Source of the DNA: Corbicula japonica
Taxonomy: Eukaryota > Mollusca > Bivalvia > Venerida > Cyrenidae
Assembly (NCBI GenBank): GCA_038501625.1
Contig: JAZAYU010000003.1
Span: forward strand, 1,925,001-1,989,000
Reading direction: 5' to 3'
Length of the DNA stretch: 64,000 nucleotides
Positions 1-64,000 of the stretch are shown here, in pieces. Positions within the stretch are counted from its first letter, which is position 1, and each line of letters opens with the position of its first letter. The position numbers and the translations under genes are program-made. The notes below the pieces were generated by a model. That model was not told the DNA's origin and ran no database searches. It worked only from the letters and a program-made list of their open reading frames with translations.

Positions 1-570
1 AATGTATTATATTTGAGTATTTAGACACTCTGCTCATTTGCAAATAAATGAACTCGAAAAAAGTCAGATTATTTAACATAGGGGTGTTGTATTTAGTGAG
101 CATCGATAACCAATTCAATAAGGTGTACATGTTACTCATTGATTCATATGACATATGAAAAATCTATAATATGTGATCTATTTAGTTTCTAAAGTAACTG
201 TATCAAGGATAAAATTAACGGTCACATGAAGTGTACATCCGCATAAAGTCAATTTTCGTGCTAGGGGTATTTTTATCTCACCAGAATTTTGTGACCAGGT
301 GATTTTTGCGATCAAACTTAGTCTAGCTGGCTAGCTGGCAGCTGTCTAGCCGTCTTTCAGTCGGTCTGTCTGTCTGTCTGTCTGTCGGTTCGTCCATTTG
401 TCCATTTGTCTTTCTAACAAAATCCAAGGCCATCAGTTGAATTTGAATTTCAACAAAAGTTGTGGGAATTGTATATTGGTTAATGTTCTTTCAAGGTTAT
501 AAAAATAATTCATTTCTTTTAAAAAAGCTGTTTGATTTTTATTCAATTTGCTATAATTATTTCTCTTTTT
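1..570. other. AT-rich non-coding flank
   Basis: No coding signal was seen on either strand. The only structure is a short TCTG microsatellite with decayed flanks at about 362-388, followed by GTCC-type words at 390-405. These are like the tails of the tandem-repeat elements found elsewhere in the window, so this may be a worn copy of such an element. Confidence 0.5.
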
Positions 571-619
571 AAAGTTGTTGGTATGGAAACCAAAGGATTT
601 GCAATCAAGGGAATGTCAA

Positions 620-890
620 TGTCACCCAAGTAACCTAGCAACCATTTATTTTCATTTGCAACCATTTACTTTCATATCAACCAATGACTTCCAAGCCAAT
701 AAGTTACTCCAGGTAGCCATTGATTTTTCTTATCAACAGGTGACACCCATAGCATCCATCAATTTTCCTCAGTGGCCATTGACATCAATATAACAATTGC
801 TTTTCCTAATCCACCATTAATTCCATACCAACAAAGTATTCTTAGCGACCAGTGACTTTCAAAGCTACAGCTGACTTTAGTAACCAGGGA
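620..890. repeat. degenerate tandem repeat, about 24-30 bp period
   Basis: Words such as AGCAACCATT, CCAATGACTT, GTAGCCATTGA and GACCAGTGACTTT recur every 24-30 bases, giving a run of variants of 'agcaaccattgactttcat'. The open frame at 575-793 (+) lies inside it and is a by-product of the periodicity, not a gene. Confidence 0.55.
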
Positions 891-1983
891 AAAGGTGAGG
901 TGAGCAGTTCAATTCAATGTAGTTATCAAAATGACTGTAAGCAAATTATCATTGAAAGTGTAACATAGATAATTGGAAATGATCGTTTTATCAATTTATC
1001 CCATTTAAGTAAAACATGTTTTCTGCTTTGTAGGAACCTGATGAGAAGAAGGAAAAAAAAAGAACTGATGATGAAACAAAATAATCTATAGAACGACATT
1101 TTCAGTCTGAGAAACAAAGCTGTATTACTCGGGCTGATCAAATGTCATAAAGTGACAAACATACATACTCAATCCAACCAAAAAAGGATTTTATTCATCA
1201 AATGGAACATGCATTAAAGTTGTTTTATAACACCCTTTCTCTGAATAGCACTTCATACAATGATTTTCTCTTTTTTATACTTGACAACTACTTGGCTTAA
1301 TGCAATGCCATTTACGCGAAAGAATGGCTTCATTACACTTGATTTAGAGGCTATTTTAGAAGATCTAACTTCACTGGTAGCAGTTGGAATAAGTGGCTGC
1401 TTTAGATGATCCAACTTCATCTGCAGCAGTGTTTATGTTATTCGATGCTGTTTTACCAAAAATTAAAAAAAAAACATAGCTTGTGTATTTCTTGTTTTTG
1501 ACCATTAAAGTTTAACGATTCTTGACTACTAATTTCCTTAACTTGGATTATTTGGCCATGACCTACAGATGACAGTGATCTTAAATAATATATAATTTAT
1601 TTCTTGAAACTAAAATTGAGTATTTCTTGAACTGTTTGGCTCATATTCACAAATACATTTTTATTGATTTTTCCCATAACTTAAACATTTCTTGACCTTT
1701 TTTTATTCCTGTTAATACAAAGGAATCCCTGAGATAAGCACTTCTTTGAATATTTGACCTGAAGATAACATTCAACTTTGCCATAAATAGTATTTAATTT
1801 TACAAAGCATTAATTATTTCTTGAGTGTGTCACGGCGGTACGCCATCGACAAGTTCTTGTCGAGGTTTTGGTATTATTATAAGTGATAAATGAGATAAGT
1901 ATATTGTTGCATTTTTTTTAGATAACTGTTACTTCTTTAAGCTTCATATTTGAAAAGCATAACCGATTTTTTGAAAATTTCTC
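891..1983. other. non-coding, nothing recognised
   Basis: AT-rich sequence with homopolymer runs. The 71-codon frame on the minus strand at 926-1141 has low-complexity composition, no splice partners and no family resemblance. No repeat borders were found. Confidence 0.4.
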
Positions 1984-2335
1984 TCTAAGTTCTAATGTCT
2001 AAGTTCTAATATCTACGTTCTAATGTCTAAGTACCAAGTTCTAATGTATAAGTTCCTATGTCCAAGTTTTAATGTCTAAGTTCTAAGAACTAAGTTCTAA
2101 TGTCTAAGTTCTAAGAACTGAGTTCTAATGTCTAAGTTCTAATGTCCAAGTTCTAATGTCTTAGTTCTAAGAACTAAGTTCTAATGTCTAAGTTCTAAGA
2201 ACTAAGTTCTAATGTCTAAGTTCTAAGAACTAAGTTCTAATGTCTAAGTTCTAAGAACTAAGTTCTAATGTGTAAGTTCTAAGAACTAAGTTCTAATGTC
2301 TAAGTTCTAACAATTTTATTCTAAGAACTTAGTTA
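1984..2335. repeat. 14/28-bp minisatellite (AAGTTCTAATGTCT / AAGTTCTAAGAACT)
   Basis: About 25 copies of a 14-base unit alternate between AAGTTCTAATGTCT and AAGTTCTAAGAACT, giving a 28-base higher-order period. The second form contains the near-palindrome AGTTCTAAGAACT, so the array can fold on itself. A short related patch occurs at 4112-4170. Confidence 0.9.
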
Positions 2336-2862
2336 TAACATAGTTTTATAGCTTTTTTTTACATGTTTGGTAAAGATTCATTTAGGTATGCGATCCATTA
2401 TATATGTACAGATGACCCCAATTTGGAGCCAAGAGCAGGTTACACCATCAAATATTTTTGCAGAATTATGTTCCTTTGTCACATATAGAAATTGTAGCAA
2501 ATGGTATTTCAATACTATATAAGACAAAACATTTTCTTTCAATATACTTATATTATAACCACACGCGGTTTCCGAAAATTCAATAAGTTTTCTGACAATA
2601 AGCACAATTAGCATAAAAAGATATTATTTTCGACTATGACTAAACAGGTTGAATGGTCAGTAATCACACGAATTATGTAGTGCTACAAGTTATTTGATAC
2701 GATTTACGAAACCTCCTTTCATTGTGAGTCCCTGTAAAATCAATCATCTCAATCATCATCTCAGTCATCGGTAAAATTTCAATGTACGTCGGCTGTCAAA
2801 GGCCTTCTGTTATCCAACGACAACACTCGATCCTCGGTTTCGTTAATAAGGCCGTTTACTAA
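2336..2862. other. non-coding, nothing recognised
   Basis: No gene was supported. The minus-strand frame at 2378-2614 shows no family resemblance and no splice context. The right end merges into the C-terminal side of the transposase remnant that follows. Confidence 0.35.
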
Positions 2863-3545
2863 TAGGTGATCCATAAAGTTTCTAGGATATCTGTATGTCC
2901 TCTTAATCAACATGATGACCATAGTTATGTCAACCATCAAGTACACAATACTTCTTCCGCAAGTAATATCAAAATTCTTTTAGGCTCGAATATTGTGAGC
3001 GTTCCACTGCTGAGCTATCATGTCGAGTTCTGCTTGGATCAATCCATGAAACAATGTCTGAGGCATTTTGATGTGTATAAGACTTGTTGCATCCAAAACG
3101 TTTACGTCAAGTAGATCCTTGCAAAATGAAATCCACCAGTGGACCCTATGTCTACTAATCAATCCCAACAGGTGTGCTTAGTGTTCACTAGTTCCTTTGA
3201 GATCGATTTTATCGATTTCTCATTACAGACACCACAAGTCGGTAGTCAGTCACTAACTTTTGCCACATCGAACAATAACCTACACACTCCTCTAGATTTC
3301 TAAAACTCGGGTGTACGTGTTTTGCGTCGAGCAAGATTGTAGGCTTTCAGTATACGCTTAAGTTGACGCAAGCTTAGTTTACTATCACGCACAATATATA
3401 ATAACAAAATAATATCATTGTATGATAAGCTATAGAAGAAGTAATGCTTCATAAGTTCTAGTCTTATAAAATGCGTCCCTCTGAGAATGACAGCTAAATC
3501 CGTGATCACAAATCTAGTTACTGGCATAACAAGCAGCCTCATTTA
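2863..3545 (-). pseudogene. broken integrase-core (DDE) transposase fragment
   Basis: Two separated minus-strand segments look like one eukaryotic 'integrase core domain' transposase of the IS3EU-like type. The upstream part (3300-3545) reads as a helix-turn-helix region: LSYNDIILLL, then LSLRQLKRILKAYNLARRK. The downstream part (2980-3168) has VHWWISF.KDLLDVNVLD, an IHI..P..LF.GLIQAELD stretch and QQWNAHNIR, the usual C-terminal pattern of that family. A decayed 'GR..VYLM' follows near 2900. The central catalytic part is missing and the pieces are in different frames with stops, so it is inactive. I cannot see its inverted repeats. The assignment rests on motif memory. Confidence 0.55.
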
Positions 3546-4689
3546 AAACATCCATTCCCATTTAGTGACCATTTTTGTCGTCTGGAAAAGAAATAAAAGA
3601 GAAAATACAGCAATATGAAAAATAATAAAATTATAATACTCCATAGAAACCCGATAGTATCAATTATTATACAACTGACAGTTCATGATACTTTTTTAAA
3701 TATCGTTCCAAATGTTGACAAAGGGGGTTATAATAAAAAGACAAGCAACAGATACTTGGGTTATTTTCACAGGGAGCCCCTGTGTATAAACGACCATCTA
3801 GAACAGTTGGATCGGAAAGCCTAAAAATACATATTAATACATATTAAATATAAAGCTCACTGACTGAATGATTGATGGGAAGCGGAGTTACCTCCTTTTA
3901 ACAATCACACAAAACACCTCTAATGCGACCTACTGTGACATTTATTGGTAGATATACTATCAAGATCAAAATTACACTATCGATTGGATAGAATTCTTGT
4001 GAAAATATCATCAATGAATTCTAACTCACCCCTTGCTGTCGATTTTTATGTCTTCCTGCCGCTGTTGATATTCTTGAAAAAAATGGCGTTCCCCGCCTTT
4101 AAGAGATTTCTACATTCTAAGTTCTAAGACATAAGTTCTAAGATCTAACATCTAAGTTAGAATTGTTGCCTTCTAACTTTTAACTCAAAATGGCCTAATG
4201 GGCTTCCGTTGTTCATCGATCATTTCCGCAGAATGTTCGAAAGTAATTGTCGTCGAAGAGTTATTTGACATCAGAATATAGAATTATTTCATGAATGTCG
4301 CATCACGTGTTGGTACCACAAACGCAGATAAGTTTTATATGCGTTACGCAATAGGGCGTCATTTTCCGTACGATACTGTACCAGAAATCTTTACAAATTA
4401 GGCCGGTTGCCATTGTGCGACATTGCCATAGACTGTCATTTTCTAGATAAATCTGCAAAATCGTAAAGTTTCAATGCTTTTTGTACATTTTAAAAACAAA
4501 TTATACCTCTTTCCGCGAACTTCTTGAACACCCTCTTTTACGTTATTTCCATCCAACAATAGTAAAATCGATAAGGTTTTTAAAAACTGAAAAAGCATGT
4601 ATTTTATATGGAAAGGTATTCAGTATTAAATAAGTGTTGCATTTGTTGTCACAAGTACAAAAACGGTACACAGAGGATGTGGTTACCAT
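3546..4689. other. non-coding, one short minisatellite patch
   Basis: No gene was supported. At 4112-4170 a short array of TCTAAGTTCTAAGA-type units repeats the family seen at 1984-2335. The frames at 3615-3824 and 3945-4127 have no protein-like features. Confidence 0.4.
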
Positions 4690-5070
4690 ATAAAGCGAAA
4701 TATGCATATCAGTAATCGCCACCCTCACAAAACACAGCTTCCCCACGCAGCGACAACGAAGAGAGGATAAGAGAGTATGAGTAAAAAGGTATGTCAAATT
4801 CAAATCAGACACCGCAAACAATTAACGAAAATGAAACCTCTTGGCGTTACCGCATTTGAACGGTGATTGTGATTTGCCACTGCTACTTAAACCAGTTTCT
4901 AGGGTGCACCAACCTCACACTTGCCCCAACAGGTTCTCAACACACACGTACAAGTTGTTTTGGTGAAATAACTCAAACCCATCCATCAGCTCAACAATGT
5001 TGCATGCAAAAGCACTCAAACATATGCATAAGAAACTAATAGCATTGCAAAGCAAAAGGGGTGGGTACTC
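4690..5070 (-). repeat. dispersed repeat copy with GCATATCAG and CACCAACCTCAC landmarks
   Basis: This segment shares a series of landmarks with other places in the window: 'atatgcatatcag', 'cacagcttccccacgcagcg', 'taaaccagtttctagggtgc', 'accaacc', 'gcaaaagcac'. Copies or part copies lie at 7255-7345, 26105-26200, 30300-30860, 32980-33310, 43540-43640 and at the right edge (63965-64000), in both orientations. It looks like a non-autonomous DNA element family. Its exact ends were not resolved. Confidence 0.6.
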
Positions 5071-5750
5071 AATGATCTAACAAAGACTAGTGTTCCTTGA
5101 GTCAAATCCGCAAGAACACGATGACAAGGATAAAGGAAGCAAATCGAGCTTCCAGGTTCTTATACAAGCTTTTTCCATAAACCTTCATAAACTCTTGAAC
5201 ACCGGCCCCAGTCGCGCAACCAAAGAAGTTAGCATAATGATCAACTGTAGATGGGTTAATGATCAGGCCTGCGGAGCGCTGTAGAATACCAGTAACCGTT
5301 CTTTTGAATTTACAGAGATGGTTTTTACGAATAACCGGGAAAAAATTAACATTGCCCTTTTCTTCTTAAGTTTATTAATTAAATCTCCATAAAACGGTTG
5401 TGAAATACATTGTTGCAATAGTGATTTTAAACTGCCTGTATTTTTAAATTAATCTGCGATAAAATTTGAAAAAAGTTTTCCTCAATATGTGATTCTGATA
5501 ACCTTGTTTTAGAAGTTTTTCTGTTATGCAAAGGTTACATTCGTTAAAATCATAAACATCATCGCAAGCTCTAAAAAAGCGAACAAACTGTGAGATATAA
5601 ACTCCGTAAGATTTGGTGGGTTTTAAACATCGCTTGGAAGTATTCTGTGTAGTCCATAACTGTTTAAATATATCCCCAAAATAAACGCATTTTCTGTAGC
5701 TTAGTGGCTAAAAGTGGAGTTAAAGGTAATTACAGTATACCTGTTTCGAT

Positions 5751-8700
5751 AACAATAGGCCGGTGGCCAGGAACATGTTTGCTTTCCCCCCCCCCCCCCC
5801 CCCCCCCCCCCTTGGGGAATTTTGTAGACATGATTTTTCTGAAAGCCTGTTATGTCCTGGATATTTTGCAGTTTGTTTGCACTCTGGCGAGTGGGGCATA
5901 AGGGTGTTACGGAGGTTTTAATATGTTACCCCTAAAATTTGTAGAAAAATATATGGATTTTGAATCTTTAATTCTGCTCTATTCCAGATATGATTTAATG
6001 AAACTTATATTTTTATATTAGGATGAAGTATTATCTCTTGATTGATGTAGTTTTTATTTCAAAATTTTTGCACTTAGGTAACATATTTTGTGTATAACAT
6101 ACATAACCCTAAAAAGAGGAAATTTAAGTCAGAAACTTACCTGTAGGATTTTTATTTGTAATCAAACTTTGGCAATAATACATGCTTTTGAAAGCTGAAT
6201 GATCAAACAATATAACCCAGTGTGATTTTCATGAAAATCACACTGGCAATTGTAATAATTTTTCCATAATCTTATATGTTACCACATCGCTAATTCAAAC
6301 ATTATATTCTTGTTTTGGGATAAACAAGCATAAAATATAGAGTTTAATTAAATTATTGAGCTTTATATATGTAAGTGTTCTTGAAACTTTTATGACTTCA
6401 AATTTTCAACATACATAACATATGTTACTTATTAAAATAAGGCTTATTTTCTTGTTTTTAATTATTTTAAATGGTGTTAGCTGATATCTATTTGAAGAAA
6501 TTAACTATGTGTGCTCTGTGCAATGTCCTGATGTTTGTTAGCCCTGTGTAGATTTCTAATTACATTCACAGACGTTTTTTTAAACTAATATTACTGATTG
6601 AATGAAGTATTTTCTCTAAAACTGATATTGTTGTACAAAAAAACTGATTACATTTACAAAACTGTATCATGACTATGCAATCATTTTAGATTAAACTATA
6701 AAATAATAATAGTAAGAAGTTTATAGTGTATACTATGTTATGTTATGTTATGTGGTTAAAATGTTAAAGTGTTTAAGCTTGTCCTTGTAAACCTTCGAAT
6801 CTCCGTAACATATAATTCCGAAGTTACCATATTGCCAAAGTACAATGCATTAATGAATTAAATTCTAAAAAAAATAGTTTTTATATGTTATTATAATGTT
6901 ATTTTTCTTAAAGACAAATAAGTGTTAAAGAGAAACATCCTAATTTGAAAGACAATCTGTGTAATGCAGGTGATGGTAAGCTAATAGACAAGTTAACGTT
7001 GACCTTTGTATAATAATTTTTTAGGTAAAAATTCTTTTACTTGAGTCAAAAAATTTCTATATTATGCTCATGCTGTTTCAATGTTTTACAATGTGTACAC
7101 TGAACCTTAGTATTTTAGATGAATAAAACTACTTTTAAAAACATTTCAAACATCCGATAATTTAATCAGCTAATTTGTGTAAAGTTTAAATTAAGTTGTT
7201 CTCTTCTTCGTTAATTGTTTGTGGCGTCCTATTTGAATTGACATACTTATATAAAACATGCGCTCTCTCTCTCTCTTCCTCTCTTCTTTTTCGCTGCGTG
7301 GGGAGGCTGTGTTTTTTGAGTGTGGCGATTCCTGATATGCATATATTGCTTTTTTTTTAATTTGTTATAGATCAACTTTAACATAATATAATATTATATA
7401 AAAATATTTATCAAAATGTTATTTAACTAATCATTTGCAGTTTCTTGCTTTTCTTTTCTTATTGTATTTGCTGATTATTAAAGTAAAAATTTGTAACATA
7501 TTATAGGATGACTAAAGACATAAATAGTACAATAAAATGATAAAAAAAAATGTTAATTTTGTTTATTCTTTCTTTCCTACATTTTGTTAGAACAAATTAA
7601 TGTTATCTGTCTCAATCAAGAGTATCTGGACTTAGCTTTAGACTGGATGCAACAGCCCATGATTATTTCAAACGTTAGCTGTATTACAATGTTGTCACTG
7701 AGCCATATTGATAGGTTTATTGTTAATTTAAAAAGATTTAAAATAGGACGAACTTGAACAATCTACATCATACAACACATTTGTTTCAAGACATATTGAG
7801 CAGTACACAGATCATTAACCTCTAAAGTTTAACTACATTTAAATTTAAAAAATACATTTCTGTTTAATATCACCAGCATCAATACCTTAATTTCCTTTTG
7901 TAACATAATTCTTAATAACATATTACCTATTTGATTGCAAGATACATAAAGTGCCGGAAGGTTGGTAACTAAAATACGTTCTATTGGGTAACATATTAAA
8001 CAATGTTGATTTATGATATGGTTTTTATTTTTATTATGATATAAAGCTAACTAATCGTTAAAACTCATGAAGATGTGTATTTAAACAAAAACAATTACAC
8101 CTTAACTTCAAATTTATTAACCATAGGCATAATTATATGATATATCATAATATTAAAGTCACATATAACTAAAGTTATAGATAATATTAACAAAGTGTTT
8201 AACACAGTTTACATTTAAATCACACAATATGTCTTTCAGAGTTTATTTCTTTATAATTTATCTTATTTATAAATATTTTATTTGCTATCTTTGAGATGTT
8301 TTTTCAATTTTTTTTTCTTCATATATTTTTGTTTTTGGAATTTACAAATATATGTATTTATTTACATACATTAAACAAGAAGTGTGTCTCAATCTGACTT
8401 TATTACATTTAAATACTGCATTCTTATTTATATTAATGAATTAAGCAAATAAAACAGACATTACTTGCTAATGTAAGTAAGAAATGTTTCATACAACTTT
8501 TAAAACTAGGTTTTGATGTTATGTAACATATCTTAATGACTATTTATAGACCTGTACCGTAGATTGCAGATGTTTTATTGCATTAAAATTAAAAAACAAC
8601 AACATCTTCCTGGTGTAGAAAAAATAGGTTTATTTCAGAACTTTTATAATTGTCAATTATTTCTTCAACGCATAAAGTTTTCTCAAAGGTCACATATTCA

Positions 8701-9362
8701 AACAGGCGTTACGGTAAAACGCCCCACTTGCCAGAAAGCAAACAAATTGCAAAATGCGAAGAATGGGATAAGCTTTTAGAAAAACATACCCTTCAAAATT
8801 CCCCCATGGGGGAGGAGGGTCTATTGGCAGCTCAATGTCTAATACATGTATGGCTTGTTTTCCCATTTCCTTTTCTTTCGGTAACATATTTCAATACAGC
8901 GTTACGGGCTTTTGTCCCAATGTATATCACTGTATTATATTTGTCCTGAATTCTCATTTATCTTACTATATTTTACTTATAAGCACAAATTACTTGCTAC
9001 TGCACGTAAGAAATGTTTTATACATCTTATTTAAGTAGGTTTTTATGTTAAGTAACATAACTTAATCACTATTTTAGACCAATACCTTAGGTTACAGATG
9101 TTTTATTGCATTAGTAAATAGATTAGAGCTTTCTGGTGTAGAATAAATAGGTTTATTTTAGAACTTTTACAATTGTCCAATATTTCATTCTTACACAAGC
9201 TTTTTTTCAAAGGTAACATATTCAAACAGGCGTTACGGAAAAACGCACCACTCGCCAGAGTGCAAACAAATTGCAAAATGCGTAGAATGGTATAGGCTTT
9301 CAGAAAAACATACCTCTCAAAATTCCCCAAGGGGGGGGGGGGGGAGGGGGGTCTATTGGCAG
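5751..9362. repeat. 3.6 kb composite element with inverted terminal arms
   Basis: A plus-strand arm at 5751-5935 (poly-C tract, CTTGGGGAATTTTG, TTTCTGAAAGCCT, GTTTGCACTCTGGCGAGTGG, GTGTTACGG) reappears inverted at 9214-9362 and again at 8690-8840. The right end is itself a tandem duplication: about 8455-8840 is repeated with an offset of about 528 bases at 8985-9370. The interior is AT-rich, has no coding frame and is strewn with the word GTAACATA or its complement, at least twelve times (for example 6078, 6806, 7493, 7900, 7988, 8524, 8881, 9051, 9214). It is probably a non-autonomous DNA transposon or a nest of several. No target duplication was identified. Confidence 0.6.
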
Positions 9363-10072
9363 CTCAAGGTCAAAATAATCAGTAAACGGGGACAGCAAGT
9401 AAGGTGTAAACGCATTATTCTAACTATTTATTATTTTGTTTGAGTACAGCGTAATACAGTACTACAGTTTTCAATGTTTTATTTGGGATTATTAATGTTC
9501 ATTGAAGTAATAATTTTGTGCATTTGAATTTTGTGTAAAAATAAATGATGTAAATTGCAATTTAACTTCAAATACAACTCGAAAATATTACATAAAATAT
9601 TAAATTTGTTTCAATAATGATTGTTGCTTGCGTGATGCAGGTGTGTCTTTTAGTGTCTTTTTTAATAAAAAAATATGGGTATAGTAGATCAATCTAAGCT
9701 ATAAGCGCAAATTAAAATTAAGCGCATATTCGGCGTCTTAAATATATGCTCATATCAAAAATAGCCGCATAAAAGTGTCTCAAATTTAAAACTAAGCGTA
9801 TGCGCCTGTTTTCAAGATTCTACAGCAAATATGTGAAATTATTAGTACCATGAACAATTTTACCACCTTAAATGTATTTAGTTGAATGCCTTGACATACT
9901 TGTGCAAAATTTCATGCTTTGTCATAAGTGCAGTAATTTTCAAGATTCCGCTCTATATTATCTATGGTTGAATGCACTGTTGATCGTTTTGCATTTAAGT
10001 TAATATTTATTATGAAATACAAAACAATGCGAATATCATATTGTTAATTTTGACTTAGAAACGTTTTACAAG
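9363..10072. promoter_or_regulatory. upstream flank of the membrane-protein gene
   Basis: AT-rich sequence with no competing gene, followed by the start codon at 10073. No TATA box was seen in the last 100 bases. The start context is CAAGATGG, with A at -3 and G at +4, a good eukaryotic initiation context. The transcription start cannot be placed from sequence. Confidence 0.3.
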
Positions 10073-13000
10073 ATGGCAGCAAACACAATTTATCGTGTGA
10101 CAGGAATATTTCTATCGTCCACTGTAGCACTTTTAGGTAAGTTTAAATCATTTATGAGGCATAAAAACCGACCGATTTATTTATAAATTTTTGTACTCTT
10201 GTGTGTTTGTGTTTATTTAGAAACGACCTTGGCGAAGCGAATGTTTGTACTCAAAAGATGTAAACATATTTATTTGTCACGGCGTTGTAAGCAAAACGTA
10301 AATATGGTATATATTATTAATCTTTGATTTGAAAACATTATTATAGGGGAATACATAGTGATTGGTCGTCGATTTACTTGTTCAATGACTTTGTAATAGC
10401 ACACACGTTTGTATTTGTCAGTAACTGGATGTTACATGCATTAATTTATGTCTTTTGCAAACTGATTGAAATCATCTCCTGAAAATCGCTACGCTATCAG
10501 GATCCGACGACGAGTTACTAAAACGTGCTTTTATCACTAACCCCTTGAACCAATCAGATTGTCGCCTACAAAATCTCAACAGTAAAAGTAAACATAGTAT
10601 TTGTTGACAGCCTGCGTAAGACATATTGTACTGAAGATATATGTGATTATATAGTATTGCATTTATTATAGCCCGCCGATGAAATCGGGAGGGGGGTATT
10701 GTTTTCGCGTTGTCCGTCCGTCACGCCGTCCATCCGTCACGCTGTCCGTCCGTCCGAATTTCGTTTTCGCGCTATTTCTTTGCAACCACTGGATGGATTT
10801 CAACGAAATTTTGTGGGAATCATCAGTACCAAGAGGAGATGCGCATGTCGTCGTCCTGTTCCGGTCAGACTGTTTAACACAGAGTTATGGCCCTTTAATA
10901 ACCTATGCATTATGCATAAAGAGCAGTATTCATTTCCGCGCTATGTTTTCGCAACTACTGAATAGAATTCAATGAAACTTTCTGGAAGCCATGTATACCA
11001 AGAGCATATGCGCATTTCGTTGCTTGTTCCGGTCAGACCATTTAACACAGAGTTATGGCCCTTTGATAACTTATGCATTTTGCATATAGAGCAGTTTCGT
11101 TTCTGCGCTATTTCTCTGCAATTATTGGATGGATTTCAATGAAACTTTCTGGGAGCCATCAATACCAAGAGGAGTTGCGCATATTGTCTTCTTGTTCCGG
11201 TCAGACTTTTAAACACAGAGTTATTGCCCTTTGATAACTTATGCATTATGCATATGCAGCAGTATTCGTTTCTGTGCTATTTCTCTGCAACCCTTGGATG
11301 GATTTCAATGAAACTTTCTGGGAGCCATCAATACCAAGAGGAGATGCGAATATCGTTCCGGTCAGACTGTTTATCATAGAGTTATGGCCCTTTGATAACT
11401 TATGCATTATGCATATAGAGCAGTATTTGTTTCGGTGCTGTTTCTCTGCAACTACCAGATATATTTCAATGAAACTTTCTGGGAGCCATCAATACCCAGA
11501 GGAAGTGCGCATATCGTTCCGGTCACACTGTTGAACACAGAGTTATGGTCTTTGATAACGTATGCATTATGCATATTGAGCAGTATTTGTTTCGATGCTG
11601 TTTCTCTGCTACTACCAGATGGATTTCAATGAAACTTTCTGGGAGCTTTCAATACCAAGAGGAAACAGCATATTGTCGTCTTGTTCCAGTCAGACTGTTC
11701 AACACAGAGTTATGGTCCTTTGAATACTTATGCATTATGCATATACAGCAGTATTCGTTTCTGCGCTATTTCTCTGCAACTACTGGATGGATTTCAATGA
11801 ATGTTTCTTGAAACCTTCAATACCCAAAGGAGATGCGCATATTGTTTTCCTGCTTCAGTCAGACCCTTTAACACAGACGTATGGCCCTTTGATAAGTTAT
11901 GCATTTTGCTTGTAGAACATAATTCGTTTCCTTGCTATTTCTCTGAAACTACTGGATGAATTTCATAGAAACTATGGAAACCATCAATACCAAGAAAGAT
12001 GCCCATATTATTATCTTGTTCTGGTCTGACCGTTAAACACACAGTTATGGCCCTGTAATAAGTTATGCACTATGCATATAGAGAAGTACTCGTTCCCGCG
12101 CTACTTCTCACTATCTTCTGCATGGAGTTCAATTAAATACCGCGCTATTTTTAACTACTGCGTTCTTCATTTCAACAACTTGAAGACTTTACGTCTTATT
12201 CTTATATTCTGGTGAGCTGCCCAACCCTTTTCACCATCTGAAGTTTTTTTTTTCACTGTTTTTGCCATGATAAATATCTAAATAAAGCCCTATGTCTTCA
12301 GCTGTTGTGTTATAATAACCAGTACTCGGCAGGGTATATAAATCCAACGAATTTGCTTGTTTCTACTGTAATGACCTCTTCAGATCATTTTGCGAGTGTT
12401 ATAAATCATGCTTCAGGTGTTGACAATTTCTTAAAATAGCAATCGGGGAAAACCGCTATAGCTTACATGCGGTGTCTGCGGGCCGTCATCAGATCTAACA
12501 GTTTGTTAGATCTGACTTTAGTGAGATTGAGTTCTTGCTGATTTGAATCAAGGAATGCTGGGTTGAAGGTTATAAATCTGAGATTGGAAACCAGTCTCAA
12601 ATCTCAAGCATCTGATTGGCTGAAATGTCGACCAGTCGCCATTTCAGCCAATCAGATGCTTGAGATTTGAGACTGGTTTCCAATCTCAGCTTTATAACCT
12701 TCAGCCCTGGTTTCAATAAGGTCATAGACGAACCATCTATTCGACTTGATAAAAGCATTAGCTTCCAGTATGTTTTTGTGTGTGTTTTTATGCCCCCACA
12801 AAGTGGGAGGCATATAGAGTTGCACTCGTCCGTCCGTCCGTACGTCCGTCCGTCCGTACGTCCGTACGTCCCCAAATCTTGTGGCATCAACTCCTCCTAA
12901 ACTATAAGGCGGATTTGTTTTAAACTTGCACAGATGATCAAGCAGGATGTGTAGATGATCATAAAGAAAGGTTTTTTCCTGCGACCATTTTTACTAGAGT

Positions 13001-16000
13001 TATGGCCCCTTGTTATTACAAATTTTGTTGCAACAGTGGGGGCATCAATGTCCAAGGACACATTCTAGTTTTTGCATGCATCCTTATCAAATCGAATGGT
13101 TCGAACTAATTGACCAAGACAACTTGCACTTGTTTCTTCATATAAGAAATTGCTGGGACAATGTTTTCAAACCTTCATTGGCAAATGGTTGACAGTTCCA
13201 AGGTGTAGCCATTCACTCGTCACGCTTTCATTTTCGTTATTTGTTTGTGGTATCCCATTTGAAAGTTTTCATATACTAGTACTGTGTTTTATAAGTACTT
13301 TATACTCATATACTAGTACTGTGTTTTATAAGTACTTTATACCAGTGACGAACTTTCTTTGCTATGAGCTGTTAGTAGGTGATTTTATATTAGTACAACA
13401 GTGATAATCCACTTGTACTATGCACTGTTAAGGTACCACATGGACGATTCCCCTGTTCTACTCGTTGTTTTGATGAAGTTAGCCTAAATGTTTTCCTATA
13501 GGAGTCGCTGTGGCGGTCATCTTGTACTATGCTGGACAAGAGGCTATCTTACTCTTTTACACGGACAGCACATACAGGGATGAACATCTTCGGATTCACA
13601 AACGAATGCCGACAGATAACTGGTACGGCGAGCTGGTCCTTAAGGGGTGGGCTTTCGGATTTATCGTAAGATATTTTTAATTTTCCTCTGTTGTTTTTTA
13701 GGTTAGAAATGTACAGTTATTGAGATTAGTGCTCTTAAAGCAAGTATTATCAGTATAAATTTTAAAACTTGTAATTTTTAAATTTGTAATAGAATCTAGT
13801 CTGTATGTATTTAAGGTAATTGATGCGACTGCAGATTATGTAAAAATATGTTTCCAATTCTTAGCCGAAGTTCATGTGTTGTTTTTTTGCCGTGTACCTA
13901 AAATTATGCAAGTGTTTTGTTGGATTTAATGCCATACTTTTAATAGTACATCAGTGATCAGTTTTGTTTAAAGTTGACTGAAGAGTGGATTGAACAGTGG
14001 TAAGAATAAAATCGGATGTATGCGCCGTGGCATTATCAACGTAGGCGTACATATCAAGGTCTGTAGTTGTATGCAACGGGAGATCTTTCAAATATAACAT
14101 GAATAATAATGGCCCTAATGTAGAGCCACAAATAGAGCCTTGTGGCACACCGAAAGAAATTAACCACGATTAAGATAAAAATTCACTACATTTTATAAGT
14201 TGAGTTTAATTTACAGATATGAATTTAAAAAGTTAATAACACTTTCGGTAAAATGATGTTATTTTAATTGGTGCAGCACTGAGTATGTCATGGTTAACTT
14301 GTCAAAAGGCCTCTTGAAATCTATCAATAATGTCCCAACAAGATTTCCAGAATCCATATCTTTCAAACAAGAATCTACCATTCGCACGAATGCTGTTTGA
14401 CACGAATGCTGCTTCTGGAATTCAGATTGATAATCATAAATGATATTAATTTTTTTGAAAAAATCATACAGCCGCAATACATTATAAATTACCCAAAACA
14501 TTGACTACGTTTGAAGTCTAGATTGGCCGTTGTTATTCGAAAAAAAAATCATTACCGCCGCCTTTATGTTAACGTTGTACCTTGGCAACTTTGAGTTTAT
14601 CAGGGAACACCCAATCTGAAACACTATTATTATCACTGATGCAAAGGGTGTCGATATATGGTCTTTGCACAGTTTTTATAAATACGGTCCAGTACCATCT
14701 AGACCTGTAGATTAGTTGATATCTATTTTTTTTCAATAACTTTACCGAATTTAAATGAAGTGATAAAATGAATGTTGAAGTAATTTTCCTGCATTGTTCA
14801 TTTAAGCGGGCTACTAAAAGTTTTTTTTTAATTCATATCATTCTGGTTAATGCAACCAACAATATTAACTGGTCATTCGAAGAATTAATTCTAATTTCTG
14901 TTCCTTCAGTAACTTTATTATTGACTCTCAGCCGAGTCGGCAAAGTGTTGCATTTACTGTTTTCAATGTCAGGATTAGATGTAGATTTTTTAAAAGTTGT
15001 CCCGGAGCCATTTCGAACATTTGTTTTTATTGTAAATAAAATATTCTATGGTTCAGTTGTTATTTAAACATTTTTTCAGTATGTTGTGCCTGGGTTGAGC
15101 GGGATTACCGCTTCGTTGTTTTTCAACAGATTTCTGGTAAATTTTTACTTTACATTATCCTCTAACACACATCACATTGTTAAACGCAAGTAATTTGACT
15201 TTTCTTTTGAAAACAGGTAATTGCAGATTTGGGACAGGCGCTGTCTGTTTCCATGGTGTTTGCAGTTGAATATTTGGCCATAGCTGTTGTACTTTTAAGT
15301 TTTAAATTAAATAATCTTAAAAAAGGTTAAAATTATTCCAAAACTGCATTTATTTCAAATGAAACTAATATTCGAGCGTGTAGTCTCCTATGACAACTCT
15401 TGCTATTTATTGTAAGCTAGGCTGTATTGATCATGTTAATACTTTGAACATATAACCTGGCAACAAGATTATAAAACTGAGATTGGAAATCAGTTTCAAA
15501 TCTCAAGACTCTAATGGCATAAATGGCGACTGGTCGCCAATCAGATGCTTGAGATTTGAGACCTGTTTCCATGCTCAGTTTTTGCAAATCTGGTTTATAG
15601 ACCGTGCTGCACGTGATAATAGCAGTGTTTGCGGTGTTCGTCGGTAGCTTTCTGCATACAGGTGGTTGTCTCACCCTGATCATATACAGGCTACTCGTCG
15701 TAGAAGGAGCATCTAGGTACAACCCTTGGCTTAGCGACTGCATTTATGATGAGTAAGTTTACCATAGTCAATCTTATTTATATGCTGATTCTTGAAACAC
15801 ATTCCTTTCACGACAACAAAATTCTGTATTTTCAACTACAAAAAAGCCTGTGACCAGCGGTGTATATGCACGATATTCAATGTTTACTGGTCAACCAAGA
15901 TAAATTGCAGATGTTTTGTCTATAAATAGAATGCATACACAATAAAAGGTAAATTAAACAAATAACGTTTTTTTTATCAAATTAATGTTAAATGTAAAAT

Positions 16001-17742
16001 CGTCTAAAAACCTAGTTGTCTAGGCAGCGAGGATCTGTTAGATCATTTTTCTAGGCCATAGGTTCGAATCCTATTAATGGCACTTTTACCTTTTTAAGAC
16101 ACGTCTTACATAATTTTATTGTTTCATTTATACCAGTTAAAGTTATCCATTAAATACCCTTTCCTTCAGAGTTTTCTTATTTTGTAACAATCAATATTTC
16201 GATTGCGAATTTGCATATAAAGTGGCATATGCAAATTCCTAAATGAATAATGTATGAAATATACTAAAACATCCTTGTTTTTTTTTCTTGATCTCGAGAA
16301 ATGAGTTAACTCAAACTACTGCATTAATGTTTTGAAAAAAATAAGCGAAAAAAAATAATTAAAAAACCTACGACCATACTTGCACTTTTGCAAAGTGAAT
16401 ATTGCCAATCGATCTCGTGAACGCCATTCGTAAAAATAGCTTTTGCTGTTCCCCAAAAATGAAGTCGATGCGCATACATGTTTGCGGATGGTTTGTTGGT
16501 AGAAAGATTGGAAGAACTATTTTCTTTTATTTTTGTACCAATAGTTTCAACGAATCAACGATTGAGGACGAGCGGTGTTTGACCGGGCATCGAGCGCTAG
16601 CGCTGTCTATAGCAGCGATCTGTGTCGCTTTCGTTGGCTGGATATTTCTTCTTGCAGAAACTCTCTACACCGGTTTTATTTTTCATAACATTGGAAAGGT
16701 AATTAAAAGTAATCGCACATTCGCTTCAATGTCTTGATTGTGTTGTTGATTCGCCTGTTTGCGATATTTAGATCGTCATAAAGAAATGTTCGAATTACAA
16801 ATGATTGTTTGAACCGTGTCGACTGGGTATCTGGCGAAATGATCAGAGTGTGGAATCAATGTCATGTTTACTTTCTTTATTTGATGTTTTCGACATTGAA
16901 GTGGAGGAGCAGGCAGGCATAAAGTAAGGTCTCTTCGGCACAGAAAGAACTATAATTTATATTCCCAATGTTTGGTGTTTAATGCCAACTTTACCAAAAT
17001 ATGAAGCGTAATGCACACGGGTCCCGCTTCAGAATATTTTTTAATGTGAAATTTGGTTCGTATGGGAAGCATTTTTCGAAAAAAGGTTCGCTTATGTACC
17101 TGAATTCGTTTAACATGTTTGTATACTATGGCAACTTATGTCAAATCCTTTATTTACGTGTTTACGAAACCATGACTTTTATTTTGCTAGTCACGGAAAA
17201 CACAATATAACGCTCAAGATACCAGAGTAAAGCGGCCAAAGAAAAGACGTCGTGCGTCAGTCCCTGAACCTTGTACGAGTATGGAGACACCGTCAATGCC
17301 TACCGACGACGTCGAAACAGATAAACATGATGTCCCGACGGATGCTCGCGAACCTTCCGCTGGTAACCTAGTATACATGTTTAACATAAAATCGTGTAAA
17401 CTACTTAGCAAAATTCTGTTATGTAAATGTGGAACTTCCTTTGAGATCATTAACTAGGGGTTAAATTGTTCCGAATGAGGCCCACCCTTAAACATGGCTC
17501 ATGTTTAAAAAAAGAAAAGCTAACATAATGACTTGTATTAAGAATAAGTTTTTATTTTTTTGCAGTATATTAAATTAGATTTTTCTACCATACAGCTTAT
17601 TTTAATAGCGTAATTTAATGATGATATTAATGTTTTGTTTTCTGTGATTTTAGGTAAAGACAACGAGGCCTTCAAAGATGAAGATCAGGGTCAAGGCCAG
17701 ACTGACATAGAACTGAGCAATTTGACTGTTTATGCTTTTTAA
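10073..17742 (+). CDS. multi-pass membrane protein, unknown family, 307 aa, 8 exons
   Basis: Exons: 10073-10136, 13502-13665, 15080-15136, 15217-15288, 15601-15752, 16545-16698, 17191-17362, 17654-17742. All borders are GT-AG and the phases (1,0,0,0,2,0,1) join into one 924-nt frame ending in TAA, which is strong support although no RNA was seen. The protein starts MAANTIYRV. Hydrophobic stretches lie at about residues 8-30, 70-95, 103-140 and 186-210, so roughly four membrane passes. A loop at 150-185 has CIYDDFNES (possible N-glycosylation at NES) and a further Cys in DERCLTGH. The tail from about 222 is hydrophilic, with a basic cluster KRPKKRRRAS (NLS-like, also a PKA-type RRRAS site) and then an acidic, Ser/Thr/Pro-rich end. 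The layout recalls TMEM179-type tetraspans but I cannot claim homology. The donor of exon 4 (GTACTT) is the weakest junction. Confidence 0.82.
10670..12130 (+). repeat. bivalve-type tandem array, about 165-bp unit, about 8 copies
   Basis: This lies in intron 1 of the membrane-protein gene. It opens with 'tatagcccgccgatgaaatc' and GTCC-rich words near 10710-10760. It then repeats a unit of about 165 bases carrying 'ggatggatttcaatgaaa', 'ggagccatcaataccaagag', 'cacagagttatggccctttg' and 'atgcattatgcatat'. Phase-keeping makes the open frames at 10679-11915 look alike; they are repeat translations and not a protein family. Confidence 0.9.
12558..12709. repeat. fold-back element, about 70-bp arms around a 12-base loop
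   Basis: The sequence 12558-12627 is the near-exact reverse complement of 12640-12709. The inner 50 bases (from CTGAGATTGGAAACC inward) are perfect and the loop is only 12628-12639. This is a long hairpin in intron 1. An older relative with the same arm words (GATTGGAAAT, TCAAATCTCAAG, CAGATGCTTGAGATTTGAG) sits at 15466-15580 in intron 4, so this is a dispersed fold-back or MITE family and not a unique structure. Confidence 0.9.
12789..13071 (+). repeat. bivalve repeat with TATGCCCCCAC ends
   Basis: It starts with the hairpin 'tatgcccccacaaagtggg', then a CGTCCGTCCGTACGTCC run (12829-12872), a stretch with 'ctcctcctaaactataa' and 'agttatggccccttg', and closes near 'agtgggggcatcaatgtcc' at 13035-13055. 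The opposed GCCCCCAC / GTGGGGGC words form its termini. It lies in intron 1. Confidence 0.75.
13267..13341. repeat. 37-bp direct duplication
   Basis: The block 'catatactagtactgtgtt' plus 'ttataagtactttatac' occurs twice back to back. It is intronic, just upstream of exon 2. Confidence 0.85.
13950..14700 (-). pseudogene. dead LINE reverse-transcriptase fragment
   Basis: Minus-strand frames in intron 2 read as a non-LTR retrotransposon reverse transcriptase. Near 14640 there is DWVFPDKLKVAKV. Then 14259-14501 has HSCQTAFVRMVDS and LLIDFKRPFDK, and 13951-14148 has PQGSICGSTLGPLLF, DLPLHTTTDLDMYA and TAHTSD. This is the order of RT motifs in Jockey/CR1-like elements. The catalytic YADD box has become YAYVDN, and the frame is broken between the pieces, so it cannot be active. 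Both ends are truncated. Confidence 0.8.
15460..15600. repeat. degenerate second copy of the fold-back family
   Basis: Arms of the 12558-12709 family recur here with mismatches and a shortened left side. The copy ends directly at the acceptor AG (15599-15600) of exon 5, so the repeat supplies part of the intron 4 branch-point region and 3' splice site. Confidence 0.75.
16019..16086 (+). repeat. tRNA-like remnant (SINE or tRNA pseudogene)
   Basis: A perfect B-box-like GGTTCGAATCC at about 16062-16072 follows an imperfect A-box-like TAGGCAGCGAGG at 16021-16032. No well-paired acceptor stem or anticodon arm could be drawn, so it is a relic and not a functional tRNA. Confidence 0.4.
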
Positions 17743-18525
17743 GGCTCTTAGTTGTAATCTGCCACATGCCGTGATAGCAGTAATGGAAACACTACGTATC
17801 ATGAGCTTGGAGCTGAACTGAATATTCCCTTCATAATTCTATATGACTTAGACCAGTATTGCACATAGGCCTCAGTATCAGTGTCTGCTTTATGAAATAA
17901 GTATACAGTTTCAGACCAAGTCGATTAAGCTTAAAATGGTTAACAGATTAAAATAAAAACTTCAGGCTCGTTTTGGAATCCCGGGCAAAAATAGAACTAG
18001 AAACTAGTAAAATGCTAGACTACTCACTTGCGTGATGCACATTCAGTTTCATTTGTGCGCTTTATAGAGTATTATTGATTTTCAATTTACACAATCTTGA
18101 AAAGATCAGTCAGATGAATTTGAAAGTAAACCTTAAGTGTGCTGTTAGGACTTTCGAGTGGTGTATCTGTAGATCACCATCAACTAACTGTTGTTGTTGT
18201 TGTTGATCACCATCAACTAACTGGAATATATTGTAACTGTTGCAGATAAAATGTGTCACTGAAACGAATCTATTGTCAAATGCGTTACTTATACTTTGCC
18301 TAAATAATATTTATGTCTTGTTGAAAGCTAACTACATTAGCATAGCTGTGAAGTCGAATCTCAGAAAGGCATGCATACCTTGTAATGTAGATGTGTATAT
18401 AATAGTCATATACTTGTAAACTGTTTCATCGTGTGCAGCACCACTGAGTTTGTTCTACTGAACATGCATATCTTATCAACATTTGTTTTTGTGAATACTC
18501 GCATATTACCTAATAGTATCATGGA

Positions 18526-18531
18526 AATAAA
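18526..18531 (+). terminator. AATAAA polyadenylation signal of the membrane-protein gene
   Basis: This is the first good AATAAA after the stop codon at 17742, implying a 3' UTR of about 800 bases. The 3' UTR has a small duplication at 18175-18220 ('gatcaccatcaactaactg' twice around a GTT run). No other gene is seen between 17743 and 18531. Confidence 0.55.
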
Positions 18532-18584
18532 GATATTAACTGATTGATTGCGTGATGGATCGAAGTAACTTGAACTTTATCATG

Positions 18585-18661
<77 letters not shown>

Positions 18662-18667
18662 ATATAA
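18585..18667. repeat. (AT)n microsatellite
   Basis: About 40 AT units with one phase slip near 18650. It lies just past the end of the membrane-protein gene. Confidence 0.97.
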
Positions 18668-19615
18668 TTGTGAAAATGCGTTAAGAGTGACGATTTGATA
18701 TATTATTGTATTATCAGTTCATGGTTGTGATAACACTTTTTTATGCCCCGTCATTCGACGAAATATTTTTTCAAGCCTCGCCCTGTATATAGTTAAGCAA
18801 GTTCATTCTCAGTAAGACAGAACCGTATATTTTATTAGCTCTTTACTCCGTGGATACTCCTTTCATTGTTAAAGGATTGCTGTCGTTTGGAAACGCTTTT
18901 CATTACATGTGACAACTGTCAAGTTTTCATACCATTTGCAACCATATAATTCCCCGTTGCATACATCTAGCATTGGCTATTTGCTTTCGTAATGTCTTTT
19001 ACCGGTAAATATTTATAATTAATTTTGCCATATCGCAGGCAAACCAAATAAAATATTAAAATACTACTGTTGTCCGAATAAACGATCAAGTGCGCAAATG
19101 AAGTGTCATGTAGGCTCCAAATCATGTCAATCACAAGACACGTTTTAGTAACATTTTACTATAAACGTATTAAAACGGCTAACAAGTGCTCAAGGAAGGT
19201 TTATCCTACCTATTTTAAAGTAGCTGTTTTATGGTTCTGGTTTCAGTTTATTTAATTGCAAACTGTTAGAGGAAGAATCAAAGTAAAATGGGCACTAACT
19301 GGAACGGAAATGATGAAACCTAAGGGATCAACATCATCATCTTAAACAGGCACGGAATTGGGCCGGAAACAGAAATGATAAACTCGCCGACAGCAACATC
19401 ATCAGTAGCTGGAAACGCTGCGAAACGATTAGGAAACATCGTCAGTTGAAATGATTGAAGGAAACACTCTTGTAACGTTTCAGTATTAATGGGATAATGT
19501 ATTCAGCAGAACACAAGACACACTAGGAACTGATCGACGATAAATAGATAAGAGAACACAATTCTGATTCACGACAGACAAATTTTTTTACACTAAGTCA
19601 TGTTTATGTTTTGCG

Positions 19616-19618
<3 letters not shown>
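18668..19618. other. intergenic, nothing recognised
   Basis: This is the space between the 3' ends of the membrane-protein gene (+) and the first ALF gene (-). No coding segment or repeat border was found on either strand. Confidence 0.4.

Positions 19619-19672
<54 letters not shown>
19619..19672. repeat. (ATA)n microsatellite
   Basis: About 18 copies of a TAA/ATA triplet, starting just past the poly(A) signal of the minus-strand ALF gene. The other ALF gene has the complementary TTA run inside its second intron. Confidence 0.97.
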
Positions 19673-19673
<1 letters not shown>

Positions 19674-19686
19674 GACTAAAACATAT

Positions 19687-19692
19687 TTTATT
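19687..19692 (-). terminator. AATAAA signal of ALF-like gene A
   Basis: TTTATT on the plus strand reads as AATAAA on the minus strand, about 120 bases after the stop codon of the ALF-like gene, a normal 3' UTR length. Confidence 0.6.
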
Positions 19693-19809
19693 GCAAGATT
19701 AAAACATGAATTTACACTCTAAATTATTTATGTAATATTTATATCTACAAGCCTTTCTTATATTTGTCTTCACACTGTTTGATATTGTGTTTGTTTCTTT
19801 TCCATCCAT

Positions 19810-21175
19810 CTATATTTTATTCATTAGATTCTGAATACAGTGCTCAACGGCGCCACCTCTACTGTTTTTATGCACTGTCTCTGTCTGTTTTGTGCAGGAA
19901 TCGGTGCAAGTTCCCCTGTACTTCCACCTGAAACCCCTGAACACACCCTTAAACGACCAGCTGATTACGCAACCTTCCTTTAAGGGTATCTAAAATATTA
20001 AAACAGTTAAATATTAGACGATAATGTTGTTCGTTTAGTGAATTCATACTCGCCTTGTTATAGGGCCCGATGCCAGAGGCACTAAAACATGGCAAATGTG
20101 AATTCAGTTGATTAATGATTTTTTTTAATGAACAAACTAAAAACCTCAAATTCGTATGAAGACTAAACTCGGCCAATACTAGAATTGCTGGGCCAATACG
20201 GGTATTGCTGGGCCAAATCGGATATTGTTAGGCGAATACGGGTATTGCTAGGCCAATAAGAGGTAATCAATAATATATGGTACTGTAAAGGTAAGATTGT
20301 TTTGTATGTACATTAGTAATATATCGAGGTTGCACGCTATACAGTTAAAACTCCTTCTTGAATTCAATATAGTTACGACAATCTTGCATGCAAATCCTCG
20401 ATTTATTCCAACGTGCATGCACAATGTTTAGTTTTGTCTGGCGGCAGTAAAATGTCACCATGTACTTCGAATTAATGTTGTAATTTATTTCAATTGTTCC
20501 TTTGTGATCATGAGGCTTGAGCAACATTTCGCCAACGCCGGTGCTAGGCGGCACATTTATTACATTATCAACGGCACATTTATTACATTATCAAGTGCAA
20601 CATATTACGGCTAGGTCTAGCGGACTTCATTATTTCAAGTATGTGCTTTGTTTTTAATAACAGTTATACAGAAATAATAATAATCGTAGATTTGAAACAC
20701 AGTTGGCGTTTATTTTTTAAGGTTTCTGTGTAACTGCCTTACCTGTCCGTCACCGGAAGTCCCCATTGCATTAGCAATACCTGTCACTGTATCTAAAGCT
20801 AATTTTGCGTCTACCAAAAAACCCACAAACGATTCACCTGGTACCACTAAAAGATACAAATCATGAGTCAGTAATATTTATGCCACGATAAGACAAACAT
20901 GCACTGGAAGGTTTGACTTTTCAAACACTAACAAATCAACAGTAGAGGTACTTTGCACAATTATACAATGTTGCGGAAGTAAGGCAAACAGACGTAATAT
21001 AACTTGTCATTATGTCGCTCAATTAAGTTTTGCATCCCTTAAAGTTTCGTCCTGGAGCTTAAAAATACATTTTAGCTGGTGTGTGTTGTGTACAACTTCA
21101 AATAAAAGTGTTACATTTAAACTTACCGAGACTGAGCAGCACCAACAGTGCCAAGCCTGCGAGTTTCTTCTCCAT
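19810..21175 (-). CDS. anti-lipopolysaccharide factor-like secreted peptide A, 110 aa, 3 exons
   Basis: Exons 21127-21175, 20743-20846, 19810-19989; all GT-AG, phases 1 and 0. The protein begins MEKKLAGLALLVLLSLG, a typical signal peptide. An amphipathic region follows (about residues 22-45), then the core encoded by exon 3: C-VISWSFKG...FRWKYRGT-C-TDS-C, and SRGGAVEHC near the end. In ALF/scygonadin proteins two Cys close a basic beta-hairpin that binds lipid A. Here the loop between the first two Cys is exactly 20 residues, as in horseshoe-crab ALF, with the shared WKY.G and SGAVEH-like words. Loop charge is about +5 (K,R,R,K,R). Two further Cys (TDSC and EHC) are not in the classic two-Cys form. 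Its paralogue lies 1.8 kb away in opposite orientation with the same exon structure. The family call is strong by motif; antibacterial action is inferred. Confidence 0.85.
20176..20262. repeat. about 22-24-bp tandem repeat, 4 copies
   Basis: Variants of 'gctgggccaatacgggtatt' are repeated four times inside intron 2 of ALF-like gene A. Confidence 0.8.
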
Positions 21176-21220
21176 CGTGAACAATGCGCTTACTTACTGT
21201 TCATTTGCTTTAGGATGCCC

Positions 21221-21226
21221 TTTATA
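21221..21226 (-). promoter_or_regulatory. TATA box of ALF-like gene A
   Basis: The minus strand reads GCTATAAAGGGC. The box ends 46 bases before the ATG, which fits a short 5' UTR and an inducible effector-type promoter. The paralogue has a TATTTAA at the same distance. Confidence 0.6.
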
Positions 21227-22957
21227 GCGTGAGCCAAATACGACGAGAGACAAAAACTAGACAGTTGGCAAGTTTCGATTGGGTACACAACATCCTATTT
21301 TGCTAGATTTCTTAAGCTTTACATCATGTAAATGAAACAGGATATGCACATACATTGTAAGCAGGGTCTCTATAATTTACAATTGATTTACGACCCTGTT
21401 GTAAGATAGATCTCTTAAAACTTAATGTCACTTTTGTTTTTGCAAGTTATGTCTTTTGTTTTGTCAACAAAACCGAACGCAATTATGGACAGTTTTCTCC
21501 GTAGTCAAATGGTTAAGTCGTCGATGGTTCGAGCTTCATCATGGGTTTGTTCTTACATGAACGGTTGATGAGCCGCCAGCTAGTTTGATAAAGATTACCG
21601 GTTGCCTACTTTTTAAACCTTGCGTTACTGCTTTGATATCTAATAAGTAAATTTATGAAAGAAAAAAAAACAACACTTATCCGACACTCAACACTTTTAC
21701 ATGTAGCATTAGTTAAAATATAATTTGTTTAAGGCAAATTTATTTGGGATATGCTATTCAATCTTCTATTCCAAATCCAGATCTAAAGACAGGCATCATT
21801 TTTTTCTTTCATAAAGGCCTCATTGTTTCTTCATGCGAAGTTGTAAAATGACATAAATATAGGCTGTAAAAGACTCTTTATTTTGGCAGCATAATACTAG
21901 CTTTAGACTCCGCTTGTAAAAGGCTGTTCAACGTTGACGTACGATGAATGGTTTCATTTTATTGTGTTGTGTTTCTGGATGTCTGCATAAAACTATGTGT
22001 AGACTCCGCTTGTAAGGGTTATAGTGGTCAATAGGCGAAGTATCTGCTTTAAACCATAACTGACATATATTCGTATAATGCAAATTTAGAACATGTAATA
22101 ATTAAGATTAAACAAGCGTACTTAATAACTTGTACTTGATCGACGTTATGATCATCTGTGATGAGCTCGTCCTTGCTTGTCTATGTAAATATACTTCTCA
22201 AAGTTTGCTAAGCACCAAGTTAACCACACATCTTTGTGAAGTCTGTATATAAACAATTTTATTGTAAATCGTTTAGTGATGCTTCGAGACGATCACCCCT
22301 GTAAACATAACCATGAATGACAGTCGTGCAAACGAAGTGACCCTCTTTTTTTCACAGTATTCAATTTACGCTGCACACATGTAACCGACATTAACATTTT
22401 GTAGATACTCAATCTTTACTTTCAATTGCCGAAAAAAAGAAGATTTTTATGATTCAATCAATGTAAATGCGAATGTTATAAGACATTTATGTTGTTTTTG
22501 TTTTGGCAAATATAGACTTTTTCAAATTTCCAAGTATCCCATTCAAATTCAAAATAAACGCATGTAAAGCCCGTGAACACATTCCAATTGTTAAAACCTT
22601 TGTCTTTATTGTTTAATCAGTCATTATTCCGGAAAATAAAAAGGAAATAAAAAAATAAAATTAATAACTGACATAAACCTGACGAAATGCACAAACATTG
22701 TCCAAGAATTGGTTCTTAGCAAACGTTGAAAAGTATATTATCCATAACGTTTTAATTTTGTGGTTTTTCTTTAGCAATTACCGTTTTTACCCTTTTTTTC
22801 TGAAAATTACGACACATACTTGATAAAATACAAATTTCCCCTTATGTTAGAATATCCTGTTTGACTGAAATGTTTACTTACATTTTATCCTAGAAAAACC
22901 AGTGGTGTAAAACCTAATCGAATCGTGACAACATAGTTCATTTCTTGTTTGTCTCAT
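21227..22957. other. shared intergenic region between divergent ALF genes
   Basis: No gene was found. It holds a partial tRNA-like relic at 21500-21545 (TAGTCAAATGG, then GGTTCGAGC) and a small duplication 'tagactccgcttgtaa' at 21904 and 21999. As the only space between the two head-to-head ALF starts it is the likely site of common immune regulation, but I did not find a convincing kappa-B or GATA cluster by eye. Confidence 0.4.
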
Positions 22958-22959
22958 AC

Positions 22960-22966
22960 TATTTAA
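22960..22966 (+). promoter_or_regulatory. TATA-like box of ALF-like gene B
   Basis: TATTTAA ends 46 bases before the ATG at 23012, matching the spacing of the TATA box in the divergent paralogue. Confidence 0.45.
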
Positions 22967-23011
22967 ACAACAAGAGAGCTGTTGAAATGTTCAAATAACA
23001 TTGCTTGCAAG

Positions 23012-26000
23012 ATGGAGAAGGCAGTCGTTGGTTTAGCACTTGTCGTACTCTTCTGTCTCGGTAAGCTAAAGATTGATTGCTTGTATTGTACAAACATATA
23101 ACTCTTCATGTATAAGTTGACTGTCACGTGATACACACATATACTCATTAAAGAAAACAAAAGTTTTCTCATTGCAGGAAGGGACGAATTTTTTTTTTTA
23201 AATTGTAAATCTATTTGATGGTTAACCGTATTTAAATTGAATTGTCTGTCACGTGACTGTAAATTTATCGATAACGTACTACATATATGTACTAAACGCG
23301 TGTGAACCATGATTACCATCCATAATCACACATGTGTCACATTAATTCACATCATTGATGACAGTTGTTATATTGTGAAAACTTAAGATTGTTTGATCTT
23401 TGTATTTCAAATATGAACAATTGTTATTTGAAAGCTGGACCTATTGGTTCTTTAAATAAAATATAAATTAACAAAATAAAAACGTATATTTTGTATATTT
23501 TGTCGGTCGTACCTTGTCAGACAGAATCTAGACTATAAACTTGATGGTATTAAGCGATGTGGATGCGACTTTTGGGTTTTTATGGCGATTGAACTTCATT
23601 CTATATTTTCAACAAAAATAAAAAGTTTCCACGTTTTATCCTTATATTCTCATAAAGGTATTTTCATTCAAGGATGAGCGCTTCAACAGGTGTTTTATAA
23701 TCTCAGTATTTATAAGTTAAATTGACTATGATAAATCGAATGTTCATTATCTAATTTTGCAAAATCACAGATAGAAAAGTGGATACTTTTTATTTTTGCT
23801 GAGTATAAATGGCGGAATTCTCTGTAGGAAATGAGTCGATAAGAATGACTTAATGTGGACATCGTCGAAAGATATGTATTAGAAAAAGCCACGCTCAGAC
23901 AACACTGTTACCTCACTTGTGTTTACAACAACAAAGTAGAGGAAAAAAAGACAGCATCCTTTCATGAGGTAATACTGTTTGAAAAAAGGCAAAACAAGTA
24001 TCCGATAGGTTACGCCTTTAATAAGTAACAGTTACTGGCAAAGCATTTTGTCCACATGGTATAACAATAAATGTACCGGCGCACTATTATTGGACAGAGG
24101 TAATTTGGCAATGTTTACATTGGCGTGTTTACATTGGCGTGTTTACATTGGCGTTGCATGTAAACAATGGACATATATAATAACCCTTGTTTAATCCCAA
24201 CACTCGCCCCATTAGCCGAGTGGTCTAAGACGCAGTCTAATACGCATTCAATAACAATACGTTGTAATGCAATGGTAGAAACGGTAAAATAGGTTGTAGG
24301 TTCGAAACAGGTTTTTTTTAAAATAACTTTTGTTAACTGTTTACACAATAATTATTTCCTCGATATCCTCGAGAAAATCGATGTGATAAAATAAATTGAA
24401 GCAAAGGTATAAACACGAAATAATTGCAATAAAACTTAAAAAATAGAAATCTCTGAATTCCGTGAATGCTTCGAACCCGTGTCGAAAAAAATATATGTCA
24501 TTGCTAACTGGACGCGTTAACCACTGCGCTATCGAGGCGATATAATATGATGCTGCAAAATAATACTGGTAAGTCCTAAATTTGCCGAAACCAGTAGTTA
24601 CATTCTATTAATAATTGTAAACATCGCCAATTTACCTCGGTCGACCTAAAACTCATGCGCGTTCGGTTCTAATATAAACAAACAAGTTTTAGCTTTCCAA
24701 AAAGCTAGTCGGTCATTTGCACAACCTTTTAACAAGACGGCAGAAAAGTTTGAATTTTAAGGCACTTTTATTGGATGCCAAACAAAAATGTAAGTTTACT
24801 TATAGGTATTTCCTCTTTCGAATGAGATTTATTTAATATGGTGATAATTCTAAGCCTGTTTGCGAACAAGTTAATAATTTACTTGGAAGTAAACCAAAAT
24901 GGAAAAGTTTGTCAAACAATATTTTTGTGTCAGAAAGTGTTAGAAAGCAGCGATTATCAAGCTGTAAATATATATCAAAAGCTACGGAATATGTTAAAAA
25001 CCAAAGTTTTGTCACAGTCATAGAGTAGGAGAGAAAAAAGTGAACAGTCTGTCAGGGACTCACAGGTATGATAACATTGTTCTTTCTGATCTAGAACAAT
25101 ATCGTTAGAATATTGGTATTCACTTAGTATGTGTCATGACTTCGAATAACCACCTAACGCACTGAATTCATTTTCGCAAAAAGTATGCACTACAGCGCCG
25201 TCTTTTTTTTTGTTAAAAGCTTATGCCAATGACCGACTAGCTTTTTGGAAAGCAAAATTTTGTATTGTCTATTATTGACAGTTTCATGACCCGATTTGAT
25301 ACTTCTGCAAAAGTATGTGTATTCGCATGTTCCAAAGATTATTTTGTTGATTCAAAACCAAATTACAACTAAGTAAAGCTTTAACTTGTAGTGTCTATTA
25401 TTTTCAGTTTCATTACCCGATTTAAGATTTCTGCAAAACTGTGTGTTCTGGTGTTCCAAAAATAATTTTACATTCAAAACCTTATAAAACTTTAGCAACC
25501 AGTTGATTAGTGGCAAAATGCAAGATAACAGTTAAGCAAAATTATCAAGAAAGTACCGACGGATGTATCCATATCGAGCTAGCTAAACCATGTAAAACAT
25601 TCCCTGGGATACCACTGATCCCCGAGTTTCACAAAATGCTGCACAAGTTCTTAGATTCGTGGTCAGCAAAATAAGTAGCTAATCTCTTTTCATTGTTCTC
25701 TACACATTTTATTTGCTTTGGTTTAATAAATTTATAAGCTGTACATCTTTTGTTTATCATACATAGTGTACATTTACTAGACAAAATCCATGTACATATA
25801 TATGTTTCTTGTTCGTTGTCGGAAATATCTTTATGAGTAATAAGCCTAGCTGATAAGAAGCTGGAGAGAGGATTTAAGAATAGGTACAGACTCCAAATGT
25901 GACGTCCTTCAACAGCCAATACGAGGCCTCTAGGTTTTTATAGATAACGACTGAGTAAGAGTCTATCCATACATAACGACTGAGTAAGAGTCTAATTATC

Positions 26001-26821
26001 TAAATTATCCGTTCCGTCTGGAACGTGATCTTTGCTTTAAATCACTGTTAACCGGTGTTCAGGTAGAAAGCTCAAGTTTGGTCCATTCTAATATGTCGGT
26101 CATCAGGATGACCGACAACAAGGACAAGTTGCTTATGTAAATAAACTCCAGCCAACCCACATACTCAACAATTTTGTACGCAAAAGCACACAATAAAGTA
26201 AACCCATGTAAACCTTACCCAGGGAAGTCCAATGTTTTTTAATTGCATAATGATCATGACTCCAGTGTGAATTTCGAAATATCTGACACACTTAACGACT
26301 TCATGTAATATTTTATATTCCATTTCAGTGGTACCAGGAGAATCCCAAGGCTTTTTGGGGAACTTGAAAACAACTATAAGTAAAGCGACTGACATTGCTA
26401 ACTCATTGGGAACTTCCGGTGAAGGAACGGTAAGTCTATCTTATGAACTTCTGGTGAAGGAAAAGAAAACTATCTTGTGACAAAACTTCCAGTGAAATAA
26501 AGGTAAAGCTGTCTTTTGACAAAGAGAAAGTTGGACGTGATTATGTGACAATACTTCAGGTAAAGTTTAAAGAAAATGTGAGATTAATAATATTTATACC
26601 ACTTCACTATGGAATTATCAGTAAGATTATCTTGTGACGAAACTTTCAGAAGCTTTAGAAACAGATATTGTATTGTTCCGACAAGATTATAACGACGAGC
26701 GGCATATCCGACTTAAGTAAGCTTTTCATCGAGAATAAACTGCGTTTGCAAATGTGAAATTTTTATCAGTTTAATTTGTTCATAACCTTACGGAAAAGTT
26801 TGACGGAAAAGTTCGTAAATA

Positions 26822-26860
<39 letters not shown>

Positions 26861-27048
26861 AGATCGACAGAGGGGAGGGCTGTACAATCAGTTGGTCGTT
26901 CAAAGGTATGCTGATGGGCATTAAGTGGAAGTACATGGGAACGTGCACAGATTCTTGCGCAAAGCAGACATCAGTTGTGTTCACTAACAGTAAAGCTGGA
27001 GCCGTCGAGAACTGCATCGAGAAACTTATGGCAAAAATAGCACCATAG
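23012..27048 (+). CDS. anti-lipopolysaccharide factor-like secreted peptide B, 111 aa, 3 exons
   Basis: Exons 23012-23060, 26329-26429, 26863-27048; GT-AG borders, phases 1 and 0, stop TAG. It starts MEKAVVGLALVVLFCLG (signal peptide), then a VVPGES segment and an amphipathic stretch (LKTTISKATDIANSLG). The ALF core follows: C-TISWSFKG...IKWKYMGT-C-TDS-C, and AGAVENCIEKLMAKI. The inter-Cys loop is 20 residues as in gene A and in arthropod ALFs, but the basic residues are fewer (three Lys) because Met and Ile replace Arg, suggesting a different or weaker LPS affinity. Intron 1 is 3.3 kb and full of mobile-element relics. Intron 2 ends in a TTA microsatellite that stands in for the usual pyrimidine tract. 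The ATG context is CAAGATGG. Confidence 0.85.
24112..24160. repeat. 13-bp triplication (GTTTACATTGGC)
   Basis: Three head-to-tail copies of 'gtttacattggcgt' lie inside ALF gene B intron 1, and a weak inverted match 'gtaaacaatgg' follows directly. Confidence 0.8.
24210..24315 (+). repeat. tRNA-derived SINE-like relic
   Basis: The A box TAGCCGAGTGG is perfect at about 24222, and the B box GGTTCGAAAC is at about 24300. The wide spacing resembles a tRNA-Leu/Ser-type long variable arm or an insertion. No complete acceptor stem was seen, so it is a relic. It is intronic. Confidence 0.5.
24455..24548 (-). repeat. tRNA-derived SINE-like relic, opposite strand
   Basis: The minus strand reads 'gcctcgatagcgcagtggtt' (A box TAGCGCAGTGG), then GGGTTCGAAGC as the B box about 50 bases on. 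It faces the SINE-like relic at 24210-24315. Confidence 0.5.
24690..25256. repeat. 560-bp non-autonomous element with 27-bp terminal inverted repeats
   Basis: The left end 'gctttccaaaaagctagtcg' plus 'gtcatttgc' (24693-24720) is the reverse complement of 'gcCAatgaccgactagcttt' plus 'ttggaaagc' (25226-25253), with one or two mismatches. The interior has two overlapping frames of about 61 codons on opposite strands that resemble nothing. It is intronic to ALF gene B. No target duplication is obvious. Confidence 0.7.
26824..26859. repeat. (TTA)n microsatellite at a 3' splice site
   Basis: About 12 TTA units end two bases before the AAAG acceptor of ALF gene B exon 3 (exon starts 26863). The polypyrimidine tract is therefore made of a length-variable repeat. 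Confidence 0.95.
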
Positions 27049-27123
27049 AAATCCATCTTTATAGAAATAATTATTGTATACGGAAATAAGCATTATCTAA
27101 ACAGCAAAAAGTAATAATTTTAA

Positions 27124-27235
27124 ACAGCATGAAGTTCAATCTACAAGGCATGAATTTCCATTTTCACGGCATGAAATTCCATCTACATAATGCGAAGTTC
27201 CATCTACACGGCAGGGAACTCCATCCTAACGATAC
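27124..27235. repeat. about 23-bp tandem repeat in the ALF gene B 3' flank
   Basis: Five imperfect copies of 'ggcatgaaattccatctaca' start about 75 bases after the stop of ALF gene B, so they probably lie in the 3' UTR. Confidence 0.8.
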
Positions 27236-27949
27236 TGCGTACAATCTAAATGAAACAGAATACTATCCCAATGTCAGATAGTGAGATCTCATCGATAGAA
27301 AGATACTGAAAAACTGTGTTAAGTCGAAAAATGTCAGTTAAAATTGGGTTTATTTATTTGATTAACCTCTTCCTAAATATTCATTTCAAATCTGAGTCTG
27401 CAGACATCTTTGGAATTCCTGGATTGGATAATGAGCTCAGATTCAACCCATCAGCTGACAGGGATGATTGTATACTCGCAACTCTCGGGTGTTCCAAAAA
27501 TACATTCAAAATAAGGAGCAGTTTTTTTTTTAATTTAGAGACACGTTTGAGCTTTTCTGTATTATAATTATCATGTTTTATGTTTTATAATTTATAATAA
27601 ACGTGTGGTAAAGACTTATTAATATGTATTGTGTAATCATAAGATAGGGAGATTACAACGATTTCGAGATAGTGCAGCATTTCGATTGCTCGCATATGAT
27701 ATTCGGAAGTTTTTAAATGCATTACATGCAGATGATTTTCTTATTTATGTTGTGATTTCATGTTTGTCGTGTTGTAATGCCTCTTTATATTGAGCACTGA
27801 CAATATTTTTTCAAACTTTTTTCGACCTTGTGTCAATTGTCTGTCTCCATGGCAGCAAAAATAACTGTAAATTATAGACTTATAGACTGCATATTTTGCA
27901 TAATTATCAACATTTACTGAAAAAAAGTGAAATATGCACAATCAGGAAT
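27236..27949. other. intergenic, one doubtful small frame
   Basis: AATAAA at about 27596 may end the ALF gene B transcript if the 3' UTR is long. A 79-codon frame from 27331 (MSVKIGFIYLINLFL...) begins with a signal-like hydrophobic run but has no recognisable family, and it is not called as a gene. Confidence 0.3.
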
Positions 27950-28600
27950 TACCGCACTTGATTCCAGACACTTTTAAGGCCTGGAGTTTTTTTTTGCACG
28001 AAATCAACTGGGGACACACCATAAATCCTCTAAGTTTGAGAGATATCTGAGCATTGAGCAAAAGTTTATTACGAAGGCTATGTCTGCACTTAGACAAAAT
28101 AATGTTGTTTTTTTTCAACGCATTTAGCGCGTTTTCCGACCTTGGGTGGTCAGACGCTTTTGAAGCCTGAAATTTGGTGCACAAATTCTACTGGTCCCTG
28201 TTATCGTAATTTGAGATATCAAAGCTTTGAGAGTAAATACCGAATACCGGGATTTTCTTTTTCGATTACTGCGTATTTACCGACCTTGGGGCGCACTTGG
28301 TTCAAAATACCTTTTGAAGCCTGAAATTTTTTGCACGAATTCTACTGGTCCCTGAATATAAATATATCAAAGCTTTGAGAGTAAATACCGAATACCGGGA
28401 TTTTCTTTTTCGATTACTGCGTATTTACCGACCTTGGGGCGCACTTGGTTCAAAATACCTTTTTAGGCTTGAAATTTTGTGCATAAATTCGACTGGTGCC
28501 ACACATCCTACGAGTTTGAGATATATCAGAGCATCATGCAAAAAGTTATATCTGAAGGCTATATCGGGACAAAATATAGAGGATATTTGTTTTTACCATT
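27950..28600 (+). repeat. tandem repeat, 145-190-bp unit, 4 copies
   Basis: Copies start near 27950, 28141, 28288 and 28433. Each carries 'ccgaccttgggg', 'gaagcctgaaattt', 'gcacgaattctactggtccc' and 'atatcaaagctttgagagta'; copies two and three are nearly identical. A stray copy lies at 30165-30290. The open frames here are products of the repeat. Confidence 0.85.
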
Positions 28601-28637
28601 GTAAGATAGAACAATATTTCACCGAGTGAGCTCCAGA

Positions 28638-28711
28638 TGCAATGTATAAAACACAGTTCACGGTCCAATCTGGGTTTTATCAATGTATAAAACACAGTTC
28701 ACGGTCCAAGC
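28638..28711. repeat. 29-bp direct repeat
   Basis: 'caatgtataaaacacagttc' plus 'acggtccaa' occurs at 28638 and again at 28682. Confidence 0.85.
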
Positions 28712-28890
28712 CATGACTTATTTGGTAATAGCAAGTTCCGGATACGTATGTGGATTTTTGGTTAAATGTTGGCCTAGGTTTTAAATCCGCGCACTGGTCC
28801 GAGCGCGAAATACGCGAAAATTAAGCCATCGCTAAATAAAATGATACCACTGGTTGCGTCTTGGTCAGAAATAACTTGCAAATCAAAAAG

Positions 28891-28952
28891 CGAACAGTGC
28901 ATATCCTGATTAGACGGCACAGATGTACCGGCTAATCTGGATCTACACTGTT
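28891..28952. repeat. short MITE with AACAGTG termini
   Basis: 'aacagtgcatatcctgatta' at the left is the imperfect reverse complement of 'taatctggatctacactgtt' at the right. The same family occurs at 63258-63418. Confidence 0.7.
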
Positions 28953-28969
28953 AATGTTATTTTCATTAA

Positions 28970-29352
28970 ATTTTGTCAGAAATTGTCATAATAATATATA
29001 GAATGCCAAACATTTTATTATTAATGATCTATACTATAAACCTTTAACTCTTTTTGTGAATAGATAATTACCCCCCCCCCCCTTTGAAATTGCCATATAG
29101 AAAAAATTAACATTGTGACTGTAATTTTTCTTTTTAATTTTATGTTTGTTATACATTTTGTCAGATATTGTCATCATAATACTTTGAATACCACAAACAT
29201 TTAATTATTAATGATCTACACCATAAACCTTTAAGTTTTTAAGTCTTTTTGTGTATAGAAAATTACCCCCCCCCCCTTTTTGAAATTGCCGTACAGAAAA
29301 AACTAACACGGTGACCTACATGTTTCTTTTTAATTTTATGTTTGTTATACAT
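28970..29352. repeat. about 190-bp tandem duplication with internal poly-C tracts
   Basis: Two diverged copies are seen. Each runs from 'ttttgtcaga' through 'aatgatctac', 'cataaaccttt', a poly-C tract of 10-12 (29071 and 29267) and 'ttgaaattgcc', to 'ttttatgtttgttatacatt'. Confidence 0.85.
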
Positions 29353-30299
29353 TAGAGAATATATTGGTAGTATTTGGTGAAATTCTATTATGTAAAACTC
29401 CGGTAAACTTAAAAACATCTCTTAAAATAAATTGATTTGCCGAAAAATCCTTTGTCGTAAATTAGGTAATACTTAATTTTTTATATGTGTTCCATTATTT
29501 GTATTGCAATATTTAGCAATTTATTTGTAATATAGAATGTCTTTTACTGAAAAATAGAGTTATTAATGATATTCTTGTGATGCAGTCTATGATTTCATGC
29601 CGACAAAGAAAGCTATAAAAATTGTAAAAAATGTTCAAAATGTGACATCTTTGGCATCTAATAAAAAAAAAGTAAGCCCGGTAAGGTATCATTTTTATTA
29701 TTGTTTTCATTGCATAACATCATGTTCTTGACATACACAAAGTTTGAAAGAATTCTATTATTGGGAAATTTTTCATGAAACTGTAGCGTACGCCTTTAAC
29801 GAGTGAAATATATTTCTATCTTTCACTGGTGAAAACAAATTTTCTTTTTATTTTATGCTTTTAGTGCAAAATTTGCGTGAATTTGACAGAAAAGTTGCAA
29901 GAATTGGCGCAAAAAACCGCTTGTACATGACGTGACGTCATGACGTCAAATATACAAATTTGAGCCCGTTTTCTACACGTTCTCATTTGGTATGTTATGT
30001 GCGTTTGGGTACCAACGTGAAAAAATCAGTGAAAAGAAAAATGATATTCCACTGTTTGAAAACAGTGAAATACCACTTTTATTTCACCGGGAAAATTCTA
30101 TATTTTACCGAAAAGCATAAAATAAAACGTTGTTTTATTTTAACGAATTTAGCGTGTTTTGAAACCTTGAGCGACGTAAATCCAGAAGCCTTTTGTGCAC
30201 GAATTCTACTGGTACCCCGACTTTAATTCTCTTTAATTGAGAGTTATCAGAGGTTTTTGAGCAAAAAGTTCTCTCTTACCGAATATCGAGATTCTGGAT
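29353..30299. other. non-coding, contains a double CRE-like site
   Basis: No gene was supported. TGACGTCATGACGTCA at 29933-29948 is two perfect 8-bp palindromes back to back. A stray copy of the 27950-28600 repeat lies at 30165-30290. Confidence 0.4.
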
Positions 30300-30860
30300 A
30301 AAACATAGCGTCTCTACGCAGCGAAATGTAGAGGAAAAAGAGCTTTTTTGTTTATAAGATCAATTTTAAACAAACACCACAAACAAGTAACGGAAACGAG
30401 AACGTTTGGGTTTAACGCCTTGGAATGGTCAGTGGCAAAACCATATGCGACGCGGGGAGTTAAACCAGGTTCTAGGGAGCACCAACCAAGACAACACCTT
30501 ATTTACTTTGTGCCCACCTTTTTTCTTGAAGCTGCTATTAGCTTCTTATGTTTACAAGTGTGTGTGCGTGTGTGTGTGCTTATGCATGCAAGATTGGTGG
30601 GTTAAACTTGTTCGTTGATGAGCACCTGTAGTGGCAAGTATGCGGTTGGTGCATCCTAAACCTAGTTTAAACCCAAAGTGGTAAATTGTTTTGCCTTTAA
30701 CCTTCCAAGGCGGTGTTCCCTCGGGATCTTATTTTCGTCAATTGTGGTTTCTGTTTTTAAATTAATCCTTTTATAACCCATGCTCACCTTTCCTCTCTGT
30801 TTTTTTTTTGGTTGTATGTTCTGTGTCTCCTTGATATGCATATTTCACGTTTGTATACAT
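30300..30860. repeat. dispersed element with about 100-bp inverted arms
   Basis: The arm at 30390-30490 ('taacgccttggaatggtcag', 'gcaaaacc', 'ttaaaccaggtt', 'gcaccaacc') is imperfectly repeated in reverse at 30630-30735 ('ggttggtgca', 'aacctagtttaaaccc', 'ttgttttgcctttaacctt'). Outer flanks match the 4690-5070 and 32980-33310 copies. Frames at 30348-30618 belong to the repeat. Confidence 0.75.
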
Positions 30861-32222
30861 ATAACTAACTATTGTCTGAAAGTGAAATTTATTTAAATGA
30901 ACAAAGAATAATAAACGCAAACACTTGGCTGAAACAATTCTGAATCAGTGATTTTCTTTTGGATCTCGTTATATATTATTCAAATGAAGAACTGTTATGT
31001 ACCGCTTACTACAATAATATATGGTGCAAAAATAACAAATAGAATATATGGTGCAAAAATAACAAACAAAGGAACAAATATAAACTGAAAATTAATATTT
31101 AACATGTTGTATAGTAACAGCGAAATAATATGAATACAATAATTCAAGAAAAAGAAATAAAGTTAAAAAAATTATATCATGATATACACTCAAAGCCTCC
31201 GTCCACCGAGTAAGTTAAGAAAAAAGACAACAGAAAAGTTGTAATAGTTGAATTTAAAGTACATATACATGCATCACGAAACGTTATATTATATTAAGGC
31301 AGGACTTCATAAAAAGATCACACTTAATACACTTTTCCCGCACGGAGAGTATTATCAATGCCAAGTATTTAAATATTTCTGCAAAGCTAAGAAATCTTTC
31401 TTGATAATGTCTGGAGTAGAAAATATTTAATTTATCTCGACATATTATTTAGTACAAGGTATTTATAGCTCATTTTATATAGCAAATCGAGGGCTGAATG
31501 CTGCTTCATAAGTCTACATAGGATTGAAAAGTTTTACACCCAGTCCTCGCAATAATACTCTAGTACTCCTTTCACACATGGTACAAAACACTGATGCACT
31601 CTATTAAAAATAATTAGGTAATAAGGAAAATAACAAAAGTTCCTTTTTCTATGGATAATAACAAAACATTAATAAATATTATATCATAATGATTTAATAA
31701 AAAATACAATCGCTTTATTACCAAGATCAGTCATCTAACCAATATCAGACGTAGCACAGCGCATGTCTGTATACCATATGCATCACAGCGCATGTCTGTA
31801 TACCTGGTGCATCACAGCGCATGTCTGTATACCAGGTGCATCACAGCACATGTCGGTATACTAGGTGCATCACAGTTACTGTATATCATGTCCAGTACGT
31901 GGACTAAATATCATATCACAAACACACTTATCAGATACTCTTATTATTTGTACATTTCGCCATAGAATATATAATAACTATATTTTTTGAAATCACAAAA
32001 CAAGAACACATAAGATCACAGAAATTCAAATATAAAGCAATATGATATCAGATAACACGGTTTGTCAAGCACAAAGTCCTTACAAACAAACAAAACTAAA
32101 CTAAAAAAAATATAAATGATAAATAGTTTTGATTCTAACGACACACACATTTTCACGTAAGCACTCACATCTAAAGTCTTTTGCACTTTAAAAAGTCAAA
32201 TGTTTCCCCTTTCAACCTTCAA
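30861..32222. other. non-coding; includes a 31-bp tandem repeat and a candidate 3' UTR
   Basis: At 31750-31880, four to five copies of a 31-base unit (CACAGCGCATGTCTGTATAC, then CAGGTGCAT). If the coding exon at 32223-32394 is real, its 3' UTR extends leftward, and TTTATT near 31713 would be its AATAAA on the minus strand. Otherwise nothing was recognised. Confidence 0.45.
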
Positions 32223-32394
32223 TCAATATCGAGTGAAGGTCCCTGTCTGTTTCTGTTTCAGAAATTTGTAAGCACAAACCCATGTATGAACACTATGTTT
32301 ACATAGGATGTTCTTGGGAAAGTCAGCCAGGCATGCTATATCCAATGGCGGGGGATCGAAACCTTCTATATAGCCATATAACCACTCTCTCAAT
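32223..32394 (-). CDS. orphan 3'-terminal coding exon, unknown protein
   Basis: A minus-strand segment with a good acceptor (TTTTCAG before 32394) reads one completing base and 56 codons to TGA. It starts LREWLYGYIEGFDPPPLDIA and continues with CLADFPKNIL, CKHSVHTWVCAY and KFLKQKQTG. The amino acid composition is strongly protein-like, rich in Trp, Tyr and Cys, and the other frames are closed. I do not recognise the family. Upstream exons should lie between 32.4 and 39.8 kb on the minus strand, but that interval is filled with transposons and I found none. It may be the surviving end of a disrupted gene or part of an alternative transcript. Confidence 0.5.
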
Positions 32395-32979
32395 CTGAAA
32401 ATAAGATAAAAAGCATATTTACGCGCCTAAAGATGATTAGTTCTATTTATCATTGTTATGGAACCTAAATATATTTTTTAAGACGCATACAATGCCAAAT
32501 TCTATTAAATGACAGATTAAACTGAAGGCATAGACAGAAATATAACAGTGACAGATATAACATTCTCGTCAAAATCTAATTAACGTTGACAATATCAAGA
32601 TCTTAGCAAATGGATGGTAACATGCACGCGTAATTCGTCGAACACGAAGGGTATCACAACCGAATCCTTTTAGCTTTCATATTCAACTGCCACACCATTC
32701 GATCACTTTAATTGTTTAATCGCTGATGTGTTTCAACTAAGTATCGCTGATAAAAAGAGTATGATAAATATTTACGTGTTATTAAAATTGAATTCTAACA
32801 CTTGTAGTTTATTACATCTATATCAATCATACAATACGCGCATTAATAATACAGATCTTAATTCTAGAATGTTAATATACTTATTTTCAAAGCACTTAAA
32901 ACTATATGCGTGCTCTGTTCTTAGTAAGGTCGTCGAGTGCTTACCTATTTACCTTAAATGTTTATACAAAAGTGTGCTT

Positions 32980-33310
32980 TTGCATGTTACTCTGTCGAGT
33001 AGATGGGTGGGTTGGAGATAATTTACCAAAGCAAAAAAACTTACTTATTCATCTGAGAACTGTTGGGACATGTGTGAGGTTGGTGCACCATAGAACTTAG
33101 TTTCAACCTCAAGTTGCAAAATGTTTTTGCAACTGACCATTCAAGAGCGGTATCCTTTATGTACCAATTTTCATTAATTGTTTGTAATGTTTTGAAATTT
33201 ATCAAATCATAAACCGATGGACGATTTTACTTTCTGCGTCTTGGCTGTGTGGTAAGGCTATGTTTTCGCAGATTTCACTTCTTTCCCTACAATTCATCTA
33301 TTCTTGACTT
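32980..33310. repeat. copy of the GCATATCAG / ACCAACC dispersed family
   Basis: 'aatttaccaaagc', 'tgtgtgaggttggtgcacc', 'ctagtttcaacc'-like words and 'ttggctgtgtggtaaggcta' follow the same order as in the copies at 30300-30860 and 4690-5070. Confidence 0.6.
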
Positions 33311-33451
33311 TGTAAAGATTAAAAGAATTTAGAAAATCATTTAAGAGGCTATAAGCAGCAGTAAAGTATAATGATTGAATGTATTATCTGAATACTGCAG
33401 ATATTACTGCCTAAAGTGAATTACAAAATAGAACTTGATGTTTCCCACGAA

Positions 33452-33870
33452 CACGGTATGGGACCGGACACCGGATATACCCGCTATTTTGAGTAATAAC
33501 AATGTTTGCAGAACTTAACAGAGGTAGGAAAAATTCGATTTCTCAGATTATATGACACTAATCTGACCGTGGTTTGATTTTGTGATTCCCTTAATAAAGA
33601 CCAGATATCATATAAGTACAATTATCAACCAAAATAACAAGATTTTTCATGATATATGCAGAAATTCACCGTTGCTCACAGGAGAAATTGACGTCCAAGT
33701 ACCGAAAATCTAGTTTCATTATAAGTTTCGTCCAAAAATAAAAATTCTGAATCGGCAGATTTCTTTTACTTCTTCTCATGTACACACATGCCAAATATAA
33801 GCAAGATAGACAAGAAATTGACTTCCCGAGAGACAACAAAATTAATGCACGCACCTAGTGTACTGGGTAA
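33452..33870 (+). repeat. left arm of a 415-bp inverted repeat pair
   Basis: It starts 'tgggaccggacaccggatat' and ends near 'cctagtgtactgggt'. It is the diverged reverse complement of 38892-39304. The two arms enclose the LINE, the Tc1-like element and the 37.0-38.8 kb array. Confidence 0.85.
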
Positions 33871-34279
33871 ACAAAACCTTTGCTCAAAAGTGTCCGGGGT
33901 ATTATGAGCAACTGTACTAAGTATACATTATGAAAATGAGCACTCATATTGATAAAATGTTATCATTCATTTTCATAGACATTTTCATTGTCGTCGCCAT
34001 AATCATCAACATCATTTATATTATCACTTTGATTTTCAGAAAGACATAGAAAACACAGCAAGTGAAGCCTCAGAGATGAAGTATTTTGTTTGTGTGTGTG
34101 TTTTTTTTAACAATTGTACAATGTAGGTAGGCGTATATGCAAGAATTAATAATTAATTACACTTAACTATTCCGTAAAGGTTGGAAAGTAAGCAACAGTA
34201 CTTACCTTTATGCGATTAGGCTTATAATTGAATATTATTAAGTTAAACACAAGTCGTTTGTCATGAGGTTACGCAATTT

Positions 34280-36316
34280 ACACAAACACTTATGGTTGCG
34301 AGGTTTGGGGTATTGAAAATTTACAGATTCTTGAACAATTTCAATTACGTTTTTGTAAATTGATTCTTAATCTCAAGGCATCCACAGCTAATTGTATGAT
34401 TTATGGAGAAACTGGTCAAATGCCTCTTGAATTACAAATAAAATCAAGAGTATTGTGTTATTGGGCCAGACTGATCAATTCTAAAGATGATAAGATATGT
34501 AATGTTTTATATAGAACAATTCTTTCCTTACATGTGTCAAATATTATTGTTTCACCTTGGATATCTTATGTCAGTAATACTCTTAATGAATTAGGTCTTT
34601 CATATTATTTTGAATCTCAGCATGTTGATAATTTTAGCCATTTTAAGAACATAGTAAAGTGTAGATTAAAAGATCAGTTTTTGGAAAACTGGCAAGCTGT
34701 TATAACAGATTCTCCCAAATGCTTAGTATATAGACTATTTAAAAAAGAATTTGGTTTTGAGAAATACACTGACACGATTTAAAAACGCAAAAGGCATTTT
34801 CACCAGCTATTCTGTTCCTGCAGCCTTGATCGGCACCATATTTGGGGACATAAATGATACAATGTATACCCTTCATGCCACATCAATTTTGTCGTGCCAA
34901 ATGTAAACCTCTCGGGCATTTGAGCCGCCCTTCACAAAATGCACGGGCGTCTCGTGCACTTAAACCACGCGGAAAATCAATGCGATTTTTTGTGTGTAAA
35001 CTGGCACATTGATTTACTCTCTGAAAATCAAACACAAACTATGGATATTTCTCGTTTGCAATATGCCGAGGCTTACTTTTGCACAACGGAACCAAGCTTT
35101 GGGGCTTTTGGCCGGCGGGGCTACGCAAACAGAGGTAGCTAGACGGTTTAATGTCGCCGACTCGACGATTACAAGGTAAGTGACACGTGTAAATGCTACT
35201 GTAACAACTGCAGACCGCCCACGCCCCGGTCAGCCACGTGTAACAAGTGTACGTCAAGACAATTATATACGGCAACGTCACTTACGCAACAGATTTGCGA
35301 TGGCTCAGTCTACTGCAAATGCCATGGTTGGTAATCGTGGACGGTCTATACATCGTGACACAGTGATAAATCGCCTGAGAGAACGTGGGATTCACTGTCG
35401 TCGTCCTGCGCGGTGCCAGGCTCTTACCCAACGTCATCGCCTTGAGAGACGACGTTGGGCTTTAAACAACTGCCGACGGCAGTGGGACAATGTCGTTTTC
35501 AGCGGCGAGTACTGGTTTAATATTCACCATGTTGATGGTTATACATCGGCTATGTGTAATATATCCTCTGTTAAAGTACTTTTTGCGTTTTTAAATCGTG
35601 TCAGTTTATTTAGATATTTTGCCTGGAAATTTGTGTAAGATATTATGTAAGTATAGAACAACTAATCACATGCTACCCATTGAAAAGGGCAGACATTTGC
35701 ATATTGATAGAAATCAAAGAACATGTCACAAGTGTGTCGGACAACCCCTTGGAGATGAATTTCATTACTTATTTGAATGTAGATTTTTCGCAGAGTCACG
35801 AAAGAAATTTATTGATAATCATTTCACTTCTCATCCTAATATATTTACACTTGATAAACTGATGAACAGTAATAATTACCATACTCTGTTAAGATTAGCT
35901 TTATTTTGTAAAACTATAATGTCAAATTTTAAATAACTCATTCTCCCAAAACAGTACACAACCTTTACCCTAAACATCTATTGTATTTGTTAGTATATGT
36001 ATTATAATTCTTATGATCTCAAATGTTATTTAAATGTATGCTTGTAGATTCTCCAACTACCACTGACATTAAATTACAGACATAGTGTTTATTACTAGAC
36101 AAGGGAGACAATTACATATTAATCAATTTCCAGGTACACATCACAAGTAGTCTCCCTTGGAATATGCCTGATATTTTTTTGGTGATGGCTGGATTATCTT
36201 GGAATTTTCAATTTCCACTTTCCATGCTGCCATGTTTGTTTGTTTGTTTGTTTGTTCTTGTTATAACCTGATGCATATTACATGCCTAGGTTGAAAATAA
36301 AACTTGAAACTTGAAA
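34280..36316 (+). pseudogene. 5'-truncated LINE, split by a Tc1-like insertion
   Basis: The left part (34280-34764) reads YGCEVWGIENLQILEQF, then MIYGETGQMPLELQIK, CYWARLIN and QFLENWQAV: the region after the reverse transcriptase in a molluscan non-LTR element. The right part (35609-35936) resumes LDILPGNLCKILCKYRTTNH, then CHKCVGQPLGDEFHYLFEC, a Cys/His knuckle typical of the C-terminus. Removing 34767-35606 and one TA restores an uninterrupted frame across the junction, which proves the order of insertion. The 3' end has a TGTT microsatellite (36235-36257) and a short 'acttgaaacttgaaact' tail. It lacks the RT itself, so it is dead on arrival. Confidence 0.88.
34767..35606 (+). mobile_element. 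Tc1-like element, internally deleted, nested in a LINE
   Basis: 840 bp with terminal inverted repeats of about 26 bases (CACTGACACGATTTAAAAAC and on), flanked by TA target duplications at 34765-34766 and 35607-35608. Inside, 35180-35560 (+) encodes the N-terminal half of a Tc1-type transposase: TADRPRPGQPRVTSVRQD, IRQRHLRNRF, DTVINRLRERGI, then VVFSGEYWFN where active relatives have FSDE.RF. The DNA-binding part is largely intact, but the first catalytic Asp is changed to Gly and the C-terminal half is deleted. A non-autonomous copy. Confidence 0.9.
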
Positions 36317-37017
36317 CTTATTTTCAAAGACGCTGATATAAAGGATAAATATGTAAATTTTAAAAGTATTTTCTAAAAATAATAATAAAAGCTAATTATC
36401 TTTCATATTGCCTATGCATTTATAAATCATGTTTCGTGTGCTATGATTATTGATTGGAAGACAGCGCTATTGTTTTTTTAAAAGAACACTATAGAGAACA
36501 AATTACAAATTGCATATAATTTCATTTTATCCAATGGCACACGAAGTGATATCCATTTTGAAAGTACAATTAGATATTAGACCCCCATTTGGATATAGGA
36601 GTGAGATTGTCGGTCGATCATATGATTTCAGGATGATAGCTTTAAGGAGGTAATATACATTCATCAAATAACAAATGAAGTTCGAATTCGGGTTCATAAA
36701 ACTTATCTTATGACCCCTTTATTAGGGCAATGGATTGTTAAATGTTTTAAATACAAATGTAACACCATAAAATAAAGGTCAATGTGAAATTGGGCTTAAT
36801 GCTATTTCTTACCTCTTAACGCTATAACGCTTCGGTATCCGTTATGCTACAATGTAGTTTGCATAGTCAAGTTTATTTTAAGACCTAAGTAGAGAAACGT
36901 GTTTTAGAAAGTAAGATCTTACATCTTATCACTTATTATTTATCATATCAAAGACTTTAATTACTTTATGTATAATTATCATATTTTTAATATGATATTT
37001 TTAATGAAATTAGGTAA
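36317..37017. other. non-coding, nothing recognised
   Basis: AT-rich DNA between the LINE tail and the tandem array. No open frame with family resemblance and no repeat border was seen. Confidence 0.4.
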
Positions 37018-38786
37018 ACAAGAGGGTCCATGGGACCCTGGGTCGCTCACCTGCGAACATCTGTTCAATGGTTCGGACAAAAATTAAGACCACTAGAGTG
37101 CGGACAAGCTTTTTCTATAATTTGACCTAGTGACCTAGATTTCAAGGTCACATGACCAAGTTTCGAACTTGACCTAGATATCATCGAGATAAACAATCTG
37201 ACCAAGTTTGAAGAAGATCACATAAAAATTAAGACCGCTAGAGTGCGGAAAAGCTTTTTCTATAATTTAACCTAGTGACCTAAATTTCAAGGTCACATGA
37301 CCCAGTTTCGAACATGACCTAGATATTATTGGGATAAACATTCTGACCAAGTTTGAAGAAGATCTGACCAAAATTACGACAATTAGAGTGCGGACAAGCT
37401 TTTTCTATAATTTGACCTAGTGACCTAGATATCAAGGTCACATGACCCAGTTTCAAACTTGACCTAGATATCATTGGGATAAACATTCTGACCAAGTTTA
37501 AAGAAGATCGGACCAAAATTACGACCACTAGAGTGCGGACAAGCTTTTTCTATAATTTGACCTAGTGACCTAGATATCAAGGTCACATGACCCAGTTTTA
37601 AACTAGACCTAGATATCATTGGGATAAACATTCTGACCAAGTTTAAAGAAGAAAGGACCAAAATTACAACCGCTAGAGTGCAGACAAGCTTTTTCTTTAA
37701 ATTGACATAGTGACCTAGTTTTAGGGGTCACATGACCCAGTTACAAACTTGTCCTAGATATCATAAAGATAAACGTTCTGTTCAAGTTTAAAGAAGATTG
37801 CACTATAATTAGGACTGCTAGAGAGCGGACAAGCTTTTTCTATAATTTGACCCAGTGACCTACATTTCAAGGTCATATGACCCAGTTTCGAACTTAACCT
37901 ACTGGTAGATATCATCGAGATAAACATTCTGACCAAGTTTGAAGAAGATCGCATCAAAATGAAGACGGCTAGAGTGCAGACAAGCTTTTTCTATAATTTG
38001 ACCTAGTGACCTAAATTTCCAGGTTACATGACCCAGTTTCGAACATGACCTAGATATGATTGGGATTAACATTCTGACCAAGTTTGAAGAAGATCTGACC
38101 AAAATTATGACCACTAGAGTGCAGACAAGCTTTTTCTATAATTTGACCTAGTGACCTAGATATCAAGGTCACATGACCCAGTTTTGAACTTGACCTAGAT
38201 ATCATTGGGATAAACATTCTGACCAAGTTTGAAGAAGATCGGACCAAAATTACGACCACTAGAGTGCGGACAAGCTTTTTCTATAATTTAACCTAGTGAC
38301 CTAGATTTCAAGGTCACATGACCCAGTTTGGAACTTGACCTAGATATCATTGGTAACATTCTGACCAAGTTTAAAGAAGAACGGGCCAAAATTACAACTG
38401 CTAGAGTGCAGACAAGCTTTTTCTTTAACTTGACCTAGTGACCTAGTGTTAAGGGTCACATGACCCAGTTACGAACTTGACCTAGATATCATTAAGATAA
38501 ACATTCTGTTCAAGTTTAAAGAAGATTGCACTATAATTAAGACTGCTAGAGTGCAGACAAGCTTTTTCTATAATTTGACCCAGTGACCTAGATTTCAAGG
38601 TCATATGACCCAGTTTTGAACTTGACCTAGATATCATTGAGATAAACATTCTGACCAAGTTTGAAGAAGATTGGACCAAAATTCTGTCCCCTAGAGTGCG
38701 GACAACAATTGTGAACGGACGGACGGACGACGGATGAACCCCCCTCACAAAAGCTCACCCTGTCACTATGTGACAGGTGAGCTAAA
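37018..38786 (+). repeat. bivalve tandem-array element, about 148-bp unit, 11-12 copies
   Basis: It opens with 'acaagagggtccatgggacc' and 'gtcgctcacctg', repeats a unit with 'agagtgcggacaagcttttt', 'tgacctagtgacctagat', 'tcaaggtcacatgaccc' and 'accaagtttgaagaagatc', and closes with GGACGGACGGACGACGG and 'gtgacaggtgagct'. CTCACCTG at the start and CAGGTGAGC at the end are opposed, so the array sits inside one mobile unit. The minus-strand frames from 37319 to 38905 are repeat translations. Confidence 0.92.
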
Positions 38787-38891
38787 AAAATCAGAAACCG
38801 CCTCAAACGTTGATCTTTTTCGTGAGTTTTTCTAGTTATACCCAGTACAGAAAGCTTCGAAGTACTCAGTATACCCAGTACACTAAAGTAA

Positions 38892-39304
38892 TATACCCAG
38901 TACACTAGGCGCGTGCATTTTTTGTCTCTGTAGAAGTCATTCTCGGGTATATCTTGCTAAAATTGGCAGGTGAGTACATGAGAAGAATTTAAAGAAAACT
39001 GCCGATTCAGAATTTTTTTTTGGACGAAACTAATAATGAAACTAGATTTTCGGTACTTTGGCATCTATTTTTCCCGTGAGCAACGGTGAATTTCTACATA
39101 CATCATAAAAAGTCTTGGTTCTTTGGTTGATTGTTGTACTTATATGATATCTGGTTTTTATTAATGGAATCACAAAATCAAACCACGTCAGATTAGTGTC
39201 ATATAAGCTGAGAAATCGAATTTTTCTTACCTCTGGTAAGTTCTGCAAACATTGTTATTACTCAAAATAGCGGGTATATCCGGTGTCCGGTCCCACACCG
39301 TGAC
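38892..39304 (-). repeat. right arm of the 415-bp inverted repeat pair
   Basis: Reverse complement of 33452-33870. It keeps a 68-codon minus frame (39042-39248: LPEVRKIRFLSLYDTNLTWF and on) that is broken in the other arm. Just outside its inner end, 38838-38905 repeats 'atacccagtaca' three to four times. Confidence 0.85.
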
Positions 39305-39620
39305 GAAATACCGAAAACTATTTCAAATTATAAATGGTTTTATTATTCTGATGGATCAACTCCGTGGGTTTAGTTATGATTTCATTCTTTTCAATTATAT
39401 CACTATCACGTTCTTTCACATTCTTTACTTGTTCGGGACTGTGTAGAGAGATCAAACTGATAAATTTCACTTTCTCGATAAAGTAAATTACACGTCCGTA
39501 AATGCTATTTAAATTCAGTGACATTTAGGTAACATAAATTATTTGATTATCGTTTCATCTTTTCTTCTTCTTCAGAAAACGTGTTATTCACTTAATCTTA
39601 AAACTATTAGAGATTTTAAA

Positions 39621-39646
39621 TTTATTGTCATTTGACATAATTTATT
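39621..39646 (-). terminator. poly(A) signals of the RNF213-like gene
   Basis: TTTATT at 39621-39626 and at 39641-39646 reads as two AATAAA hexamers on the minus strand, about 185-210 bases after the stop codon of the RNF213-like gene. Confidence 0.6.
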
Positions 39647-39829
39647 TTTTATCTATTCTGTATCTCTTAATCTCTTTTTTTTTGCATTCACTGCCAGCTA
39701 ATTAAAAGTTGCTGCGAATTTCACAGTTTACAAAGCATAAGTACCTATTGCTTCCAGAATTGCTATGCGCTTGATTTAAATTTTAGATGTAAATTTAAAG
39801 TATCAGAAATGACATGTTCTGTAGCAGTC

Positions 39830-42800
39830 TTACTTGTTGTTTGCAGTATCTGTATAGTCCTCGTCATCCGGATTCTGTCTCACTGCAACAACCAGCAGTA
39901 TAAACTCGTGCAACACTTCAACTAACTGAGTTAGTTTATCAATTGACAATTTTCTCAAAGCGTATTCCTTGAGTTCTGCATACAGCTCTGGTGGTAATTC
40001 ATCATGCATCTCCGCTGAAACACTCTCAAATGTCGACTGGAAAAGTTATAAAATTAAATGCAACAAACAAATTAACCCTATTCTAATACCATTTGTATGT
40101 ATTTCAAATAATTAAGATCGTATGTTGAGCATTGTATAGATGCATAGATGTGTTTAAGACATTCCTTTGTCTCCATTTAGATACGATGTGGTAGTATAAA
40201 AATTAGTTACTAGTTAAAAATGCTCTGAAATTAAATTCAGATTTACAGTTCAACACGGATATATCAGAAGACGTTTAAATAAATTATCGTAAGAAAATGT
40301 TTATTTTTCATCATCGGCGTACATGAATAATGAGTTTACTTGAATGTGTTTTTGTAAAACCTACTTCAGTATGCTGTCGAGTTTCTGTCATCTTCTTAGA
40401 TTTTTGTAGAGATAACAATAACCACAGTGACTGCGCATGTCGGAACTCACATGCCTGTTGCGCCTGAAATGAAACATAAAACAACATTTATATAACTTTA
40501 CATCAGTAAATGTTGAAGTATACCAAACATTCCTTAGTTTTTATTTAAATTTAAGTTTTAATTTTACTTCCCATCGATTTACAGAAAAAAATATCAAGGC
40601 TAATATTTTGCGAATTTATTATATATCGCAAATTTAAAGTTATCACAACACTTTTCTTACTTTCTGACTGTGCAGTGAAGAATCCATTTGAAGAGTTTCT
40701 AGCATGAACTCGTGTAGTCGTCTGTCTGGTGGACCGCCTGTTGATTTCAGGAAGCTGATGGTAATGTCCAGGTTGTCTAACGACTGACACAGGTCTGGCA
40801 AGGATCTAAACTCGCCGCTAATCTGCGTCTTAACCACAGTGCTGAGTGGCTCCTGTGATGATATTTGAATTTAGAATAATTACCATCTTAGTGCTGTTTT
40901 AGACAAACCACACTAATTCCAATCCATGGTACATCTAGTAACTAACAACAATTTACACATGCACAAAAAGTAAGTTTGGACACATTGCAAATGTTTAGAA
41001 CAACAAATATGTTTAATTACCGTATAATTATTTTTAAGAGAAGTGCAAATTACTTGTACCAAAGTCAACTGTAAACGAAGACGTATAAAATTATTGATTA
41101 ATACAATCGGCATTTTACAAACCTGCGTAATTTTATCTGCAAGTTTCCTGAAGACTTCTGCATTTGTGAACTCTGTTCTGTATATCATCAGATCAATCTA
41201 AAACAAACATGGACATAGATTCAGATTAAAGCAAACTTGTGGATGAACTCAATAAAATACGATATACTCGAAACTAAATGAAAGAACCAAGCAATCTGTT
41301 ATTTTGCAAGAAAATCACTTTAGTCTTTTTTTAAACAGTTTCATAGTCAACAAGAAAATGTGTTCGTAAAACACATATGCCCCCGGTAGCGAAGTTTGTA
41401 ACGATACAAATTTTAAATGATAGCACAGTGTTACAACTGCAACTAAAATCACAAGTTAGTTCTAAATAATGAAAATAACCGTCTGGTGCCAGAACCTGTA
41501 CATGAAAAGAATTTATCATAACAAGAGCCAGTCGGAAACGACTGCACACTCGACTATTCGAAGTCAGACATATTTAAGCACATTTAAAACTGGGCTTCAT
41601 TTAAACTGGGGAGTGATTCAGGAGTTTATGACACCCAACACACACACATGAACAAAAGTTTCTTAATCCAAGTTAGGAAATCAATAAATTACAGTTACTT
41701 TATTATTGTAGTTTTTTTTAGAGGGTTTACACAACCCAGTCCATACACCCCTGATCCCACACCCATCAACCCACTATCCCTGCCCACCTATAGTGATGTG
41801 GTGGGGTGTGGTGTAGTATAGTAAGGTATGGTATGCTGGTTGCTGTTGTTGGTGGTGTGGGTGTTGTTGCTGTTGTTGGTATTGTTGTTGGTGTTGGTGT
41901 TGTTGGTGGTGTTGGTGTTGTTGTTGGTGTAGTTGTCAGTGTTGTTGTTGGTGTTGTCAGTTGTTGGTGTTGTTGATGCTATTGTTGTTGGTGTTGTTGA
42001 TGCTATTGTTGTTGGTGGTAGTGTTGTTGTTGGTGGTGTTGTTGACGGTGTTGTTGGTGGTGTTGTTGACGGAGTTGTTGGTGGTGTTGTTGACGGTGTT
42101 GTTGATGGTGTTGTTGACGGTATTATTGTTGGTGTTGTGGTGGTGGTGTGGTGTGAGATGGGGTGGTGTGGTGGGGGTGGTGGGGGGTGGTGGTGGTGGT
42201 GTGGTGGTGGTGGGGGTGGTGGTGTGGTGTGGTGTGGTGTGATGTGGTGTGGTGTGGTGTGGTGTGGTGTGGTGTGGTATAGTATAGTATAGTATAGTAT
42301 AGTATAGTATAGTAGTATAGTATAGTATAGTATAGTATAGTATAGTATAGTATAGTATAGTATAGTATAGTATAGTATAGTATAGTATAGTATAGTATAG
42401 TATAGTATAGTATAGTATAGTAACCACTCAACACTTTCACCAAAGTATGTTAAGTACATCTGTTTTAAACCTTTTCTATAGCATTACCTTAGAAAAACAC
42501 TAACACTGAAACTTAAACCATAATTTCTAAGTCTTAATTCTAATTTCTAAGCGAAAAAGGGCAAAAATCAAATAAAACAAGTTAACCATTTATATCCAAG
42601 TATAAAATGGGGAGATAATCCCAGAAAAAAGGTAGCCAGACTTACGTAACTTGTAAGGGTCATCATCTGTGCACTGTTAAGTATGTGTGTAAACTTTAAT
42701 GCCAGATCTCTTTGTGGATATTGCGAAATATCCAACATGCCGAAATAAGTTAACCATTTTCTAAGTACAAAAAGGGGAGACAACACCAGAAATAAGGTAC

Positions 42801-45800
42801 CCAGAGTTATGTAACTTGTCAGTGTCATGACCTGTGAACTGTTAAGTAAGTGTGTAAACTTTCATGCCAATGCTCATTGTAGAAATTGAGAAATATCGAA
42901 CTTGCCGAAAAATGTTAACCATTTATCTCTAAGTACAAATTGGGGAGAAAACCCCGAATTAAGATAGCCAGAGTTATGTAACTTGTTAAGAGTCATACCC
43001 TGTGCACTGTATATTAAGTTTGTAAACTTTCATGCTAATGATCTTTGTAGAAATGGAAAAATATCCAACTTGCCGAAACAGGTTAACCATTTTTCTAAGT
43101 ACAAAAAGGGGAGATAACACCAGAAATAAGGTACCCAGAGTTATGTAACTTGTCAGGGTCATGACCTGTGAACTGTTAAGTAAGTGTGTAAACTTTCATG
43201 CCAATGCTCTTTGTAGAAATTGAGAAATATCCAACTTCCCGAAAAATGTTAACCGGAAGGACGGACGTACGGACGGACGGACGGACAGACGGACAGACGG
43301 TTCAATCACTAGATGCCGGGGGCATAAAAAGGGTCATTTTCCAGGTTAAATGGAATCGCTGAATGGAATTGCATGTAACTTAAGATCCAAATATTCCACT
43401 TGTTGGTCTTTATTCAAGATTTGTTGCAAAATGGAAATCATTGAATTCATTGAATTGACAACAGTACAATTGACAATTTTACACATTTATTACAAGTTAC
43501 CAAAACACTTCTGATTTAATATGTCTGAAACCGATCATTGTATAACTATGCTCTCTTCTCTTTATACTTTATGGCTGTGTGGGGTGATTGTGTTTACTGG
43601 ATGTGGCCATTCTTCCTGATATGCATCTAGGGTTTAACCGAACATTATATAATTTTTCTTTCCTCAAGAATCTTCTTTTGTGGTAATTATTAATTCTTTT
43701 TCAATAAACTTGTTTGAAAACCTTTTATATCATTTGCAAAGCATTTTCGTCAAAGCATATAGATGTTAATTAAACAATTATTTTTCTTTTTTTCTCTATC
43801 AAGTACTAAACAAATGGAACCAGTAAAAACTAAAGTTACCTGTAAAAATCGTCCTACATCAATCCTAGATTTAGAAAACAGAAATCTGTCCATCAGTTGT
43901 CTTTCCAAACCACCAAAGTCGTACTCTATCTTAGTTCCTTTGCTCATCTCAAAGGAATATTGGCAGTTTGCTAGAATGAGTGGAAGTATGTCTCGTTGTG
44001 GGTCGTAACTTATGAGATGAGCCGATGTCACTTCCTTTGGCTGAACTGTTGAAATACTCGAAGATTTTCTAGAATTTGAAAGTGTTTCATTCAAGTGACA
44101 ATTAACTGAATGCAGATGTAAAAAGTCAGCTTTTATATAATTTTTATAGGTCACAAAATGCAGAAAAATATGCAACCTGGTAAATATATTTACGCGTCTC
44201 ATATGAACCAGTCAGTCAATAAAACATCATAATATAGAAATATATCAGAATTAAGTGTACTCGTTTTCATCTGGGCGAAACAAAAATTATTAATTACTAA
44301 AACTGTATAAAGTTTTCTTTACAAAAGAACAACGCACATTTCATGACAACACCAGTATATAATTAATATCGTATAAATAAATAAAACAAAAATAAAAATA
44401 TCTCCTACTCATTTTGGCTGTGTTAAGGTGCTGCTTTTTGGTATGGCAATGAATGTTTTTCAATCTACAAAACGGCGTTTGAAATGAGTAATGTTTGTAA
44501 CTAAAGTGCCAAAAAGAGTTTTGTGAGCCCAGAATTTTTTATGCTTCTACAACTATGGTGAAGGAAGAATATTATGATAATAATATTAAATAGATGGAGA
44601 ACTCTTAAATTAACCGAACACATCACTGAGAAAACAAGAACCTAAACAAAATAATTAATTTATGAAATGTTGTCACCCGCTCACCCACTGACACACCCGA
44701 ATCTGATAATCACGGTTTCCAAAGATAAACTTGTTACAAAAAATTTGATATTTAACCAGCAGAACAAGTCAGTTTTACAAATATATTAACCTTTGGGATT
44801 CTTTTAAATACTTGTCCAAGAAGTCATTTTGTTTTCTGAACAGGAAGTCTAACAGAGCAAATGAGCACAAGCCAGCTTCTTTCATGGTTGGCAGTAACAT
44901 GGCAACTGGAGTTTTATCAGTGATCTTCCGAGTGCAGAACTCCTTGGCAACCGTTGTTCCTCCTATCTCTGTCGGACATACTGCAAAGGTAACAAGATTA
45001 CCTTATACATATCATGCTTTAACATCACATCAACAACCCTCTTTTGTTCTCCCACAAACACAGAATAAAAGAATTATATTTTGACATGTAATGTCAAATG
45101 TCCAAGAAATCTAAATCAAATTATATGTGCATTGTCTAAAAAAATTGATTTTCTAATGACTTGTGCAGCCCCTTTTCGAAATCCAATCACTCATCACGCA
45201 AGTGAAGGTTTGAAGCTGTAACAAAAGACATATGATGATGACTTGTGAAAAAGAAAGTTGAGTATACATATAAAAAAATTAAGTTATACTGATAAACACA
45301 TAACAATGAGTGATGAGAATACTTAAAATATTTGTAACATTTTTGATAACTTTGCAGCTAGTATTGTAGTTGCAATAAAATCAGTGTCCGATACATGGGG
45401 AAAACGCAATAACCAGAACACTCAGTCTCCACACACACTTAATAGAGGTGAGAAGGAATAATCATAAGGTTATTAAGTTCAAAAACAAGAGGTCATAAGT
45501 AAGGATGCATATTACGAAACAATTACTACATTGGAAATGATCAGTGACAAAACATTTATGCCACTGGAAATTTATTGTAGGCTCCCAAAATAATCTACCT
45601 CATACTTAGGCCATTCTTAATAAAAACTTTGGTACATGTACTGTCATATTCTTCAAATTAGAATGTTATATGTTTCATACTTACAGTACAAATCAAGAGA
45701 CCGTCTGACAAGTTCCCAAGCCTCTGCAAAGTCATGTATTAACTGATCTGTTTCTTCACCAGCAATTTCGTCTGTAACATTAGAAAACAAAATGAATATG

Positions 45801-48800
45801 AATTGAATGAGCCCCTCGTTTTTAATGCAACAACCTTCAATTATAACATCCATGACAGAAATTTAATATATCTTCTTTCTTAAAAGAGTTAAAATCTTTA
45901 AAAGTATAAACTATGAAAAAAAAACAACAACAACCTTTTCGTAGTTGCGCTACTGTAATCTGTGAAGCTTCGGCTTTATCCAGTTTTCTCTGATACCTTT
46001 GGAACAGTGCACGATGCAGTCTCAGAATACTTGGAATGTAACGCATAGCTCGCAAATTGTGTTCCTGTAATTTAGGTAAATTATATTCCCACAAAACACA
46101 TCACTGCAATTTCTTGAAAATGATTTGCATTCATTATTCGCAGCACATAAACAATTTAATGTACTCTTTTATTAGAAACATGACTTTGAAACATCATAAA
46201 TTAGTTTCTTGAAAAAAAGAGATAGTCAAAAAGTAGCACAAATAAGAACATAATGTCATCTTAATTATGTGCCATATTCTCAAAATATTATCGATAAGTA
46301 AAATTATGGTTCTCTTATTCTATTAAATAAAATTTACTCTCATTGATTTACCAGTATCTTGATACTGTTTCTGTTCTTAAACTTAATTTAAAGATTTTTT
46401 CTTAGCTTATATAATTTCATTGAAGAAAAATACACTTAATACCTCTTGAAGGAAAAGTTGCAAAACTTTATGCTGGTTATGCCGAATTTGAGCTTGCACT
46501 TCCTGTCGTAGATGTTGAAGGGAAATAGGTGTACGATATCTCCATACACGCGGAATCTGCTCGATCTTGGCCGCATTTTCTGACTCTGTGTTTGTGTCCG
46601 TCTCATACAATAAACATAAAAGTGGATCGGCACCTGCAATAAATAAAGAGAAGTCTTTAAGCCAAAAACTTGTAATGCTATTTCTCCTTAAAATACATGT
46701 GATTAATATGGCATGTGAACTGGTTAATATTTTTTTAAATATAGATTCTACATGTGATACTTCGATGACCATGTTCAGAAAAGCAGCTGGTCTCAATGCG
46801 GTCACCTTGTACACATATTGCAAAAAATGCCATTTGCTACATGTATATTGTAATATTGTTAAATGTATTCAATACAAAACAAACATAAAGAATTGAAATA
46901 ATATAATATAGTCATGAACATATGTTATTATTAAATTCTAGTTATTTAATAAATTTTTAATAACAATACATACCTAGCCTTTGATCCTTTGCTAGATTTT
47001 GATTGTGCGCCTTTAAAACACCGTTAAGATCCTAAAACAGATAAAGCATAAACAGTTGTAGAAAAAGCTAATATAGGAAATTTGGAATCGTGGAATGAGT
47101 TTAGAATGAAGAATATGTCCAAATCTTGAAAATCAGTTAGTTCACGTTTCAAGATTAAAAGAACCCTACCTCACCCCTATTTCTACTAATAAAAAGCTAA
47201 GCTACTGCCAAACATGATTCCTGCCCTTTCTGTAAAATGGACTAAGCCATAAGTGATTAACTTCAGAAACATCTACACCTGATTTGAAATATGTGTTTTA
47301 AGTTTTAACTCAATCTTGAAAACTGTAAAAGTAGTTTATGCTACAAACTGTTTGCAACGGAGCGCCAGATCGCCCAAGTGGATGATGACTTCTAAAACAA
47401 TCCATTCAAACTTGTTTATGGAGGTATGAAAAAACATTTAAACCAAGAAAACAAATGTAATACCTGGAAAAGTGGTTGTAAGAATTTCGTGGAGAAAGTG
47501 ATCTCCCATTCCCTCCTTCCAGGTTTAGTACTCCACTGACTTATATCCGCTCTTAACTGCTCTCCTAAAATCAGATAAACATTGTTATTGCCAATGTTAA
47601 AAGAAGATCTATACAATACAACACAGTAAAAACACCTGTTACGTTTCGCCAAAGGCACTACGCTGCAATCACGGCATATGCAACGCTTTTCACCGGCATA
47701 ACCGTTGTCAATGTAAGAGGTTGTGTGGGATCAGATAAGAAAATCGCAGTTTTTCGCTAGATCTCTAAATCACACTTGAACAAATAGGCCTATATGGCTG
47801 TTGAGTCATGAGACTACGATTCTAGTCTTCTCTGTGTCCACAATATAGAACTTTGCTCAATCATTCGCGAACACGGATCTGTCTGAGCTGCAAATCTTGT
47901 AAATTCTGAGCCAAAAACTCTTGCGATTTTCTTACCTTACCTCACAAAACCACCTACACTGACACCGGTTTTGCCGGTTAAAAGCATTGCATATCACGTG
48001 ATCGCGGCGTAGTGCTGTTCGCGAAGCGTACCAGGTTAGCCAGGGTGACAAAAGAGCTGTCTCTGAAAACACACAATCTCATATGCCGCAGAAATGTAGC
48101 TTTAAAATCAAAATGGTATTGATACGCAATTGAATGTGCCAATGAAAAGAGATGAACCTTAACACTTATAATATGGAAGATGATAAGGATCTGTAGATAA
48201 TCCCTCAAGTAATATAAAATTAAAGTAAAATTTTATTACCACTTTTAATGAAAATTCTAAATTAAAAGAAAAAATATCTTGCAAAAATGATTTTTAGAGT
48301 TATAAACCTTACCACATATGTCGTGGATGAAGATAAGAAATAATGTGTGAGTAGATGATAAGAAATATATAGTCAATGTTTGAAGTAAATCACATAAGAA
48401 ATAGCAAATATAAGACCATCGAAGACAGGTGATGCTCCCCGAAAAGGTACTTTGTCACAAAAACGGTTAGTTGCATTAAGGTGAATTTTGAAAAAATGGT
48501 TAACTGCCATAATCAAGCCTGCGTATGACACGTCGTCTCATAATGGCGATCATTTCTGTAAAATAATTTAAAATTTCAACATCAAATAACAAAGTTATGG
48601 GCCAGAATTTGCTACCTTGATCTTCAAGGTAGCGATCAAAATTTGTGCGAGACATGTCGTCACATTACGGTGATCATTTCTGTGAAATAATTTTAAATCC
48701 GACTAAAAATAACACGATTTTGCTACAAGGTCACGCTGTGACCTCGACCTTTCAGGTAACTACCCAAATGTTGCGCGTTACTTGTCGTCTCAATATGGTG

Positions 48801-51800
48801 ATCATTTCCGTGAAGTTATTTTAAAATTCAACTTCAAATAAAGTTTTGGGCCGGAAAACGATGATGCAACAAGGTCATGCTGTGTCCTTGACCTTCAAGG
48901 TAGCCACCAAAATGTTGCCCGCGACATGTCGCTCCGTGTGGTGATCATTTCTGTGAAATTATTTGAAAATCTGGCTTTAAATAAAAAAAAGATATGGGCT
49001 GGAAACGAATTAGGGACGTATTTTCATTCATATAATTCACTACTTTAATACCCAAAACCCATTGACAAGTTCTTTTAGTACTGATATTTTCTTAAAGATA
49101 AAAAAAAGATATTTTAAGATGAGCCATTCGTTTACCCTCGTTGTGATTCCTAAATATATTGTCCACCACTGTGTGCATAAGGAGCATGACATCGTCCACA
49201 CTGACACCCAGAGATATATGCATGTCATCTAGGTCCCGCAGTATGTGATCCCACACATAATCCTCCACCTCTGCATCCGTGATGTTCGGCTTTATTAAAT
49301 TCTGTATACCCTTTAAAATGCAAACAAATTCTGGTGAAGAAACAGCAATTAAATGCGGTCTCCCTTCACAAAGAAAACCATTTTTTCTTTCAATTAGTCA
49401 ACTGTTATTTGGTTCACAAATGGCAAAAGAATGAACCAAGTTGTGTTTCAGAAACATAAATGACAATGGCATTTAAAATTTGGAAGCCGATTTTAACATA
49501 TTTATTTAAATGAAGCTATTGATTAATTAGCTCCCGTAATGTAAGATTTTTATGACAAAATAGTATAAATAATAAAGGTATCTTATACTTTGTCGTAATA
49601 TGCACAAGTAGAATGAATAAATAAACTTGTAAGATGAATTTGGTTGCATAAAAAGAACAAAAATAATCTTGTCTATATTCTTTTACATACAAAATTTGTT
49701 TGTCAATTCGATATTAAATATGGAAAAATGGATTCCCTTCAAACATTTCACATTCTTCACAGAAGGCATTAATTCATCTCTAAATAACTGAACTACTGGT
49801 TCATATTTGAGATTATTGGCAACAGACATTCCTCTGTGGTCACAACTGACTGTTTTAAAGCCGACTTTATTTTCAATATTCAGTAGACGAATGACTGCTT
49901 TCAATGTAGACTAATTGCTGCTTCAAGGTGGGACAAAATATAAAAACTAGTCATTTTCATTCTGTTTAAAAGAATGACAGAAATTTCCTTTTATCATATA
50001 TTATTACATCGCCAAGGTATTTAAATAAACGTATTTCCATTACTAGCAACTTATATCGGAGCATTGTAACATATCAAATTATAAAACAAGAAAAGCAACC
50101 CTAATGCAGGCTTAAAACCCATTTTGTAAACAAGTTATACCAGATGATTAGTTCCCGCTCCAATGTACATCGACATATGTAAAATCATTCTAACTGCTGA
50201 GCAATACGCTGGTGTAAGTTGGCGCTCAGGCTGTGAACCACGACCTCTTGCTTGAGCACGACCAAGGATATGTCCGGTTAGAGTTGTGTCCGCCCTAACA
50301 ATTAAACACAGCAGAAAAATATGATTATCATAAAAAATAGGAAACTACCATTTTTTCAAAGACAATATGTTAGCTTTAATTTAATTGTTTTGTTTTAGTC
50401 ATAACTGTGAACTACACTAATATAAATCATTTTTAATTTGATATATAAATTTAAAGACGATGGAACAGCTATAAATAATCTTTCAATAAAACATCATAAA
50501 AGGCGGTTTTTAAAACAACATGGCTACACACAGCAGTCTTTTAACAACTAAACTAGATGGGTGTTCAGTTGAACACTTGTGTTGCCCTCTGGTGCTGTCG
50601 GAATAAAAATGCAAGTACAAAAAGGGGAATTACTCCAACAAATGTGACCTTGACCTTAAGAATATAATATCGTCATGAGCGTAATGTCAAAGGGAATATA
50701 ATTTGAAAGTTTGATGAAGAAATATTAATAAATGGCAAAGTTATAGCCAATGTTAAGTTTTCATATAAAGGGGAATAACTCCATCAAGTGTGACCTTGAC
50801 GTAAAGAATGTGGTATTATCAGGAGCGTGTTGTTATAAGAAATATAATTTGAAAGTTTGATGAAGAAACATTAAGAAATGGCAAAGTTATAGCCAATGTT
50901 AAGTTTTCGTAAAACGGGAAATAACTCAATAAAATGTGACCTTGACCTAAAGAATGTGGTATCATCACGAGCATGTTGTCATAAGGAATATAATTTGAAA
51001 GTTTCATGAAGAAATATTAAGAATTGGCAAAGTTATTGCCGACGTTAAGTTTTTGTGTCTAAATATATTAGTACAAAAAGGGGCATAACTCCATCAAATG
51101 TGACCTTGACCTTGAGAATTTGGTAGCATCTCGAGCGTGTTGTCATAAGCAATATAATTTGAAAGTTTGATGAAGAAATATTAAGAATTGGCAAAGTTAT
51201 TGCCAACGTTAAGTTTTCGTGTCTAAATATAAGTACAAAAAGGGGCATAAGTCCATCAAATGTGACCTTGACCTTGAGAACTTGGTGTCATCTCGAGCGT
51301 GTTGTCATAAGCAATATAATTGGAAAGTTTGATGAAGAAATATTAAGAAATGGCAAAGTTATAGCCAACGTAAAGTTTTCGTGCAAGGGCGGACCGACGG
51401 ACTGACGGACAAAGCGGTCCCTATGTATCGCCATTTCTTCGAAAGGGCGACACAAAAATCAACATCCTGGGACACCTAAACTCCTTTTGGGTTTATTACT
51501 TATGAGTTTTTTGTTTGAAATTGATCAAATTCATATCTTCATGCTTTCGTTTACTTTCTGCAGTTATGCTGCGTTTTTCTATTCCTGATAAGCCAATTTT
51601 ACAGTTGTTTTTTATCGATTTATACTTGAAGCTTATGTGATACAAAGAGCTAGTAAAACTGCTTATGATTTCAATAATTTCTGAATGTTTTATTTTTTGG
51701 CTTAAATCCATCCTCATCATACAACAATTGTCAAACGGATACATTGTCAGAATAAGTAATAGAAGTACAAAAAGGCGTAACTGAGTCAGATGCGAGTTTA

Positions 51801-54800
51801 ATATAAAGAATTTGGCGTTATCACAACCCAGTTGTTAAAAGAAATATTATTTTAAAGTTATAGCCAGTATAAAGTTTTCAAGATAAAATTAAGGTACAAA
51901 AGGCAGAACTGTATAAAATGTGATCTTGACCTAAAGACTTTAGCATGATTAAGACCATGTAATAAGCAATATATTTTTCAAGTTTAACAAGAAATATTAC
52001 GAAATTGCAAGATTTAAGCCCACGCTAGGGTTTCGGGACAAAATGACAAATAAAATACACTAGATGGGTGTTCAGTTGAACACTTGTGTCGCCCTCTGGT
52101 GCTGTCGGAATAAAAATGCAAGTACAAAAAGGGGTATAACTCCATCAAGTGTGACCTTGACCTAAAGAATGTGGTATTATCAGGAGCGTGTTGTGAAAAG
52201 GAATATAATTTGAAAGTTTGATGAAGAAATATTAAGAAATGGCAAAGTTAAAGCCAATGTTAAGTTTTCGTAAAAAGGGAAATAACTTATTCAAATGTGA
52301 CCTTGACCTAAAGAATGTGGTATCACAAGAGCGTGTTGTCATAAGGAATATAATTTGAAAGTGTCATGAAGAAATATCAAGAAATGGCAAAGTAATAGCC
52401 AATGTTAAGTTTTCGTAAAAAGGGAAATAACTCCATCAAATGTGACCTTGACCTAAAGAATGTGGTATCATCACGAGCGTGTTGTCATAAGGAATATAAT
52501 TTAAAAGTTTCATGAAGAAATATTAAGAAATGGCAAAGTTATTGCCAATGTTAAGTTTTCGTGTCTAAATATAAGTACAAAAGGGTCATAACTCCATCAA
52601 ATGTGTTCTTGACCTTGAGAATGTGGTATCATCACGAGCATGTTGTCATAAGGAATATAATTTGAAAGTTTCATAAAGAAATATTAAGAAATGGCAAAGT
52701 TATTACCAACGTTAAGTTTTCGTGTCTAAATATAAGTACAAAAAGGGGCATAACTCCATCAGATGTGACCTTGACGTTGAGAATTTGGTATCATCTCGAG
52801 CATGTTGTCATAGGCAATATAATTTGAAAGTTTGATGAAGAAATATTAAGAAATGGCAAAGTTATAGCCAACGTTAAGTTTTCATGACGGACGGACGGAC
52901 GGACGGACAAAGCGGTCCCTATGTATCGCCATTTCTTCGAAAGGGCGACACAAAAAGGGGTATTACTCCTTTAAACGTGACACTGACTGACTTAGCGTTT
53001 ATGGCATTATTTCGACCCTTTTAAAGTAAGCAAAATGATGTAAAAAATTGATGAAGAGATATTAAGAAATGGCAAAATTATATCTTTCATCAATTTTTTT
53101 GTGACGGGCCGATGGACAAAGCGATCCTTATGTATCGCCTTTTCTTCAACACAAAAAGCAAAATAACAAAGAGTTAAAGAACAAAACAACAAAGAGTTAA
53201 AGAACAAAACAAGAACAAAGTGAACAAGAGATGTTTTTAAAACATGTATCTCCCCAAAGGCCAAAATGATCATCCAAATCATTGTATAGTTATATGGCGA
53301 GACAAGATTTTTGTATTTAAGGTCACTTGACCTTTGACATTATGACATAAGATTCATTTTCTTGTAATGACAAACATCATAATTGAATTAGAGGATCGAA
53401 GGCTAATTGTTGTTATGTAGTTAATATTTTCACTTCAACTTCATCCTCTACAATGAAGTCTTATTCATCTAACGAATCATAAGTTTTGATGGTAAACAAT
53501 GTGACCTATTATTTAAAAGGCGTAGCTACAGTAGAGCCGTTCACAATTTATTGGACGTTGCACAATGTTTTGACGTGTGACATAGCCTTGCACGCACGTT
53601 TCGCCACGAAATGCTGCGAAAAAGCGTGCCGTCATTCACTTTGTTGTCAACGTAGCTGTTCTAACAGCCATTCCAAAAAGCCGTAATTTTACGAATTCTT
53701 CTAGTTATTTCTGTATAAATGAGATTGTTAATGAGTGTTAATATAAGTATTGAATCAATATTTGATGGTTTCCTTCGGGCTTCACACACTTTAAACAACC
53801 CAACTGTTTTACATACCCAAATGGAAACCATCAACTATCGATTCAATCCTTTATTGGTTAGCGAACTATTTTGTTTGATATGGCGATAATAGGGGTCATA
53901 TGCAGGCCATTAACAACCCCCTTACCAAATTTGAGGACCACAGGTAAAAAGCATTTTCTAGTTATTGATTGGACAAAGCGCTTACGGACGGACTGACCGA
54001 CCTACATGATGAAAACAATATACCCGTGCTTCTTCAAAGGGGCGAAGGCCATGCATAACTTCGTTTACACAGATGACAACAGCAGAAACAAAAGCACAGC
54101 AGGAAAAAATATTGAACAAAATTATCAATGACAATTTACTTTGAAAAGTAAATATTAGATATTTACAGAACTGTCACACATGACATAACATACTTTAGCC
54201 ACATCCTTTTATATTCTAAATAGTTCAAGTTTTCAATATTAATTTATAAAACAAACACACATTAAAGAAGTTTAAATTGAAATGCAATTCCTAGCACATC
54301 TAGTAAGGTTTTGTTACAAACCAACTATTTGATTCCTTCAAAGTGATCACCTCCGTGAGATATGCACAGTTTCTATCTTTTGGTCAAATTTTTAAAGGCA
54401 GTTCCATAGTCGTTTCTGGGTATGCCCTTAAGACACTGGAAGATGGCTTGTGTTTTGCATTTTCGTCCAGTGAGGTACTTTTCAAGCCTCGGTAACAGGA
54501 AGTAATCTCAGGGGACAAGGTCTGGGGAATACGGTGGATGTGGAAGCTTTACAACCTGTTTCTTTCCTTAAAAATCGCATACAACTGCCGCTTTGTGGCT
54601 AAACTCGTTGTCATGCAGCAACCTGACCCCCGACAAACCTGTCGCTGGCCTGGTCTATTGAAATATTTCAACTTATCTAGAACAGCCCTTCTGTACAGCT
54701 TGCTTTTTACCGATTCGCCTTTCGGACCAGCAATTTGTATCTTGCCCTTGATTTGTGAAGAAAACTGCATACTTAACATCAAGCCCTGATTTGTGAAGAA

Positions 54801-57800
54801 AACTGCATACATAACCTTTCTGATGCTCACTGTGCGTTTGGCTATACATGGCCTTTTCACGTGTTTTGTAATCCATAGTTTGTTTTCATGTTTTCGTTTG
54901 GGCTCATAGAAATGCACCCATATCTCATCGCCTGTGACGATATTGACAAAGTTGCCATTTTTACGCGGAGGCGCTTCTGCTCGTCCTTGAGGAAATATCC
55001 AATTATCTTATTCATTTAAGGTGCTTCTGGGGAAGCCTTCTTTTCGGGCTTTTCCCCAACAGTGAATTTTGCATCTGTCAATACAATTTCTTTGACTTTT
55101 TCTACCATTTTGGGACAAGCTGCTGTCTTTCTGCAATGGCTTCATAGTGCATCTTGCAAGGACGTTATTCCACTTGCAAATTTCTTGCACCACCTAGTAA
55201 CCGATGCATAGGATAGATCACCAGGTTCATAATTGAGCATATTTTATTAAATATCTCTTTTTGACCATGAAAACAGCGGTTTTTAATGTAGGCCCGCATT
55301 TAGGCAGCGAATGCATATTTTTACCAACCATTTTATCATTAGTATGTAGATAGGACGGATTTCTCAAAACTGGTATCAACCAAGAGATAATTGATGCCCT
55401 AGGCGATCCAAGTAGGTTTTTTGTGAAAAGCGTGCGTAGTTACATAATATAACCAGAGTTGCATTTCAATTTGAACATCCCTGTGTATTAAGCATTTACT
55501 TCCAAATTTTACGTCGCTTCGTTAAAACTGATCAATAACATGTTAATCCTGCAAACTAAATATTAAGCAATATCTGGTCGAACGAATGACCTTCCCAGCA
55601 AAAATAGCTCAAAGTTCAAATTTTCTTGTTTCATTTATCTGACCTAAAAAATTCTTGTATACATGTATCTGTATTTGAAATTATATCACTGAAATTTGAA
55701 AAAATACACTCAAATTTAACTTTTTTTTTTCAAAATTGCCTTCTATTTAACAACTTGAATTATAAAATTTTCATGAAACATGTATTATTTTCAATCATTT
55801 TTCACTAAAATATAAAAACATGTTAACTGTAATTTGTTTGTGTTAGTATGTGCAGGAACACGTATAAAAATTATATTTAAGATTACATGAAACTAACCCG
55901 GTATCTTGTCTATTGGTAGGGAGAAGCTGATGAGCCTGCCCACCGATATCCGCACCGCACTTACATTTGGCTACAACATATGGCCTACCACACTGGATAA
56001 AGATACACAGAATGAACCAATGTTCATAATGCTGTTACATTATCGTCATAGAATCGTATGCAGCTTTAACTGCATCAGCTAATTTTGAAAAAGCCCTTTG
56101 TTGCGTAAAGAAAAAAATTGTCACAGCAGCCAAACAATAAAAATTGTTTCTTGAAGAAGAAACAGGAAATAAAACTGATCAAGCATACGATTCTATACCG
56201 AAAACAAACACAGAACAAAGCAAGAAAACGCATAAACTTCATTCTTCTTCCTACATTCTTAAAAATACAAGATTTTCAAAATATTGTTGTGCAGACTTCC
56301 CGAAAATTAAAAAAAAATAGAGTCAGACATTTGGTCAGATAAGATGTGAAAATCTGTCTGACCGAAACTAATTATGTCGGTTCAAAATATGTTAAAAAGG
56401 TATAAGCAAGTATTTAGAGTTCAAAATTTTGTCTGATATTCGGTCCGGTTACATAAGAAATCACGCCAGAACGGCCCAAAGTTTACCAGATAGGTCCTTC
56501 AGTCTAGCAACTTTCAGAATGTATGTTTGTGCATTATAAACAGTTTTCCTAAACATTGTAGAAGAAGTATGAAGTTTAGACATCTAAATAACACAGAATT
56601 GTTTCATGCATAAGTAACTGACCCTGCATCCTGAATATTTCCTGGGCGGAGTTTGTACCCCTCTCCCCCTATGACAGCCCCACACTTGCAGTGGCCTACA
56701 GTTGCTGGTCGACCACACTAAGAATACAACGCAATCAATATGTCAATGTGCTTCTTTCAGTAAGTATTGCGACATTCTGATAAATAAGTATTTGCATGAA
56801 GATTTGTTTTTGCTACATTCACATTTTATTTGGCAATTTATTATCATAATGAGGATATTGATACCCAACAGCTTCTGATCTACACATAATCATTACTAGA
56901 ATTCAAGAAACACATATAAAGCCAAATTAACTTATCAGATTTTATCAAAACAGAAACAAACAAGAACTGTCACTGTAGCAACCAAAACAGACTTTACATA
57001 AATTTACTATAAAATGTGTTCATAGGACACGGATGCCCCCTCTATGCATCGTTTTCAGATACTAAAGTGCAATGATGGGAATAATAGCATTTCAAAGACA
57101 GTTATGTTCGAGTAATTATAAGAATATGCATAAACTTGATGATCAAGTAAATTATTTGTATTTGTGGCACTGTTGTCTTCTCATTACGGAAATGTCTGTG
57201 AAGAAGTTGGTGGTAATGCAATGCAATGTCATAGTGAACATTTGTACCAAGTTATTTTGAAATCCCTTCATTCATAAAGAAGTTATAGCCGGAACAAGTA
57301 AATTCAAGTTTTAGTAACTGTGACCTTGACCTTAGACTTACAGGCATGGGTAATGTATGCAACACACCGCCTTATCATGGTGAACATTTGTGCCAAGTTA
57401 TTTTGAAAACCCTCCATTCAAAACAAAGTTATAGCACAGACAAGAAAATTCTATTTTTAGTAACAGTGACCTTGACCTTGGACCTACAGGCATGGACATG
57501 ATACACGACTCACCACCTTGTCATGGGGAACATTTCTGCCAAGTTATTTTGAAATTACTCTATTCCTAACGTAGTTACAACCCTGACAAGAAAATTCTAT
57601 TTTAGTAACAGTGACCTTGACCTTGGACCTACAGGCATGGGCATGGTACGGGACACACCATCTTGTCATGATGAACATTTGTGTCAAGTTATCTTGAAAT
57701 CAATCTATTCAAAAACAAAGTTACAGCCCGGACAAAAGAATTCTATTTTGAGTAACAGTGACCTTGACCTACAGGCATGGGCATGATAGGCGATACACCG

Positions 57801-60800
57801 CCCTGTCATGGTGAACATTTGTGTCAAGTTATTATGAAATCCCTCAATTTATAATTAAGTTACAGCCCGGACAAGAAAATTCTATTTTAGTAACAGTGAC
57901 CTTGACCTTGGACCTACAGGCATGGGCATGGTACGGGACACACCATCTTGTCATGATGAACGTTTGTGACAAGTTATTTTGAAATCAATCTATTCAAAAA
58001 CAAAGTTACAGCCCGGACAAGAGAATTCTATTTTTAGTAACTGTGACCTTGACCTTCAGGCATGGGCATGGTACGTGATACACCGCCCTGTCATGGTGAA
58101 CATTTGTGTCAAGTTATTATGAAATCCCTCAATTCATAACAAAGTAACAGCCCAGACAAGAAAATTCTATTTTTAGTAACAGTGACCTTGACCTTCAACC
58201 TAAAGGCTTGGGCATGTACGTGACATACCGTCTTGATATGGTGAAGAATTATTAAAAATCCTTTAAGAAATAACAAAGTTACTGAGTGGACAAGATTTTG
58301 CAAGAAAATTCTATTTTTAGTAACAGTGACCTTGACCTTGGACCTACAGGCACTGGTATTGTCAAGACACACCGCCTTGTTATGGTGAACATTTGTGCCA
58401 AGTTATTTTGAAATCCCTCCATTCCAAACGAAGTTAAGGGCAAAGTGTATATTTTTCTTAACACAAAATGTAAGTGAAACAGGGGCATAATTTGAAAAAT
58501 ATTGGAAGCAGGGTTATGGGTCTTGTTGGTTATGATGTAGATTTTGATGGTGAAAATATATTTCAACTTCCAAGGCAGTATCTAAGTAGTTTTAAAGTTA
58601 TGGGCAAAATGCATATTCTGCTTAACACAAAATATAAGAAACAAGATATATTCCTTATTAAAACTAATGTAACTGGAATTATCAAAGGGCCATAACTTCT
58701 GAACAGAACATGTAAGAGCAAAACCCCACCTTTATGCACAACAACATATCAGGCCAAGCATTGTGGTAAAGTTTCATTAAATTCCCACCAGTAGTGTAGG
58801 AGGAGATGCGTTCACGAGATATTCTCCTATTAAAACTAATGTAAATGGAAGTATCAAAGGGCCATAACTTCTGAACAGAACATGTAAGAGCGAAACCCCA
58901 CCTTTATGCACAACAACATATCAGGCCAAGCATTTTGGTCATGTTTCATTAAATTACCACCAGTAGTGCAGGAGGAGTTGCGTTCGCGAGATATACTCCT
59001 ATTATAACTAATGAAAATGGGGGTATCAAAGGGCCATAACTTCTGAACGAAACATGTAAGAGCAAAACCCCACCTTTATGCACAACAACATATCAGGCCA
59101 AGCATTGTGGTCAAGTTTCATTGAATTCCTACCAGTAGTGTAGGAAGAGTTGCGTTCATGAGAATATCGGACGGACAGGAGCAACTCTTAATGCCCGTCG
59201 CCATTTCATGGCGAGGGCATAAAAAGCCTTAAAGTTCGTATGTGACAAACTTTAAGGTATTGCGTCTTTCACCATTTCTTTGCCATAGACAATAAAGAAA
59301 AATATAAAAAAATATCTCAAAGGGCACAATGAACTTCCATCAAACTTTCACAAATAAATGCTAGAGGTATTTATCGTCGTCAGTAACTCATAATTCATCA
59401 AGACATTTAAATTGATGTTTAGTGTTGCTTGTTTTTTTTGTGTTTTAGAGATTTTTATTTATTTCTTTTTTGTCTATGGGAAAGCAATAGCGAAATGTGC
59501 AATACCTTAATTCTGCATAATCAAGACCTCTACCTTTGACCCCAAAACAACAGGGTTGATTTTCAACAAGTAACCACTTGAGAATGTAATTATTCTATTA
59601 TTGCTCCTTTTCCTCGAAGGAAACGTGTGTTCTTCTGATTGCAAATACACTGCTATAGTTTATGATTATTTGGCACAAATATACCACTCAAAATTTGATA
59701 AGGGACACTTTAAAGTTAACTTGACAATGTATTGTTTATTTGAACAAACCCGGATGAACTAGTCATCCGAGTTGAATTATTCAACTGAAACACGATTAAA
59801 ATAAATAGATAAATTATCTAAGCAGGAAAACATACAAACTACAAAAATGGCCCTTATTAAATTTTGAGTAGTATTATTGTTCATTAAAGAAAATTGCACC
59901 ATACTTTGATTTATACATGTATAATTTGTACAAAGGTCAAGAGTCTCTGAATTATCACAGCAAGTGTAAGAGGAGAATCACTCGCACTTAAAACAGAAGG
60001 AGGGGTCTTTGGATGGGCTTAAACTTTACAGAATTTAATAAAGGCCATTACCTCAAACTCGAGGGCGATTTACCCTTCGATGTTTAAATATAGTATAAAG
60101 ACAATGTAAGATATTGTAAAGTTAACATGCATCTAGTGTGACATTTCAAATACAAAGACAGATGCTGAAAACATTTCAGTTACAGCCGTCCCCTTTGTCC
60201 TGAATGGAAACAAACACATGATTCTTTAAGTACTTACATCTCCAATAACATATGGGTGGCCATTAGGGCATCCTGAAATAAAAAGAAAAATGTTACATAT
60301 GGATATCCTTAAAGTTGTTTGTGCTGTCACGCATCGAGTTTCTACTCATCTGTTGTTATCCTTTCCTTATCTTACCAATGATATTAAAATAAATTATCCC
60401 ATCTGCGAAAGTATGGTCTTCATAACGAAATTCTAACTTTATTATTGACAACTGTTGTATATTATTGGAAACCCCAAAAAGATGCTGTTTTTTTTCGTCT
60501 ATTTGGATGTTAAACATAAAACATTATTTAAAAAAAAGTAAAAGAAAAGTTCCCACATACTGTAGAAGACTGGATTGTTGTCCGCCCCTCTGACTTGGTT
60601 GCGTGCAGCTAGTAGAGCTTCCTTCACATCTTCAAGGTCATCCTGCGGCATTGTTGGCAAAAATGCATTCTGAAAATTATTGCAAAAAAAAACTCTTAAC
60701 GAACATATAAAAAACATTAACAGAATAGTAATATACAGTAAAACTTCGAAAACTCGAATACTCACGGGGATTTTGAAAATGTTCGAGTTTTCCATGGCGC

Positions 60801-63762
60801 TCGAGTTTTTGAAGCTTCACTTTATGAGGTCCAATTTTTAAGTCAAGTCGTATAAACACATGTATGTTACCTTGTTGTTGAGTACGTTATCTGAATATCA
60901 GCTAAATTATTAAAAGATTCATTTCAAATTGTATTTTCTTTAAACCTTTATATCTGTTTGAAAACATTTTTTTAGGTTTTTTTTTTTCAAGAAAACTGCT
61001 TTTTAAACCTTTTGTGTTGACATTGTCCGAGAACTAGTATACTTTACAACGGTGCGTCGTTTTTTATAAGCGTATATAATTTACTAGGTCCCGTCAACAT
61101 AAAAAAAAAACAACAAACAACCTCGTCTCAATGAAGCCGCCTAACGAGTGATCATAAAATCATTTTCTTTCATCATAACCTGCTTTAATCAGATCAATTA
61201 AAACACAATAGACGCTGGAGCTTGACAATAAACTGCCAATTATAACCCGTCACAACGTGTGAAAACCACGCGTCGCCATTTACCAAATACTCCCGTGAGG
61301 TGCGAAAATGTTATCAGTCGTTTATAACTCGAGTTTTCCAATACAAACAAAGAAGAAATATGCTTCAGGGGACTGACACCTGTGTTCGAGAATTTGAGTT
61401 TTTGAAGTTCGAGTTTTCCATGGTATTTTTACATAGAATATATAAGAAAATTGCCAGGACCAGCAAAACTACTTTGAGTTTTGCCGAGTGCTCGAGTTTT
61501 CGATGTTCGAGTTTTCGAAGTTTTACTGTAATAGACTCATCACTAGGTTTCTAAACATATCAATTTTTAAAAAACATTTTTTTTTGGAATTCAATACAAA
61601 AATAATGTATCTTACCTGCATTGACTGTGGCATCTTCATCAGTGAAATAAGAGGTTGTAGTAAAGTTCCGTCTCCTTTCAAATGTGCCATAACAGTCAAG
61701 AAATGCACAATGAGACACTGCATCCCTTGATGACGAAGGTCTTCTCCTTCATGAATTACCAGATGTCTAGGAACCAGCTGATTATGAACCAATGCCTTCA
61801 GTAATGGCTGAAAGACCAAAGTCTCATTTAAACTTTATGCTCTTAATTTCCTTTGTGCTTAAACAGAGCTATTCTTCCCAGCAAATTTCAGACTACTTAA
61901 ATTAACATTGCCAACCTTTTTTTCATGAAACTGGTAACTTCAATATCGTAAAAATTTCCGACCAAAAAAAGTTTATTTTAAAAAGTTTTTTATAAGAGAA
62001 ATCTTGTTTATTTAATACCAATAATTACAAATAATATAAAAACGGTTTTGCTAGGGCTTTTTTTCAGTCAATTTTATAGATGATATTCAGTTATGTTCAG
62101 GCAAAACACATACGTTTTTCCCAAGGGAGAAGAAAAATTCCCAATTGAATCAATAAAAAAATTTCTGACAAAAACCCTGTCATTTCATTCATAAAATATT
62201 ACTGCCTCTTAGTTAATCTGGCATCATATGTTTCTTTATTAAAAACACAATACTGAAAATATTAAATACATGTTTTTGTAAATTTTTTATTCCCCAAGTA
62301 TAAAAACAAATCCTAATTTCTGGCAAAATGTTGCCAAATTTTCCAATTGCAGGGATATGGGTCATATTCCCAAAATGGTGAAAAAAATCCCTGTTACTAA
62401 AGGTACACACCTTATTTCTGGTTAATTGGCAATTATCAATAAACTCATCAAGCACTTGTACAACCCTAGCTGTGTTCTTCCTCTGCTGCTGAGGATAAAG
62501 GTTGGAAGCTGTAACCTCCCTATGTAATGCCAGTTGTAACAATGGCTCAACTCTGACACCTGCAGTCTGTAGTTCCTGTAAGTAGAGCAATTAATGTCAC
62601 AAAACAGTAATTGCAAAAAGACACCACAATGTGAAAAACCTAGGTTTTTCCTCAAACGTTAACCCGACTTACCTTAAGATAGTCAGATGATTAAATATTT
62701 AGAAATGACAAAGTACTTGCCAATGCAAGGTATTCATAACAAAACTCACCTGCATTTTTAAGCAAAAGGTAATCTAAATAAGCTAATAGACCTTGTAATG
62801 GAGTCTAAACATCTAGTCTTAGTTCAACACTCCATGCGTTGTTTTAGTGAAATCCAGAAATAAATAAGAAAAACAATTCAAATGATCACTTAAGTTTATT
62901 ATAAAATAAATTGTATTTTAAAAACTTTAATCCCCAACATACAAATATTACCCACCAAGAAGCAGAAAATAAAGTAAAACATCACTTAGAATATGTTTGG
63001 TGCTTAAAATTCTACATACCTGAAGATTTTGCTCTAGTTGTGTTGTATCCTCTCCCAGTAAAACCTTTGTCACAGATTCTCTGAGCAATGTATAACTCTC
63101 ACCACAAACAATATATCTATCAGATACTTCAACAACCTTTTGAGAGAAAACAATAAACACAATTTATTTTCAAACTTTTTACATGTGAACAAATAACCAA
63201 TAATTTTATATCAAAAGAGAATGCCTGCTCCAACAATCCACTCCATAGTTAAATACCTTTATCATGTGGGCAAACAGTGTAGATCCTGATCAGATTGAAC
63301 GGTTTGCTTTTAGAATCATTAGATTATTTCTGACAATGATGCAACCATTGTTGATCCAGATCAGACATCACATATGTGCTGTTTGATCTCGATCTACACT
63401 GGTCCCACATGTGATAAAACTCTAATATTATGATGTTAATTGTTAAATACATGAACAAGGAAGTTCTTAACATTATGAATCAATGCTTTGTTATGATCCA
63501 TTAACAGTTTGATCTTTTTTACTTGTATTCATAAATTATTTAATGTGCAGTAGATCATTGACTAGACCAGGTGAATAACTCACAAGCATTCATGTTGAGG
63601 TTTGCACAATATTGGGTTTAACTCATTAACAGTAAATATCTTACTTGTTCTCGCTGAATGTCCTTGACACAGACCCATCTTAAAAATGGCTCAGGTTTAC
63701 GACAGATTGCCTGGTAAACATCTATACCATAAAAGCGACACATGAATTTAACAAGGTAGACC
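39830..63762 (-). CDS. RNF213: RNF213-like (mysterin) E3 ubiquitin ligase, C-terminal 905 aa, 5' part outside window
   Basis: Exons in transcript order: 63645-63762, 63020-63136, 62411-62575, 61616-61807, 60561-60669, 60238-60272, then either 56623-56717 or 55898-55992, 50141-50294, 49136-49310, 47464-47564, 46974-47031, 46443-46633, 45935-46064, 45685-45771, 44791-44980, 43840-44068, 41123-41197, 40661-40852, 40365-40463, 39830-40036. All are GT-AG and phases match throughout (2,718 nt, stop TAA). RNF213 is a giant cytosolic AAA ATPase and E3 ligase active against lipid droplets, viruses and bacterial LPS. Diagnostic signs: NAFLPTMPQDDL then YRCPNGHPYVIGD-CGRP, the RZ finger (in-window residues 235-263); TLTGHILGRAQ; VWRYRTPISLQHL; LISYDPQRDILPLILANCQY; LERQLMDRFLFSK. 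ATPase and RING parts lie upstream, outside the window. Two codons differ from vertebrate spacing in the finger (C-x-C instead of C-x2-C). Introns carry many mobile elements. Confidence 0.93.
41350..43330. repeat. bivalve element with CCCCCGG ends, holding a large low-complexity block
   Basis: The left end has 'acacatatgcccccggtagc' (41371-41390) and the right end has 'gatgccgggggcataaaaa' (43312-43330), opposed termini. The right half is a tandem array, 42567-43250, with a unit of about 170 bases in four copies ('aagttaaccatttt', 'ggggagataa', 'gttatgtaacttgtcagggtc', 'tgtgtaaactttcatgcc'), then a GGACGGAC run. The left half is the microsatellite block described separately. It lies in the intron between the RNF213-like exons 43840-44068 and 41123-41197. 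Confidence 0.8.
41805..42421. repeat. long low-complexity tract: GTTGTTG..., GGTGTG..., (TATAG)n
   Basis: Three adjoining arrays: 'gttgttggtgttgttgac'-type 18-bp repeats (41840-42130), a G-rich GGTGGTGGGGG stretch (42140-42270) and about 29 TATAG pentamers (42275-42421). The strand is strikingly skewed (G/T on +, A/C on -). Frames of 93-223 codons here are artefacts of the repeat. Confidence 0.97.
43540..43640. repeat. part copy of the GCATATCAG dispersed family
   Basis: 'atggctgtgtggggtgattg', 'ttcctgatatgcat' match 7255-7345 and, inverted, 4690-4760. Confidence 0.6.
48450..48995 (+). repeat. tandem array, about 125-bp unit, 4 copies, in RNF213-like intron
   Basis: Units share 'acatgtcgtc', 'tggtgatcatttctgtgaa', 'ttattttaaaattcaac' and 'tgaccttcaaggtagc'. 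It lies in the intron between exons 49136-49310 and 47464-47564. Confidence 0.85.
50555..51455 (+). repeat. tandem-array element, about 160-bp unit, 5 copies
   Basis: It opens with a hairpin 'gtgttcagttgaacac' and 'gccctctggtgctgtcgg'. It repeats units with 'aaaaaggggcataactccat', 'tgtgaccttgacct', 'gagcgtgttgtcataag' and 'gatgaagaaatattaagaa', and closes with GACGGAC and 'tcgccatttcttcgaaaggg'. CGCCCT near the start and AGGGCG at the end are opposed. It is intronic to the RNF213-like gene. Confidence 0.9.
52060..52955 (+). repeat. second copy of the 50555-51455 element
   Basis: It has the same ends, the same order and almost the same unit sequence as the element 1.5 kb upstream, with five units and a GGACGGAC tail. 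A third, shorter partial tail runs on at 52956-53140. Confidence 0.9.
53220..54055 (+). repeat. worn bivalve element, GACGGACTGACCGACC tail
   Basis: It begins 'aacaagagatgtttttaaaa' and ends 'cttcttcaaaggggcgaagg'. A single unit with a short GAC-rich tail. The 66-codon frame at 53486-53686 lies inside it and looks non-coding. Confidence 0.5.
54264..55490 (-). mobile_element. mariner-like element, inactivated
   Basis: About 1.2 kb, the normal mariner size. Inner end words 'tttaaattgaaatgcaattc' (54271-54290) and, inverted, 'gttgcatttcaatttgaaca' (55459-55478) are its terminal repeats, diverged at the tips. The minus strand encodes a mariner transposase in broken frames: TGDEIWVHFYEPKRKHENKL near 54930-54880 (first catalytic Asp) and VRLLHDNEFSHKAAVV near 54640-54590 (second). 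A 31-base internal duplication at 54757-54806 ('gatttgtgaagaaaactgca' twice) and further frameshifts kill it. It lies in the long intron after the second RZ exon. Confidence 0.87.
55898..55992 (-). CDS. RNF213: RNF213-like RZ-finger exon, version B (alternative)
   Basis: 95 nt, acceptor ATCCAG, donor GTTAGT, phase 0 to 2. It encodes CGRPYVVAKCKCGADIGG, then QAHQLLPTNRQDT. It follows version A by 630 bases and has the same length, phases and 18 of 31 residues. It keeps the Cys that begins the exon, the CKC pair and a His two residues after IGG, which is the usual RZ-family form. Only one version can be spliced in without shifting the frame. Confidence 0.85.
56623..56717 (-). CDS. RNF213: RNF213-like RZ-finger exon, version A (alternative)
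   Basis: 95 nt, acceptor TCTTAG, donor GTCAGT, phase 0 to 2. It encodes CGRPATVGHCKCGAVIGG, then EGYKLRPGNIQDA. The IGG.AH histidine of version B is replaced by Tyr here, and the stretch before CKC carries a His instead (GHCKC). Both splice sites look intact and there is no stop, so it is not an obvious dead exon. Confidence 0.85.
57005..58440 (+). repeat. bivalve tandem-array element, about 155-bp unit, about 8 copies
   Basis: It starts 'aaaatgtgttcataggacac' and GATGCCCCCTC. Units carry 'aacatttgtgccaagttatt', 'aaatccctccattc', 'agtgaccttgaccttggacc' and 'tacaggcatgggcatg'. It is intronic to the RNF213-like gene, between the microexon and RZ exon A. Confidence 0.92.
58441..59225 (+). repeat. 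second tandem array, about 175-bp unit, 3 copies
   Basis: Units share 'gggccataacttctgaacag', 'aaaccccacctttatgcaca', 'acatatcaggccaagcattg' and 'accagtagtgtaggagga'. It closes with GGACGGAC and 'tggcgagggcataaaaag'. It abuts the previous array, and the GATGCCCCC start and GGGCATA end suggest one element with two kinds of internal unit. Confidence 0.88.
60238..60272 (-). CDS. RNF213: RNF213-like RZ-finger microexon (35 nt)
   Basis: It completes an Arg codon and encodes CPNGHPYVIGD, the first half of the RZ zinc finger with its C-x3-H zinc ligands (in-window residues 235 and 239). The acceptor is TTTCAG and the donor GTAAGT. It ends in phase 0, so either RZ exon A or B can follow. Confidence 0.88.
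60736..61528. mobile_element. pogo/Tigger-type MITE, 793 bp
   Basis: Perfect 23-bp terminal inverted repeats (CAGTAAAACTTCGAAAACTC and on), flanked by TA duplications at 60734-60735 and 61529-61530. Subterminal CTCGAGTTTTCGA-type words recur inside both ends. No transposase is present. It lies in the 0.95 kb intron between exons 61616-61807 and 60561-60669, so it makes up most of that intron. Confidence 0.9.
63258..63418. repeat. MITE with ATGTGGG...AGTGTAGATC termini
   Basis: 'atcatgtgggcaaacagtgt' with 'agatcctgatcag' at the left is the imperfect inverse of 'gatctacactggtcccacat' at the right. It shares AACAGTGTAGATC ends with the shorter copy at 28891-28952. It lies in the intron between the first two in-window RNF213-like exons. 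Confidence 0.75.
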
Positions 63763-63964
63763 CTGAAAAAAAAGTGTGTAGATGTTTTTCACTTTATTTC
63801 AGCAATAGCATTGATAGAAACCATATTTAATAGCTTTTGTGTGTCCTTCATATTTTGCAGTTTGACCCAAATGCTAATAGAAATCAATGCGTGTACATAT
63901 TAGGTTTGGAAACAATAATAAAACTATTGTATGTTATTAGAACATATTTTAACTTTAACCTGGT

Positions 63965-64000
63965 TTAAACCCCCAGTGGCAATTTGAATTGCCACTGACT
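63965..64000. repeat. edge-truncated copy of the dispersed ACCTGGTTTAAAC family
   Basis: 'aacctggtttaaacccccag' followed by the palindrome AGTGGCAATTTGAATTGCCACT. It matches an arm of the 30300-30860 element and runs off the window. Confidence 0.55.

Follow-up and report, generated by a model that had tools for sequence, protein, structure and literature searches.

Candidate mutually exclusive exons for the catalytic half of the RZ finger in an RNF213-type gene of Corbicula japonica

Introduction

Two-exon mutually exclusive splicing is familiar from the pyruvate kinase gene PKM and from the JNK kinases, in which homologous adjoining exons of equal phase are used one at a time. Vertebrate RNF213 is an RZ-finger E3 of cell-autonomous immunity, represented here by solved chains such as 6tax, 7oim and 9g08. 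Bivalves filter bacteria, which some of them also harbour intracellularly.

The Cys/His dyad used by RNF213 for ubiquitin transfer was mapped only recently. In the mouse enzyme (PMC12075652), an E2~Ub activity probe labels the nucleophile Cys4462, zinc is held by Cys4451, His4455, Cys4471 and Cys4474, and His4483 has been proposed as the general base. Activity in vitro was abolished when Cys4462 was mutated, yet C4462S retained autoubiquitination; replacement of His4483 by Ala gave 'lower ( < 10x) autoubiquitination activity' (same source). The human equivalents (PMC11549300) are C4516 as nucleophile, C4505, H4509, C4525 and C4528 as zinc ligands, and H4537 as general base, the zinc-ligand and general-base roles being model-based predictions. 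RNF213 is reported to be expanded in symbiotic bivalves (PMC9993606), and different RNF213 genes of the Manila clam respond strongly, some rising and others falling, to LPS, peptidoglycan or poly(I:C) (PMC7430831).

The gene described here lies in a window of 64,000 nucleotides of Corbicula japonica DNA. It shares with vertebrate RNF213 the E3 module, the C-terminal domain, the zinc ligands of the RZ finger and the nucleophilic Cys; one of its two exon versions, B, also has the general-base His. Compared with PKM and the JNK kinases, the swapped exon holds the nucleophile and the general-base position of an E3, and one version is without the His. The rnf213-alpha-like proteins of other bivalves (Mercenaria, Mactra, oysters, mussels and unionids) have an A-like or a B-like exon, with close pairs differing within the same borders; these predicted proteins show one version each, whereas the Corbicula gene has two as DNA. 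In the titles and abstract openings of the searched papers on RNF213, on bivalves or molluscs and on exon duplication, no alternative RZ exon was found. RNF213, the RZ dyad and mutually exclusive splicing are already known.

Results

An RNF213-type gene on the minus strand

The features of the gene are listed in Table 1. The joined peptides match the solved RNF213 chains with E-values of 3.7e-48 to 4.5e-47, and the E3 module and C-terminal domain are collinear with RNF213, both in these chains and in the Mercenaria protein P0011. The AAA+ core would fall upstream of the window. With the Pfam RZ model PF20173 (cut-off 27), the joined product scores 64.1 bits when it includes exon A and 69.9 bits when it includes exon B; these scores and the chain matches bear out the assignment to RNF213 and its RZ finger made in the earlier note. 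Among the P0011 tblastn blocks across the gene, which leave some short gaps, for example at the microexon, the RZ half-exon is the only segment matched twice.

Table 1. Features of the RNF213-type gene (positions within the window)
Feature	Position	Strand	Basis
C-terminal part of the RNF213-type gene	32226..63764	minus	tblastn blocks collinear with Mercenaria P0011 residues 2244-3204 (E 1e-3)
Exon e4 (NAFLPTMPQDD...NPVFY), 109 nt, ends in phase 1	60561..60669	minus	splice sites; collinear with Mercenaria P0011
Microexon e5, 35 nt, phase 1 to 0, C-P-N-G-H	60238..60272	minus	first two RZ zinc ligands, aligned to human C4505/H4509
Exon version A, 95 nt, phase 0 to 2	56623..56717	minus	splice sites, Pfam RZ, evolution as if constrained
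A-B intron, 630 nt, with a 14-nt exact inverted repeat	55993..56622	minus	sequence
Exon version B, 95 nt, phase 0 to 2	55898..55992	minus	splice sites, Pfam RZ, evolution as if constrained
Exon e7 (ADTTLTGHILGRAQ...), first base is the third base of the split phase-2 codon	50141..50294	minus	sequence, P0011 collinearity

Other parts of the window contain a transposase fragment (HTH_Tnp_Tc3_2, PF01498; 35180-35635, plus strand, E 3.7e-8), a weak reverse-transcriptase fragment below cut-off (PF00078; 13954-14169, minus strand, E 0.0038), and a low-complexity stretch at 41790-42483 with long repetitive open frames on both strands (YYTILYYTI..., TTPTTP...).

Two versions of one exon

When the sequence was re-read, A and B were indeed found to be 95-nt exons of phase 0 to 2, flanked by AG and GT and agreeing at 18 of 31 residues, as first described. 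Exon A is bordered by ttcttag/TGTGGT and GCAGG/gtcagt, exon B by tatccag/TGTGGT and ACCGG/gttagt. None of 200,000 shuffles of B reached 18 identities with A (maximum 13). Seven of the 31 codons are the same in A and B, 11 show only silent differences and the other 13 encode different residues. No third copy of the exon was found in the window by tblastn. Scored with a crude splice matrix, the two donors are alike, both in the top 2%. The acceptor of A is weak, as 18% of all AG on the minus strand score as well by the same matrix, against 4% for B.

The frame logic proposed earlier, in which either exon restores the frame and both shift it, was recovered by computing the joins: the frame is open with A alone or B alone, and an early stop follows with A then B, with B then A, and also with neither. 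The pair consists of adjoining homologous exons of equal phase with intact AG/GT splice sites. Frame logic and splice sites support the reading as mutually exclusive exons as far as DNA can show it.

The intron between A and B contains an inverted repeat, with arms within 56183-56204 and 56040-56061, whose exact 14-nt core exceeds that of all 100 dinucleotide shuffles of the intron. It could be a pairing element or the end of a mobile element. An RNA structure forcing exclusivity was considered and rejected, the fold of the whole intron being unremarkable (z -1.20, one of 20 shuffles as low).

Residues of the active site

The first residue of both A and B is a Cys that aligns with the nucleophile, which agrees with the earlier identification of this residue (mouse Cys4462, PMC12075652; human C4516, PMC11549300). 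Each version also carries the last two zinc-binding Cys and the general-base position, the first two ligands being contributed by microexon e5. At the general-base position, aligned to mouse His4483 and human H4537, B has His and A has Tyr, confirming the substitution noticed at the outset. The initial proposal was that the cell could switch the finger surface around the active site. Half of the finger is swapped, as proposed, but the proposal understated the exchange: with the His/Tyr substitution sitting at the published general base, the choice of exon replaces both members of the catalytic dyad and not only the surface around it.

The last two zinc ligands are spaced C-x-C, not C-x-x-C, in both versions of the window. 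This spacing is common to the B-like exons of Mercenaria, whereas the A-like exons of paralogues in the Corbicula genome have C-x-x-C. These paralogous exons have one codon more, so the shared length of 95 nt, though real, does not by itself point to duplication. On the simplest reading, the A exon of the window probably lost one codon independently and so matches the spacing of B by coincidence.

Paralogues in the Corbicula genome

A search of the genome with exon e7 gave at least seven RNF213-type genes, the window gene included. The six others (C222:292k, C222:94k, C222:458k, C640, C816 and C249) each show e4, e5, one RZ exon and e7 in the fetched stretch, and all six have His at the general-base position. 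Both exon versions were found in one of the at least seven genes, that of the window. Among the eight RZ exons found, the sole Tyr sits beside a His-bearing alternative. The single exons of C222:292k and C222:94k are A-like yet carry His, showing that the A type and Tyr are not strictly linked.

Between A and B the silent sites are saturated (pS 0.85), at a replacement divergence of 0.31. Saturation of silent sites with the protein kept indicates that the duplication is old and that both copies kept their protein. Exon A differs from that of C222:292k by 5 replacement changes over 68.8 sites and 11 silent changes over 24.2 sites (Fisher p 8e-5), and from that of C222:94k by 8.5 over 69.8 and 9.5 over 23.2 (p 0.002 or 0.012 by rounding). 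The same test of B against the C640 exon gave p 2e-4 or 6e-4 by rounding. In these pairwise tests, in which the constrained lineage of the two is not told apart, exon A evolves as if constrained.

Relics of a second exon were sought in four paralogue stretches (L008, L010, L012 and L013). None scored above shuffles in a nucleotide test, which would miss a copy as far removed as exons A and B are from each other (that pair itself scores 18); tblastn with both exons over the same stretches (E 0.01) returned a single RZ exon in each. For the C222:458k and C249 genes the search was by tblastn only (E 1), and it gave no second RZ exon. The idea that the pair arose when an A-type and a B-type gene fused is not supported, as the flanks of the window pair on both sides mostly resemble A-like paralogues; the exception is e4 (36 residues), which is closer to a B-like paralogue.

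Some paralogues have particularities of their own. In the C640 gene (L010/L011, G000:C640:121001-141000), the block e2-e5 apparently occurs twice upstream of the single RZ exon and e7, a partial internal duplication; the two matches to e4, at L010 9659-9552 and L011 7257-7150, have the same residues. Stretch L023 (G000:C222:457001-467000) holds a diverged RNF213 paralogue with the microexon CPNNHLYMIGN and an RZ exon starting CGNPNSVG, which was missed by the exon searches and found via e7.

His and Tyr in other bivalves

Three protein searches gave 9 matches among 139 candidates, 72 among 138, and 3 among 43; the third, through short database proteins, yielded no junction or transcript evidence. 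In the first two, 80 of 81 proteins were readable at the RZ exon (P0077 excluded). For other bivalves the comparison is of predicted proteins only, each showing one version, and the Corbicula window is the one place where DNA shows two versions within a single gene.

Tyr occupies the general-base position in 16 of 60 bivalve rows and in 0 of 20 other rows, the latter including one nemertean with Asn, the partial Mya row P0068, and three fungal ZNFX1-like rows for which the script picked a neighbouring residue and His is read by eye. The eight vertebrate rows all have His. Tyr goes with Ala at exon position 5: it occurs in 13 of 16 bivalve rows with this Ala and in 3 of 44 without it (P0006 being shifted in register by one residue in this count). 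The A form (RPATVG...GYxLRxGN or close) was found in Mactra, Mercenaria, Saccostrea, Ostrea, Potamilus, Mytilus and Dreissena, with near forms in scallops, so that A-like Tyr exons of predicted proteins span mussels, oysters, scallops, unionids and clams. A-like exons with His also occur in three database rows (P0025, P0026 and P0050). Three of the Tyr rows (P0029, P0037 and P0060) do not have an A-like exon and look independent in origin. Five bivalve groups are represented by more than one row, and in all five both His and Tyr occur. Between orders, exons are slightly more similar when both have Tyr (0.569) than when one has Tyr and the other His (0.524), a small difference reached by 4 of 2000 shuffles.

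One Sinanodonta protein of the RNF213 type, P0041 (2152 residues), has a precomputed Pfam list that includes PF00643 and several RING models; it is possibly a fusion.

Differences limited to the exon

A tree of the flanks was built from 67 rows with the RZ region removed, by a quick method that gave long-branch warnings. On this tree the His/Tyr state changes 13 times, 12 of these changes being forced by well supported branches. Shuffled labels needed 14.5-14.6 changes on average, and 83 and 85 of 500 shuffles were as low. With about as many changes as shuffled labels, exon type hardly follows gene lineage.

Identity before, within and after the exon was compared in 15 hand-picked pairs. The Mercenaria proteins P0013 (Tyr) and P0015 (His) share 97 of 100 residues before the exon, 16 of 31 within it and 98 of 100 after it, and their exon differences are confined to the borders seen in the window. 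In the same order (before, exon, after), the values are 88, 18/32 and 89 for Potamilus P0022 and Sinanodonta P0035; 80/98, 17/32 and 80 for Mizuhopecten P0047 and P0059; and 91, 17/32 and 81 for Saccostrea P0020 and Crassostrea P0032. The contrast is weaker in Mytilus trossulus (70, 17/32, 76) and Dreissena (67, 18/32, 72). Conversely, A-like exons resemble each other across groups more closely than the flanking residues do: for Mercenaria P0013 and Potamilus P0022, 26 of 33 exon residues agree, against 48% of the flanks. As the evidence from other species is at protein level only, gene conversion could also have operated there.

Some database proteins continue beyond the exon, and judging by their residues we read this as read-through at those borders, for example in Ruditapes P0082 after its A-like exon. 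The structure prediction of this A-type protein is poor (mean pLDDT 57); of its blocks within 141-180, which cover the RZ strands, three have pLDDT 83-86 and one 66.

Discussion

Judged from the genome sequence, A and B would be old mutually exclusive exons of one RNF213-type E3 gene, alternating a Cys/His and a Cys/Tyr active site, a reading to which we give a probability of roughly 0.7. The frame would enforce exclusivity, either exon keeping it and both or neither leading to a stop. Each exon encodes the catalytic half of the RZ finger, with the ubiquitin-accepting Cys, two of the four zinc ligands and the general-base position. By alignment to the published residues, B gives the normal Cys/His dyad and A a Cys/Tyr pair. 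It is presumed that both exons are used and that the cell selects one or the other. Through its Cys the A isoform should remain able to accept ubiquitin, and it may discharge it more slowly or onto other acceptors, in which case ubiquitin coating would be tuned or redirected through splicing. In bivalves the pair is likely to be old, and several gene copies may later have kept a single His-bearing exon. Single-exon genes with His, and a Tyr found only beside a His-bearing alternative, fit a normal form and a specialised form.

It is unlikely, on balance, that each bivalve gene has one exon type, that the types were moved around by gene conversion or exon shuffling, and that the window pair is a single accident. 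Such a history would agree with the one RZ exon shown by all six other RNF213 genes found in the genome and with the lack of a second-exon relic in the four paralogues tested. It is harder to reconcile with the P0013/P0015 difference, which coincides with exon borders inside flanks that are 97-98% identical, and with the five bivalve groups that hold both states, scattered over the flank tree. The window flanks also speak against it, being mostly of the A-like paralogue type, with e4 closer to the B-like one and no sign that an A gene had fused with a B gene.

That one exon, more likely A, is a dead relic no longer spliced in appears improbable. Exon A does have the weaker acceptor, one codon fewer than the paralogous exons and no catalytic His. 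Its changes, however, are mostly silent against C222:292k (p 8e-5) and less strongly so against C222:94k (p 0.002 or 0.012); the codon difference is in frame, and AG/GT are intact. The presence of Tyr in A-like exons of several bivalve groups argues against simple decay. A pair serving mainly as an off-switch, in which both-exon and neither-exon joins, with their early stops, would give unproductive mRNA and lower RNF213 output while the protein difference is minor, is very improbable, for it leaves unexplained both the Tyr/His difference at the catalytic dyad and the Tyr in A-like exons of several bivalve groups.

If A and B are mutually exclusive exons, a gene whose splicing can yield either Cys/His or Cys/Tyr offers a natural experiment on the role of the His, in a dyad so recently described (PMC12075652). 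The pair also asks whether a giant E3 can be tuned or redirected via exon choice. More tentatively, it may be an ancient bivalve splicing switch in which the Tyr form, retained since early bivalves, represents a genuine state of the enzyme that transfers ubiquitin more slowly or differently and could be used to set the strength with which bacteria, including symbionts, are coated; this wider proposal is possible rather than probable. Bivalves may in this manner switch the chemistry of an antibacterial enzyme by splicing.
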